The notes below the pieces were generated by a model that had not been told where the DNA came from, searched no databases, and saw only the letters and a program-made list of their open reading frames with translations. From Pseudovirgaria hyperparasitica (Eukaryota; Ascomycota; Dothideomycetes; Acrospermales; Acrospermaceae), in assembly GCF_010093815.1 (NCBI RefSeq), contig NW_022985565.1, positions 789,841 through 853,840 of the forward strand: a stretch of DNA of 64,000 nucleotides, given 5' to 3'. Shown here piece by piece: positions 1 through 64,000 of this stretch. Each line of letters starts with the position of its first letter. The stretch's first letter is position 1. Position numbers and translations under genes: made by a program.

Positions 1-2
1 AC

Positions 3-1894
3 GTTGACCCTACCAGTATTACTGTGTCAAATGACCCAAGAGCGGGGGACAAGAGGAAGATCGCATCGTTGAAGGGCATAACTTTCAAACAAGTGGGCAT
101 GAGGTAGGTCCTCCCCAGTCGCATGTGAAGCCATGATCTAATATATAGCCAAGCAATGGTGATAAGATATATCTTGACTGGCAAGAATCTGCGCCTGCCG
201 CTACAAACGGGCATACTGCTCCAGCATCAATAGCGAACCGGCTCGATGGCAAACCTGTCCTTCCTTCACAAGATCCACCGGTCCTCCGTAGCGACCTTGC
301 TTCGCCGACGAAGCTCATAAAGAACCCCTGGGATGTCGTACAACAATCTTCACTTGATGATAGGCTGGACAAGTTGGATGGCAAGATTTCCAGACCGAAG
401 GATCAGCGTTTCTGCAAGCATGGACCGAAGGGCATGTGCGACTACTGTATGCCTCTGGAACCTTTCGACGCCAAATATCTTGAAGAAAAGAAGATCAAGC
501 ACACATCTTTCCATGGCTACCTCCGAAAGATCAACCAGGGAAAGAATAAACCAGAGACAGGAAGCTCGTACATACCGCCGCTGACCGAACCATTCTACCG
601 CGTCCGTCCCGATTGTCCTAGTGGCCATGCTCCTTTCCCTGCTGGAATATGCACAAAGTGTCAACCAAGTGCTATCTCGCTTAAGCCCCAGGAGTATCGT
701 ATGGTTGACCATGTCGAGTTCGCCTCACCGGACCTTATCAATAGCTTCCTAGATTTCTGGCGAAAATCTGGGAGCCAGAGATTAGGCTTTCTCTATGGGC
801 GCTACGAACAATACGAAGAAGTTCCATTAGGTACCAAAGCCATAGTAGAGGCTATATATGAGCCTCCGCAGGTCAATGAAGTGGATGGTATCTCGCTAGG
901 GGACTGGGACAACGAGAACGATATTGATGATCTTGCGCAGCTTTGTGGTATGCAGAGAGTAGGTGTCATTGTCACCGACCTCTTAGATAGTGGCGAAGGA
1001 AATGGTAGCGTCATTTGCCGTCGGCATGTCGACTCATACTTTCTATCGTCCCTCGAGGTAGTCTTCGCCTCAAGGTATCAAGCGCGGTTCCCCCGGCCAA
1101 CGAAATGGAGCGAGACAGGGAGGTTTGGGTCAAATTTTGTTACATGCGTCATCAGTGGAGACGACAACAACCAGATCGCCATCTCAGCGTATCAAGCTTC
1201 GAATGATGCTGTGGAGATGGTACGAGCGGACATCATAGAGCCATCGGCGGACCCTACCGTTATGCTGGTACAAAATGAGGATGAAAACGTGAATGGCAAC
1301 CGCAAGCGATATATTCCAGAAGTGTTCTATCGAAGGATAAACGAGCATGGAGCTAATGTACAGGAAAACGCAAAGCCATCGTTCCCAGTGGAATACTTGT
1401 TTGTCACCCTTACGCACGGTTTCCCGACAGAACCTCGACCACAGTTCGTGAATCATAAGTTTACCATTGAGAATCGGGAGGCCCTTGGGGAGGCACAAGA
1501 GATCTCGAAGCTCGCGCAGCAGCTCAATGCGAAATCGACCGGGCCAGCACTCAACCAACCTACCGGACTTACCGCGGTGTCAGACTTCCACCTGCTATGC
1601 TTCCTTCATGGTCTTGGAATACTTAGCAAAGTGAGTCCAATGTTTTGGAATATCCATTATAGTAGCTGACAATAATCTTAGGACGAGGAACGTCTCTTAT
1701 GCCGGGTGGCCAGCAGTCATGATCTGTCTGACGGCTATCAGCTTCAACATAGTGGAGGATGGGCAACACTTCTGACTATCCTCAGAGAAAGTGGTGAGCG
1801 TCCCCCAAAACGTCGATCCCCAACAGATCATTCAGCATTCGGCGATGACAGCGTTCAGCTTGCTAAGAGGATTAAGGGAGTTAGCCTGAGATAA
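3..1894 (+). CDS. NPL4: NPL4, Cdc48/p97 adaptor (5' end outside window)
   Basis: Npl4 pairs with Ufd1 to bring ubiquitinated clients to the Cdc48/p97 unfoldase in ER-associated and nuclear protein degradation. Proposed exons are 3-103, 154-1630 and 1682-1894. The first keeps only the end of the N-terminal ubiquitin-like domain ([13 protein letters not shown]...ITFKQVGM), so the true start lies left of the window. Exon 2 carries the Npl4 zinc finger, with [12 protein letters not shown] followed by [16 protein letters not shown], and then the MPN-like Npl4 domain ([20 protein letters not shown]). Exon 3 finishes the C-terminal helical part ([16 protein letters not shown]). Both introns are GT-AG, of 50 and 51 bp, and both junctions keep frame. 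For intron 1 the acceptor at 153, not the nearer one at 148, is the one that preserves frame. Identity is seen from the zinc finger; function is family knowledge. The gene converges on RFC2. Confidence 0.93.
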
Positions 1895-2243
1895 CGTCCG
1901 ATGATGATTCTCGCCAATATGGTATTTGCCCTGTGCCGCACAATTCTCTGAGTACACACCTGCTGTTTACTTTCTGAGTCGAGTTTGGTCATGTCCCCTC
2001 CAATGAGTGATTGATAAGGGATGTCTGTGATCCAGACGTGTATGAAGTATTTGTTCCAAGATCTAGTCTTGACTTGGTGTCCCCAAGGGATTTGATTAGG
2101 GATAGTTAAGGTGAAACAACCCGGAGGTGTTAATCTCTATACGCAAAAATGCTTGCCGTATATATTCAGCTACCATATATTACAGAGAGCCCATACAAAG
2201 CCTTCCCTGCCCATCATCTCTTTCGTACTTCGTCCATGGCATG
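1895..2243. other. Convergent intergenic, NPL4 / RFC2
   Basis: This 349-bp stretch separates the stop codons of two converging genes and should hold both 3' UTRs. No further coding signal or RNA gene was recognised. Confidence 0.6.
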
Positions 2244-3500
2244 CTATTCCTCTGCAAAAACATCTGCAACACGCAATGATAGATCGAGGATGGCTAGATG
2301 TTCGTCTGCACCGTCCACTAATCTCTTATCTACCTCTGAAAAGATCATTGTAATCTTCGCCTTTTGTAGGTCTGGTATCGTCTCATCGTAAAGAACTTTC
2401 TCGTAGAGCTGTGACACAACTTGAGCAGCGCTCCAACCATCAGCCACCATGTCTGTGACAACATTTGCCACTGAGCTGTATCTACTGGTCTTCTTCCCGG
2501 GCTGCATCGCGGACTGAAGCCGTGATATAGTGTCATCGGGTATGACACCTGAAATCTCCTCGATTATGGCAACGGTAACAGTTGCGCCACTCTCTCCATC
2601 AACGTCCATGGCATCGCCTTCTTTCACCTTCCCACTCGCTGCCTGTGTAGCACCAACCAGTCTAGCCGCACTCTGCAGAAACGTGATAGCCTTCCGCAAA
2701 TCCCCCTCTGACACCCGCACCAACGCATCCGTAACCCCCTTCTCCATCATCACCCCCTCATTCCCCGCAATCTCCTCCAACCGCTTCGCCGCATTCACAC
2801 TATCCAACGCCTTGAACCGAAACTTGGAGCACCGCGACGCCAACGGATCAATAATCCGCGTCACATAATTGCACACTAGACAGAACCGCGTAATCTTCGA
2901 ATACGTCTCCATCGTCCGCCGCAGCGCACTCTGCGCATCCTGCGTCATGCTGTCCGCCTCGTCCAATATGATGATCTTGAACGGCGGGACCGGGTACTTT
3001 TTGCGGTACTCGACGCCTGCGGGCCCGGCGGGCGGGTTCGAGAGCTGGCTGCGGGCAAAGTCTTTGACTTTCTCGCGCACGATGCTGATGCCGCGCTCGT
3101 CTGAGGCGTTGAGTTCGAGGACGCGTGTGCGCATGAGGTCGGGGCCGTAGAGCTGTTTTGCGAGGGCCAGGATCGTGGATGTCTTGCCGGTGCCGGGGGG
3201 GCCGTAGTAGAGCATGTGGGGGAGGTTGGAGGCTTGGAGGGTGCGTTGGAGGACGGTGATGGTGTGGTCTTGGGCGGTGACGTCGGAGAGGGTTTTGGGC
3301 CGGCTGCACAGGTGGAAAAGAGAGGGGAGTCAGAGTCAGGTTTCGCTTTTGGGGGGACGTCGAAATTGGGGCATTTGTACGCACTATTTCTCTACCCATG
3401 GCTGTGTGCGAGGTGTTTCTTGCTTGGTGGTGGGTGCTTTGGACGAACTTGCGGCGGCGGCGGCATCTTTTCTGGCTTTGATGTCGAAGAAGCCCGCCAT
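2244..3500 (-). CDS. RFC2: Replication factor C subunit 2 (RFC2; human RFC4 type)
   Basis: This is a small subunit of the RFC clamp loader, which uses ATP to load PCNA at primer-template junctions in replication and checkpoint signalling. Two exons, 3500-3385 and 3303-2244, are joined by an 81-bp GT-AG intron and encode 391 residues. The N-terminus reads [17 protein letters not shown] and continues across the junction as [15 protein letters not shown], the conserved RFC box. Walker A GPPGTGKT lies at residues 73-80, Walker B LDEAD at 152-156 and the arginine-finger SRC motif at 195-197. [10 protein letters not shown] and [19 protein letters not shown] match the yeast Rfc2 branch more closely than Rfc3 or Rfc4. 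A Gly/Ala-rich insert between ARSQLS and the Walker B segment is longer than in yeast. An ACGCGT box lies 137 bp upstream of the start. Confidence 0.95.
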
Positions 3501-4959
3501 GTTTGCGGCAATTCGGCTTATGTGCTATGTTGAAATTCAATTCAAAGCTGTGTAGGCGAGAGAGAAACAGCAATTAGAAGTGTATGCAATATATGACGGC
3601 GGCGCTAAACAGGGTTCTGTCTGGTAGACGCGCTGCACGCGTTGAGGTTCGCGCGCTAGGTAAAGTGCTTTTTCTGCCTGATGATGACTACGTTCATGCC
3701 CCAGGCATGAAAACCATATCTTAACGTTCATCGCGTTTCTTCTACATGTTTACATGGTCACATGCTTTTGAAAACCCCGACTTATCAAAATCGCCCACGG
3801 CTACGAGCGTACACATATGCGACCCCAGCCGTAGCAGATTCGAATGCGAATTGCACGATTATATATTAGTGTCAAATAGGAAATTCCCCCTAGCGTTGAT
3901 TGCTGTTACCAAGATTTTCCAAGACGCTTTACTATGGTCCTTTATTACGTGATCGAAAGACTCGGACCCCAGGTATGCACTATCTCAAGGCTGATTCCTC
4001 TATTCCTAGATCGGACGGCTGAGTAATTGTTAGCGGCCTTTGATCTCCTTGCCGTTTCTGGTACATATCCCGTACGCTGCGACGTCCCTTCGACCAAGAT
4101 TTAAACATCGGTGAACAATGAAAGTGCCATGAGTCGCTGGTTTCATAGTTTGCGCCTCAGCCTAGTCACAGTCACCAACCAGAAGTGGCCGCAATGAGAG
4201 GCTCGCCCCCATTGTTTAGCCCGGCCGCAATATGTCGAAGATATGTCTTTTCCAGACTACCCAGTACCTCCGGGAAACTTCAAAGCAGACGTCTTATAAT
4301 GGAACACATGAGGCGTGCAATGAGTTGTTGAGTCTCTGATATCTTTAGTCACGACAGTTTTGCTTTACGACTCCATAGTCTGGTAGAGTACAGAGTGACG
4401 AAATGTGTGAAGTCCTTGCAGGCTGCAGTTCCATGTATGCTGAAACTACAGGCAACAATAATCGTCCCTCGAGAAATTTTCCAAACCCGGCTACCGCTAA
4501 CAAGCAAACAGTTCCCCAGAGCACCAAATTGGAAAGTGTGGCTGTGCTTTCGGATATGAAATCTGCACGCGGATATAGCCACGGCCCCCAAAGACTGGAC
4601 TTGGCGATCGGCCACGTTTTGCGGCTACTTCCTACCCAAGTGACCCAGTTCTCGGGGCTGTTCCATAATAGGGGTGATCTAATTCCCAGAAGAGCATTTC
4701 GTGAACTTCCGTGTTTTGTCAGCATGGCTGGCGCCAAAACTAATTAGTACTATACGAGTCGCTGTAGAAGCAGCAGACGCCTGTCAGGGGCGCAGCGTCT
4801 ATGCCGTGTTTACTGGCATGTAGGCTTTCGGATGAATCCTACATGGCTAACAAGCCATTGCTAAACAAGAGAAACCTATAGGAGTATATATCATCATGAG
4901 TTCCCTGCGTAAAGCAAATGTACACGAGGTCTTTACCACAGGATTCCACATACGCTAAG
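3501..4959. other. Divergent intergenic, RFC2 / S41 peptidase
   Basis: About 1.46 kb between two divergent genes. Short open frames on both strands around 4345-4747 have no family signature and overlap one another, so they are not called. The RFC2-proximal part holds the ACGCGT box listed separately. Nothing else was recognised. Confidence 0.55.
3637..3642. promoter_or_regulatory. MCB-type box (ACGCGT) upstream of RFC2
   Basis: A perfect ACGCGT palindrome lies 137 bp upstream of the RFC2 start codon, with a near match (GACGCGC) about 10 bp away. In yeasts this is the MBF binding site that drives G1/S expression of replication genes, so its place before a clamp-loader gene fits. The match is short and could be chance. 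Confidence 0.4.
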
Positions 4960-7312
4960 ATGAAGACGATTCTCTTGACTGCCGCCGGAGCAGCATTATC
5001 TTCAGCACGACTCCATTCAGCAAACATACCAGCATCAAGAGCCATCGCAGACTCAGACGAGCCATGTGCTGCAATTAGTGCAATCAAATCATCCGAGCCC
5101 TCTTCCTTCCTTTACGATCCAGACCTTGCACTCGCTTGTCTTCACTCGGTTCCCGTGAATCAAGATGTGGACCCGCAGCTCGTCGATGAGCTCAAGGTCT
5201 ACCTTGAGTTCCAGACCACGTTAAGCTATCTCAAGGATCCACCAAAAGGATACGATAACCCGCCTGTCGACCTCATGGGAGGCATGGATGCTATCAAACA
5301 GAATATCACCAATGGATTCTACTATAGCGAATACGAAGTACAGATGGCTATCGCCACTCTACTGACCAGTGCGCATGACGGCCACCTTGGTTTCCAAAGC
5401 GACATCTCAAGTGTCTTCAGCTTTGAGACAAGGTCTCCCTTGGTTTCTGCTTCACGAGATGGTATCGAGCTTCCGCAAATATACGTCTGGGAGGATCTCA
5501 TGTTCCCTTTCTTAGGCGGCGGCCCATCGTTTACCCCGAGTCCAGTCACCCGAATAAACGGACAGGACATCGAAGAGTATTTGGACGGCTTGATAGTACA
5601 GTCATTGCTCCACGATGCTGATGCGAGGTGATTTCATTCGACTATAGTTTGGCACTGGAACTAATTATGATAGATACAACGATCTCTTTTACAGCACGCC
5701 AAGATCCTCAATACAGGGGGGTACGTTTGGATTCACCAGTATTGGCCAGTATGCCGGGGCATGGATCAATACTACGCATCTGCATGGAACAATGACTTCC
5801 TTCCAAAACGTCGCTGTCAGCCACTTAGACTTCACTGGCGTCGAGGACGGTGGATCTTTCTACTCGAAGTTTTGCACTGGTCTGCACGCCGCGCCGCTCC
5901 TGGACCCTACTGACTCTTCTTTACACACGGGGACGGACTCGGAATCGCCAGAAGATGAGCCATCTGCCGTCACAACTCCTACACCACGACCTACTGCTTT
6001 TGGCTACCCGTACCCGGTGGTTAAGCACTCTGGGAATGCAGTAGGCGGCTACTTCCTCAATGGTACTGATGTTGCCGTTCTGAGTATGCCGACGTTCACT
6101 GCGGGAGATACTATCTCCGATGTCCAAGAATACCAAGATGTAGTGACAACATTCATTCAAGAGGCCCTTAAGGATGGGAAGACGAAACTGATCATAGATC
6201 TTCGCGGCAATGGCGGCGGCAACACTGTCTTGGGGTTTGATACCTTCAAGCAGTTGTTCCCATCAATTGAGCCATGGGGAGCAAGCCGTTTCCGAGCACA
6301 CGAAGCATTCTTCCAGATAGGTAACCTGCTTGAACCGTACATCAGCGATGCTGCTCTAGCGAAATCTGATCCTGAGATGTATCGATATCTTCAGCGCAAC
6401 TTCACAAACTACAACTATGTTGCAACCCTAACCGAGAACAACACGGATTTCGCATCCTGGAAGGACTACTATGGACCCCACGAATTCAATGGAGATAACT
6501 TCACGTCACTCACGCGATACAACTTCTCAGACCCTGCCTCCACCTCGTATTTCAACTCCAACGTCACAGGCTACGACAATCGTACCAAAATATTCAGTCA
6601 ACAGCCCTTTGCGACAGAAAACATCGTAATGCTCCAAGATGGCTACTGTGCCTCCACCTGCGCAATCATTAGCGAATTGCTCAAAGAGCAAGCAGGCGTC
6701 AGAACAATCGCCATGGGAGGTCGTCCTCAAAACGGACCCATGCAAGGTGTTGGTGGTACAAAGGGCGCGCTCACCCTCAAAGGTTCCCAGATCAATGCTC
6801 AAGCCACACTCGCCCTTGCGAACTTGACCACGTCTCAGGATCAGTTGGAGGAGCTTCTGGGCACACCAATTGGCACTGTTGCAAATGCCCTGCTGCCACA
6901 GGTACGCTCGTATACCGGAGGCGCTTTCTTAGGGACCGGTCTGCAAATTAACGCTGTCGACAATATCAGAGATACCGATGTTGAAGGCCAGACGCCCCTT
7001 GAGTTTGTGTATGAGGCTGCCGACTGCCGACTATTCTACACGCTTAGCAGCGTCGTCAACGTTACCGCAGCCTGGGCTCAAGTGGCCAACGCTGCGTGGG
7101 GAAATGGCACCTGCGTGCCTGATAGCAAGTCGCCGCCTTCTAGCGTCACTGGGGGCCAAGGATCGGATGAACAAGAGGGTGCCGCAGGAATTGTGAGGCC
7201 TGGAAGTGCGGTCATAGCCTTTATGCTTGCGGAGCTGTTGCCCTTTTACTATGAGCCAATGTTGGTTGTGTTTGTTTGTAAATTATCTTGCATAGCGCCA
7301 TGTAGCATATAA
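4960..7312 (+). CDS. Secreted or anchored S41-like (tail-specific protease fold) peptidase
   Basis: Two exons, 4960-5627 and 5674-7312, with a 46-bp GT-AG intron, encode 768 residues. The start at 4960 is preferred over an upstream in-frame ATG at 4918 because it opens directly on a signal peptide (MKTILLTAAGAALSSARLHS). The C-terminal half has the S41 core: DVAVLSMPTF, then LIIDLRGNGGGN, then GYCASTCA, in which Ser550 sits where the S41 nucleophile is expected. The N-terminal half (EVQMAIATLLTSAHDGHLGF) matches the fungal CPAF-like/UstP-like branch. Many N-x-S/T sequons fit an exported protein. A hydrophobic C-terminal stretch after a Ser/Gly-rich segment could be a GPI signal or a membrane anchor. 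The substrate cannot be read from sequence; in related fungi some members process secreted peptides, but there is no precursor-like neighbour here. Confidence 0.85.
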
Positions 7313-7565
7313 CGTAATCTATTGGCATAATATTCACCGAGGGGCAGCTGCTTAGTGACGCGGCTTGCCATCTTTTGTTAAGCCTGCCAGTGACCATAAT
7401 TCACGCTAAGGGGTAATTGCCCAACTGTCCAATCATAGCATATTGATTCACTGTACAGTACATGGGCTTGAGATATACTCCACGTCCAACGTTCGCCTCC
7501 GACCAAGATACAAGCCCAGAGCTTATTTCCTTTCCCCATGTCATATTAGCTGCCCCTGAAGCAGA

Positions 7566-8634
7566 CTAAATATGCAAAAGCTGTCCCTGCGGCGTCTGCG
7601 GATGCACCACCATTAACATCGTGATGCCCGAAAAGGGTATCACGAACTGCTTGACACGCGCCATAGTCGGCACGCGCGCCCCAATCAAGTTCGCTTCGAG
7701 ATTCATGGGCATGTTGGCCTTCTCCTGTGCGGAGAAGAAGTCACTGTGGTAGATGTCGAGATGGGACTGGCGGGCGGGGATGGTGCGACATGTTACCCGA
7801 TTGTTGGGGTCTAAGGGGTAATGATTAGAATGAAAGATAATGAAGAGAGATACACATCGAAGTTAGCAGTTCGAGCATCCTGCCTGCTTACCGTTGGCAT
7901 ACTGGTTCACGATGTCGCATTGGCGTGCTGCGACGAGTTCGCGCTTGGAGTGGTCGTACTTGAGGATGCGCTCATGAGACCGGCGTGGGTCGGGATAGAA
8001 GAGCAGAACCATGCTGATGATTTTATAGAATTTGTTGAGTGGACTAGAGTATGGAGAGCCTGGCTTCCCTTTGATATTCAGGTTCGTGGGAACTGGATCT
8101 CGATACTCGTCCTTGAAGCGATTACAGACAGTGGTAGGAATGTGGCTGGAAAACGAGAGCTTATATGGGGTCCGAGGAATGAATCGAAAGATGTGAATCA
8201 AATAATGGCTGAGTGTATGGTTGATTTAGTACACCAACATTCACGCGCTGTATGCAGGCTGAGTGGTCCAGGTATCGCATATCGACTTAACTATAGAGGA
8301 ATCGAGTTGACACAGAGATTAACGAGGTGACAATGGAGAGCGTCAACATCCATGAGAGCATGTCGAGCTCGAAAGGACTCGAAGGAATCTGCACAAAATC
8401 TTCAAAACAGTTTCCCTAAAGCGGAATGTGCGATGTGACGTCTCCCGTTCATAAGACAGCATGATGCTCTATTAACCACTATATTACTCACAACATCGCC
8501 CAGGACCTTTCTTGATCGCCATACGTTTTCTCTGATACCGAGACGTAAAGCTTGGGTTTTCATGATAAGTCAATGTTGTTCACGCCAAGTAACTTACAAT
8601 GAGTGCTTTTCGGCATATCGTCGGTGATACCCAT
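7566..8634 (-). CDS. Unrecognised conserved-looking protein, four exons
   Basis: I do not recognise this family. A consistent model on the minus strand is 8634-8598, 8388-8292, 8208-7892 and 7810-7566, which joins in frame to 231 residues. The strongest coding part is exon 3 into exon 4: PSSPLNKF and FYPDPRRSHERILKYDHSKR, then DIVNQYANGDPNNRVTCRTI, and a C-terminus near MLMVVHPQTPQGQLLHI. It is rich in Arg and His and shows no signal peptide or clear membrane helix. The acceptor of exon 3 is uncertain: 8145, behind a good pyrimidine tract, also keeps frame and would shorten the protein by 21 residues. Exon 1 encodes only about 12 residues and is the weakest part. The gene is head-to-head with SDC1 across 110 bp. 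Confidence 0.55.
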
Positions 8635-8744
8635 CACGTACTGCTAGGTATGTGAATTGACGCGATATAATATCACTCCCACACAGCTTTCTGTCGCACT
8701 TCACACTACTGGAACCTTACCGCATTCGCATTCACCGATCCACA
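8635..8744. promoter_or_regulatory. Short divergent promoter, unknown gene / SDC1
   Basis: Only 110 bp lie between the proposed start codons of the minus-strand gene and SDC1, so both must be driven from here or from within each other's leaders. A TATAAT-like stretch lies near 8667. No other known box was recognised. Confidence 0.45.
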
Positions 8745-9379
8745 ATGGCTGACTCTGAGCTCTCAGCTTCAAATAACAGGCCCATTTCGACAACGCCTAT
8801 CCCACTCCCAGGTACTCTTGAAAGTCAAAGCAATGGCGAGCCCACCATGAATGGTGACAGTGCTCCCACTGTACAAAGCGGGGACGTCGAGATGAAAGAT
8901 GAGCCCATGATCGAGGTACACCGAACAAGCCACGCGTGAAGAGGCCGCATGCTCATTTTTTCCCAGTCTGCGCCCGCACCCGCGCCTACCATCGAGCCCG
9001 AAGCCGAGTCTACAGTGCCTTCGTTACAAGCGCAACCAGCACCAACTCTCCCAGCGATGACGGTGCCTACACAAGCTGCAACACCGCCTGCTGTGACGCC
9101 GACATATGCTCGAAATTCTCCACACCCAGCGCCCCAAGTGAATATTCCTGCGCCGCCTGTGAATCCTAATCCACATGGGTCGCCTACGAGGGTATATCTA
9201 AATCAACAGGTCACGCCGTATCTGTTGGAGGCAATGAAGATGCTAGTCACGCATGAGTATGTGCACTGCTTCTAAAGTGTTTGGAGCAGCGCTGACAACC
9301 AACATGTAGACCTGAGAAACCTTTGAAATACCTAGCGGATTACCTTGCAGAGAAAAGCCGAGAGCTGGAGGGTGTGTAG
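8745..9379 (+). CDS. SDC1: COMPASS subunit Sdc1 (Dpy-30 domain)
   Basis: Sdc1/Dpy-30 is a small subunit of the Set1/COMPASS histone H3-K4 methyltransferase, where it dimerises and binds Bre2/Ash2. Three exons, 8745-8915, 8967-9256 and 9310-9379, with 51- and 53-bp introns, give 176 residues. The C-terminal Dpy-30 motif spans roughly residues 136-176 and is interrupted by intron 2: QQVTPYLLEAMKMLVTHE joins PEKPLKYLADYLAEKSREL. The first 130 residues are low-complexity, rich in Pro, Ala, Thr and Ser, which is usual in filamentous fungi. Intron 1 has a strong acceptor (TTTTTTCCCAG). The domain assignment is firm; N-terminal details rest on the splice model. Confidence 0.88.
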
Positions 9380-9684
9380 TGCATGAAGCGGCCAGAAAAT
9401 GTGGGTGGCGAGTGTATCATTTGCATAGCATAGCGTAGGCGTTCATCATCTCGTGTCAGGCACCCGAAGTGTCACGACGCTCAAAATAGTCAAGACTTTC
9501 ACATGCATAATAGTTTCATGGTGCAAATGATCCAGGATGTGCTTTGCGAATTATGTATCTTATTCACAATTCGATGGGTATGACAACGGTCTTCTTCCGT
9601 GAGGCTTTTAATACACCGTCACGTCCATAGTTTTACGCCCTCGATGCTCACTGATTTCCTCCTCGCCATTCGCCTTGAACCCAT
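9380..9684. other. Convergent intergenic, SDC1 / RPS13
   Basis: About 305 bp between two converging stop codons; probably both 3' UTRs. Nothing else was recognised. Confidence 0.55.
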
Positions 9685-10365
9685 CTATGAGACCATGGTG
9701 CTGGCAGTCGCGCTCTCGTATCTCCAGGTAGGAGGAAGAGCACCGACAGTCTTGTAGTAGCGAGAGAGACGGTGGATACGGGACTCGGTCAAAATGAGGC
9801 GAAATTTGCCGTCCTTGTCCTTGCGGTTACGCTCAAGATGCTTGCGGATGGCAACGGCCTATATATATTGTGTTAACGTATGTAAAACCCAGATGCGTTG
9901 GGCGTGAGAACTGACCTTCTTGATCAACATGTAAAGATCTTCAGGGATTTCTGGAGCGAGGCCTATATGATCTCTCTGTCAGCCTTGACCAAGCAGAGGA
10001 AGAATTTATATTGCGCAGCAAACTTGCAGTTTGTTCAACTAGCAAGCTGCAGTCGACTTGCGCATGTAGGGACTATCGTACCCTCGGACTTCAGGATGCG
10101 GAGAATCTTGTTTCCTGAGGTTCTATTAGTTTAGTCCATAGTAGCTTCAAAATGATGACATACCGGTCACGATCTTGACTTGCGCAACACCATGGGCATC
10201 CCTCAATTGAACACCGATCTCTGAGGGTCTAGCACCCTTTCTCGCGGCCTTGCAAATCATGTCCACGACCTGGTCGGGGCTGGTTTTCAGCCATGCTGGA
10301 GCAGTGCGCGAGTATGGGAGAGCGCTCGAGGATATACCCTTTCCGTTGGAGTGAAGACGACCCAT
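9685..10365 (-). CDS. RPS13: 40S ribosomal protein S13 (uS15)
   Basis: A cytosolic small-subunit ribosomal protein. Four exons, 10365-10164, 10114-10082, 9962-9916 and 9858-9685, join in frame to exactly 151 residues, the standard length of the family. Exons 2 and 3 are only 33 and 47 nt. The protein opens [20 protein letters not shown] and has the conserved [18 protein letters not shown], then [20 protein letters not shown], then [19 protein letters not shown] and a C-terminus around [19 protein letters not shown]. All introns are GT-AG. Several small introns are common in ribosomal protein genes of filamentous fungi. Open frames overlapping the start region on the same strand are leader sequence or other-frame shadows. 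Confidence 0.96.
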
Positions 10366-11619
10366 TTTGGCGTTTGGGAATCGGGATTTTTGTCGACGGT
10401 GGTGATGTTGCGTTAGAAAGAGAAGAGGTTCGCGACGCAAATTGGAGAATGTGGGTGTGCTTGGCGCTCGCTTGCGAGTGCACGGACCGTCACGTCCAAG
10501 CTAAGTTCAGAACTTTTTCCTACAGCCCGTTCTCAATTCCTGAACCACAAACTTTGTGACAACGATCTTCTCTCCCCAAATCTATGTCTCGTTACAGCGC
10601 CGCTCTGACATGCTCTTGTGCTTAGCTCACGGTACAATCTTTCCGTTGGGTCTCTCATGACATGTAGCACTGTAAGTCTAGAACACGTCGCTTCTCTCCC
10701 CTTCCTTGAGCCTATGATGATACTTATTTGATACATTTTCTGGTACCTCTTATGCTAGCGGCTCTATTGCTGCGATGATCTAAAAGGACTTCTGAACAGC
10801 TCTATATAAGCCTGCACAGTGTTTACATTGTTTGACGCGCACCCACTGATTTGCATAATAGGAAGTTTTTGCCCTGTTACGCGGCGCGTGTTGTGGGGAT
10901 CTGCAGCCTCAGGCAGCCTTCCGAAATTGAGACTGGCAGAGATCCTGTGCTTACAGCAAATTGAGACATACAATCGCAACTATGCCCGTCAGCACCTAGA
11001 TTCCTGTCGATAGATGTCGTTTCAAGTCTTCGTCTAGGTAGGCTGCCTCGGTCTATCATGACCGCCAACAAAGGTAAGTAGGGGTAGTCCGCCCCACAGC
11101 CGCGTGTGCTCTTGCGCGTTTGTCTTCCACCATCCCAGACTCATTGAATGGGATGAACCACAACGTGATTCGACTCTTGACTACTCTTTTTCTTGGTCGA
11201 TATGTAGAGGAATCGGCGATAGCTTTGGATGTCGTGAAATCGAAGTCGGTCTACTGCCTTACAACCTTCGTGGCCATGGCAACAATACCTATCAGTATTC
11301 TCCGATGTGTCTTCTTTCATTTACAGGTACATATCTAGCAATTCTACCGCGTGTTGGCGCTATTTCCACATTCCCACATTTGAGATTGTGGGTCATAGTT
11401 CGACTTGCCGCTGTTATATTCTTTAAGTGACAGTTACATTCCTCTCTTTAAACAAAGCCGCCTATCCACCCCTTTCTTCTGCACGACGTTTTAAACTCCG
11501 ACAAATCATCAGTCACTCACCTCGACATTTGCGATACGCATCTTGCACCAATACTCGAATTCAGATTCACTTACTAGTTAGATACACAGCAAACACTGTA
11601 CAAGCGTTTCTGTATTACT
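10366..11619. other. Intergenic, RPS13 / TOS1-like gene
   Basis: About 1.25 kb between divergent genes. Short open frames at 10764-11071 and 11104-11684 have no family motif and no splice pattern that improves them. The region should contain the promoter of the ribosomal protein gene and that of the wall-protein gene. No tRNA or repeat was recognised. Confidence 0.5.
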
Positions 11620-13179
11620 ATGCGCCAACAAACGCTCTTATTAGCACTCGCTATCGCACATGCTGTCTATGGTGCTACCAGTAATGCCCTGTGCAACATA
11701 GGGGACACATATGTCGCTGGAAATTGGTACTGTCAAGAAGTGAAAAAGATAAGCTATACTGGTATCAATCAGGTAATATGCTTCAGGTCTCTCACTCTGG
11801 ACATGCTGACCACATGTAGTCCGGATCTTACAAAGCGACCACTGCAATGGACGAAAATACTGGTGTCTGCTCAAGGAAGGACGTGTCCTACTCCGGCCCG
11901 GGTGCACCATTAGACGGAGAAGTACGTGCCAATGTTGAACGTAAGGTCAGGCATACTCACGAGGACTTCGCAGGTATCCATCCATCTGAGAGGACCCCTC
12001 AAGCTATCTCAGTTCGCTGCGTATACTATGGGAGGTGGCTCATCAGCCTCGCGCAAACAACGTCGGCATGGTCATGGTCATGGTCATGATCATGGTCAAT
12101 TGCATAGTCGTCATGCTGCTAAGCGAGCTGCGGGGGACCTTGTTACAGCAGTCATCAATGGACAGACTGTGGTACGGCATACATCTTTCCGTATGGCGAT
12201 GTGCTTTGGAGCTGACAAGTTGTAGACCTGGGCTAAGGGGTATGACTCCACCGCCACACCCGTAGCAGGCCAGCCCGCTGCCAATGTAAATACGGTTGAA
12301 GCGGGCACGCAGACCAGTCCCGCTGCCAGTGGAAGCACGCCCGCTACTCCATCTACAAGCATTGGAGATGGTAAATGGGGAAGGGTTGCCTACTATTCAG
12401 TCAATAGTAAAGATTCAGCAGCAGGCCTTGCTTTCCTCAATAATCAAGGGTCTAGTTATGCATCTGGTACCTGGTCTAGGTAAGTCATTGTCCTACGAGA
12501 GACTGCGTATATATTGTCTATTAACGACTTGTGTAGTACATTCGGCAACTCTGCATCTTATGCTTCGGAAGACGGTACGACGGCTGCGAAGTCGTCTACG
12601 CCATTTGGTGGATCACTGGCGACATCAGCAAACGAGGTCTTCATAATGACCGACAAAGTTTGCAATGGAGATGACTGTGGTTTCTATAGACCAAACAGTG
12701 TCGCTCATCATGGCTTTAACGGATCATCGAAGGCTTTTCTCTTTGAGTTTCAGATGCCAGATAACCCTTCGGGAGACAGCAGTGGTTTGCCGAATGCGCC
12801 TGCAATCTGGATGCTAAACGCGAACATCCCAAGAGTAAGCCAATACGGTACAGACTCCGCTACCAAAACATCCTGCTCCTGTTGGGACAGTGGCTGTGGT
12901 GAATTTGACATCTTTGAAGTCCTCTCTGCTGGAGACAAGAGATGTAAAAGTACTCTTCACAGGCAACATAACGCCCAGGGGGGCGATTCAAATTACTTCA
13001 AGCGACCAACGGATGCTCCAGTCAAGGTCGCTGTTGTGATGACGGGAGGTAACTTCATTATTGCAACGCTCAAAGACGACGTCACTTTCGATGAGACATT
13101 CGAGTCAAGCACCATGCAATCAATGCTGAATGCCTATGATAACCCCAACCATCAATCAGTCTTCGCTATTGTTCGTTAG
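11620..13179 (+). CDS. TOS1-like cell-wall glycosidase (DUF2403 + DUF2401)
   Basis: Five exons, 11620-11772, 11820-11921, 11974-12171, 12226-12479 and 12537-13179, join to 449 residues with every junction in frame. A signal peptide (MRQQTLLLALAIAHAVYGA) opens the protein. The N-terminal DUF2403-like domain includes NALCNIGDTYVAGNWYCQEV and VSIHLRGPLKLSQFAAYT. A Thr/Ala/Pro-rich linker follows, then the C-terminal DUF2401 domain from GKWGRVAYYSVN through AIWMLNANIPRVSQYG to SCWDSGCGEFDIFEVL. That last segment carries the acidic E-x-D-I-x-E layout of a beta-glucanase-type catalytic site. Tos1 is a yeast wall protein implicated in beta-1,3-glucan remodelling; activity here is inferred. A histidine-glycine run at residues 117-125 is unusual and lies before a Lys-Arg pair that could be a Kex2 site. 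Confidence 0.88.
12069..12098 (+). repeat. Coding CATGGT-type hexamer repeat (His-Gly run)
   Basis: Short tandem repeats of a CATGGT-like unit inside exon 3 of the TOS1-like gene encode alternating His and Gly with one Asp. Such tracts can bind divalent metal and vary in length by slippage. Confidence 0.75.
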
Positions 13180-13905
13180 CATGCGACGGTAATCCACTTC
13201 AGGTCCATGGAATTGAAAAGTCTCGTCCTCCTAGGACTATGGCCCCTGTTTAACAAAGAAAAGAGAACTGTATTTTACGTTGTCTTGTCACTCCTTTTCC
13301 ATGTTGGTGGAGGCGCCTATAACTTTTCTGATACGAGTTGTGAGTTTGTTTTATCGGCGTCGTGGCATGCTATTTGGGACCATGTTTGATAGTGCTGTTA
13401 GCGAAGCATATGGAGACCGGTTTTATGATGTGTAGTTTACTCGCGAGATTTAGAATGTAGGAGAAATTGAATCGTATGCTAGGAGATATCTGAAGCGTCG
13501 AAGCAGAAAGTGCCAAGATGTCGGTCGTGCTTTGAGGTTGGTCACGCCGTGCCGAGGCAACTGACAGAAATCCATGGATTGATCCCTGTTCACGCCTAGG
13601 CTGGGCTCACACACTATTACTCCACCTTCTCGCCGCCCTACATGACACGACCATCATACCTCTCCTGACATTCCTTGAAACCTCTCTTTGCCGTCGCAAC
13701 CCATACATTACTCTCTCTACCTTGCCACGAATCTCGTAACGAGTCTTGCAAACGACGCAAAGATCTGGTGCACCCCGCAGATCATTAGCCCAGCCCTTAG
13801 CCGAGATCTAGCCTGACATCACTGCGCAAGCAGCCCTCAAGGACCTCAACCACCGATAGGCGTCATCATCGATGAGGCATCTCTAAGACTGCGCACAGTT
13901 CACAG
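13180..13905. other. Intergenic, TOS1-like gene / PEX13
   Basis: About 726 bp holding the 3' UTR of the wall-protein gene and the promoter of PEX13. A 60-codon open frame at 13207-13389 has no support. The last 300 bp are pyrimidine-rich (CTCTCC, CCTTGCC), typical of fungal promoters and leaders. Confidence 0.5.
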
Positions 13906-15337
13906 ATGGCTTCACCGCCAAAACCGTGGGAACGAGGTGGCGCTGCACAATCTTCAGCCGGTAAGTTACCGCGAGCACCACAATCATGTGTTGATCCTAA
14001 GTTCCTTGATAGTCATGGCATCAAACTCTGGCTCTGCGCCCTCTTCAGGCGCATCGACCGCCTCATCTTCGTCCTCGAACCCACCGACATTACCCCCTCG
14101 GCCAGATTCCCTAACTGCCTCCGCGAATCAGAATGCTTCGAATTACTCAGCCATGAACGCCAATAGATATGGTTCATCAGGCTACGGATACGGCAGTGGC
14201 TATAGCTCGGCATACTCATCACCATACTCGCGGTTCGGTGGTGGTATGGGCTCTATGTATGGTGGCTACGGAGGCATGGGTGGAATGGGTGGAATGGGTG
14301 GCATGTATGGGGGCATGGGTGGAATGGGAGGAATGGGGGGAATGTATGGCAATCCGAACAACCCAAACAGCTTGACGCAATCATTCGGCAACAGTACGCA
14401 GGCGACCTTTCAGATGATTGAAAGCATCGTCGGCGCCTTCGGTGGTTTTGCACAGATGCTTGAGAGCACTTACATGGCGACACACTCGTCATTCTTCGGT
14501 GGGTTGAGTCGATTAAGAGTAAATTCGTTTACTGACTATCATACAGCAATGGTCTCGGTTGCTGAGCAGTTTGGGACCTTGCGGCAAACGTTAGGGTCTG
14601 TTTTGGGTATCTTTACGCTCATGCGATGGATTCGTGCTGGTCTTGCAAAATTAACAGGTCGACCGCCACCAGCGTCGTCAAAAGAACTAACACCATCGAA
14701 CTTTGCGGCGTTTAACGGTCTAAGCCCGGATGGATCGCCTGCACCGCCACGACCGTCCCGGAAGCCGTTCATCATGTTTATGCTAGCCATTGTTGGCTTA
14801 CCATACCTGATGGGCAAGTTGATCAAGGCACTTGCAAAATCGCAGGAGGAAGAAGAGAGGCGACGTATGGAGGCAAACTCGCAGCTAGCTCCAAATCAGC
14901 AGATGGACCCAAGTAAACTTGACTTCTGCCGAGTCATGTATGATTTCACTCCGGATCCGAACGCGAACTCGATTCACGGTGTTGATCTTGCCGTCAAGCA
15001 AGGCGATCTTGTCGCTGTGCTAAGCAAGACTGATCAACTTGGCAATCCTTCTGAGTGGTGGCGATGTCGAGCACGAGATGGTCGCATGGGCTACCTCCCA
15101 AGCCCATATCTGGAGTCAATCCAGAGACGACAGCCTCAGGCTCAAATCACAACGGGCAGCGACAGTGGTAGCCCAGCCGGTAGTCGTGCGCAAACTTTGA
15201 CTAGTACGATCGCCAGCAGTCGCGCTGGTACCATGACAGCGCAAGAGCCTGTTCTGGCTGGCAAGCCGCCACAGGTGTCTAGCAAAGCCGGAGATATCTC
15301 TGTTGAGAGTTTTCAAAAGGGACAGTTCTACTCATAG
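13906..15337 (+). CDS. PEX13: Peroxin-13, peroxisomal docking-complex membrane protein
   Basis: Pex13 is an integral peroxisomal membrane protein that, with Pex14, forms the docking and translocation site for Pex5- and Pex7-bound matrix proteins. Exons 13906-13960, 14013-14498 and 14547-15337 give 443 residues. The N-terminus MASPPKPWERGG is typical. A Tyr/Gly/Met-rich low-complexity region follows (YGYGSGYSSAYSSPYSRFGG, then GGMGGM repeats); in yeasts and animals the YG-rich part of Pex13 forms a permeable meshwork. The conserved core (HSSFFAMVSVAEQFGTLR) is formed across intron 2. A hydrophobic segment near residues 254-276 (FIMFMLAIVGLPYLMGKLI) precedes a C-terminal SH3 domain at about 305-372 (FCRVMYDFTPD, EWWRCRARDGRMGYLPSPYL). 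Intron 2 is 48 bp and has no in-frame stop. Confidence 0.93.
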
Positions 15338-16066
15338 GTTTGCAGCGGGGCGCAAGGTAGGCGTTTGTGTGGGCGCGTAGGCAATTGCCATCGATTAGTC
15401 GGGTGATCATTTGAGATGTTGGATATGTGGCACCTAATCAAGACAATGAAACAGAGGCGCATTAGCATTCTTGCCTTGATGTAAAAGTACCTGCATACAG
15501 GCCAGGGCGATCTGATGTATGATATGAACCTGTTGAATGGTCTTGATACCAGAAATAAGCAAACTCCAGATTTAGCGAACTCGGTGTACTAGCTAATTAT
15601 GGCACCCAAAAGAAACAACAAAACAGCTACGCAGTGACCTAAATCTGAACCCTGTTTACTACATTGTTATATGTTTGTGTTTTGTAGTCTTGAAATGCAC
15701 GTGCGTATATCACAAGCTACATCGAACGACTACCGTAGTTAGCGTAGACCCTGAGACTTTCCGTGCCCAGCTGCAGGGTGAGTGTGAGCTCCAATACGGT
15801 GAATCGCTTCCGACGACTCGTGAGTGTGAGCCCTCCACATGCGCAACAGTATATTTTCCTTAGAACGAAAACATTCTCCTCTCTTACGCTTGAACTTCTC
15901 TTTATTGGCGACACCTACGAAAGCTCCGACAGCTTTCAGCTGTTCTTATCACCTATTTTTCTTGACTGGTTGACCCCGCAAAGTTAGCCTTACATATAGG
16001 TACCATCGTACCCTAGATACCGGTTTTGTCTTGTCGTCCAATCTCTCAGCTCTTCACATTCACAGA
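15338..16066. other. Intergenic, PEX13 / UBE2W-type E2
   Basis: About 729 bp between two genes on the same strand, holding the 3' UTR of PEX13 and the promoter of the E2 gene. Small open frames at 15675-15987 have no support. No repeat or RNA gene was recognised. Confidence 0.5.
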
Positions 16067-16751
16067 ATGAGTGCAGCACGCCGACTAGCAAGGGTTCGTA
16101 GGAATCTTGCTACATCCTCGTAACACTGCAGAACACTAACGCAGGCACAGGAGCTCACGAAGGTACACGCGATTCCATCCTCAACTGTCCCAGATGGAAG
16201 TTCAATGTTGATCGTTGATAGCTTCACGAACACCTACCACCGGGTATCAGCGTTGCTCTTGCGGAAGGCTTCCAGGAATGGCGTATGAATATCAAAGTCC
16301 TTGACGACAACCCTATATACGCCGGAGAAACCTATCAACTACTATTCAGATTCGGAAACAGCTATCCCATCGGTATGTTAGAGACTAGCACCACTCTTCC
16401 CGCCCCAAGCATTGAGATTGCCTATCTTTGGTAATCTTCTGCTTTGTTTCAATTCCAGCTAATAACCATGTTTGTCGTGTAGAGCCCCCCGAAGTCGTCT
16501 TCAAGCAGACCCCCGAACATCCCATTCCCCTCCATCCACATGTCTACTCGAACGGAATCATATGTCTTGATCTGCTAGATCGCCAGGGGTGGAGCCCTGT
16601 GCATAACGTCGAAAGTATCTGTGTAAGCCTACAAAGTATGCTCACAGGCAACACGAAAAGAGAGCGACCACCTGGCGATGAACAGTTCGTGCGTAGTAAC
16701 CGGTCGCGACCACGGGACATCAACTTTCTCTTCCACGACAATGATGTATAA
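16067..16751 (+). CDS. Ubiquitin-conjugating enzyme E2, UBE2W type
   Basis: Four exons, 16067-16093, 16145-16162, 16222-16372 and 16483-16751, join to 154 residues, close to the 151 of human UBE2W. Exon 2 is only 18 nt. The spliced N-terminus reads MSAARRLARAQELTKLHEHL, the usual first helix of an E2, and could not be built without that small exon. The catalytic segment HPHVYSNGIICLDLL puts the active-site Cys at residue 93, with WSPVHNVESICVSLQSMLTG following as in UBE2W. UBE2W transfers ubiquitin to the alpha-amino group of disordered N-termini rather than to lysine; that this fungal protein does the same is inferred from the branch. The C-terminus (RSRPRDINFLFHDNDV) differs from human but keeps the HD pair. 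Confidence 0.87.
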
Positions 16752-17285
16752 TACGAGGAGAACGGCTGTCGGCGTTCGGGTCACTGGGAAGTGAATGGTA
16801 CATGGGATACAATTGAGCATTGCATAGCACTGGAGGCGCATTATACTCGTCTGAAGAGTTGGGTATCTCGAGTTCTTAAAAATTATTACTGGCAAGGACT
16901 TTGTGATCCATACCAATGCTATTCTCACCTGGGCATCTGAAGTCTATCCCACTCTGAATTCCCTTTCAAATAATGTTTTATCCCAGTCCAGAGGAGAGGT
17001 GCAAATTTTACAGAGAGCCGGATGCTGTTTACAAAATCATTTCATCCGATGGTTTGATTATTGAATGGTCGTGCGAGGAGTTGACCTTAGAAGATCCGAG
17101 GATTTGCCGTTATCGATTATCGGCTCGCCTCGACAAATTTAGTGGAATGCGCGAAAGGCGGTGGGTGCGTAAATTTTCGACGAGCTCACCCAAAATTTAC
17201 ACTTGCGTTTCTCTTCATACCTCTCCTCCTCACACCTGCTCACCATTCTTCCACCATCTCCTTTCCCCCCGCCAATACATCAAAT
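16752..17285. other. Intergenic, E2 gene / SSB
   Basis: About 534 bp ahead of the Hsp70 gene. The final 90 bp are a C/T-rich leader (CTCTCCTCC, CCTTTCCCCCC) running up to the ATG, typical of strongly expressed fungal genes. Open frames at 16973-17417 reach into the SSB start region in another frame and are not called. Confidence 0.5.
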
Positions 17286-19551
<2,266 letters not shown>

Positions 19552-20169
19552 ATTGAACTGAAAAGCAGCAGCAGAACGGACGGCTAGGCGTGGTACAGAG
19601 CATGTAGTAAATGGACTGCTTTTGAGAATGTACGTAAGGCATACGATACGGGGCGAGAACAAAATGTGCACGGATTGCAAGGAATTTGCGGAAGGTGCTG
19701 AATTGGGATGGATACAGGGCATGCAATCCACGGACCAGATCAGGTCTTTTTCTCTTGAGATGTGAAGCGGGCTGGCTGGCCTGAATGTATTTGATTTGAT
19801 TGCACACGCACATGAGTTGCACCCGCGGCTACTGCTCCCCAAGAAAAAAAAAGTAATGCTTTCCTTCGTTCTTCCTTCCTTCATTCTCCTGCCTCTTCGT
19901 CGTCCCCCGAATTATCCACATAGACTCCATCCAGCAACATAATTTGATACACCCACGCATTTCTAATAAAAAAAAAGGAACCTTCAAATTCATCACCCCT
20001 TGCAACTATGTCTCGTCTCGCTCTACATCTACTCTACCGCCGCCCCTGTTAATATCCCGCCCGCCGAGACGGTGGAGTATACTTATGTACACCATTACTC
20101 TCGAAGTATCTCCTTTTCCAAGTGGCCTGAGGTTGTATATATGTATGTGTATATGTATATATAGGTCTG

Positions 20170-20257
20170 TGATTTGTGATTTGTGATTTGTGATTTGTAA
20201 TTTGTGATTTGTGATTTGTGATTTGTGATTTGTAATTTGTGATTTGTGATTTATGAT
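20170..20257 (+). repeat. Heptamer tandem repeat (TGATTTG)n
   Basis: About twelve near-identical copies of TGATTTG run head to tail, with a few TAATTTG variants. The array lies in the SSB 3' flank. Confidence 0.9.
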
Positions 20258-20490
20258 TTTAATTGTGTGAGTGCGTGTGCGTGGTGGGAGTGTGGAGTGT
20301 TTCATTTTATGGAGGGAGATTGTGGGGGTTTGTGTGTGAGTGAGTTGGTTTCGTGGGTGTTTGTGTGTGGGATTTTTTTTGGGGGTAATGTTATTGTGGT
20401 GATGACTGGTTGGTTTGGGTTGGGTGGGTGGGTAGATTGGGTTGGGTTAGATTGGGTCGGGTTGGGTGATTGGTTGGTTAGTTAGTTTGT

Positions 20491-20597
20491 GGGGAAGAGG
20501 AAGGGGAAGAGAGGGGAAGAGAGAGGAAGAGAGAGAAGAGGGAGAAGAGGGAGAAGAGGGAGAAGAGGGAGAAGAGGGAGGAAGAGAGAGGAAGAGA
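20491..20597 (+). repeat. Polypurine tract (GGGAGAAGA-like repeats)
   Basis: Just over 100 bp with almost only G and A on this strand, in GAGAAGAGG-type units. Long purine-pyrimidine strand asymmetry of this kind can form triplex DNA. Confidence 0.85.
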
Positions 20598-20828
20598 TTT
20601 GTGTGTCCGGCAGTCTTGATCTATGGGTCTTGGGTGCTTGTTTAGGACTAGTGGTGGTGATGGTGATGAAGTGATAGTAATGGTGATGGGAAGAGGTCGG
20701 GATATGTCATGCATGGACCTGACATGTGTGATGAGTTTTGTGATTGGATAGAAGGACGCAGGATGGGAGGAGTGTTAATGGTGGGATGGAAAAGGATAAG
20801 GAGGAGATCTTGTTGCAGAGATAGAGGT

Positions 20829-20923
20829 GTGTATGTATGTATGTATGTATGTATGTATGTATGTATGTATGTATGTATGTATGTATGTATGTATGTATGT
20901 ATGTATGTATGTATGTATGTATG
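20829..20923 (+). repeat. Tetranucleotide microsatellite (GTAT)n
   Basis: Roughly 23 uninterrupted GTAT copies, ending in GCATGTAC. A likely length-polymorphic locus. Confidence 0.95.
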
Positions 20924-21190
20924 CATGTACAAGGAATGGACGAAAGAACTATATTTGGAGCAGACAGATGGTTCTATAGAAGCATATCGTGGTCATGGCT
21001 TTTCGACGGACGGATAATTGCGAGTCGACACCAAAGGACACGGTCCAGTCTCGTGAAATGAGTGAGAGTCAGGCCTCAGCAGCGTTACTCCGAGAGTTGT
21101 CTGTAGGTATGAGGGGAGAGGTGACATCGATGTTCTGCAAGTGGCAAAGGGAAAGCAAGTCTGCGATGAACACTACTACTTTTCTACTAC

Positions 21191-23494
21191 TCAATCATAC
21201 TTCACGTCGATCTTGACCTTCTCATGCTCCCACCCACTCCTAGCATTCACTGCGGTGAGCTTCATCTCGAGGGTGTCGTCGTGCACTGCTCTGACGTTGA
21301 CAAGCGACGCCCAAGTGGAGTTCTTCTTGATCCCAGCTCCAGTTCCTTTCAGCTTATCGTCAGGTGTGGAGTTGAACGCCAGTGCGACCAGCGCACTAAT
21401 GTCACCCCAGGCAGAGCAGTACTTGTAACGACCGAACGACCATAGCAGGATGATGGATACAAAGTGCAACGTGACCAGGGCACAGTAGATCAGAAGGAAG
21501 CAGACGGCGACTTTTGTTGACGTGCTGTCAATCTGCCAGCCGTAGCCGTGCTGCCTGACATTGAAGCGGAATTTGAAGGCTTCGTTGTTCAAGTAGGTCA
21601 TGTTTTCATGTTCTTCGGGGCTGATTTGTATGCCTTGTTCAAGGTAGAGGGCGGAGCGGGTTTCGCGGAGATTGATTAATGAGGCCTCGCTTCTGTTGGT
21701 GCTTGTGTCTAGCATCACAGTTTCTAACAGCCCGGGAGCGGTGAGACCGTTTGTGATGAGTACGCTCATGAGCTTGGATATGGACTCGGCGAAGAAGGCG
21801 TCTCTGGCTGCGATAGGTGATTCGGAGGCTTTCAGAGAGAGGTTAAACTTCGAAGCGTATCCGTCGGGTCCGAATATTGGAAGTTCTGATAGAAGCACGT
21901 CGCCACTCACCCAGTCAGGACTGTGATCGTAGATGCTAACATTGGTTATCCACTTGGCGAAGTCAGTCTGGATGTCGATGGGCTTGTCAGACATGCCATA
22001 GCGACGTCTGAAGTCTTCGGCTGTGCCTGTCTTGCCTATCTTTCGTGAATGGAGCTCGCCCAGGTTGTCAGTTACGTTGCTCGAGACCTTTGTCGAATTT
22101 CTGGGCTGGTAATAAACATTGGCTGCCACCCATCTAGCATCGATCGAGCAGGGAACCAGTGCATACTGGGGTGGGTTGGGGTACAGGTTTCTTTCCGATA
22201 TGGGAAGTCCGGTAAGAGCAAGTATGGAGGATGTGTTGTTACCTGTGCGATCGTCTCTGATCCAGGAAAAGCGACGTTTAGAAAAATTACGCCACTGGCC
22301 CCACGTGTCTGACTCCACGTTCAGAACGAACGGGTCCTGACTCACATCGTTCCACCCAATCTCTGCTGTTGGGAAGGTAATGTTTGGAGTAGTTTGGTTC
22401 TGGTCCCATATCTGAGTATTGCATTCGACATGAACGATGGGCTGGTATATTGCAGTTTCAGGAGCAATGCGAAACTCTGGAGAATTGATACTGGCAAGAC
22501 TTGGAATATTCTCACGTACGTAGCTCCAGAGTCCACCCGCTCCAAGCAGGATTGTTTTGGTGATTGCTGTGGAAACAGTGCCGAATTGAAAATCTGCGAC
22601 TCTTTCCAGTGTCCCTATGCTCAAATGACGCTGTGCGTCGGAGTAAGTGTCCTCGAAGACGATACCGGCTTCTGCCCCATTGCTGATATGGCCTTGCCAC
22701 CAGAACATGATCTCTGACAGGCCAACGCCAGGGCAAGGGCCCTCGATATACAGCAACGGTGAAACATCGTTGCAAGTTCCGCCGTATGTTTTGGTCTCGT
22801 TTAATGTTGTCCTCCATTGATTCTGGTTGGTCGTATATATAACACCCGACTGATCTTGAAAAGGAGTATCGACAACATACCAGCCACGGCGCGGTATCAT
22901 GGCCATTGCTGAAAAGGGACCAAGGAAGAGCGACAAGATGCAGATGATGAGCAGCAGAGTTGCGTAGGGGGCGTATCTTAGTTTCCGAACTCCATGGAAC
23001 CAGAAAGGAACCTGAAACATCATCGAGACAGTGCCGCAAATATATGGAGCGCCTAGCAGACCGAAAGGTAAGCCTTGCGGTCCCAGGAGGTACTCTCGCA
23101 TGTAATGGAGGGCGATGAAGGACAGAGACGAAACCAGGACCAATTCGTGAGCCTTGGACGCGACTTGCCACATGTTAAGGGAAACGTCCTCGTTGCTCAT
23201 CAATATTGTTTCTAGCTTTGTGGAGTAGAGCTTTCTGTAGTTTATCCAGACTATTGTGATTGTGACACCAAGGCCAACAATATGAGTGAGTAATTCCGGC
23301 CATGGAAGACCTCTGCTGACAGCTACTTTTGAAGGCTCCTTGCGGCCGGATGGTTCGACTTTGAAAATAGAGCTAGGGGGACGGGATATACAGTTGACGG
23401 TTTGACCCTGTTCAGTCTTGTCTGGGAGTAATGGGTAGGTTGCTGAGTATGCGAGGTCAGGAGTGTCTAGTCCCCTGGGGGTTGTTGAATCCAT
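21191..23494 (-). CDS. Large fungal multipass membrane protein, unknown function
   Basis: A single-exon frame of 767 residues. I do not recognise a named family with certainty; the layout is that of large lineage-specific fungal membrane proteins of the DUF3176 kind. A soluble N-terminus of about 60 residues is followed by four hydrophobic segments near residues 68-215 (LLTHIVGLGVTITIVWINY, LVLVSSLSFIALHYM, GLLGAPYICGTVSMMFQVPF, TLLLIICILSLFLGPFSAMA). A large central domain with many N-x-S/T sequons comes next, then one more membrane helix near the C-terminus (VAVCFLLIYCALVTLHFVSI) and a short tail. The central domain is therefore probably outside the cell or in a lumen. The promoter carries a duplicated TATA-containing module 80-140 bp upstream of the start. 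No neighbour suggests a pathway. Confidence 0.8.
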   Translation of the reverse strand: MDSTTPRGLDTPDLAYSATYPLLPDKTEQGQTVNCISRPPSSIFKVEPSGRKEPSKVAVSRGLPWPELLTHIVGLGVTITIVWINYRKLYSTKLETILMSNEDVSLNMWQVASKAHELVLVSSLSFIALHYMREYLLGPQGLPFGLLGAPYICGTVSMMFQVPFWFHGVRKLRYAPYATLLLIICILSLFLGPFSAMAMIPRRGWYVVDTPFQDQSGVIYTTNQNQWRTTLNETKTYGGTCNDVSPLLYIEGPCPGVGLSEIMFWWQGHISNGAEAGIVFEDTYSDAQRHLSIGTLERVADFQFGTVSTAITKTILLGAGGLWSYVRENIPSLASINSPEFRIAPETAIYQPIVHVECNTQIWDQNQTTPNITFPTAEIGWNDVSQDPFVLNVESDTWGQWRNFSKRRFSWIRDDRTGNNTSSILALTGLPISERNLYPNPPQYALVPCSIDARWVAANVYYQPRNSTKVSSNVTDNLGELHSRKIGKTGTAEDFRRRYGMSDKPIDIQTDFAKWITNVSIYDHSPDWVSGDVLLSELPIFGPDGYASKFNLSLKASESPIAARDAFFAESISKLMSVLITNGLTAPGLLETVMLDTSTNRSEASLINLRETRSALYLEQGIQISPEEHENMTYLNNEAFKFRFNVRQHGYGWQIDSTSTKVAVCFLLIYCALVTLHFVSIILLWSFGRYKYCSAWGDISALVALAFNSTPDDKLKGTGAGIKKNSTWASLVNVRAVHDDTLEMKLTAVNARSGWEHEKVKIDVKYD

Positions 23495-24480
23495 GATGAG
23501 AATCTTCGAGTCTTGAATGACGAAAAGCGTTCGCCTTGTTCAGTGGAAGAGCAAAGACTTGGAAGTCTGCAGCCTTATAAAGGTCTCGCCAGTTGGGGAG
23601 CAAAGACTTGGGAATCTGCAGCGTTATAAAGGTCTTTTCAGACTCGAGAGCGAATTACTCACTCTCTCTCAAAATAGGTGCGTAGTAGCCCGTCGCTCGG
23701 CTTGCAATATTGCGGCACAGCATATGGCGACTGCAATTGGATGAGATATCGACGGGGATGATGCATGGCTCGTGTGCAAGTGCAGTTTCAGCCTTTCAGC
23801 CTTGCAGAAGTCAGGTACTAAAAAGAGCCGACAATGACAGAGAAGGACGAGGCCAGAGGCTCCCATGACGCATGGCACATGGCGAGGCAATATTGGATGC
23901 GGTGTGAAGATGCAGAATGTACTGAAAATAGAAGCTCGACCGGAGAAACATACAGGTCAGATGTCTATCATGCACCAAGCCAAGTCGAGAGAGATTGTTG
24001 TGGTTGGGCATGGACGATGTGCATATGCGCCGCATCGGTCGAGAGAGAAGAGGAATTGGCCATGGATCTATTTTCTAACAAGGCTGCCCGTTACTGATGG
24101 TGGTATCTGAGGTTCCGAGAGAGGACTAGAGATCAGCCTTGCGGAAGGTGTTGTTTGCATGAATATGTCCGGCGAGACTGAGGGATCATGTCTTGAAATG
24201 CGTGATGGAAGTGAAGTATATTTAGGATACAAGGAGTGATGGCGGCTGGCCTTGGTGATGGTTTACGTGCGTAGGATTGTCAATCTATCATGTTCTTATG
24301 TTGATGTGATGAGGTAGTCATGCCTTGACTCTTGAGAGGTGTTGTGGCGCTAGTATCGACTGGTCATAGCGCACTTCGAAGGTTCTTTCCACTTTAGACT
24401 AGTGCCTGTGTCCTAATTAAGAGCAGAACATCAAAGTTCCACCAGCAGGTCCGCAGAGGTATCATTGGACTCCAACAGCG
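23495..24480. other. Divergent intergenic, membrane protein / SET-MYND gene
   Basis: About 986 bp between divergent genes. It holds the duplicated 37-bp module listed separately. Open frames near 23669-24110 overlap on both strands and have no family signature. Confidence 0.5.
23550..23635 (-). promoter_or_regulatory. Duplicated TATA-box module upstream of membrane-protein gene
   Basis: A 37-bp unit occurs twice, at 23550-23586 and 23599-23635, with 34 of 37 bases identical and a 49-bp period. Each copy has CTGCAG next to a TTATAA box. Read on the minus strand, the boxes lie about 80 and 135 bp upstream of the start codon at 23494. Confidence 0.6.
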
Positions 24481-26087
24481 ATGGCAAGCAACATATATGC
24501 GTATGTGACCAAGTCGCCTACGTCTGGCAACGGGCTCTTCGCAAAGAAAGAGGTTGGTGGCGGCGAGCTGATAGTGAAGCTGGCACGGCCGATGATAGCA
24601 GCTCTGGACTACTCGAGGCTTGAAGATACGTGTGCGAATTGCTATGCGAGCAAGACGGCATCATCGATTCGCAACCGTGAGTATGGAAAGGCAGGTGAGC
24701 AATTCTTCAAACTCAGTGCCTGCACTGGCTGCAAGGTTGTCAAATACTGTGGCAAGGTGAGGGACAAGAGGCGCGTCAGGTTCAGTATCCATGGACTGAC
24801 TGACAGGACCAAGAAATGTCAATCGCGAGCGTGGAAACGGCACCACAAGGTGAATTGTAAGCTTTTCAATCGAATCCCCACCCGGCTTCTGTCGAACGCG
24901 GTTCGGGCGATATTGCAGATCCGTGCAATGGAAGCTCTCGGCACGTTGGAAGAGCACTGGCACGCGTTTGCAGGTCTGGAGTCGCATGCAGAGCAGTTCA
25001 GCGGGCAACACCGCAAGTATTGGAACGAGACGGAGCAGGTGCTTTCCTTGCTGGATCAGTTCACGCAAGAAGAGATGCAAATCCGAGGCATGGCTAAGCA
25101 AGACTTGCATGGTCGAGTACGTTCTCATATCATGCGGACGCACACTCCTCTGCCTCTGGGAGAGATTAGTTGATGTGGAATGTGCAGGTCCTCACGAACA
25201 GCCTGACACTGGTGACGGCGGTGTTTGACCCTATCGGAATCTGCCTCGATCCGCTGGTGGCAGCGTCGAACCATTCATGTGAGCCAAACGCGGCGATAGT
25301 GATGGATGGGCCAGAGCTGTCGATGAGGTCGCTACGTCGAATAGCAAAGGACGAGGAGATCTTCATTGCATATGTCGACACGACCAATCCATTTTCTTAT
25401 CGTCAGCAGGAGCTCAGTAGTCGGTACTTCTTTGATTGCTCATGTAGGAAATGCCGGACAGGATCAGAGCTCGAGATGGAAAAAGACAGGAACAAAGCTG
25501 CAGTACAGGCGGCAGGATTGGAGAAGCTGAAGCAGGCCAAGAAGGCTGGAGCAGCCGAAGCGGTCACGAAGCTTGAGGATGGACTGAAGATGTGCTTTGA
25601 GTGTGGAGCGATTGGACTGACCGAACAACCGTACGCAGCATTACGGCATAGCTTGATGGTGAATCTCATCAGCAGCGGCAAATACGATGTGGGATTTATG
25701 CAGGGCATCAAGATGTACTGTCATGTTGAACCAGGCATCTTTGACGAGTCATTCCACCCGGTCAGAGTGGCTCGCAACTGGGTTCTCCTGCGGCTGATAT
25801 GTGCACTTCTGGCCGACTACAGATATCGCGAGTACATGAGTGAGTTGATGGCAAGAAGTGGCGTTGATTTCGCGATTGTTGTATATCACATGTTCCAAGA
25901 TGTGGTTGACGCGGTGGACAAGAGTCATGGACGGGAGAGCAGCTTGGCCAAGAGTATCGGGGAGGAGTTTGAGGCGACGCTGGACACGCTGGATGCGCGA
26001 GATGCGGGGATGAAAGCAGCGTATTCTGCAGCACGGGCAGCGCAGTTTTCAAAACTGGAGCAGCTGGCAAACACGGTCGAGATGTGA
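24481..26087 (+). CDS. SET and MYND domain protein (SMYD-like lysine methyltransferase)
   Basis: Three exons, 24481-24756, 24814-25116 and 25188-26087, give 492 residues. The SET domain is split by a MYND zinc finger as in the SMYD family. The start SPTSGNGLFAKKEV is the first SET strand. The MYND finger (CANCYAS, CTGCKVVKYCGKKCQSRAWKRHHKVNC) is completed only when intron 1 is removed. The second SET part has VAASNHSCEPNAAIVMDG, the NHSC motif that binds AdoMet, and DEEIFIAYVDTTNPFSYRQ, then the post-SET cysteines CSCRKCRTG. Intron 1 is 57 bp and in frame, so unspliced reading would insert 19 residues inside the finger. Intron 2 is 71 bp. The substrate is unknown. The C-terminal 200 residues are helical-looking with no recognised motif. 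Confidence 0.88.
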
Positions 26088-27390
26088 CTTTTTGCCGTGT
26101 GGACGTTGGACAGTGGTCAGACAGACAGACCGAGATTTGTGGCACGCGGCGGGTCACGTGCCATCACATCAATATGTACGTGCACACGCAGCACATGCAT
26201 GGCATTTTACCGGATCGTCTAGATCTATCATCTAAAATCTGCTGGATCCATCCATCTAATCTGGACGGCGCATGGGGTAGATGGACAAGGGAAGATGGGA
26301 ATAAAAAGAGAAGAGAAAAGGAAAAGAAAATAGAGAACGGCTGACTAATGGGTATTGCTGCCTCAGTCAAACCTTCAAAACCCCCATTCATCCTGACGTC
26401 GGGACAGCGATTTCGCGTTATGGAGGGAAGGGGTTGCGTGCTCTACCAACGCTGTGATTGGTTGGCGGTTGGTCTGACTAAGCCAGACTAACCCTCTATA
26501 GCGAACGCCGCCCGAACGCCCAAACGCCCGAACGCGCCTTCCCCGCCGAAACTCGTTACTACTACTGCTTACTACTACTGCTACTATTACTACTACTACT
26601 ACACCATCACCATATCCACGATGGTCAATCACTACTACTACAGTACTACTTCAATCCTACTACTACCATTACCATATCCACTTCTCGCTTCAATCATCGG
26701 CACCCACAACTTGACACTCTAGCACAAGAGCGTGGGGCTTCCACTACGTCGTCGACTTTCCAATTTATCCCAATCCCATCATTCGATGCCAAAATCCCGC
26801 TGCCCATCATGCCATCCATCATCCATCTACACCTTCATCTCTCCTACCCAACAACCTATACACTTCTGACCTTTTGACATCTTCGCGTCTACTGCTTCAT
26901 TGCGGAAGAAGTCTGTCCGTTTTGACGAACCTCTCTTGCTCTGCCGCTGTCAGTGAGCTTACTTGTTCTTGGCGCCGCACCCAATCACAAGATAATTACC
27001 ATCCCGCCGCCCAGCTCTCGACTCTTGTCTCCTCCTAGTCACGCAATACACTGGCTTGTTGACAACTTGGCCTGTTTTTTGCTTCTTTTCCATTTCAACA
27101 CCCTCCCATTCACTTCTAGACCCCCAATCTACCTCGTGTCTGGCCCCGCACAACCCTGCTGCCCACAAGCCAAACACGCCTGGAAACCTCTCCATTTACC
27201 GCGTTTCGCCTCCTTGGACAGCCACTATCACCCCCAAACTGGCCATAGCTTCACCAAGCATCTCTCCACTAGTCTTGCCCTGTCAACCACCCTTCTATAT
27301 ATCTTGTCGGTCCAATCTTTTAATCTTTTGACACTGCCATATCCATCCGACTTTTGACTGTCTCTATTGTCTCTGTCGCCTTTCGCCACA
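26088..27390. other. Intergenic, SET-MYND gene / sulfate permease
   Basis: About 1.3 kb. The centre (about 26556-26670) is rich in TAC/CTA trinucleotides. From about 26680 to the ATG the plus strand is strongly pyrimidine-rich, consistent with a long promoter and leader of the permease. Open frames at 26953-27357 are low-complexity leader sequence. Confidence 0.5.
26556..26670 (+). repeat. Trinucleotide-rich (CTA/TAC) tract
   Basis: Interrupted arrays of CTA/TAC with scattered ACC and CAC units lie between the SET-MYND gene and the permease promoter. Confidence 0.75.
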
Positions 27391-30048
27391 ATGGCCGTCA
27401 CCCGTAAGAAGATCGGCCATGCCCTGGCGAAGCCTCTGGGCATCAAGCTCGATTATCGCAATGAGACGGGCGCCAGAACTACTCGTGGAGAGTCTGTCTT
27501 CTCCGTCTCGAGCGCAGACACCTTCGTGGAAGAAGAGCCCACCGTGCAGGAGTGGTTTGCTGAGATAACGCCCTCCTTAAAGGACGTTGGCCGTTATTTC
27601 TACAACCTATTTCCATTCCTGAGATGGATTGGCCGTTATAATCTGCAGTGGCTGTACGGGGATCTGGTTGCTGGCACGTACAATCTGCTCCACCTCACCC
27701 ATGCCATTCTCTGACATCGTTCTAGGTATCACTGTTGGTGCTGTTGTCGTGCCCCAAAGCATGGCCTACGCAAACCTCGCCCTGCTGCCCGTCGAGTTTG
27801 GTCTCTACTCCTCTTTCATGGGCGTCCTCATCTACTGGTTCTTCGCCACCTCCAAGGACATCACCATCGGCGTAGGTCGCAATTCGCTCTGCAGTACCAG
27901 CACAGTCTCGTCTAGCTAACACTCCCTCAAGCCGGTCGCCGTCCTGTCTACTGTAACTGGCAACGTTGTCTCTAACGCTACCGCCAAACTTCCTCAGTAC
28001 GCAGATACTCCGTGGGTTTACGCCAACTGTCTTGCAATTATTGGTGGCGCCATCGTCTGTTTCCTGGGTCTTGCCCGTCTGGGCTTCATCGTCGAGCTCA
28101 TCTCGTTGACGGCCATTTCTGCCTTCATGACTGGTTCTGCCATCAGCATCGCTGTCGGGCAGTTGCCTGCACTCATGGGCATCACGACTGTCAACAACCG
28201 TGCCGAGACATACAAAGTCTTTATAAACTTCCTCAAAGCCTTGCCCCAGACCAAGTTGGACGCCGCCATGGGCCTGACTGCTCTTGCTATGCTCTACCTT
28301 ATTCGGAGCGGCTGCAACTTCGCCGCCCGGAAGTTCCCGAGCCGCGCCAAGACATTTTTCTTCTTGTCCACCCTTAGGACCGCATTCGTCATCCTGCTCT
28401 ATACTGGCATCAGTGCTGGTGCCAACCATGGTCTGCCAGGCGTTCATGTCGGTGTGAAACCAAAGAACCCCAAGTTCCGTATTCTCGGTGTGGTTCCCCG
28501 TGGTTTCACCCACGCCCAAGTCCCCACCGTTGACACCGCTGTTATCAAATCGTTCTTGTCCGATCTGCCTGTCCTGGTCATTGTCCTGCTGATTGAGCAC
28601 ATTTCCATCTCAAAGTCCTTTGGTAGGGTGAATAATTACACCATAGACCCATCGCAGGAACTGGTTGCCATTGGTGTCACAAATCTGCTCGGTCCTTTCC
28701 TTGGTGCATACCCAGCCACAGGATCCTTCTCCCGTACTGCGATTAAATCAAAAGCTGGTGTCAGAACCCCCTTTGCCGGTGTGATCACCGCGCTTGTCGT
28801 TCTTCTTGCCATCTACGCCTTGACTGCTGTCTTCTACTACATTCCTCAGGCCTCGCTTTCGGCCGTCATCATCCACGCCGTTGGAGACTTGATTACTCCG
28901 CCAAACACCGTCTACCAGTACTGGAAGGTAGCGCCACTTGAAGTTCCCATCTTCTTTGCTGGTGTGTTGGTGACCGTCTTCAGCTCCATTGAAAATGGAA
29001 TCTATGTCACGATCGGCTTGTCCGCTGGAGTCTACCTCTTCCGTCTGTTCAAGGCACAGGGACGATTCCTCGGTCAGGTCAAGGTTCACTCAGTTATTGG
29101 AGACCATCTCTTGGACGACGGACGAGGCGGCGAGACGGGTCCAATCGGAGACACGAACGTCGACACCTCGACTCGCAGCATCTTCCTGCCAATTGACCAT
29201 CGTGACGGCTCCAACCCCTCCATCGATGTCGAAGCTCCCTACCCAGGTGTCTTCATCTACAGATTCTCCGAGAGCTTCAACTACCCCAACGCCAACCACT
29301 ATCTAGACTACCTCGTCCAGACCATCATGAGCCAGACGAGGAGAACTAACGCAGCTACGTATGGAAGACCTGGCGTAAGTCTGACCACTCTCCTCCCCCC
29401 AATCCCACCCAACCACTGACCAATGCCTTTTAGGACCGACCATGGAACGACCCCGGCCCAAAACCCGGCAAAGAACACGCAGAAGACGACAAACCCACCC
29501 TCAAAGCCGTCATCCTCGACTTCTCCTCCGTCAACAACGTCGACATCACATCCGTCCAGAACCTGATTGACGTGCGCAACCAGCTCGACAAATACGCCTC
29601 CCCGGACCGCGTCAACTGGCACATTGCCTGCATCAACAACCGCTGGACCAAGCGCGCCCTCGCAAACGCCGGCTTCGGCTACCCGACCCCCGAAACGGAT
29701 CCCAGCGAGGGCGTCAAGCGCTGGAAGCCCATCTTCAGCGTTGCCGAAATGGGTGGCCACAACAATAGTGCCGCTGCCGCCGCCGAGGCCGAACACAACA
29801 AGCGACTTAGGAAATGGGGTAGTACCGATATTGAGGTTGCGCCGCAGGAGGAGGCTAGTAGCTCCGATCACGACTCCATTGAGAAGAGAGTCTCGCGTTC
29901 GCGCGCGTATAGCACGAATGCGCGGGGTGGTGGTGTTGGCGGCGACACCATCAAGGTCGTGCATGGCATCAACAGGCCTCTGTTCCATATTGATGTCACG
30001 AGCGCGCTCCAGGCTGCGCTTGCTAATGTTGAGCATAAGACGCATTAG
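27391..30048 (+). CDS. SulP-family sulfate permease with C-terminal STAS domain
   Basis: A plasma-membrane sulfate:proton symporter of the yeast Sul1/Sul2 type is the likely role. Exons 27391-27673, 27726-27871, 27932-29374 and 29434-30048 give 828 residues. The SulP signature region reads YGDLVAGITVGAVVVPQSMA and continues YANLALLPVEFGLYSSFMG, with KDITIGPVAVLSTVTGNVV across intron 2. Later helices include FIVELISLTAISAFMTGSAI and NLLGPFLGAYPATGSFSRTA. The STAS domain follows (LDFSSVNNVDITSVQNLIDV) and ends near the stop (GINRPLFHIDVTSALQAALA). Intron 1 appears to be GC-AG: only a GCACGT donor at 27674 keeps the VAGITVG reading. Ala- and Gly-rich loops lengthen the STAS region. The nearest GT, four bases downstream at 27678, breaks the frame. 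Confidence 0.93.
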
Positions 30049-30082
30049 GCGGCGTGTGTTGCGATCCTGTTTCTATCGGTTT

Positions 30083-30143
30083 GACTTGACTTGACTTGGC
30101 CTTACCTGACTTGACTTGACTTGGCCTTACCTGACTTGACTTG
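30083..30143 (+). repeat. 25-bp tandem repeat, about 2.4 copies
   Basis: The unit is GACTT repeated three times followed by GGCCTTACCT. Two full copies (30083-30107, 30108-30132) and a partial third lie just after the permease stop codon. Confidence 0.85.
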
Positions 30144-30216
30144 GGTATAATTTTTGCATTTCATGGAGACGGCCATTTACAGGCATACATATATACACAT
30201 TAATATATATATGTAT

Positions 30217-30226
<10 letters not shown>

Positions 30227-30291
<65 letters not shown>
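30227..30291 (+). repeat. Dinucleotide microsatellite (AC)n
   Basis: About 31 uninterrupted AC units, preceded by ATAC/TATA-rich sequence. Confidence 0.95.
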
Positions 30292-30292
<1 letters not shown>

Positions 30293-31267
30293 TGGTTCGG
30301 TCTCGTCGCGGGTAGTATAATGTAATAGACTGCGGCGGTCAGGAGTCGTAAGCATGCTAGGCCATGACAAGAGAGGAGGATACATACATATATCTATATC
30401 TATATACATCTATATATACCCCAAAAATACACGGCACACGTCAAGGGGTCCTTTACCTGTAGCTTGCTTGGTACGGCAGGTGCTGTGTGCTGTGCATTCC
30501 AATGCTTTCGTTCCATCTTTCCTTCCTTCCATCCTTCCTTCCTTGCATCTTTCCTTCCTTCCTTGCTTCCACTCACTTGACACTCGACACGGAAGGAACA
30601 ACACAAGGGACACGACACGGAAGGAACAACAAGGCACACAAAACGCACAAAGACACGCTAGCATCGCGTTTTATATATATACACATTACGAGGCGGAGAA
30701 AGGCTCTGTTTCCAAGCCCAAGCGTCCACGTACCGGAGGGAGCGGCATATCTACAAATCTCAGCCCCCTTTCATCCTCCCTCTTCCTTCTTCCTTCTTCC
30801 CTCTTCCCTCTTCCTTCTTCCATCTGCACACTGTCCCATCTACCCTACCATCCACTCTTCCCGTCCCTCTCACTCCCTAAGCTTGTCCTCCTACCGAAAC
30901 TTGTCCCCTTATCCTCACCGCCCAACCAACCCAAACCAAACGAAACCAAACCAAAAAAACGCCACTGTGCCGACGAAGCAGACAAGACAAAACAAACCAA
31001 GACAACCCAACAATAAACAGAGAAGAAAGAAAGCGAAACAAAAAAAATGGTGGTATCAAAACAAACACATCATCTAACAGAAAATAAGTAGTAAGTAGTA
31101 AGTGGTTAGGGAAAAAAAAAGGGAAGAGAGGGGTCGGATCGAGTCACAGGGTATGTATGTATATATACCGTGTTAATGTTGTTGTTGTGTGTGCTTGAGC
31201 GAGAAAAAAACACCCAGGGTCGGGGGTGCGGCAATTGAAGGAAGGGCCTTTCTCACTTCCCCCCCCC

Positions 31268-31277
31268 NNNNNNNNNN
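31268..31277. other. Assembly gap of 10 N
   Basis: Ten Ns stand between a C run and an A run in the 3' flank of the Sel1-repeat gene. The true length of the gap is unknown. Confidence 0.98.
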
Positions 31278-31587
31278 AAAAAAAAAAAAAACCTCCCAGA
31301 TGTGAGAATGCGAAGAGGGGTTCATTCCATTCTCCCCAAACCCAAAAAATACAAAGAAAAAAGGAAGAGGAGGAGGAGGAGGAGGAGGAGGAGGACAAGA
31401 CAAAAGGTATGCATGATTAAGACGCCGCCACCTGCCGCCACCTGCCGCCGCCGCTGTATTTGGACAAAGTCGTGCTCACAACGAACCCCGCCCGCCCAAA
31501 ACAAAAAAAAGGGGAAAATAACTCTGCAGACAGAGACAAAGACAAGACAAGACAAGACAAGACAGGATGGGAGGGAGGAGTGTGTCA

Positions 31588-34026
31588 TTAGGCCGGCGCA
31601 GCGTCCGCCGCCGAAGAAGAAGAAGAAGACGCGACAATGGACTTTTTACGACCGAAGATTGTGCGCGTTCGCGATTTGTCGCGCGGCTTCTTCGTCGATG
31701 ACGGGTCCTTGTTGGCGGTGCGTGGGCGACGGTCGGATGAGTCGTCGGTGGAGGCGGCGGCGGCAGCGGCGCCGTCTTGGTCCATGTATTTGTCCTTGTA
31801 GATCCTAGAAGTCATTGTTAGCTTGTACTGACTGTTTGCCTGTCTGCCTTCCTGCCTGCCTGGCTCGCAAAATGCGACAAATGACTTTGACATGTTCGAA
31901 ATGAGAACAAGGAAATGATGGATAATTAGGTGAAAGGAGAACACGACGTACCAGTTATTCCCAACCATGCTGATGCCTTTCGCCTCGGCCGCTCGGTAGA
32001 ACTTTGCCGCCTTCTTCATATCCTTCTTCGCGCCGATGCCCTCAGTGTAACAGTACCCGGCCTCGGCCAGGGCGTCCGCATCGCCCCAGTTGCCCGCAAT
32101 CTCAAAGCATCGCAGCGCCATCTTCTTGTCCTGGTTGATGCCCCAGCCATTCATGTAGCTGACTCCAAGCTCGTAGATGCCGAGCGCGAACTGCGCCTTG
32201 TGTGTCTTGCTCGAGATGCGGTCGTGCGGCTTGCCCTGCTTGGTCGAGTTTTCGTCTTCGGCCACCTCGGATTGCGCCAGGTCGACGGCTTGCTTGAGCC
32301 ATTTCACGCCTTCTGCCTGGTTCGGCCGCATGCCCCAGCCGTGCCGACAGGCGAGTGCGTAGAGGAGCATGCCGGTCGGATGCCCGCCGCGCGCAGCGAA
32401 CCGTAAATGGTACGTGGATTTCTGGAGTGAGCCGGATTCGTGGCATTCAATGCCCTTCTCAAGGTGTTCTTCGGCCGTCCAGTCGGACATGGGCTTGGAC
32501 GCGGTGCTTGGGCTTGCCGTCGCACTTGCCTTGATGGTGCTATTACTCGAGGCGATGGATGGCGCAGACGGATTGGAGACGTGCTGGCTGGGCCGTGCGA
32601 GAACTTGCTCGTCGAACGAGGCACCGCGCGTCGAGATGGGCACCGTATTCAGACTGTCCTTCTGCTCTGGCATGCTGTTCCCAGTCCGCGGTGGCGATGG
32701 TGGCGAATGCGGTCGAGCACTGGTGGCTCCTGTGACGCTCGTCCGGTTCGATGGATTTTCCCATATTTTGTTCATAAACTCTGCTGGACCAATGGACTCG
32801 CGCTGCAAGGCCCGGCCTCGCGGCAAACTGTATTTCGAATAGATGTATGATCCCGCTGTGCCATGCGGGTCGTCTTCTCTGGCAGAGTGGTACTCATCAC
32901 TGGTCATGCTGACAGGCGTGTGTACTTCGTGGAGAGGATAGTTGTGTTGTGAGCTGTCTCCGGAACCTTGCCGGATTGGCACTTCGAGTGAAGGTCTTGA
33001 TTCGTGACCATGCTCCAACGTGTGTCGTGGAGGAGGCTCAATAGGCGTTCTTGCGTCAAATGATGGACGCGCACTGAGTGGCCTCGAGAAGTTGAACGAG
33101 GGTCTACCCAGTCTGGAGCCCCCGACAGAATATTCCGACGAAACTGAGGGTGATCTGGGAATTGAAGACCCAATCATGGGAGAGAACGGTGACGGGGCTC
33201 TGTTGGAAAAACTAGAATTTGATGACATGTGCTGCGTTGGAAGAGAGTCGTAGGAGCCCCCTAGCGATAAGCCGTCAAAATCATCTGTTGGCTCCACAGG
33301 CACCGAACGTATACTCCTCGGTGATTTTGGTATTCCTGGAGATGCTTGGGGTAGTGGCAGCAGATGAGGACTCGGGCTGTACCGCCCAGAATTGCCTGAG
33401 CCGCCCGATGCGATCGAGCTGACAGTCAGTTTCCTCGGCTTGTCTCGGGGTGGATAGGAGTGGTCCCGTTGATTGGGAGTGACATCTCGAGATTCATTCG
33501 CAGGCTTGCCGTCTAGAAAGTCTGGCGACAGCGCTCGTGGGATCTGGAAGTAGTCGATTTGCGACTCCGATCCCTGGGTAGGTGAGTATCCCTCTCCAAC
33601 CGGAGAAAGCTCATTTTTGAAGTGCGATGACTGTTTTGTTGGCTGAAGAAGAGCATCGTCCGATTGGATGACTGGATAGAACGACTTATGTCTATTCTCA
33701 ACTTTCTCCGGGGTTATGATTTGTTCTGCGCTCGTGTCTGGCTCGTATTCGTCTGCAGCTGTCTCGGTTATGGTGCGGGTGAGAAACGGCCGCGATCGGC
33801 CGAACTGACTTTCAACGGTGTTGGGCGGTAGCCTACTGAGACGTCTGCCATTCTTGTTTGGTTGCTCGAAATGTCTTGCCAGCATACGACTCTGGAGTGC
33901 AAATGCATCCAACGGTGAAAGCGCCGGAGGTATCTCGCCAGTTCGCGGGGAGGGTAGGTCATAGTTTGAACGTGTAGAGTCGTACGAATGAGCGCGAAGG
34001 TCGATATAATCCGGTCGTTTCGCCAT
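31588..34026 (-). CDS. nif1: Sel1-repeat protein, Nif1/DSF2-like
   Basis: Two exons, 34026-31952 and 31804-31588, with a 147-bp GT-AG intron, encode 763 residues. The first 500 residues are Ser/Pro-rich and probably disordered. Sel1-type helical repeats follow, starting near MSDWTAEEHLEKGIECHESG and running through GMLLYALACRHGWGMRPNQA, LGVSYMNGWGINQDKKMALR and AGYCYTEGIGAKKDMKKAAK. The C-terminus is basic and Ser/Ala-rich, ending in a Ser run. This arrangement matches the proteins called cell-cycle inhibitor Nif1 in filamentous fungi, related to fission-yeast Nif1 (which affects the Cdr1/Nim1-Wee1 mitotic pathway) and budding-yeast Dsf2. The assignment rests on layout and repeat sequence. 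A chitin-synthase activator of the Skt5/Chs4 type, which also has Sel1 repeats, is the main alternative; I see no terminal prenylation box. Confidence 0.75.
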   Translation of the reverse strand: MAKRPDYIDLRAHSYDSTRSNYDLPSPRTGEIPPALSPLDAFALQSRMLARHFEQPNKNGRRLSRLPPNTVESQFGRSRPFLTRTITETAADEYEPDTSAEQIITPEKVENRHKSFYPVIQSDDALLQPTKQSSHFKNELSPVGEGYSPTQGSESQIDYFQIPRALSPDFLDGKPANESRDVTPNQRDHSYPPRDKPRKLTVSSIASGGSGNSGRYSPSPHLLPLPQASPGIPKSPRSIRSVPVEPTDDFDGLSLGGSYDSLPTQHMSSNSSFSNRAPSPFSPMIGSSIPRSPSVSSEYSVGGSRLGRPSFNFSRPLSARPSFDARTPIEPPPRHTLEHGHESRPSLEVPIRQGSGDSSQHNYPLHEVHTPVSMTSDEYHSAREDDPHGTAGSYIYSKYSLPRGRALQRESIGPAEFMNKIWENPSNRTSVTGATSARPHSPPSPPRTGNSMPEQKDSLNTVPISTRGASFDEQVLARPSQHVSNPSAPSIASSNSTIKASATASPSTASKPMSDWTAEEHLEKGIECHESGSLQKSTYHLRFAARGGHPTGMLLYALACRHGWGMRPNQAEGVKWLKQAVDLAQSEVAEDENSTKQGKPHDRISSKTHKAQFALGIYELGVSYMNGWGINQDKKMALRCFEIAGNWGDADALAEAGYCYTEGIGAKKDMKKAAKFYRAAEAKGISMVGNNWYVVFSFHLIIHHFLVLISNMSKSFVAFCEPGRQEGRQANSQYKLTMTSRIYKDKYMDQDGAAAAAASTDDSSDRRPRTANKDPSSTKKPRDKSRTRTIFGRKKSIVASSSSSSAADAAPA

Positions 34027-35350
34027 TATATTATGTTGCAGAGTATGGTAATGGTATAGTCAGTAGGATGCCCTGCATGGGTGATAACACGAACGGTTCC
34101 AGACAAGGGTCGCTCGGGCGGTCTTGAAGTGATGCGAACGAGCGAGGATACAAGATTGGATGGCGTGTAGTGTCCTGATAACAATGGCAGGGCTTTTGCT
34201 TCCGGAGTATGTTTGGCACGGTAAGAGGCTGAATTGTGGCAAGCAGTGGAAAGGCGATGCAGTTGTATTGTAACGGGCGAGGCGCAGACAGTTAGTGGCG
34301 GGGGATGGATGGTATGGAGTGAACGAATGCGGTCGGACAGGCGGCGAGCGGACGGATAGAACGAGAGGCGATGGCGTAAAGAGTGAATGATATTCGCCGG
34401 CTGGTGAGAGAGGGCGAAACTGGTATTACGGTTGCTGGTGGTGATCGTGGTGGTGGTGGTGGTGGTGGCTGTTGTAGTGAATGAAGAGTGAATGGTTGCA
34501 GAGAGGGTGGTGGTGGTGAGTTCTGACCTGCGCACGGGCCCTTGACTCGCTCTGGCGGTGGCTCGCCCAAAATGCAAAAGGGGTCGCGGCGGGCTGGCCG
34601 GTTATGTTGTGCTTGGCAGGTGTAATTATGATTAGGATTAGGTATGTTAATGATGATTTATCGTTGTTATTGTACCCATCCATGTCGTCCGGCTGTTTCA
34701 GAGTCACCCTGGCCCTGTAAGAGCAACTCTGTTCGCCCATAATTCATTACTCAAGCCGCGTCCAAGGGCTTCTTTGTCTGTTTGCCGTTGCTCTGGCTGC
34801 CGTCGGGGGGGGCTCAGTGCAAGAGTGCAATGTTTTCTCCCGCATGACGCATCAACACATGCAACAATCGAGTCGATGCGTCTTTTCTCTCCCGGCATGT
34901 GCACATGGTTCGTAGAAATAACAATCGCGGGCGTATTATTACGAGGTATTATATTAGGCGCAGCACCTCATGCAAGCCCTTGGTACTGGAGATTGAGGCG
35001 ACAAGGCAACAGGGAAACAAGGCAACAAGGCAACAATGCAGAACACATGAAACCAAGTCTGCATATCTCATTCGTCCGTCGTATGTTAGTCCATACCAGT
35101 GATCCTGCCATGTTCTAGAGGGAAGTGCTAAAGTGCTACATTAGAGAAACTAGGCTGGGTACCGTCGCGTCGCGTTTGGGGTCAAAAGATACAGGCATTC
35201 GCTCTGCTGATGGAGAATCGATTAAGGTCCTCTCAAATTAATATGTACAGGGGATGGTCGTCTACGCTTGCTAGGAGTGAATGAGAGTGGAACGTTGCCT
35301 AATCTTACATTCCATGCAGTCTGCCAGCTGGAGGGTGCCCTCTCACCAAC
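34027..35350. other. Intergenic upstream of the Sel1-repeat gene
   Basis: About 1.3 kb. The part next to the Sel1 gene (34290-34560) is rich in GGT/GGTGGT on the plus strand and gives long but low-complexity Thr/His frames on the minus strand; it looks like promoter and leader. A short imperfect repeat of GGCAACA/GAAACAA type lies at about 35000-35040. Confidence 0.5.
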
Positions 35351-36881
35351 TTACTTTTCCACCTTCTCCCATGACTGCACTGTGTCTTCGAGTCGCGGCT
35401 CCGTTGTCATGGCTTCTACTGGCATTCGTCGGATGCCGAGCATGTACCCTACCACGCCGCTTGGTATCCAGTTACCAACAAAGTCGTATGCCACGCTGCC
35501 TCGACCAACTCGCCATATACGCTTAGGCTTGCTCGCCGTCAATGCATCAAATACTGCGTTGTGTAGGCCGCGTAGAGAGCTCCCCTTTGAGCCTTTGCCA
35601 TTCTCGCAGAACAGTCCCGTCCGCTCTGCTGACGCGCCCTGTGCGACGTAGTTCTGAGCGTACAGAGTCTTCGAAGACGCAGGCCATGTCCGCACCTGAT
35701 TGTGGCTCATTGCACGGAGCTGATTCTTGTTCCCTATGTGGCTGAAGTCGAACGTACCAAGCTTCATTAGACACACCGGAATGCCAAGCGTCCCAAGCTC
35801 TGCTCGTAAAGACGCAGTGAAGCCTTCTATAGCACTGACAACTGTGCTCTCCACCGCATGAAATGCTGGCCTCAGTGAAGAGACGACTCCAGGTGCTAGC
35901 ACCAATATCCGAGCCTTCGTCTCATACACAACAGGGAGGAATGCTTGTATTGTTGCGATCGTGTTCAACACTTTGGCGTTCAAAGCGTCCGACCAAAGCT
36001 CGGGGGACACTGTCTCCACGGGACCAGATGGATAGATGAGATCGGGAACCATGATGATACCTGCGAGGTGCAGGTTGTGTGGGGAAGCGCCTGCAAATGC
36101 TTGATGCGGACTCATCAAGATGTTGCGAAAGTGATCGATCGCGTCCTGACTACTCAGAGGCTAGTAAGTTGTCAGCACGCGTTTTCAGCTCTGCTACTAT
36201 CACAGATTCTCGGCCTGGAAGCACTTGAAGCGGTTCGTCTTTGCGAAAAGTGTCGCTCAACTGATGTCCTCCTGTGGACTTGTAAAACTTACATCTACTA
36301 TGTCCAGGTTCAGCGGCTTGATGTCGACCCTGCCTTCACTTTGAACAATTTGCTCCTCTTCCGTAGAGTTTACCACAATGTAGACTATGAAGCCTCTCCT
36401 TTCAAGATCCAAACTTATCGACTTCGTGACTGGGGAGCCAGCGGGCCCAGCAATCGCAACAACTTCACGCCTTGCACCATTGCTAGCTCTTCTTGCCCTC
36501 CGCTTCTTGTTGTGCCCGAATCGTTGTCGGTATATCAGAAACGCGCCTGTACCCAAGAACGCGATGATGGCTGATGTGAGCGCGCGATTCTTATCGGTCC
36601 ACTCTTGGAGTCTTGCGATATAGCCTGTCGATGCGTTCTTCAGAATTCGAGGCGGAGGCGAAGGCGGAGATCGGGCAGTGCCAGGAAGCCATCCGGTCCC
36701 TGAGAGCTTTTCTCGTATGCTCGCAGCTACATATTCAAAGTGTCGGTCTGTAGCATCGGCCAAGTCTTCGGCGTACGTGTGTATGTCTCGCGATATGCCG
36801 CCGAGCTATACAAGATTAGCAGTCTTCAAGTGCATTCAGAGTCCATACTATCTGAAGGAAATGCTGGTCGTCGCTAGTCAT
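35351..36881 (-). CDS. DUF1776 family protein (SDR-like, single membrane helix)
   Basis: Three exons, 36881-36849, 36805-36293 and 36160-35351, join in frame to 451 residues. The start is supplied by an 11-codon first exon (MTSDDQHFLQI) that leads straight into LGGISRDIHTYAEDLADATD. A membrane helix follows near residues 70-90 (LTSAIIAFLGTGAFLIYR) with a basic stop-transfer run. An SDR-like fold comes next: VVAIAGPAGSPVTKSISLDL at the nucleotide-binding position and ARILVLAPGVVSSLRPAFHA at the position of the catalytic strand. The canonical TGxxxGxG and YxxxK motifs are not obvious, which is usual for DUF1776 and leaves catalysis in doubt. Fungal members have no firm function known to me. Introns are 43 and 132 bp. 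Confidence 0.82.
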
Positions 36882-38929
36882 GGTCACGAAGTCTAGGCTG
36901 TGACTAGATTACGTACATATGTCCGAGACAAGATGTGGAAATGGATTCAACGTGTCAGAGGTCAAATCAGACGATCGAAGTGAAAGTTGTGATGATGCGA
37001 ACTACGTACGAGCGGGGATAAGAAGCTTATCGCCACGTGCAGCGGCCTCCGAAAGCCGCCTGAAAAGCAATCGCCAACGCAAGTTTGATTTCACCACCAT
37101 CAGAACATCCGTTTGACCTCGTGCTCGCTATGTATCCTGTCGTTCATAACAGCACTGGGATCAAGACCAGTTCGGAATCATCATCTCTGGTGACACAGTC
37201 AATACCATGGATGCATGGACATCCGCCAAGCCAGGCAGACGTTCGTCGTCAACATTGTGCATACTGCTGCGTACGGACTCATTGATGAGATGGACTACAG
37301 GCGAGAACGTGATCGATGCTTACCTTACATAAAGCATCTAGAACCAAGAAACTGTGTATTCCTGTCGGAAGGTGCAGATCCTCTGAAACTATATAGCAAC
37401 ATAGTAAAAGTGTGATTTCATGTCATTGGGCGTTGAGCTACGGTATGTCAGAGACAAACTGGGTTTGTTTAGACTTGCTTGATTTAGAGATAATACCTTT
37501 GATTCGGCTCGGTCCAACCGAATTTCAGGAAGTAACTAACGGACGATATATTTAGGGCGGAGTTGAAAGAAAGGATCTACTCTCTCTCATACATACGCTT
37601 CTAACAGCTCATTTCAGAGAGTGTAGCTCTGCAGTTGACGCAATTCACCCTCCAGCAAGGCACCCACCGCATCCATATGCTCAATTTGCTGTCGACTAAG
37701 TTGTCCCGAATGTGTAAGGGAAGACTGACAACACTCGGGCGGAAGACGGTACCTAGTCAACTCAGTTCACATCACACCCGACCTGCATGAGCTCCCGCCA
37801 ATACGGTCGTGGAAGTTCTAAAGTAGTAACCGGAGTTTGGTGTAGGTAGGCAATCGTCGTCTATCACAGACAACGATCTTGTTCGGCCCGTCAGTGCCGC
37901 TGATGGACTTCATCGCAACATGATACCATAAGCCAGTGTCTAGCATCTACAGTCCGGAAATCCACATTCGTGATGAGCTTGCACGCGCAAACGTAGGGGT
38001 ACAAAAGAGGCTGCTACGTTGCCGGTATTCTTGCGTGCCCTAATGAGCGTGAAGAGCATTGCGAACTAGATCCCATGGTGCTTTATGGATATATATGCCT
38101 AGCTTGGAATGAAAATTACCATCATAGTGGACTCGTCCCGATCCTCATACAGGTACTGTAGGTGGCAGATCTGCCGAGCCGAGGCTCGTCCATCTGGGCG
38201 CAGGGAGGCGCAAAGCCATGAAAAGCAAGAATGCAGGTGCGTCTGCCCCTCAACAAACTGCCTGTTGTGCCCCTTGTTCCTGCCCCTTTTATTGGAATCT
38301 TGAGGTGGAATGTGGAAGCTGCTACTGTAGTGCCAGAAAAGTTCTCAGGATGGAAAGTCCCACCAGAAACAGAAACCGTCACCCACCGGGATCGACACAG
38401 CCACGTTTCAGACTTTTCAATTCTGACAGTCCCACTAGTACTAAGTTGGATTAGTGGCTATCACTCCAATGATGTCACTGTCACTTGTCACTCGCCGCCA
38501 TTAATTACTACTTACTAATCGTTGGATGGCCATGAATGGCTTCTTCACTATTCTGGCCATCTCTTCATGGCTATGCTCTGGAAATACTACAAGATACAGT
38601 ATACAATGTTCCAACTGAGCTATCGGCTTACCTCTTAGGCCTCAGCTCCACGTCCGACTGGTTTCAGGAAATGATTATAGGGGGGCGCTTCGTACCCACA
38701 GGTTCGCCACGATGTCACTGTCGCCCTCGGCACGGTCATCGACGGCGCCAATTTTATTTTGCTGCCATGTATGAGTAGGTATTATTAGGCGTTAGATGAC
38801 CGCACTCTTTTACTATTTTCTCTTTCTCCCTCTTGCTTTCTCTATGTTTTCGATCCCCATACAAGCCTTCATGCCGCTCTTCTCTGTTTGTCTGCTTTGA
38901 CGCTTTCGCTCTCTCTCACAACGAAAACA
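36882..38929. other. 2-kb intergenic region without recognised genes
   Basis: Divergent space between the DUF1776 gene and the DUF3176-like gene. Short open frames (for example 36919-37415 and 38109-38778) have no domain motif, no consistent splice joins and overlapping rivals on both strands. CT-rich sequence from about 38805 to 38920 is probably the promoter and leader of the next gene. Confidence 0.5.
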
Positions 38930-40893
38930 ATGGACACCGACTCCAAATATTACCTCTCGACTCGTCCCAGTGAGGCCTCGTTACGCCCAAGTGACGCCTC
39001 GATGCGTACGATTAAGAGTATGGACCAATTGATTGAGGGCGACCCTCTGAACAACAACCGACACGCGGATGGCCAGAACTCTCGTGGTCCCCAGCGCCAG
39101 CCATGGCAACCCGGTATTTGGCATCGACTTCCATGGGTCCCTTTCACTTCCCTCATCGGAAGCACGCTCTGTACGTGACCACTCAGCAACTGATTCATCC
39201 CTGTCCTCTCTCGGTATGAGACTTACGAGCTTCAAAGGCGCGATTGGAGGTATCATCGTACTGATCACCAGCGACCGAAAAAGCACTTCAGCATGGGACG
39301 AAAAGCTTCATTTGCAACCCGCTGTGTATCTAGCTATTCTTTCGGTCCTTGCCAATATTTTTCTCGTGTTCGCGCTCGCCAAAGGGTTGGTCATAACTTT
39401 TTGGACTGCCGCACTGGACGGCTGCACTGTAGGTCAACACTTGTTCAGCCACTGAACTTAGCCCGTATTAACGTTGACAGCTCGCTGATCTTCATTACAT
39501 CTGGGACTCTGGCACTTCATTCTTTGGTGCTATCCAAGGTGTGTCCCACAAGAAGGCCGTTATAGTTTCGATCGCTTGCATCTTCACCGTTATTTCCGTT
39601 GGTCGAGGACCACTCAATCAACGAGCGACCAATATTTAGTCGAATCATGTGGTTTATTCTAATGGCACCACTGTTGTCAATATCGCACAGGAGCTCCCTA
39701 ATACCTTTGGGGGGTATCCAGTCCTATCTAGGGCTGCCGTTCGACAGACCGCACGACTGACGCCAAATCTAACCCAGGTTTTGCAGGAGTATTCGCAGCG
39801 GCAAACAATAGAGCTCACCCATTCTGGTTGCGGCCAACAATGCGATGCCACCATCAAGGGCTTTGGCTTTCGAGTCAACTGCAGCGAGCAGGTTGAGTAT
39901 GAAGATGTCGTAAAAGTTGGTACCTACCAGACCCTGTTCGCGTCCTGGGCTTCTCTTAATTGGACTTCTAACGACTTTTACAACCCGGTGCCTTCGTTCA
40001 TCACACTGAACGCAAGGTATCGAGTCGATGATGTCCCTGTCGAAACGAATGCGACTACCCATGCTGCCAAAGTGTCCTTCAAGCGTCACTCCTGCGACCT
40101 TCACGGGGGCGTCACCGCGTATCAGCTCAATCTGACTGCCCACTCCGTCAACTTCAAATACCCCGACTGGCGTTCTGACGCCTTCGAAAGAGAAGTCGAG
40201 CTTCTAGGACCGACCAATCAGCCAACTGGTGGGCCCAACGTTATCGGCGGCTTCCAGAAGGCCATAGACACCCTGTTCAACTCGACAGCTATCTACTTCC
40301 TTGGTGGTGCTGTTTCGTCGACTGACTTGACAGGAAATCTGGCCAACCAGTATGTCAAGGACAATGGTAGGCCCTATGACCCACTGTTCACTTTTAACGA
40401 TCCAATGGAAGAAATGTTGATTGCTGTCCGCGAACTTTCATTGCGTGCGTCCATAGCAGCTGCAAACCAAGCCTGGTCCCATGCGCAAGGAAACAACACG
40501 GCGATGACTTTGGCCCAAAACACTTACCAACAGAACGTGACATACCATGGGTATTACTTCGACGACATATACGTTACGGACCGGGTATACTTGGCCGTCT
40601 CTGCACTAGTCTCTCTTTTAGGTATAGTTGCTGTTGCCGCGACATTCTGGGGGTACTGGAATCTTGGCCGCAATGTATCGCTGTCGCCCTTGGAGATCGC
40701 GAATGCGTTTGACGCTGATGTTCTAAGCCACCTTGGCGACAATGCTGAAAGTGCGACATTGGCGAAGTATGTCAAAGGTGACTACGTTCGCTATGGCGAA
40801 AAGCATATGCCACTACCCGAAGGACGCATGACTAGATTGCGGTTTGTACGAGGCCCGGAGGCAAACCGTCCGTATAGGAACATGTACTACTAG
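38930..40893 (+). CDS. DUF3176-like membrane protein, with an in-frame TAG
   Basis: The N-terminal exons fit well: 38930-39170, 39238-39428 and from 39481 onward. They place AIGGIIVLITSD and LQPAVYLAILSVLANIFLVF, then DLHYIWDSGTSFFGAIQG and VIVSIACIFTVISVGRGPLN, in one frame, as in DUF3176-type fungal membrane proteins. The frame then meets a TAG at 39637-39639 just after GPLNQRATNI and stays open in the same frame beyond it (SNHVVYSNGTTVVNIAQELP) to the stop at 40893. The distal part has a sequon-rich domain, a last helix (VYLAVSALVSLLGIVAVAAT) and the family-like tail NVSLSPLEIANAFDADVL. Either the TAG is a recent nonsense change or sequencing error, or a 42-bp intron (39598-39639, GTTGGT...TTTAG) removes it at the cost of conserved residues. 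Function unknown. Confidence 0.7.
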
Positions 40894-40952
40894 CGATAAC
40901 GTCGAATTACGGTGTACCCTTGGATCCTCTTTCTTTTTCGAACCCGATCTCA

Positions 40953-42664
40953 TTATCGCAGTATATGCTTCCTCACTGTCAGCATGCTTCGAGGCCACCA
41001 GCTTTCCTTCGAACAATGGTTTGAGCATTGAAGGTCCACGATGGACAAGAACCTCTCAAGCTCCCATTCCCCGAGGTTTCCAATCCACCAGACACCATCC
41101 AGAAGAGTCACCAATACAAGCCAGTAGGCGAAGATTTCTGCAGCCAGTTGTTCGACTGGACACCATCGCCCATAATGCGATCCAGCAGGTTGTATGTTGA
41201 GGTGTAAGGAGTTCACTTCTTTTGGCACCGTTGTTACGTGCTGGACAAAGGTAATGAAATTAGTCGGTACTAGATTCAGAAAGGACATGATGGTTCTACG
41301 AAGAAGCTTCGATGGCTCAGCAGATGTTACTCGTGCCAGGTATGTCCTCAGCCATGGCGAGCCATTGGTTGGAAGCGTATTGTTGCGAAAGATGTGAGAA
41401 TTCGGCGACATGTGTCCGGGTGGAGAATGATCTTCACTTGAAAACATTGCCGACGCAACCTTCTGCAAGACCTCCATAGCCGTTACGCAATCATCGATTC
41501 GAAGACGATTGGAAGGTGATGACTCGTATGTGTGGTCGCCATCTAATAGCATGTCAAGCTTTTGCGATTCCACACGAGTTCGGAGTTTCTCGAATGCACA
41601 TGAATACGTGCCGGCGATGATTGGCAGGACAAGTCGACTTGTTTCCTTTGTTGGTCCGCTTTCTGGACACAAAACCACACATTCATGCCCAGCTGTTCGT
41701 TCGTATCCAGGCTTATCCTCGCTACAATCCCACGATGGATACCCATCATGCACATACTCCGGACTCGATAGCACCCCTACAAAAGCCAAATGCGCAGTCC
41801 TCACCAACATCATCCAGTCCCCCTGACCGGGCTGTACCCGAGAATCTGGCTCTGTTTTCCCTTCTATCGTCATCATCGCCAGCCGTATCCGCAGACTTTG
41901 ATCGGCTAAACCATACATAACCATGAGCGCCGCATTTGCCAGCACAATATCATAACACCCTGGCTCGAGAGCTGCTACTTGCATCTCGCGCAGTGCGATC
42001 TGGTAGTGCTGGCCTGCAAGTTCTAGAGTGTGAACAATCCTGTTCATGATAGCTTGTGTGACTGATTTGCCTTGGGCGAGCTGAAAGCATCTTGAAACAC
42101 CGGAAAATGCAAGGACAGAGGCCATGAGCGGGCGGCTACGCAGTGCAAGGTTGGGCACGCCGACTTGCAGTACATACAGTTCATCTTGATCGAATGCGAC
42201 AAGGCGTCCGGTTCTGGTTATGTAATCTCCGAAAAGCACAAGTTCAGTCGCTCCAAAGAAGCCAAAACTCTCTGCAAGCGGTGTAGGTGTGTCGATTCGC
42301 CCAAATGATTGCGGTTTTGTAGCATATTCTTTCAATATCGATAGTTCGCGGGTACTGGATCGTGTTGATATGCCATCAAGTACTTGACGTTTTAGTCTCA
42401 CAAGACTCTTCTGGGAGCTTTTGGCTTGAGGATAGCAACATGTATATCCGTATGCTACACAGCGGGAACATGATGGTTTTATTTCGTCACACTGTATTCA
42501 TTTTTAGCCATCTGACCAGATACCGCTTACGACAATGCAATGGATCGACTGTTGTTTCGATGGCTTACCTTTTTTCTCTGCTGCTTACATCGCAAACATC
42601 CATTCCTGGATTTTCCATGAGGTCTGCGAAACTTGAACTCAGATGTTATCGACATCATTGACAT
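40953..42664 (-). CDS. Zn2Cys6 (Gal4-type) fungal transcription factor
   Basis: Two exons, 42664-42569 and 42491-40953, with a 77-bp GT-AG intron, give 544 residues. The intron falls inside the zinc cluster. Joined, the cluster reads GCLRCKQQRKKCDEIKPSCS and then RCVAYGYTCC, with Cys at residues 23, 26, 33, 40, 43 and 50, in the spacing of binuclear Zn2Cys6 DNA-binding domains. A short basic linker follows (QAKSSQKSLVRLKRQ), then a long helical effector region of the Fungal_trans_2 kind (PLMASVLAFSGVSRCFQLAQ, then MEVLQKVASAMF). The first half of the cluster cannot be found from the large exon alone. Target genes are unknown; neighbours that might be regulated are the membrane protein, the cupin or the fusion enzyme. 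The stop lies 59 bp from that of the converging DUF3176-like gene. Confidence 0.88.
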
Positions 42665-44116
42665 GGCGCGAGCAGTAATTAGCGTAAGGAATGAGATGTC
42701 TGTCTATGGTCGGACTTTGATTCTAGAAGGGAGGGCTCATTAGGATTGATATTATACGCGTGATGGATCTATCCGAGAACCGGTGGCTCAGTCTGGTACC
42801 GCGCGATCCGGCAAACAGTCGAGCCCCGCTCTGGGCACTCCCGTGTGCTCAGCCATATTGCGGCTGAATGCATCGGCTCGGACAGGGTCTCACCGTAAAT
42901 CTCCTGGCTTATAACAGAATCTCCTTCCGGACTTGCTTACAATTCTGATTATCTGCATCTTTGCCCTTCCTTGCTTGCATCAATCACACTGGCGGTCGGA
43001 ATTCTCTGACATACTTTGTACCGCTCCTCCAAGTTGGGTGTTCCGCAAAATCCAACTCATCATGCACGAGGATGCTTAGCAATAAGATCGAGGACTTTTT
43101 ACACACGAGGGGTGTCTTTGGATGGAGAGTGGATACAGCTCCGAACAGAGTAGAATTCGAGGTCTTGGTGACTTTCGAATCCTAGACCAGATATATCATA
43201 TTAGTAAATGTGCCCAGAAACAAAGGATTTGAGCTTCCGATCTTGTGCCAGCAGAAATGATCCCGAAGGTAGATAAAATAAAGGGTATGAGGTGGTTGAT
43301 GACTTGATTATTGTCAGTATCTTGGACTTCCAGTCCAGAGCAAGACAGTGATGACGGACAACACACAATACAAATGGAATGGCGGCCCGGATACTGAGCA
43401 TGGGAGGTCTTTTAATCAATGAGGCTTCCTTCCATCGGAAGTTGACATGCGGATCTTCGTTTCTTTCGGATCAGTACGCCTGTAGATGTTGATGGGACAT
43501 GGTTTCTTGGCTTGTGTGAAAATGACTCCCCGCATTGAAGGACACCAGACAATTACAATTACATGTACTAAATAGCAAAGTGTGAAGCTAGAGAGCTCCA
43601 AAAGCTATGCCGTGTATGCAGGACAACCAACAGACACCTGTGGGGTGGAATGGATGGAGTGGAAATATTGAACGGGCCACTCCGGGACCAACTCAGCCGC
43701 GGTCCAACCACAATAATAATTTGGCATGCTAAGTTGTAAGCATTTCAGCCCCGTTGGCTTGGGCTGACAGGGAACATTCGTCGATTTGTCACGTAGCCAC
43801 TAAGCTGCTAAGCCTACCCCAAGTGCCAGCAAAATAAAAGTCAGGTGCGTTTGCGTATGCTGACCTCGTGCGTATAACGCCTATACGCTTCATAAGTGAG
43901 CAAGAGCACTGCTAGCCTTACGAGACGGAAAGACGATCATTCCTTGTAGAGCGAAATGCCTTGGAACAATTTGCAGTCGTAAACGCGGCAGTGTATATAT
44001 TCGAGATATAAAGATGTTGAGATGGCAGGCAAAAAAAGTGTCAACTCACTTACTCGCAACATCAGACTCCAAATCAACACTATCAATTTGCAATCAAGAT
44101 TATCTTCAGAAACAAA
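42665..44116. other. Intergenic, transcription factor / cupin
   Basis: About 1.45 kb with no recognised gene. Short frames at 42961-43601 have no motif. A tRNA-like A-box match near 42780 was examined and rejected. The final 100 bp before the cupin ATG are A-rich with CAATC-type sequences. Confidence 0.5.
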
Positions 44117-44946
44117 ATGATTTCCAAGATTCCTCCTCATGTCTTCCTTGCCATCATGGCTTTGTCTCCTGCCATACACGCTGCACCTCGTCCAGTCACT
44201 AGAGAATCTCCTTCTGGTCTTAGTTTGACGCAGCAACTTACTCTGGCAGACACGTACGTCACAAATGATCGATGGATATCACAGCCTTGACAAATTCATG
44301 TAGTGCTGCCGACCGATATGCCCTCCTGCCGAATGACTCTGACTTCGTATACGACTTCAATACTGCCAGCCCGCAGCTGCCCAATCGCAAGAATTTCCCA
44401 GCGCTCGTTGGCACCGGAGTCAGCATGGCTACGGCATCTTTTCCAGGTATGTTCTCAATCGCCCTCACCCGAACTCATGATCACGACGGGAACAACTAAC
44501 GTCATTTATGAGTAGCCTGCGTTGTAGCCCCAGTCCATATCCACCCCCGAGCCACTGAGCTGTTCCTCGTCACCTCCGGTACAATTCAGACCACCCTGAT
44601 CCCCGAATTCGGCGCTGGTCCTCTACCGTCAACATCAAATACTGCGAACCCAAATACCCGCATCATATCCAACACTTTGACCGCAGGCCAGATGACTGTT
44701 TTCCCTCAGGGTGGCTTCCACCTGCAGATCAATCCAACGTGTGAGAATGCGACTGCGGCGGCGGCATTCTCGAGCGATGACGAAGGGGTCATCGCAATCG
44801 TACCTAGTTTAGTTTCTCTGAATGAAGGGTTACTACAGGATGTGTTTGGTCAGAGTCTCGGTGCGGAGGAGATCGGTCGGGTCAGAGAGGCGGCGAAGCA
44901 GGGGCTGGCGCTCATGGAGGAGTGTAAGAAGAGCTGTGGTCTTTGA
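44117..44946 (+). CDS. Secreted germin/spherulin-type cupin
   Basis: Exons 44117-44253, 44304-44446 and 44516-44946 join to 236 residues. A signal peptide (MISKIPPHVFLAIMALSPAI) begins the protein, ending near AIHAA. Both germin boxes are complete. Box 1 reads HIHPRATELFLVTSG, with metal ligands His101, His103 and Glu108. Box 2 reads GQMTVFPQGGFHLQIN, with the fourth ligand His162 and Asn166. Plant germins bind manganese and can be oxalate oxidases or superoxide dismutases; slime-mould spherulins and fungal relatives are secreted, often stress- or host-related, and of uncertain activity. Introns are 50 and 69 bp. The gene sits between a lone Zn2Cys6 regulator and the fusion enzyme at the edge of the AT-rich block. 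Metal binding is well supported; the reaction is not. Confidence 0.88.
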
Positions 44947-45965
44947 GAACGATGTGTCACTTCTCTGGCACACGAGACGTATCGTCAGCGTGTACTAGAG
45001 AATACATCGAGAAAGGCGAGTTTTGACTTCAGTTTCATGCGTACCAACTAGATACATTCGTTACTTCAGCTTAGGAAGTTTCAATAGAAAAAAGTGCACA
45101 ATATCCCAGAATACTCAGGATAACACGTAGTAGTTTCTGTTAATCAAATGTTAGTAAGTTGTTGTAAGGTCAAAACCAAGCCAAGGAATATTTCAGTCTA
45201 TCGTCGCTAAGATTCATTGAGATAGCGTGCTATAAATGGCACTGATGGAATAAAGGGGTGAACGATCAACTCCGTGTTTGACTAGTTCCGATTTACTGAG
45301 TACAAAAGTGAGTGGATAGAATCGGTGATCAATAAACGAATGGATAATTATCTACGTTTGCTATTATTGCATAATACCTGCCGTTTAAGGTACCTTTAAG
45401 GGGCATTTCAGCTTGATGTTTAACCAGGAGCCACCATTGACAAACAGGGGTATTGCAATGGAATCATTCAAAGATCATGCCAAAATCCACTGGAAGCACA
45501 AGAGCGGATGACTCTATCCTGATAGCTCTAGCTAATTATAGACGGTTACACGACGTCTTAATGTGCACTTCCGTAGGACTTTTACTGCTCTACAATTCCC
45601 GGAGCAGGTGAGATGCAAAGAAGATACGACTAGTGATACAGGTGACTCATTCCGGACATGGTTTGATTGTATATGTGACGCCAAGATATTGAATTTATTG
45701 CTATGCGTCTCAAACCTTGCTTGTTTCTGCATGTATATTAGGAGCCGTGCGCAAATATCATGGGACCCCTGAGTCCTCTTCACAATCGATTTGCTAGCCA
45801 CAATCTGCAATCAAGAGAGAACATTGCCATGCGAGGTAGCTCGCAGACCGTGGTATATAATCTTGTCTTCCATTTTTCTGCACTGGAACCGCCATCGAAC
45901 TTACACAGACTATAACCATCGCCGAGCACCCCTAACTTTCACTGTGAACATTCGTCAGTAACAAC
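44947..45965. other. Intergenic, cupin / fusion enzyme
   Basis: About 1.02 kb, moderately AT-rich but not of the TpA-rich kind seen after 49.4 kb. An open frame pair at 45532-45810 on both strands has no support. It contains the promoter of the downstream gene. Confidence 0.5.
45854..45860 (+). promoter_or_regulatory. TATA-like box (TATATAA) before the fusion gene
   Basis: TATATAA lies 106 bp upstream of the ATG at 45966, with C/T-rich sequence between, a usual distance for fungal genes. The call rests on position and sequence only. Confidence 0.45.
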
Positions 45966-48900
45966 ATGACCACACTCGAAGATGTCAAGAAACATCTTCG
46001 TCTAGAGGCCGATGCGTACATGCCATTCAATCGACGACCTCTGACAGACGAAGAATACGGCAATGGTTTTGCCATCATACGCAACGGATCGGGTGCGTTG
46101 ATCTACGAAAACTTCATTGTTCCTCAACTCTCACGTGTTACATCTTATCTTCTTAAATTTCAGACAAGCCTTACTTGCCTTGAAGTCGGTCCAGGACCAA
46201 GAAGTGTTCTTGGTGCACTACCTCTTGATGTTCGTCGAAGCATCACCAAGTTCGATGTCTTCGAGCCGAATGTCTTATTCGCATTGGAGTTACAAGAGTG
46301 GCTTGAACCTACCACAGGAATTGATCCTCCGTTTCCATCATTATGCGACAAGTCTACTATTCATGTAGAAAGATTCGGGATAGACTCGCGCCCATCCATA
46401 GCGAACTCCACACCCCAGTACAACCTGATATTGTTCTGTCAAAGTCTATACGGACTATCTCCGAAGCACGAGGTCGTTCGTCAAGCTCTTAGTATGGCCA
46501 CCAAGGCTGGGATCGTGGTTGTGGTTCATCGAGGCACTTCGCTGGATCTCGGTAGCCTTGTGTGCCACGACAACGTGTTCGATACAACGGGGCAAGTTCA
46601 GGTTGAAGAAAGTGATGAAGCTCTGGATCGCTTCTCTGCATTCGTGGCAGGTTTCAAGCCCAGTGAAGTGGATACAGATAAGAGTATCCGGCCCAAGTGG
46701 CGCGCGGTATGCCGTGAGTACGGAAAGCATGAGATGAGCAAGCCCACTCGTATATCCTTCTCTTGCCCTACCATGATGGTCACGTTCAATCATGGCGCGA
46801 CTGCGCTGACGGAACTTATAGACAAAGTTCCCATAGCCGAGCCTGGAAGGAGAATCAAGAATTCCGAAGCACGACTGAATCATCCCGCTGCGATATTAAG
46901 ACCAAAGGATCATGTTCAAGTTCAAGAGTGCGTAAGATGGGCACTTAAAAACAAAGTAGGCCTTAGTGTCATGAGCGGAAGCCACAGTGGGCACTGCCAA
47001 TGGTCCAATGTGGTAGCAATCGATATGGAGGCATTCGACCAGATTCATATCATCAAGAATCAAAGGTCAGACATAGAGTCTCTGGTGGTTGCTGGCACCG
47101 GCTGCAAGGGCGGAGATATTGTCAAACGAGCAATGGCAGAACGCCTGAGTATTCCCTTGGGATCTCGTCCGAGTGTCGGTGCAGGACTATGGCTACAAGG
47201 TGGCATCGGTCATCTTGGTAGGCAGTATGGCCTTACGTGTGACTCCATCATTGGAGTTGTCCTTGTTGGTGTCGAGTCTGGTCAAATATTTTACATTGGG
47301 AATGTGCCAGCTCAATACAGACCAGCGGGTGCCACCCGTCCAGAATTCGAACTTGACTTGCTCTGGGCAATCAAGGGAGCTGGAACCAATTTTGGCATTG
47401 TCACCCACGTCATATTCAAAGCTGTTCCAGCTCTCGTTCACTCTGTTCAGCACTACGAGCTACGACTTTCCACATCAGACGAGGTCTGTTTGGAACTTGG
47501 AAATTTTCATCGGCTGCTCGCTAGCAAGGCTCCTCGTGAAGAGTCTGTCGATGCCTACCTATATACTTACAAAGGTCAGCAGATACTAGCGTGGTCGGTC
47601 ATTAAAACCTCCACCACGAAGCTCCGCTTTGCAGGCTTAGTACCCATGAAGGAGAGCACAACGGCCCACCACTCTAGTATTGTTGATGATAATGGCCTTT
47701 TTGATGAAGAATACCACATCTCAAGCATGCCGGGTGACCATGGGAGTGGCAAGACGTCGTCTTTCAAACGATGTGTCTTTCTCAAGAGCATAGAAACAGC
47801 AGAAGTTCGTGAGAACCTTTCCAGAGCTACATCTTCTGCCCCTTCGGAGTCTTGCTATGTCCATCTACTACATGGTGGAGGAGCCATGGCTGATGTCTTA
47901 GAGAGTTCAACTGCTTTCGGCTGCCGCGACTGGGAATACGCCTGCGTGATTACCGGCGTCTGGAAGCGAGACAAGGATGGCACACCTATTTCGAGACGTA
48001 CCGTGGGATGGGTGTATGACACCGTGAACAGTTTCCTACCGCTATGCAGTGGTATATATGGTGCGGACCTAGGGCCAGATCCACGGGACCTCCCTCTCGC
48101 AGCCAAAGCATTCGGGTCCAACCGACCTCGCCTTGCTCGACTGAAGGACACACTTGATCCTTATAATGTATTAGCATATGCATGCCCCCTACCACCAATC
48201 ACTCAAGGACAGAAACTCATTGTTCTTGTGAGCGGAGATACGTGCGCTGGCAAGGATTATTGTGCTAAGATATGGGCCGACTCTATCAATGCATGCATGC
48301 CCAAAGCTAACTACGCCCAAGTGATCAGTATCAGTAACCAAGCAAAGAAAGACTATGCGGCCGCTACACCTGGATGTGATTTAGACCAGCTCCTCTATGA
48401 TCGCGCCTACAAAGAGGAGCACCGTGCGGCCCTAACATTGTTCTGGCAGCACCAGATGGCGCTGAATCCACAGCTTCCTGAGGAGCACTTCCTCGATACA
48501 GTGGCCGGGGCTGCAGCTGCAGATGTCTTATTCATCACTGGCATCCGGGACGATGCTCCTGTGGCAACTTTATCCTATCTAGTCCCAGCATGCCGAGTCG
48601 TCGAAGTTCGCGTTACATCCAGTAGAAATGTACGGGAGGTCCGTTCTAATGGCAGAGACAAGCTCGAATCAATGGCTCTCAAGCATCGTCCTTGTCTCAA
48701 TTTCGAGAACAATGCAAATGGGCCCGAACTAGCCAAAGGATTTGCGACACGTTATCTATTCCCATACCTCCACGAAGATCTCCGGAGCCTGGCTGAGTTG
48801 GTAAACAAAGTACGCAACTTTCCTACACCCGGCACAGACTTTTGTCACATTCTTGGAATTGTACAACGACCCGGAGGTCTGAGCCTCTGCACTTCACTCC

Positions 48901-49358
48901 TACAGGCCCACTTCCATGGCTCTTGGTCAGATATCGACGCCATCGTATCTTGTGAAGCTGGTGGGTTCATCTTTGCATCTGCCTTGGCAATTCAAGTCAA
49001 GAAGCCTCTCATCTTGATCCGTCGAGCTGGAAAGCTTCCGCGTCCAACGGTTTCAGTACTAAAGCCTCAATCATACATATCAATTGTAGGTCAGACTGCC
49101 AAAGAACCTGAGAGGCTTGAGATGGATCGTGATGCTCTGCCAAGAGGGGCCTCCGTAGCTATTGTGGATGACGTACTATCCACTGGAAGGACAATGTGTG
49201 CAGTGTTAGAGCTGTTGGAGCAGACTGGGGTCAGCGCCGAGAAGATTAGGATTCTTACGGTGGCAGAATTTCCAGTTCATCGTGGAAGACAGCTAATACA
49301 AAGAGGCGGATATGGGAGGAGCTTAGTCCAAAGTCTCCTAGTCTTTGGTAATAAATAG
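45966..49358 (+). CDS. Four-module fusion: methyltransferase-like, FAD oxidoreductase, P-loop kinase, phosphoribosyltransferase
   Basis: One uninterrupted frame of 1130 residues; the start follows ACAAC and the frame has no upstream ATG rival. Module 1 (about 1-290) resembles class I AdoMet methyltransferases: LEVGPGPRSVLG near residue 72, then KFDVFEPN and YNLILFCQSLYGL. Module 2 (about 295-745) is a PCMH/berberine-bridge-type FAD oxidoreductase: HPAAILRPKDHVQVQECVRW, SGSHSGHCQW near 337, GGIGHLGRQYGLTCDSIIGV near 413, WAIKGAGTNFGIVTHV near 468, and a C-terminal substrate-domain end (LKDTLDPYNVL). Module 3 (about 748-940) resembles animal-type phosphomevalonate kinase: P-loop SGDTCAGKDYCAK near 757 and DVLFITGIRDDAP. 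Module 4 (about 944-1130) is adenine-phosphoribosyltransferase-like: FPTPGTDFCHILGIVQRPGG, EAGGFIFASALAIQVKKPLI, and the PRPP loop VAIVDDVLSTGRTM near 1065. There is no signal peptide, so it is probably cytosolic. I know no described protein with this order; the reaction is unknown. Confidence 0.85.
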   Translation: MTTLEDVKKHLRLEADAYMPFNRRPLTDEEYGNGFAIIRNGSGALIYENFIVPQLSRVTSYLLKFQTSLTCLEVGPGPRSVLGALPLDVRRSITKFDVFEPNVLFALELQEWLEPTTGIDPPFPSLCDKSTIHVERFGIDSRPSIANSTPQYNLILFCQSLYGLSPKHEVVRQALSMATKAGIVVVVHRGTSLDLGSLVCHDNVFDTTGQVQVEESDEALDRFSAFVAGFKPSEVDTDKSIRPKWRAVCREYGKHEMSKPTRISFSCPTMMVTFNHGATALTELIDKVPIAEPGRRIKNSEARLNHPAAILRPKDHVQVQECVRWALKNKVGLSVMSGSHSGHCQWSNVVAIDMEAFDQIHIIKNQRSDIESLVVAGTGCKGGDIVKRAMAERLSIPLGSRPSVGAGLWLQGGIGHLGRQYGLTCDSIIGVVLVGVESGQIFYIGNVPAQYRPAGATRPEFELDLLWAIKGAGTNFGIVTHVIFKAVPALVHSVQHYELRLSTSDEVCLELGNFHRLLASKAPREESVDAYLYTYKGQQILAWSVIKTSTTKLRFAGLVPMKESTTAHHSSIVDDNGLFDEEYHISSMPGDHGSGKTSSFKRCVFLKSIETAEVRENLSRATSSAPSESCYVHLLHGGGAMADVLESSTAFGCRDWEYACVITGVWKRDKDGTPISRRTVGWVYDTVNSFLPLCSGIYGADLGPDPRDLPLAAKAFGSNRPRLARLKDTLDPYNVLAYACPLPPITQGQKLIVLVSGDTCAGKDYCAKIWADSINACMPKANYAQVISISNQAKKDYAAATPGCDLDQLLYDRAYKEEHRAALTLFWQHQMALNPQLPEEHFLDTVAGAAAADVLFITGIRDDAPVATLSYLVPACRVVEVRVTSSRNVREVRSNGRDKLESMALKHRPCLNFENNANGPELAKGFATRYLFPYLHEDLRSLAELVNKVRNFPTPGTDFCHILGIVQRPGGLSLCTSLLQAHFHGSWSDIDAIVSCEAGGFIFASALAIQVKKPLILIRRAGKLPRPTVSVLKPQSYISIVGQTAKEPERLEMDRDALPRGASVAIVDDVLSTGRTMCAVLELLEQTGVSAEKIRILTVAEFPVHRGRQLIQRGGYGRSLVQSLLVFGNK

Positions 49359-49421
49359 CTGTAGTTCGAAGCAGACTTCCTATCAAACAATTAGTTCAAT
49401 TCTATGCCTATATTTGAAGTT

Positions 49422-49441
49422 AAACTAAAGTACTTTAGTTT
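49422..49441. repeat. 20-bp perfect palindrome at the block edge
   Basis: AAACTAAAGTACTTTAGTTT reads the same on both strands. Related AACTAAAG/CTTTAGTT pieces recur in the next 100 bp, so this may be the edge of a degraded repeat. Confidence 0.8.
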
Positions 49442-50321
49442 ACTCTACTATATATTTAAACTAAACTATTAGTTATAGTAGTAGAATTATAGTTAACTAA
49501 GTTAAACTAAAGTTTAGTAGGTAGTTGAAGAATCTCGTAAATATAGTTAAAATATTATATATTTAAGGCTATATAGTCGATTTTTATACGTCTTAGTATA
49601 TACCTAGGTAGATTTAAGTACTAAATTATCTAAATTTAATAAGAAACTAACTAGTATACTTTTACGTAAACTACTAGTTATAGATAAGGCTATAACGCTA
49701 CTAACTCTTTAAATCTTATAGATAGTCGATTAATAGTAGACTTATCTTACTTCGTTATAGTATAATTATATCTTCTACCTTACTAAATATATATTTATTA
49801 TTATAGCTTAAAGCTAGTATAGAGAGTATATTAATTATAAGTTTATAAAGGTAAGAAAACTTATTCTTTCTATCTAGCTACTACTAGATTAGACTATCTA
49901 TAATATTAGACTTACTATTAAGGCGATAATAGATACTTAGCTTATCCTTCTCTTATCTTTTAGGGCTCTTTATCTTTATTTTATCTAAGTATTACTCTAC
50001 TTATAATAGCTAAGATAGAGATTATATAACTAGAAGAGATAGAGATAGTAGTAAGAAGAGTAATAGAGATTAGTATAATAATAATAATAATAATATTATA
50101 TAACTAGGTAGAGTAGTTTACTCTATAGGCGTATACCTTCTCTAGTCTAAGCTATTATATAAGAAGAAACCTTTATATAAGGAAAAACTCCCTTTTCTCT
50201 ATAATTATATCTTGTGAAACCTTCGTATTATCTTAAGTATATAGCCGTTAGGAATATCTATAGACCTATAACCTATAGTACTATTATTTTACCCTTAGGT
50301 AGCACGTATAGAGTACGGGGG

Positions 50322-50352
50322 TTATTAGTTAAGAGTTACCCTTAACTAATAA
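50322..50352. repeat. 31-bp near-palindrome, left copy
   Basis: An inverted repeat with arms TTATTAGTTAAG / CTTAACTAATAA. It matches a second copy at 63171-63201 in 29 of 31 bases; the two differences are transitions. Confidence 0.85.
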
Positions 50353-53300
50353 TCGGGGTTCTCCCGGGGTTCTTCCGGCGTATACCGGGGTCTATCTAGT
50401 ATATACCTAGTTACTTCTAGTATATATATCTAGGTCTATTAGTATTAGGGAAGAGGGAGATATATAAGTATCTACTAGGCGATCTCCTTAGGGTACTTAT
50501 TAAGCTACTATATAATATTAGAGGTCCTTATTATATAGATAAGCGATTATCTCTATATATAGAGGTCCGGGTATATCGCGAGATAGTACTATATTATATC
50601 TCTCCGGCCGTATACTTTATACTATAGAGACGCGTCTAGAACGCCCCTCTAGTATAGATAGTATAGAAGTTCTATAGCTTCTATTTAGGCTTAGAGGAGG
50701 ATACATACTTAGGCTTTTATAAGCCCCTTATATATCTATCTACTTAGCTCCTTCTATAGTCCCTAAATCTATTCTAGATATCTATTCTATTAGGATACCT
50801 AATAGGTCTAGAGGACTTTCTTCTATTTATCCTAGGTCTATAACCGTATAGCCTATATAAGCTCTTAAGGGTTCTACCGGTCTAGGGAGGCGTCTGGGTT
50901 ATCCCCGATCTCTTATATAATTTAGTTTAAGTCTATCTCTATTAGGCTCTTATACTATAGTCGATTCTAGTCTATATATAGTAGTACTTAATAGTAGATA
51001 CTAACTTATATATATAGCACGGTAAAGGTATATTTAGCGTATCCTACGCGTTCCTATACTTATTATTTAGTAAAGTATATTACCCTCTATATCTAGTAGA
51101 AGTTATATATACTTATTACGTTTATCTCGCGCCGTAGTAGTACTATATTAGTAGCCTTATATACGCTAGAAATAAGATAGAGTATATAGTTCTATATAGA
51201 CTTAAGCTTTATTCGCCTAGCCTATATAAGGGCTATATACTAGTACTCGTATCTATACGTGAAGGCGGGTTATACTATAGAGATATATAGTTAGCGTACC
51301 TTATCCTAGGCGGTTTCCTATATAGAGGCCGTAATCTAGTATATAGCGGCTTCTACCTTAAGGGCCCTAGATACTATATATATAATCTATAGGCCCTATT
51401 TAAGTTTATTATTAATTATAACGCTAAGTACGTATATACTCTATATCGGCGGTTTAGTAAAAGCATCTATTCTAGGATATTACTCTCCTTCCTTAGTAGC
51501 CTATTTCCTATAGTAGTTAATAAAGTATATAAGTTAGTATTTCTTAGAGGCAAACTTTACTCTATAGCGCTTTATCTACTAGATATATCTCTTATAGTCT
51601 TATTCGAGGTGTTTATATATTAAACTAGTATTATTATTAATAGCTAGGAGGTATATATCGTCGGCGTATCCTACTACCTCTATATATTATATTCTCTATA
51701 GAAGGTCTACGGTAAAGAAGAGAAAGAGAATTAGGGAGATAGTACTTCCTTATAGAATACTATATATTATCTTCTTATATTTACTTTAATATCTAGAGAT
51801 ATATATCTAGGTAATTCTTTTAGTAAGAAAGGACTATATAAACCTTATAATCTATTCGGGTATATATCTCTTCTATAGATTATAGATAAGTCTTATATAG
51901 TTTATCTTATTAAATGCGCCGGCTATATTAAGGGAGAGTAATGTTACTACGCGTCTCTATTTCTATATAGTCTAGATAACTTTAAGGATATATTAGATAG
52001 TAGTAATTAGGGAGCTCCTAGTTTTCACCTTCTAATTTACTAGAAGAAGGTTATATTCTTATACTATGGTACTTATCTTCTTCGTAATCGTGGCCTTAAG
52101 TATTTTACTAAGATAGAAGAGAAGGGTAATTAGTCTCTATCCTTTTAGGGAGTTAGGGTTCTTCCCTAGTTTTAGAAGTATAATAGTATAGACAGCCCGG
52201 AAGCTTTAGAGGTGGTATCTATTCTTAGTATATATCTAGAAGATAAGGCTAATAAGTAGTAGGGTCACCTATATAGTATATTTAAGGTATCTATTTAGTA
52301 TTCTATCTAGTCTAGACACTTTATCGTTCGAGAGTACTCTAATAGTATTAAGAATCTTCTCTTCCGTAATCTCTACGGGGATATTAACCGCGTCTAGATA
52401 TATATTATTATTAATATCTAATAGATCTACTAGCTCTAGGGGGGGAAATATAACTTCTTAGAGAATCTCTATCTTTTCGGGGCTCGTAGTATATATTCTC
52501 CCCTAGTATATTAGGGGAGGTATTAGTAGTAGTAGCGTCTACACGTCCGCGCTCTTAGCCTACTTTACTATATACTATAGCCCTATAGTCTATTATATAT
52601 ATTTATTAGTAATTATATACTAGTATTTATATTATTTATTATAGAGGGTCTTATCTTAAGATTGGATTATCTCTTTCTATTCCTCCTATGCCTTAGTTAT
52701 CTAGATATAGTATACGCGTGTATATAGTCTCCGGGCTACCCTTCTACTTTTATATATTTAAGGTATACCCCTTACGTCTAGAGGCTTATACGTTTAGTAT
52801 AGTACGTATTTATCTCTTAAGTTTTAGAAGGCTTAAAGAAGAACTTACACGGCTCTATCTATAGCTAGGCTATTAGAGACGTTAACTATAGAGGGGTCTA
52901 GAATCGCCGATCCTAGGTTCTTCCTATACTTCTCCTAGTTAGTATCTTTCTATAGCTATCTCCCCTATTATTCGTTAGGTATAGATATATCTATCGCGGT
53001 CTCTATATATTTATAATTAGAGTCTATTTACGTCTTACTAGGGCGGTAGTATTATACTCTATAGCTTATATATTCTATAGCGAAGGTAAGGTTAAGTATA
53101 GATCCCTCCTTATCTTCCTTATATTTCCTCTATATAATTTATCTAACCGGCGTAAGAAGGTATAGAAGGTTATAGTACCTTATATATAGCTCTCTTACTC
53201 TAAGCTCTTCCCTAATAACTATTAGGCCTCCCTACTATCTATAGTAGAGGTTAAAGTTATCTAGAAGGATATATTATTCTAGTTCCGTAATACTCTCTAG

Positions 53301-53812
53301 TATAGTATCTAGTATAAGTAATTCTCTCTAGTTATAGATATTATAGATATAGAGGGGCCCTATATCTATCTAGAGGTATAGTATTATCTAGAGATTATCT
53401 TATTCTATATAGAACTATTCTAAGAGCGGGATAGATTTATATATATAGAAGAGAACTCTCCTATCTAGGCCCGGGGGGTAGATAGTATAGTATTCTAGGT
53501 GTGTCGTTAGTTTATTAGTTTAGTAGTATTTATAAGGTTCCTAAATAGCTATTATTATAGCGTCTATCTCTTCTAGAAGCATAGCCTAGTTTTCTTATTT
53601 ATAGTATATATTCGCCTATATAATAATAAGTATATCTTAACTCCTTATTAGGTGCTAGGAAATACTTAAGCCTATATACTAGTAGCGTTAAGGCGCGACT
53701 ATCTCTACGCGGTAGCTACCTTAAGAATACCCTAGGGTTATTCTATCTTCCTTTATATAGTATACTATTACACGTTAGCCTCTTCTTCTTATAGATTAGT
53801 TAGTATAGTTAT
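50353..53812 (-). mobile_element. Degraded LINE (non-LTR retrotransposon), 3' part with reverse transcriptase
   Basis: On the minus strand, between about 52.3 and 51.3 kb, the conceptual reading has the order of a LINE reverse transcriptase: a GAF-(D/N)-K-(V/I)-N block, a GS-x-(I/L)-SLILFLFF-like block, and the catalytic YADD at 51668-51657 inside EVVGYADDIY. The closest fit is the fungal Tad1-type clade, by eye only. Many stops interrupt it and the copy is dead; C-to-T and G-to-A transitions explain the pattern. The 5' part probably continues to the right of the LTR element that interrupts it. Ends are uncertain; the left limit is set by the 31-bp palindrome. Confidence 0.65.
53808..53812. 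repeat. Target-site duplication GTTAT, left
   Basis: GTTAT directly precedes the left LTR and recurs at 61856-61860 directly after the right LTR, as expected for a 5-bp staggered integrase cut. Confidence 0.8.
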
Positions 53813-54050
53813 TGTAAAGAGTAAAGACGTGGGATAGTAGTCTAACAGTTCATAGAGAGATATAGGAATGTATTTATAGAGTAATCTTACTCTCATACGA
53901 GGTTGATTCCTAACGAGTAGGAATCGGTTTATACGGTCCACTTATATAGTAACCTCGCTTAACTTAGCTAACTTAACCCAGCTCTGGCCACTACGTGGCT
54001 GTATAGATTAGAATAGTCTATATAGGTCCGTTATAGTTCCCGTCCTAATA
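53813..54050 (-). repeat. LTR, left copy (3' LTR of the element)
   Basis: 238 bp, starting TGTAAAGAG on the plus strand. It aligns without gaps to 61618-61855, with differences that are all C/T or G/A. Confidence 0.88.
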
Positions 54051-54051
54051 A

Positions 54052-56471
54052 TATCCTTCTTCTTTTTATACTTCGCCCCGAAGTACTTAAGTATATATAA
54101 TCCTAAGTCTCTATAATCTATCGTGTATCTATATATCCGTAACTAAGTTCCTATAACGTTATAACTATTCTTAATATAGGTGAACTCGAGATTCTAGTTT
54201 ACTTTTATTAGTTTATATACGCGCTTATCCCTTGCTTCGTGGCTACTACCTAGGACACGTAATCGCTACTTTAGTCGAGCATATATTTAGCTTCGCTTAC
54301 CTTTAATTTTATTCTCTAGTATATCTACCTCGCTCTTAAGGTAAGTCGTTAATTTATATACTATCTTCCCTAGTTTAGGTTTAGAAGGGTCTATAGTGGT
54401 CCATTCTTATTAGAACCGGTCCTATGTAACCTATTCGCGTTATTACGGTTACTAATTTAGCTTCGTCAATCGCCGTTAAGGGTGGACGAATATTCCTTTC
54501 TTAGATCTCTAGCTAACGTGTATATATAGATGTCTAATACTAGTCCTATCTCTAAGCCTACCTCCTCCTCTCGTAAGACTCGCTCTAAAGGTATCGCCTC
54601 CTCCCCGGCCACGCCGGCTAAGAAGCCCACCTATCGCGGTAGTATAAAGGCGCGCTCTAAGTCGGAGAAGAGAGTAGCTAGGGCTACTACTACTACTACC
54701 TCTACTACTAATATGGCCACTAGTCGCTCTAATCTAGGTAATCCTAGTACTAAACTTATGGATAAAGTGGTCGTAGGTTCTCCTCTCGCTCTAAAGCGCA
54801 CGCCGCCTACTCTACCTCCTCTAGAGGATAAAGAAGATCTTATTATAGATGATAATCGCGAGCCCTCGCGCTCACCCACGCCGCCGCCTCGCCGCTTTTC
54901 CTTCCGGTCTAACATGGACCGATTTAGTCGCTCTAGGTCCTTTTAGGACCTTAATATTCGCTCTAAACCCCAGCCTACTAATAATAAGGCCTAGGTCGCC
55001 GAGGATACTAAACGTGGTCACGGTTTATACTATAGGAAAACGGCGAACTACGGTTCGATATACTATAAGTGTATTAAGGGCTATACGGCCGGCTCTAAAT
55101 ATCTCTTTCGCTCTAACTCTAGCATTAGCTACTACTCTACTAACCGCGACGGGCCTATACGCCCTATCTTTACTCTACCTACCCGCTACCGCCGCTATAC
55201 CGTGACTAGTAAGACTTATCTATAGGTAAGTATAATGGGCTATCTTAATCTAGTATGATCTAAAGTGGTCCGCGCTAATACATTCTTAGGTTCCTATGCG
55301 TATATAAGATATATATAACGACCTTCGCGTCCGCGAGACCCTCGGGGGTCCTTATAGCCGCCTATCTACTATATAGAGGGAGTTTAGGGAGCGCTATAAG
55401 CTCTTCCTAGAGGTTATTAAAGTATAAGTTACGAGCACGTTAATTATTTTTAACACCCGTTGATTTTTCTAGCCGCCGCGAGATCCCTAGCGCCTAGGCT
55501 ACCTATTCTAGGGAGTCTATCCTAGCTATAGAGGCCGTAGAGAGGATTCGCTCTATCCCCCCCTATCCGTCTCGCGCTACTAACGGATCTCGTAAGAGGT
55601 CTACTATTTCTCCCTCTAAGTCGCCTTATAAGAGGGTATATATTCCCTTCTAGATTATTCTAGATCGTGTTAGCTAACTTTAGACCTAGTCGCTACGCTC
55701 TAGCGCTTAAGGCTCTTCTCTCTAGGCTCTAACGGATCGGGTTATTACTCTAGAGGCTAAGGTCGTCGTTCTCCGCCGCTATGTCGTGTAGTTAGAGAGG
55801 ACTATACTAGAGATTAGGACGGATAATAAGATAGAGAAGTAGCTCTATGGTTCTGGCTCTATATGTTAGCTCTATGCCTAGCTCTATATATTCTAGATCT
55901 ACTATAGGTGGTGCGCGCCGGCTCTGTTTACCTAGCTTTTATCTATTTTAGTCCTTTTTGGACCGTTTAGATACCCGTCGGCCAGTTTCTAGTAATTTAA
56001 TTCTTAACTTAATGATATTATATGTGCGCTCGCTTAGCTTATGACTATCGGTTTCTACATTCTAATTTTCCTTGAGTTACCTAAGTGTGGGCACCGTATA
56101 TAAATTGGTTTATCTCTATAAATTCCATTAGAGTACCCGAACTAGTGGCCTAGTAGTTATTAGTTTAGATACTCTAACCTTTTATATTTCGTGTTAAGAG
56201 TTTAATTCTATGGTGGGGTACCTTTTTTTAGGTTCTTAGTCCCATGTTTTTCTCGTGTATAATGGTCCATATTAGTCTATTCTAGACTCTTCTATGTTAT
56301 TCTATTGTAGTGTGTCGCGTCGCGTTCCTAAAATGGTTATTTACGCTTTCTTCGCGTCTAGTAACCGTGCGACGCTTGAATTATGGGGCTACCATATAGA
56401 GTTTTCCTAGTACGCGTCTAGATTTCCTGGTTTAGCACTTCGTTCTCTACGGTATCCTTCTTCTTTTTATA
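54052..56471. repeat. Segment bounded by a 19-bp direct repeat inside the LTR element
   Basis: TATCCTTCTTCTTTTTATA occurs at 54052-54070, the position of the polypurine tract, and again at 56453-56471, near the end of the pol region. The 2.4 kb between them differs in character: an open frame on the opposite strand and more surviving TpG/CpA, most clearly from about 55900 to 56450. It may be a later insertion or an extra non-coding or antisense region of this element family. Confidence 0.5.
54530..54946 (+). other. Ser/Thr/Pro/Arg-rich open frame within the LTR element
   Basis: A 138-codon frame on the strand opposite to the element's pol genes. The product would be basic and low-complexity (SRKTRSKGIASS, RSPTPPPRRFSF) with no recognised domain. 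As part of the fossil element it is not called as a host gene. Confidence 0.4.
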
Positions 56472-59400
56472 ACGACCGCGACGTCGCTATGCTTATATTA
56501 ATAATACGCTATTCTATATCTTTTACTTATACGCAGCCATTATAGAACTTAAGATATATACCGCTAGTTCCTAGGTGTCCTCGTCCTTAGTATAGTCCTT
56601 CTAACGGATTCTATATTTCTAAACACCGTCTTTATCAATCCTATGTTTAATAATATAGTCCACTTCGAACACGTCTAGTCCATCTTAGGGTATAATAGAG
56701 TATAACTATACGTTCGTACGGCCATACACGTTAGGTCGAAATCTTTCGAGTAGTAAGACGTGGAACACGTTATAGATTCTTATATCGCTTCCTAAGTTAA
56801 GCTCGTAGACTCTTATACTAATACGACGTTTAATTCGGAAGGGACCAGCCATTTTATAATCGAGCTTCTTATTTACTCGCGATGTTCATATATTACGGAC
56901 GTTAAGAAGGACCTCGTCGCCCTCCTCGTACGTCTAATCCTTAGCTAACCTATTATAGTACTTCGTATACGAGTCGTTTACTTATTAGATTATAGCGCGA
57001 TAGTTACGTACGGTTTTAAAGATTTTAATCGCTAATTCCTAAGCGTGGACGTTCACGTCTATTATTCGATTAAATTAGACCGTCTAAGGCTTAAAACCTA
57101 TCCTTAGACTGCGTCCGAGGTTCGCCTAGAAAGGTATAATACCTGTCGTACTATAACGACTATTATTATATACGAACTCTACTATACTTAGTAGAGAGGC
57201 CTAGTCGTTCTACTTAAAATTATAGAATACACGTAGGTAGGCCTCGAGCGTCTAGTTCTATCGCTCTATCTAGCTATCCGTCTAAGGATAAAATACTATA
57301 GACATATTTCTATTTATACTTACCATTTCGTAGAATAACGTCTAGAATTTAGACGTGAAGGTACTTCCTCGGTCCATAACAATCCTTTTTAGTATACCAT
57401 GGACCTTAATAATCTCGTTCTAGAACACCTACGCTAGTTCTTTAGATGTAATCGTCTTCTACACTAGGATATACCTAGATATCTTTATAAGTCTATCTAT
57501 AATAATAAGAATAGAATTATAACTCATCCTAAGTATCTCGCTTAGAGGTAAGTCAACTATAAAGTCTATAGTAATATCTTCCCACATAAAGAGGGGGGCT
57601 AAAAGAGGCTGTAAATTCCTATATAGCTTATACCTAGGGGCCTTCGTTCTTTGATAAATCGGATAAGTAGCTATCTATTCTTTAATATACTTGGGTATAT
57701 CTTTCTAAAAATAGTACTAACGAATTAAGCTTAGGGTACGTATATATCTAAAGTATCCTACTAGGTTAGCGTTATAGTATCGGCTAACTACGTTAAATCG
57801 CGCGTTACCCGTCGGCATATAGTACTTTCTATCATAGTAAAGTAAGCCGTCCATAAAGGTCTACTTATAGTCTACTTTAGTCCGTAATAACCTATCTTAC
57901 TATATTTTACGTAACTTTAAAACTATCGGGTCTATCTTCTATAGATCCACGATTAACTAGGCGAGGTTAATTAGATATTTACGCCGGGTATTATCGCCCT
58001 TCCCGACAGCGCTAATAAACGGTCTACTAGGGACTTCGGTACCGCGTCTTTAGTTACCGGCTTCGGTCTTAGAGATTCGATTACCGGTATTAACGTTAGC
58101 ATCTCGCTAATCGCCTAATAACTTAAAATCTAACCTTATCCTTAAGAGTTAGGCCTATAGCTACTCTAGGACCCTATAGCCACTATAATCCTAGGCGCCT
58201 TCTTTATAGTTAGGTCTTCTTAACATCCTATTAGCTAGGTTTATACTTCTAGGTCGATAGTAGATTATAAAGTAAAAGTTCGTAAGCTACTTAGCCCATT
58301 AGACCTATTAATAGTTTAAAACTATCGTGCTTATAAACCCCTTTAAGTTATAGTAATTAGTTAGTAACTCGACGTTATATATGGTACCTTTAAGATAATA
58401 TCGCCACTATTTAAACGACTCTACTATTACTAGTAGCTCTTAGTTATAGATAGTATATCTAGTCTTAACATCGACTATTTTGCGTAAGAAGAACGTAACT
58501 AGATACTATTAGACCTTTTTAGACTTAGTTAGTCTAGACTAGAAGAGAATGCCTAAGATTATAAATTCTAACGCGTTAGTTTCGACGCGGATAGGTTTAG
58601 TTAGGTCGAAGTATACTAGTAATAGGGTAGTTATAAATGCCTCTTTGATTTTCTCGAAGGAGGCCCTTTCGCCTTCCGATAATTCTATAGGCTACGATTT
58701 AATATTATACTATTTCTATCTACCGCGGACCGTAATAGACGAATCTATGGTAGTAGTACGCGTGTTAAGTAGTACTACTAGCCGGGAGAAATGCTTAACG
58801 AATTTTCGGTAGTAATTAGCGAATCCGATAAAGACACGTATATCTCGAACCGATCTTAGTTTAGACTAGTCCACGATAGTAGCGACCCTATCCCTTTCTA
58901 TGGTTATACCTTAATTAGTAATAACGAAGCTAAGGAAGTTAACGTGGTCCTAGTAGAACTCGTATTTAGATAGCTTAATATATAGCTTATGTTTTTCTAG
59001 CCTATCTAGGACTACGCGTACGTGCTAGATATGTTCTTCTTTGTTATTAGAGAAGATAAGGATGTTATCGAGGTATACGATGCACGTTATATCGAGTAGG
59101 CCTACTAGCGCGTTATTAATGTACGCTTAGAAGGTTCCTAGCGCGTTAGTTAGTCTAAAAGGGACTACTATGTACTCGAAGTGTCTATAACGGGTCCTAA
59201 ACGCCGTTTTCTACTTATCGCCCTTCTTAATACGTAGGCGGTAGTAGGCATCGCGTAGATTAAGCTTAGTAAAGATCTTCGTGCGCCCTAGTCTATTAAT
59301 AGACTCGGAGATAAGAGGTAGTAGGTAACGATTCTTTCGCGTGATATTATTTAGGCTATAGTAGTTAACACATAGACGGAGACTCCTATCCTTCTTCTTT

Positions 59401-61617
59401 ATAAAGAGGATTAGAGCTCTAGCTAGGGATATACTAGGCCTAATCTATCCTTATATAAGGTTCTTTTCGATGTATTCTCGAAGGACCTATAGCTCGGGTT
59501 CTAATAGAGGGTAGATGGGTCCGTGTAGGGGTTATTAACCGTCTTCGAGGTTAATAGTAAGGTCGGTAGATTAGTATTAAGGTAATTTGGACGAGTCGAT
59601 CGCTAACGCGACATGTTAGTATATTTTATACTAATATAGTAGGTTTTTATCTACTTTAATACTAAGCTCTCTATTTTAAGTAAGTAAGAGAACGTAGATA
59701 GCGGAGATTACCTTTTCGTAGTCCTTCTAGAATTATTCGTCGTCGACTAGCTATACTAGGTTCCATTATAGTAGGTACATGCGCTAGCCAGCTGTTTTCT
59801 AGATGAAGTCTAGTTTCGGGTTATATTTTTCAAGCTACGGTATACCGAGGATTATATCAAAGGGACTATCTACCATGATAAAGGTTAAGTAGTAGGGTTT
59901 CCACTTCCCCCCGCTATCCTAGATGCTATATTTAATAGTATAGATACCCTACGATTTAATAGGACCGTCGATACTATAGAAGGTAGCACCTATTAGTGCT
60001 TGAATATCGACGTTAAGTTCTCGTGCTCGTTAAGTTAATATAACGTTAGTAGCTAAACCGCTATTAAGCATTGCGGTCTAATGTTATCTATAAGGGACCT
60101 CGATAGGCCTAGCCTATAGTTTAATATACTAGTTGGCTAGTTATCCCTCTATTTTAGTTGCGTCTACGAGTCGCGAGGGTTCCTTATAGATAGTTAGTTT
60201 TTTATATCGTGTACCGGGTAGTTAGGCGCGATGTGTCCTAGCTACTAGCACTTATAGTATATAACTAACTTAGTATCTATATTAGTATTCGGTGGTTTCC
60301 CTAAGCGGTACTCGGGTACTATATAGTCTATTCTACCATAGGTATAGTAGGTGACTTTAGGTCGTTTATATAAGTCGTTTCTCACGTCTTAATATATCGA
60401 CTAGTAGAAAGATCCGCGGTACGGGCCTCGTCTTCTTAAGTTCGTAGAGTAGTAGCGCCCATAAGGTGTTCCGCGCGATCTATTACTAAACCGGTCCTCT
60501 TTAGACGATTTTATATCGGATTAGATTAATAGGGATAGTCGTGCGCCTATACGACGTTAGTTATTTATTATACGCTAATGTTATTCTATAAGATTCGCGA
60601 GTGCCTAAAGGTTAGTAGAGATAGACATTATAAGGTCGATGCGTTCCTTTACGCTCGGGTTAAGAGACCTTTTAAAGTTATCGCATTATCGAACCATGTA
60701 ATCTTCCTCGGCTTCTCTCTAAAGAGGTCGGAGGTATTTAAGGAGTTATAACGGGGATTGTCTCTCTCGCTATTAAGTCTTAAAGATATAGCTCTAAGCC
60801 TATTCGCGTCGCTCGGCTCTATTACCGAAGTATTAAAGAAGGAATTCGGTGAACGTGTCCTAGTTATACGCATCCTTAGGGTGTTTAATTCGATGTACTA
60901 TCTAACGTTTAGATGGCGTTAGGTCTAGGTAGTTCTATACGAACCTAATCTTATTACTATCGTTTATAAATAGGTAGAAGAATCGGCTATACTAGTAAGC
61001 CTATTCGTGAAAGCTCCTCCTGGTTTTACCGTCGAAGTAAGGTGGTTTCTTAGGCCAAGGTAACTAGGATAGTAATAGACTTAGTTAGACTGTTTTAGCT
61101 TAAGTTAATCCATATTAGTATAGATTAGTTGCTACTAGCACTAAAGCGCGTAGTACGGCTTCGAGTCTAGCGGTTCGTCCTCGCGCTTCATTGAGTTTAC
61201 GAAGTTACTACTCGAGCTAAGCCTAACGCTACCTCTCCGTGTATAGCTTGGTATATACGTCGTTATAAGGCGTGGTTAACGTTAGTCGGTTCTAACGAAT
61301 TAATTCGTTAACGTTAATAGAGTCTAGTCTTATAGTAAGAATAGGTCTAGTATAGTATAAACTAGACCGCGATGGAGTATGATGGACTCCTTCCTTATTA
61401 CCTAGGTAATCTTCTACGGTTATACGGAATACCGTACTAGTTATTAGTGCGATAGCCTATAGGGTGTACTTATCGGTGGAGGTAGTCATAGGGAGACTAT
61501 TCTCTTCGTTTAGATTTAGAGAGAGTCTCTCGTATAAGGTAGTGCCACGGGTATTATAGCGCGTAGTAGGAGCTATCTCTATAAGCTACTATCGTGCTAT
61601 ATAGAGAGGAATTAAAA

Positions 61618-61855
61618 TATAAAGAGTGAAGACGTGGGATAGTAGTCTAATAGTTTATAGAGAGATATAGGAATGTATTTATAGAGTAATCTTACTCTTA
61701 TACGAGGTTGATTCCTAACGAGTAGGAATCGGTTTGTACGGTCCACTTATATAGTGACCTCGCTTAACTCAGCTAACTTAACCTAGCTCTGGCCACTACG
61801 TGGCTACATGGATTAGAATGGTCCATATAGGTCCGTTATGGTTCCCGTCCTAACA
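61618..61855 (-). repeat. LTR, right copy (5' LTR of the element)
   Basis: 238 bp, the same length as the left copy and ending in ACA on the plus strand, followed at once by the GTTAT duplication. Confidence 0.88.
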
Positions 61856-61860
61856 GTTAT
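61856..61860. repeat. Target-site duplication GTTAT, right
   Basis: The partner of the GTTAT at 53808-53812 on the far side of the LTR element. Confidence 0.8.
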
Positions 61861-63170
61861 AGGTAAGGTTAGAGTAGATAGTAGAGGCCTCGTAGCTTAG
61901 TATATCTACCTTATCTCTCTCGCCTTTATAGTGTTAATATACTTAGCGACTTATCTACGTTTTATATATATTATAGACTATAATAGATAGTTTCTATTAT
62001 AATTAGAGTACTTAGTAGTATCTTTATTATATATATAGTTCTTCTATCCTTTATATAGGTATTCCTAGATATAGTAGTTCTATTAGTACTATCCGTAGGT
62101 AGCTTTCTAAGAGTATCTCTACCTAGTATATCTATATCTCTAATAGTTAAAGTATTAGATTATTACCTATACTCTATTCTATAGTTCTACTATAAGTAAC
62201 TTCCTCTTAGCTAAGAAGCCTTCTTATATAATCTAATAGACGAGGGCGGGGTCTTAGAGCTCTACTATTATAGTAGAATATTTTTTTAATTTTACTTTAA
62301 TCCCTTATACATTCTTCTACCACGCCTTTATAATCTTAATTCTAGGGTATTTCTAGTTATTAGATTATTCTATTTACTTAATATTATTAGCGCTAATAAT
62401 ATATCCCCGGATAGAAACTATATATATCTATATTAGATATATATTAGCGCGGACGGATATACTAGAGAAGATATTATTAATCGCGTTTAGGTCGCGGGAG
62501 ATAGTCTACTAGGCTATATTAGTAGTAGTAGTTAGTACTATACCTTCTAGAGTAAGTTTAGCTATAACTATATTTAACTATATTTCTTTTTATTTATTAA
62601 TCTTATTAATAATATTCTTTAGGGATACCTTCTAGACCTATATAAGGACTTCCTTATCCTAGATAGTAATCTATATACTATATACTTCTTCTATAGATAT
62701 TCTTAGTATTTAGATTATCCCGGTTATACTATCTAATGGTACCGCGACTTATATCTAAGTAGTTAGATATCTCTCCTAGGTAAGGCCTTCTTAGATCCTT
62801 AGTAGACTAGCCTTAATTTAGTCTAGTCTAGACTCTAGACTCGTTTCTAGTATCTATTTTACTTCTATAGTAAGCCCCTTAATATTCCGGACTAGACTCT
62901 AAAAGATATTAAGGAGGGCGGTCTCTCCTTTCTTAACCTCCCTCTCTACACGTGCTATCTAGTATTTAATCTTATCTATAAGGGTGTCCACGAGTAGAGT
63001 CCTCCCTATCTTAGTTATCTATAGTACTTTATACCCCTAGTTATTTTTTATTTTCTAGATAGTAGTTTAGTCGTCCTAGAATATACTACTATATAGCTAT
63101 TTCTATTATACTAGTAGTAGAAGTATATCTAGCGGAAGTTAGAGTATATCGGTGCCGGAGGCCGCTATAA
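61861..63170 (-). mobile_element. Probable 5' remainder of the interrupted LINE
   Basis: AT-rich, RIP-altered sequence between the right target duplication and the right 31-bp palindrome. No domain is clear. It is assigned to the LINE because the LTR element interrupts one continuous repeat and because the 31-bp repeats bracket the whole. With the LTR element removed, the bracketed unit would be about 4.8 kb. Confidence 0.35.
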
Positions 63171-63201
63171 TTATTAGTTAAGGGCTACCCTTAACTAATA
63201 A
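63171..63201. repeat. 31-bp near-palindrome, right copy
   Basis: Perfect 14-bp arms TTATTAGTTAAGGG / CCCTTAACTAATAA around a CTA centre. Matches 50322-50352 in 29 of 31 bases. Confidence 0.85.
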
Positions 63202-64000
63202 AGGGGGTTAGCATGTTAGCGTTTATTAGTAGTAGTCTATACTTATTACTCTAAAGAGTTTTTAAGTATATATATATAGTATCTCTATACGTTGGTACTA
63301 TTATATATTATATACTATACGTACGTATATATATTAGAAGTTATTATACTCGGTATACTCTATTAATTGGTATCTATAGATTGCTATATCGCCCTAAATT
63401 AACTAGTTCTAGTCCCTTCGAGATTAAACTTCCTTAAATACTACTAGTATACGCTTAAACATTAATAGAGATTAGTATAAGTAATAGAGTATAAGAAAGT
63501 CTAATTTTAGACTATCTTATAATACCTATAGATATAAGTCTACTAGATCCTTATTATCTTACTTAAAGAAGTATTTCTATATAGAATAAAGATATATAGT
63601 AGTATAGTATATAACGTTTTCCTTTACTAGGTGTAATGAATTACTAGCTAGAGCCATAGAAGGATACGTAGACTCTAGTATAAGTAGCGTAAGAGATAGT
63701 ATAGTATGTAGGAGAGGTACCTATAATATAATAGATAGCCTTAGATAGTAACCTAAGGCCAAGATAGATATCTATAGGAAGAGCTAATCATAGGTACTTA
63801 GAATAGGTATTCTAAGTAATCTATATAGTAATTAGAAATAGAATATTAGTATTCTAAGTAATATACTAAACGCTTAGAATAAGCATTCTAATTAGAGAAC
63901 CTTAGTAGAACTATATAGACCCTTTAGACCTAATCTCTAGAGATAGTTCTATAGTAATTAATTTAAACTTATACTAATATAATTACTACTTTACTCGCCT

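Follow-up and report, generated by a model that had tools for sequence, protein, structure and literature searches.

One gene in the 64,000-nucleotide stretch of Pseudovirgaria hyperparasitica DNA that we have analyzed (the window) codes for a protein with four modules, which are, from the N- to the C-terminus, a methyltransferase-like module, an FAD oxidase, a P-loop kinase and a phosphoribosyltransferase (Pfam, with each module scanned alone). At the level of sequence the structural claim, four families fused in one frame, is solid: the fusion, the families and the core motifs (the FAD-linking His, the Walker A Lys and the PRPP loop) can be read from the letters. Tentatively, and with somewhat less than even confidence, we suggest that the four modules of this polypeptide work on the same small molecule, or on precursors of it. 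An earlier note had proposed the stepwise building of a nucleotide-like molecule, which would be plausible; its interpretation as a whole is partly supported. The gene and its modules are as follows.

45966..49358, plus strand: whole gene, one uninterrupted 1130-codon frame (open frame reading and shuffle control)
45966..46838, plus strand: module 1, residues 1-291, AdoMet methyltransferase-like (PF13489 below cut-off; motif LEVGPGPRS)
46839..48206, plus strand: module 2, residues 292-747, oxidase of the FAD-linked PCMH/BBE type (PF01565; PDB 2bvf)
48207..48782, plus strand: module 3, residues 748-939, PF04275-family P-loop kinase (PF04275; motif alignments)
48783..49355, plus strand: module 4, residues 940-1130, APRT-like phosphoribosyltransferase (PF00156; alignments)

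The open frame

The frame starts with an ATG, and the stop-free run which encloses it has 1136 codons. Its length is far above chance expectation: the longest frame in 200 dinucleotide-preserving shuffles of positions 35001-49358 (about 14 kb) has 264 codons, with a mean of 167. The single frame described in the earlier note is therefore confirmed, and the motifs are also found where the note had placed them: the AdoMet-like motif LEVGPGPRS at residues 72-80, the kinase P-loop SGDTCAGKD at residues 756-764, whose Walker A lysine is K763, and the PRPP loop VAIVDDVLSTGRTM at residues 1064-1077, which is intact and agrees with DDxxxTGxT. The four module assignments that had been claimed hold up, in the order given in the note. 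The oxidase (FAD_binding_4), the kinase (P-mevalo_kinase) and the transferase (Pribosyltran) pass their Pfam cut-offs, while Methyltransf_23 (23.0 against 27 bits) and BBE do not.

The status of the gene as a single exon is read from the open frame in the DNA, which leaves some room for an assembly or annotation artefact, with at least two adjacent genes read as one. We consider this very improbable. There is no stop across 3.4 kb, the open frame spans all three module borders, GC3 is even from module to module (0.43-0.50 in each) and the contig continues to telomere repeats. The GC3 of the whole gene, 0.47, is the same as the lowest value among 18 other gene pieces. Its codon-usage score is 0.36, and those of the 18 pieces go from 0.04 to 0.70. 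Codon usage did not separate the true frame from the alternatives (in a separate test the antisense frame scored 0.51 and the true frame 0.35), and we conclude nothing from these scores.

The methyltransferase-like module and the oxidase

Module 1 is probably a methyltransferase and a candidate for class I of the AdoMet-dependent enzymes, as suggested by its motif and by PF13489 (Methyltransf_23), which matches residues 55-188 of the module alone with E 7.5e-5 and the whole protein with 19.7 bits (E 7.5e-4). No PDB structure matched this module at E<=10.

In module 2, FAD_binding_4 (PF01565) matches residues 307-441 with 53.8 bits (cut-off 26.4), and the BBE C-terminal domain matches residues 713-738 with 19.9 bits, slightly under its cut-off of 20.6. 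The description as a BBE-type oxidase is supported by the former domain, while the score of the latter is borderline. The best structure match is 6-hydroxy-D-nicotine oxidase (PDB 2bvf, E 2.4e-17), and the module also pairs almost full length with several BBE-like structures (PDB 6eo5, 9h8u and 5k8e). His340, in SGSHSGH, is aligned with the histidine in the SGGH stretch of 6-hydroxy-D-nicotine oxidase, the residue that carries FAD. The cysteinyl site of bicovalent FAD oxidases presumably corresponds to SRPSVG, where module 2 has no Cys. The FAD-binding domain, the FAD-linking His and the C-terminal stretch LKDTLDPYN are shared with BBE-like oxidases, 6-hydroxy-D-nicotine oxidase and EncM. Unlike these, module 2 has a methyltransferase-like module on one side and a kinase on the other, and lacks the bicovalent Cys. 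The oxidase pairing stops near residue 743 and the match to the kinase begins at 752-755, which leaves a linker of about 10 residues.

The kinase module

PF04275 (P-mevalo_kinase) matches residues 755-870 with 65.7 bits (cut-off 33.8). In alignments, K763 and K816-E817..R820 (K-E-x-x-R) match four Mollicutes-like kinases, and R861 pairs with an Arg in one of two alignments only. The border between kinase and transferase is somewhere in residues 891-938, approximately. The module had been described as PMVK-like, and the resemblance to the family stands; the activity class does not. The animal PMVK equivalog, TIGR01223, gives 25.6 bits for a cut-off of 188.15, and an Asp is found where the DTRR motif of human PMVK has its second Arg. 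We would read "PMVK-like" as a family resemblance, not as an activity. A profile of this kinase and the four Mollicutes-like kinases, in which four of the five rows are other proteins, has phosphomevalonate kinases as its nearest PDB entries (E 4e-9); used alone, the window kinase matches a PMVK structure only at E 0.1.

Other PF04275 kinases, both animal PMVK and the Mollicutes-like ones, have the P-loop and the K-E..R motif in common with module 3. The Mollicutes-like kinases stand alone, in frames of about 193-231 amino acids, whereas the window kinase is fused. PF04275 is found above cut-off in 27 of 392 genomes in the phylum of G002, and 25 of these 27 matches contain an in-frame TGA; such TGA-reading small genomes with stand-alone kinases are probably Mollicutes. 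It is found in none of four single genomes and in none of 396 genomes in the phylum of G001. A single weak match in the latter phylum (L040) was discarded, since by eye it sits in an ATPase-like frame. There is no match above cut-off among 398 genomes in the phylum of G003, whose control genomes gave no signal either, so absence is not implied there. In plasmids, the kinase alone gave two records, the best with E 0.3.

The phosphoribosyltransferase module

PF00156 (Pribosyltran) matches residues 969-1101 with 65.9 bits (cut-off 26.3), and the match to human APRT has 69.6 bits. Among the APRT models listed, the module reaches the cut-off of none, the best being NF002636 (106.1 bits for a cut-off of 125) and TIGR01090 (95.9 for 185.85). 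Module 4 has the fold family, the PRPP loop and the FPTPG and GKLP stretches in common with adenine phosphoribosyltransferase (human APRT; PRK02304/TIGR01090).

We have compared it with 23 rows: 22 prokaryotic APRT-like loci, identified via an alignment (A1), and a separate APRT-like frame found elsewhere in the same fungal genome, with about 31% identity to module 4. Positions are numbered as in human APRT, counted on an alignment with this protein, and one row (L037) has no letters at the compared sites. Arg67, Glu104 and Tyr105 are kept in 22 of the 23 rows, whereas module 4 has Gly999, Ile1040 and Val1041. Asp28, also kept in 22 of 23, is His961 in module 4. The DD and TG of the PRPP loop, on the other hand, are present both in 22 of 23 rows and in module 4. 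Two insertions, of 4 and 5 residues, also lengthen the hood region relative to human APRT, and the module is fused to a kinase. The earlier label of APRT-like therefore survives as a resemblance but not as an activity. Ordinary adenine salvage is probably not what module 4 does. Since it has other residues at the three positions but still has its PRPP loop, the acceptor is probably not adenine, and a changed acceptor is the likely meaning of the altered base side.

The main rival to a changed acceptor is a PRPP sensor: the loss of the APRT residues could equally signal a dead or sensing domain. B. subtilis PurR has a PRPP-sensing role, and a non-enzymatic module of this kind might tune the kinase or the oxidase. 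A retained PRPP loop with changed base-side residues is what a sensor might look like, and the PDB matches include PurR itself (1p4a and 1o57, E about 6e-6). Nevertheless, APRT enzyme models are far closer (106 and 96 bits) than PurR (36 bits), and an unusual substrate would also account for the replaced residues. We regard the sensor as rather unlikely.

Another alternative is purine or cytokinin salvage. Cytokinin dehydrogenases are FAD/PCMH oxidases, the same type as module 2, and an oxidase that removes the N6 side chain, an APRT-like module that ribosylates the base again and a kinase that makes the diphosphate would form a logical series. This is quite improbable: the oxidase matches are of the BBE, nicotine-oxidase and EncM types, with no cytokinin-dehydrogenase model in the Pfam scan, and Glu104 and Arg67 of APRT are missing from module 4. 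The genome also carries an ERG8-type phosphomevalonate kinase match on contig C2, in two pieces (239 and 65 bits); neither reaches the 377 bits required of a whole protein, as one would expect for separate exons. With a separate APRT-like frame and this ERG8-type PMVK present, neither adenine salvage nor the PMVK job needs the four-module gene.

Possible function of the fused protein

If the modules do act on one molecule, the C-terminal transferase would attach the phosphoribose of PRPP to an acceptor, giving a 5'-monophosphate, which the adjoining PF04275 kinase would then turn into a diphosphate. The FAD oxidase would tailor the acceptor, and the methyltransferase-like module perhaps does likewise. 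PMVK converts mevalonate 5-phosphate into the 5-diphosphate, that is, a phosphate monoester into a diphosphate (PMC4823745), a chemistry which would suit a kinase next to a phosphoribosyltransferase. The passage of one molecule through the modules is the key step; we infer it, reasonably in our view, and the coupling, the substrate and the product are likewise proposed from the families. Two features of the protein count against this reading: the methyltransferase is below threshold, with no solved relative found in the PDB, and the second Arg of DTRR is an Asp. The lack of a transporter, a phosphatase or a backbone enzyme among the adjacent scanned frames also counts against it.

A more specific version is unlikely, in our opinion: a self-contained fungal nucleotide-analogue synthase, which would oxidise and methylate a non-purine acceptor, use a re-purposed APRT module to phosphoribosylate it, and make the diphosphate. 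If true, this would add a new class to the multi-domain biosynthetic enzymes, one that stands apart from the logic of PKS, NRPS and terpene pathways.

Published analogues show that nucleoside pathways contain both fusions of a kinase with a phosphoribosyltransferase and recruited APRTs, which are precedents for our reading. A protein of the cordycepin cluster has an N-terminal nucleoside kinase and a C-terminal HisG transferase (PMC11188397). As a fungal fusion of kinase and phosphoribosyltransferase in accessory nucleoside metabolism, from the cordycepin/pentostatin cluster, it resembles the window gene (PMC11188397, PMC12648386), but its transferase is of the HisG type, its kinase is a nucleoside kinase, and the domain legend names neither an oxidase nor a methyltransferase (PMC11188397). 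The APRT-type enzyme AgmE acts in angustmycin biosynthesis (PMC8599513), an example of recruitment to a nucleoside product such as we propose for module 4. Unlike module 4, AgmE is described as a separate bacterial enzyme, and it does form AMP from adenine and PRPP (PMC8599513). PDB 7f06, titled adenine phosphopsicosyltransferase, matches module 4 at E 1.5e-9; we infer that this structure is AgmE. The cordycepin-cluster fusion is, we assume, Cns3.

Full-text literature searches, read as the best 15-20 titles of larger lists, gave no description of the four-module architecture, so the earlier statement that no system with this order has been described is uncontradicted. Mining of fungal genomes mainly targets PKS, NRPS, terpene and RiPP signatures, and would miss a gene in which a kinase and a phosphoribosyltransferase are fused and come with tailoring modules of their own. 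Should the four modules work in series, a single gene would suffice to make an unusual nucleotide, and PF04275 with PF00156 in one frame would be a new search probe.

Copy number and relatives

The four-module gene appears to be single-copy. The one PF04275 match found in the 35-Mb genome at E<=0.1 is the gene itself, and a search with the methyltransferase module at E<=10 also finds itself alone, both counts being minimum values. The whole protein matches at least 10 further places, at least 9 in the oxidase part and at least one in the transferase part.

No relative was confirmed in viral contigs with the whole protein (5 pattern matches), the oxidase (1) or the kinase-transferase half (7), nor in bacterial and archaeal genomes with the latter (28 pattern matches). 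None of the 92 plasmid records obtained with the kinase-transferase half has 80% query cover, and the methyltransferase alone gave two plasmid records, the best with E 6. Such scans detect close relatives only and covered viral, bacterial, archaeal and plasmid DNA, so absence elsewhere is not claimed. The fusion may already be present, unremarked, in public fungal proteomes.

Chromosomal setting

The window belongs to contig C17 of a genome of 35.0 Mb in 59 contigs. The gene adjoins a RIP-type subtelomere, since the contig stops 44,179 bases beyond it in 15 TTAGGG repeats. The surroundings are as follows.

40953..42497, minus strand: Zn2Cys6-type regulator-like frame (PF00172, 19.5 bits, cut-off 21, E 0.001); the model leaves out one or more upstream exons
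44118..44946, plus strand: cupin gene (PF00190, 55.1 bits on 44512-44943)
49359..64000, no strand: RIP-type subtelomeric block (GC and composite RIP index)

The accessory setting at the edge of a RIP block, as described in the earlier note, is borne out: RIP-type composition begins at most about 150 bases past the stop codon. GC is 0.23 over the first 500 bases of the block and 0.29-0.44 in the subsequent 1-kb windows, and the composite RIP index is 1.09-1.79 in 1-kb windows from position 49001. The coding sequence has no RIP signature (composite index -0.60). Since RIP acts on repeats, escape is expected for a single-copy gene and gives little information on selection.

A regulator and a secreted cupin had also been proposed as neighbours. 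The cupin is found, probably with three exons and a signal-peptide-like start (both judged by eye), and the regulator is below threshold. These two are the only genes found between 40.9 kb and the four-module gene, which makes the suggested metabolite locus a weak one. The Pfam scan of five neighbour frames (35.3-45 kb) gave no transport, phosphatase or further tailoring gene such as a nucleoside biosynthetic cluster would have, and no PKS, NRPS or other backbone enzyme.

This setting bears on a further alternative, that the reactions of the four domains are linked loosely or not at all, with the fusion serving co-expression and some of the domains in decay. The absence of pathway genes in the adjacent scanned frames, the subtelomeric, RIP-bounded location and the weak methyltransferase score would all agree with it. 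It is less easily reconciled with 3.4 kb of sequence without a stop, with the short linker between oxidase and kinase and with core motifs in three modules, and we consider it unlikely.

A sulfate permease is found at 27.9-29.4 kb, about 17 kb upstream of the four-module gene. Within the RIP-type subtelomere, a single island (L013) is free of RIP-type composition. It has two frames of at least 120 amino acids, one of which is protein-kinase-like, with a score below cut-off.

Stand-alone PF04275 kinases and joined PF04275-like kinases

In the phylum of G002, in-frame TGA codons are found in 25 of the 27 PF04275 matches above the cut-off, and the genomes which read TGA appear to use a code like that of Mollicutes. 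All four kinases read out (L045, L046, L048 and L049) are stand-alone proteins, and all four contain the DxRFPNE motif. The family is named for phosphomevalonate kinase, a name which may be misleading, because to our knowledge the mevalonate pathway is missing from most mycoplasmas.

In two genomes of the same phylum, a PF04275-like kinase is followed, within one and the same open frame, by a protein resembling alanyl-tRNA synthetase, the latter recognised by eye. Both kinases are below the Pfam cut-off of 33.8 bits (L051, 27.4 bits; L052, 27.7 bits).

Kinase/synthetase-like frames
L051, G1122:C72, 1096 codons
L052, G1005:C59, 923 codons

The contig end and the window

The contig C17 ends, at the end of piece L015, in 15 TTAGGG repeats, which mark a chromosome end. 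The RIP-type subtelomere encloses a non-RIP island, L013, with two frames, at these positions of L013:
3212-4255
7037-7498
One is protein-kinase-like (PF00069, 28.6 bits, below the cut-off of 31.7), the other has no match in the Pfam scan.

Strand asymmetry is strong at 20001-21000 of the window, where GC skew reaches 0.635, the highest value among 64 one-kb windows.
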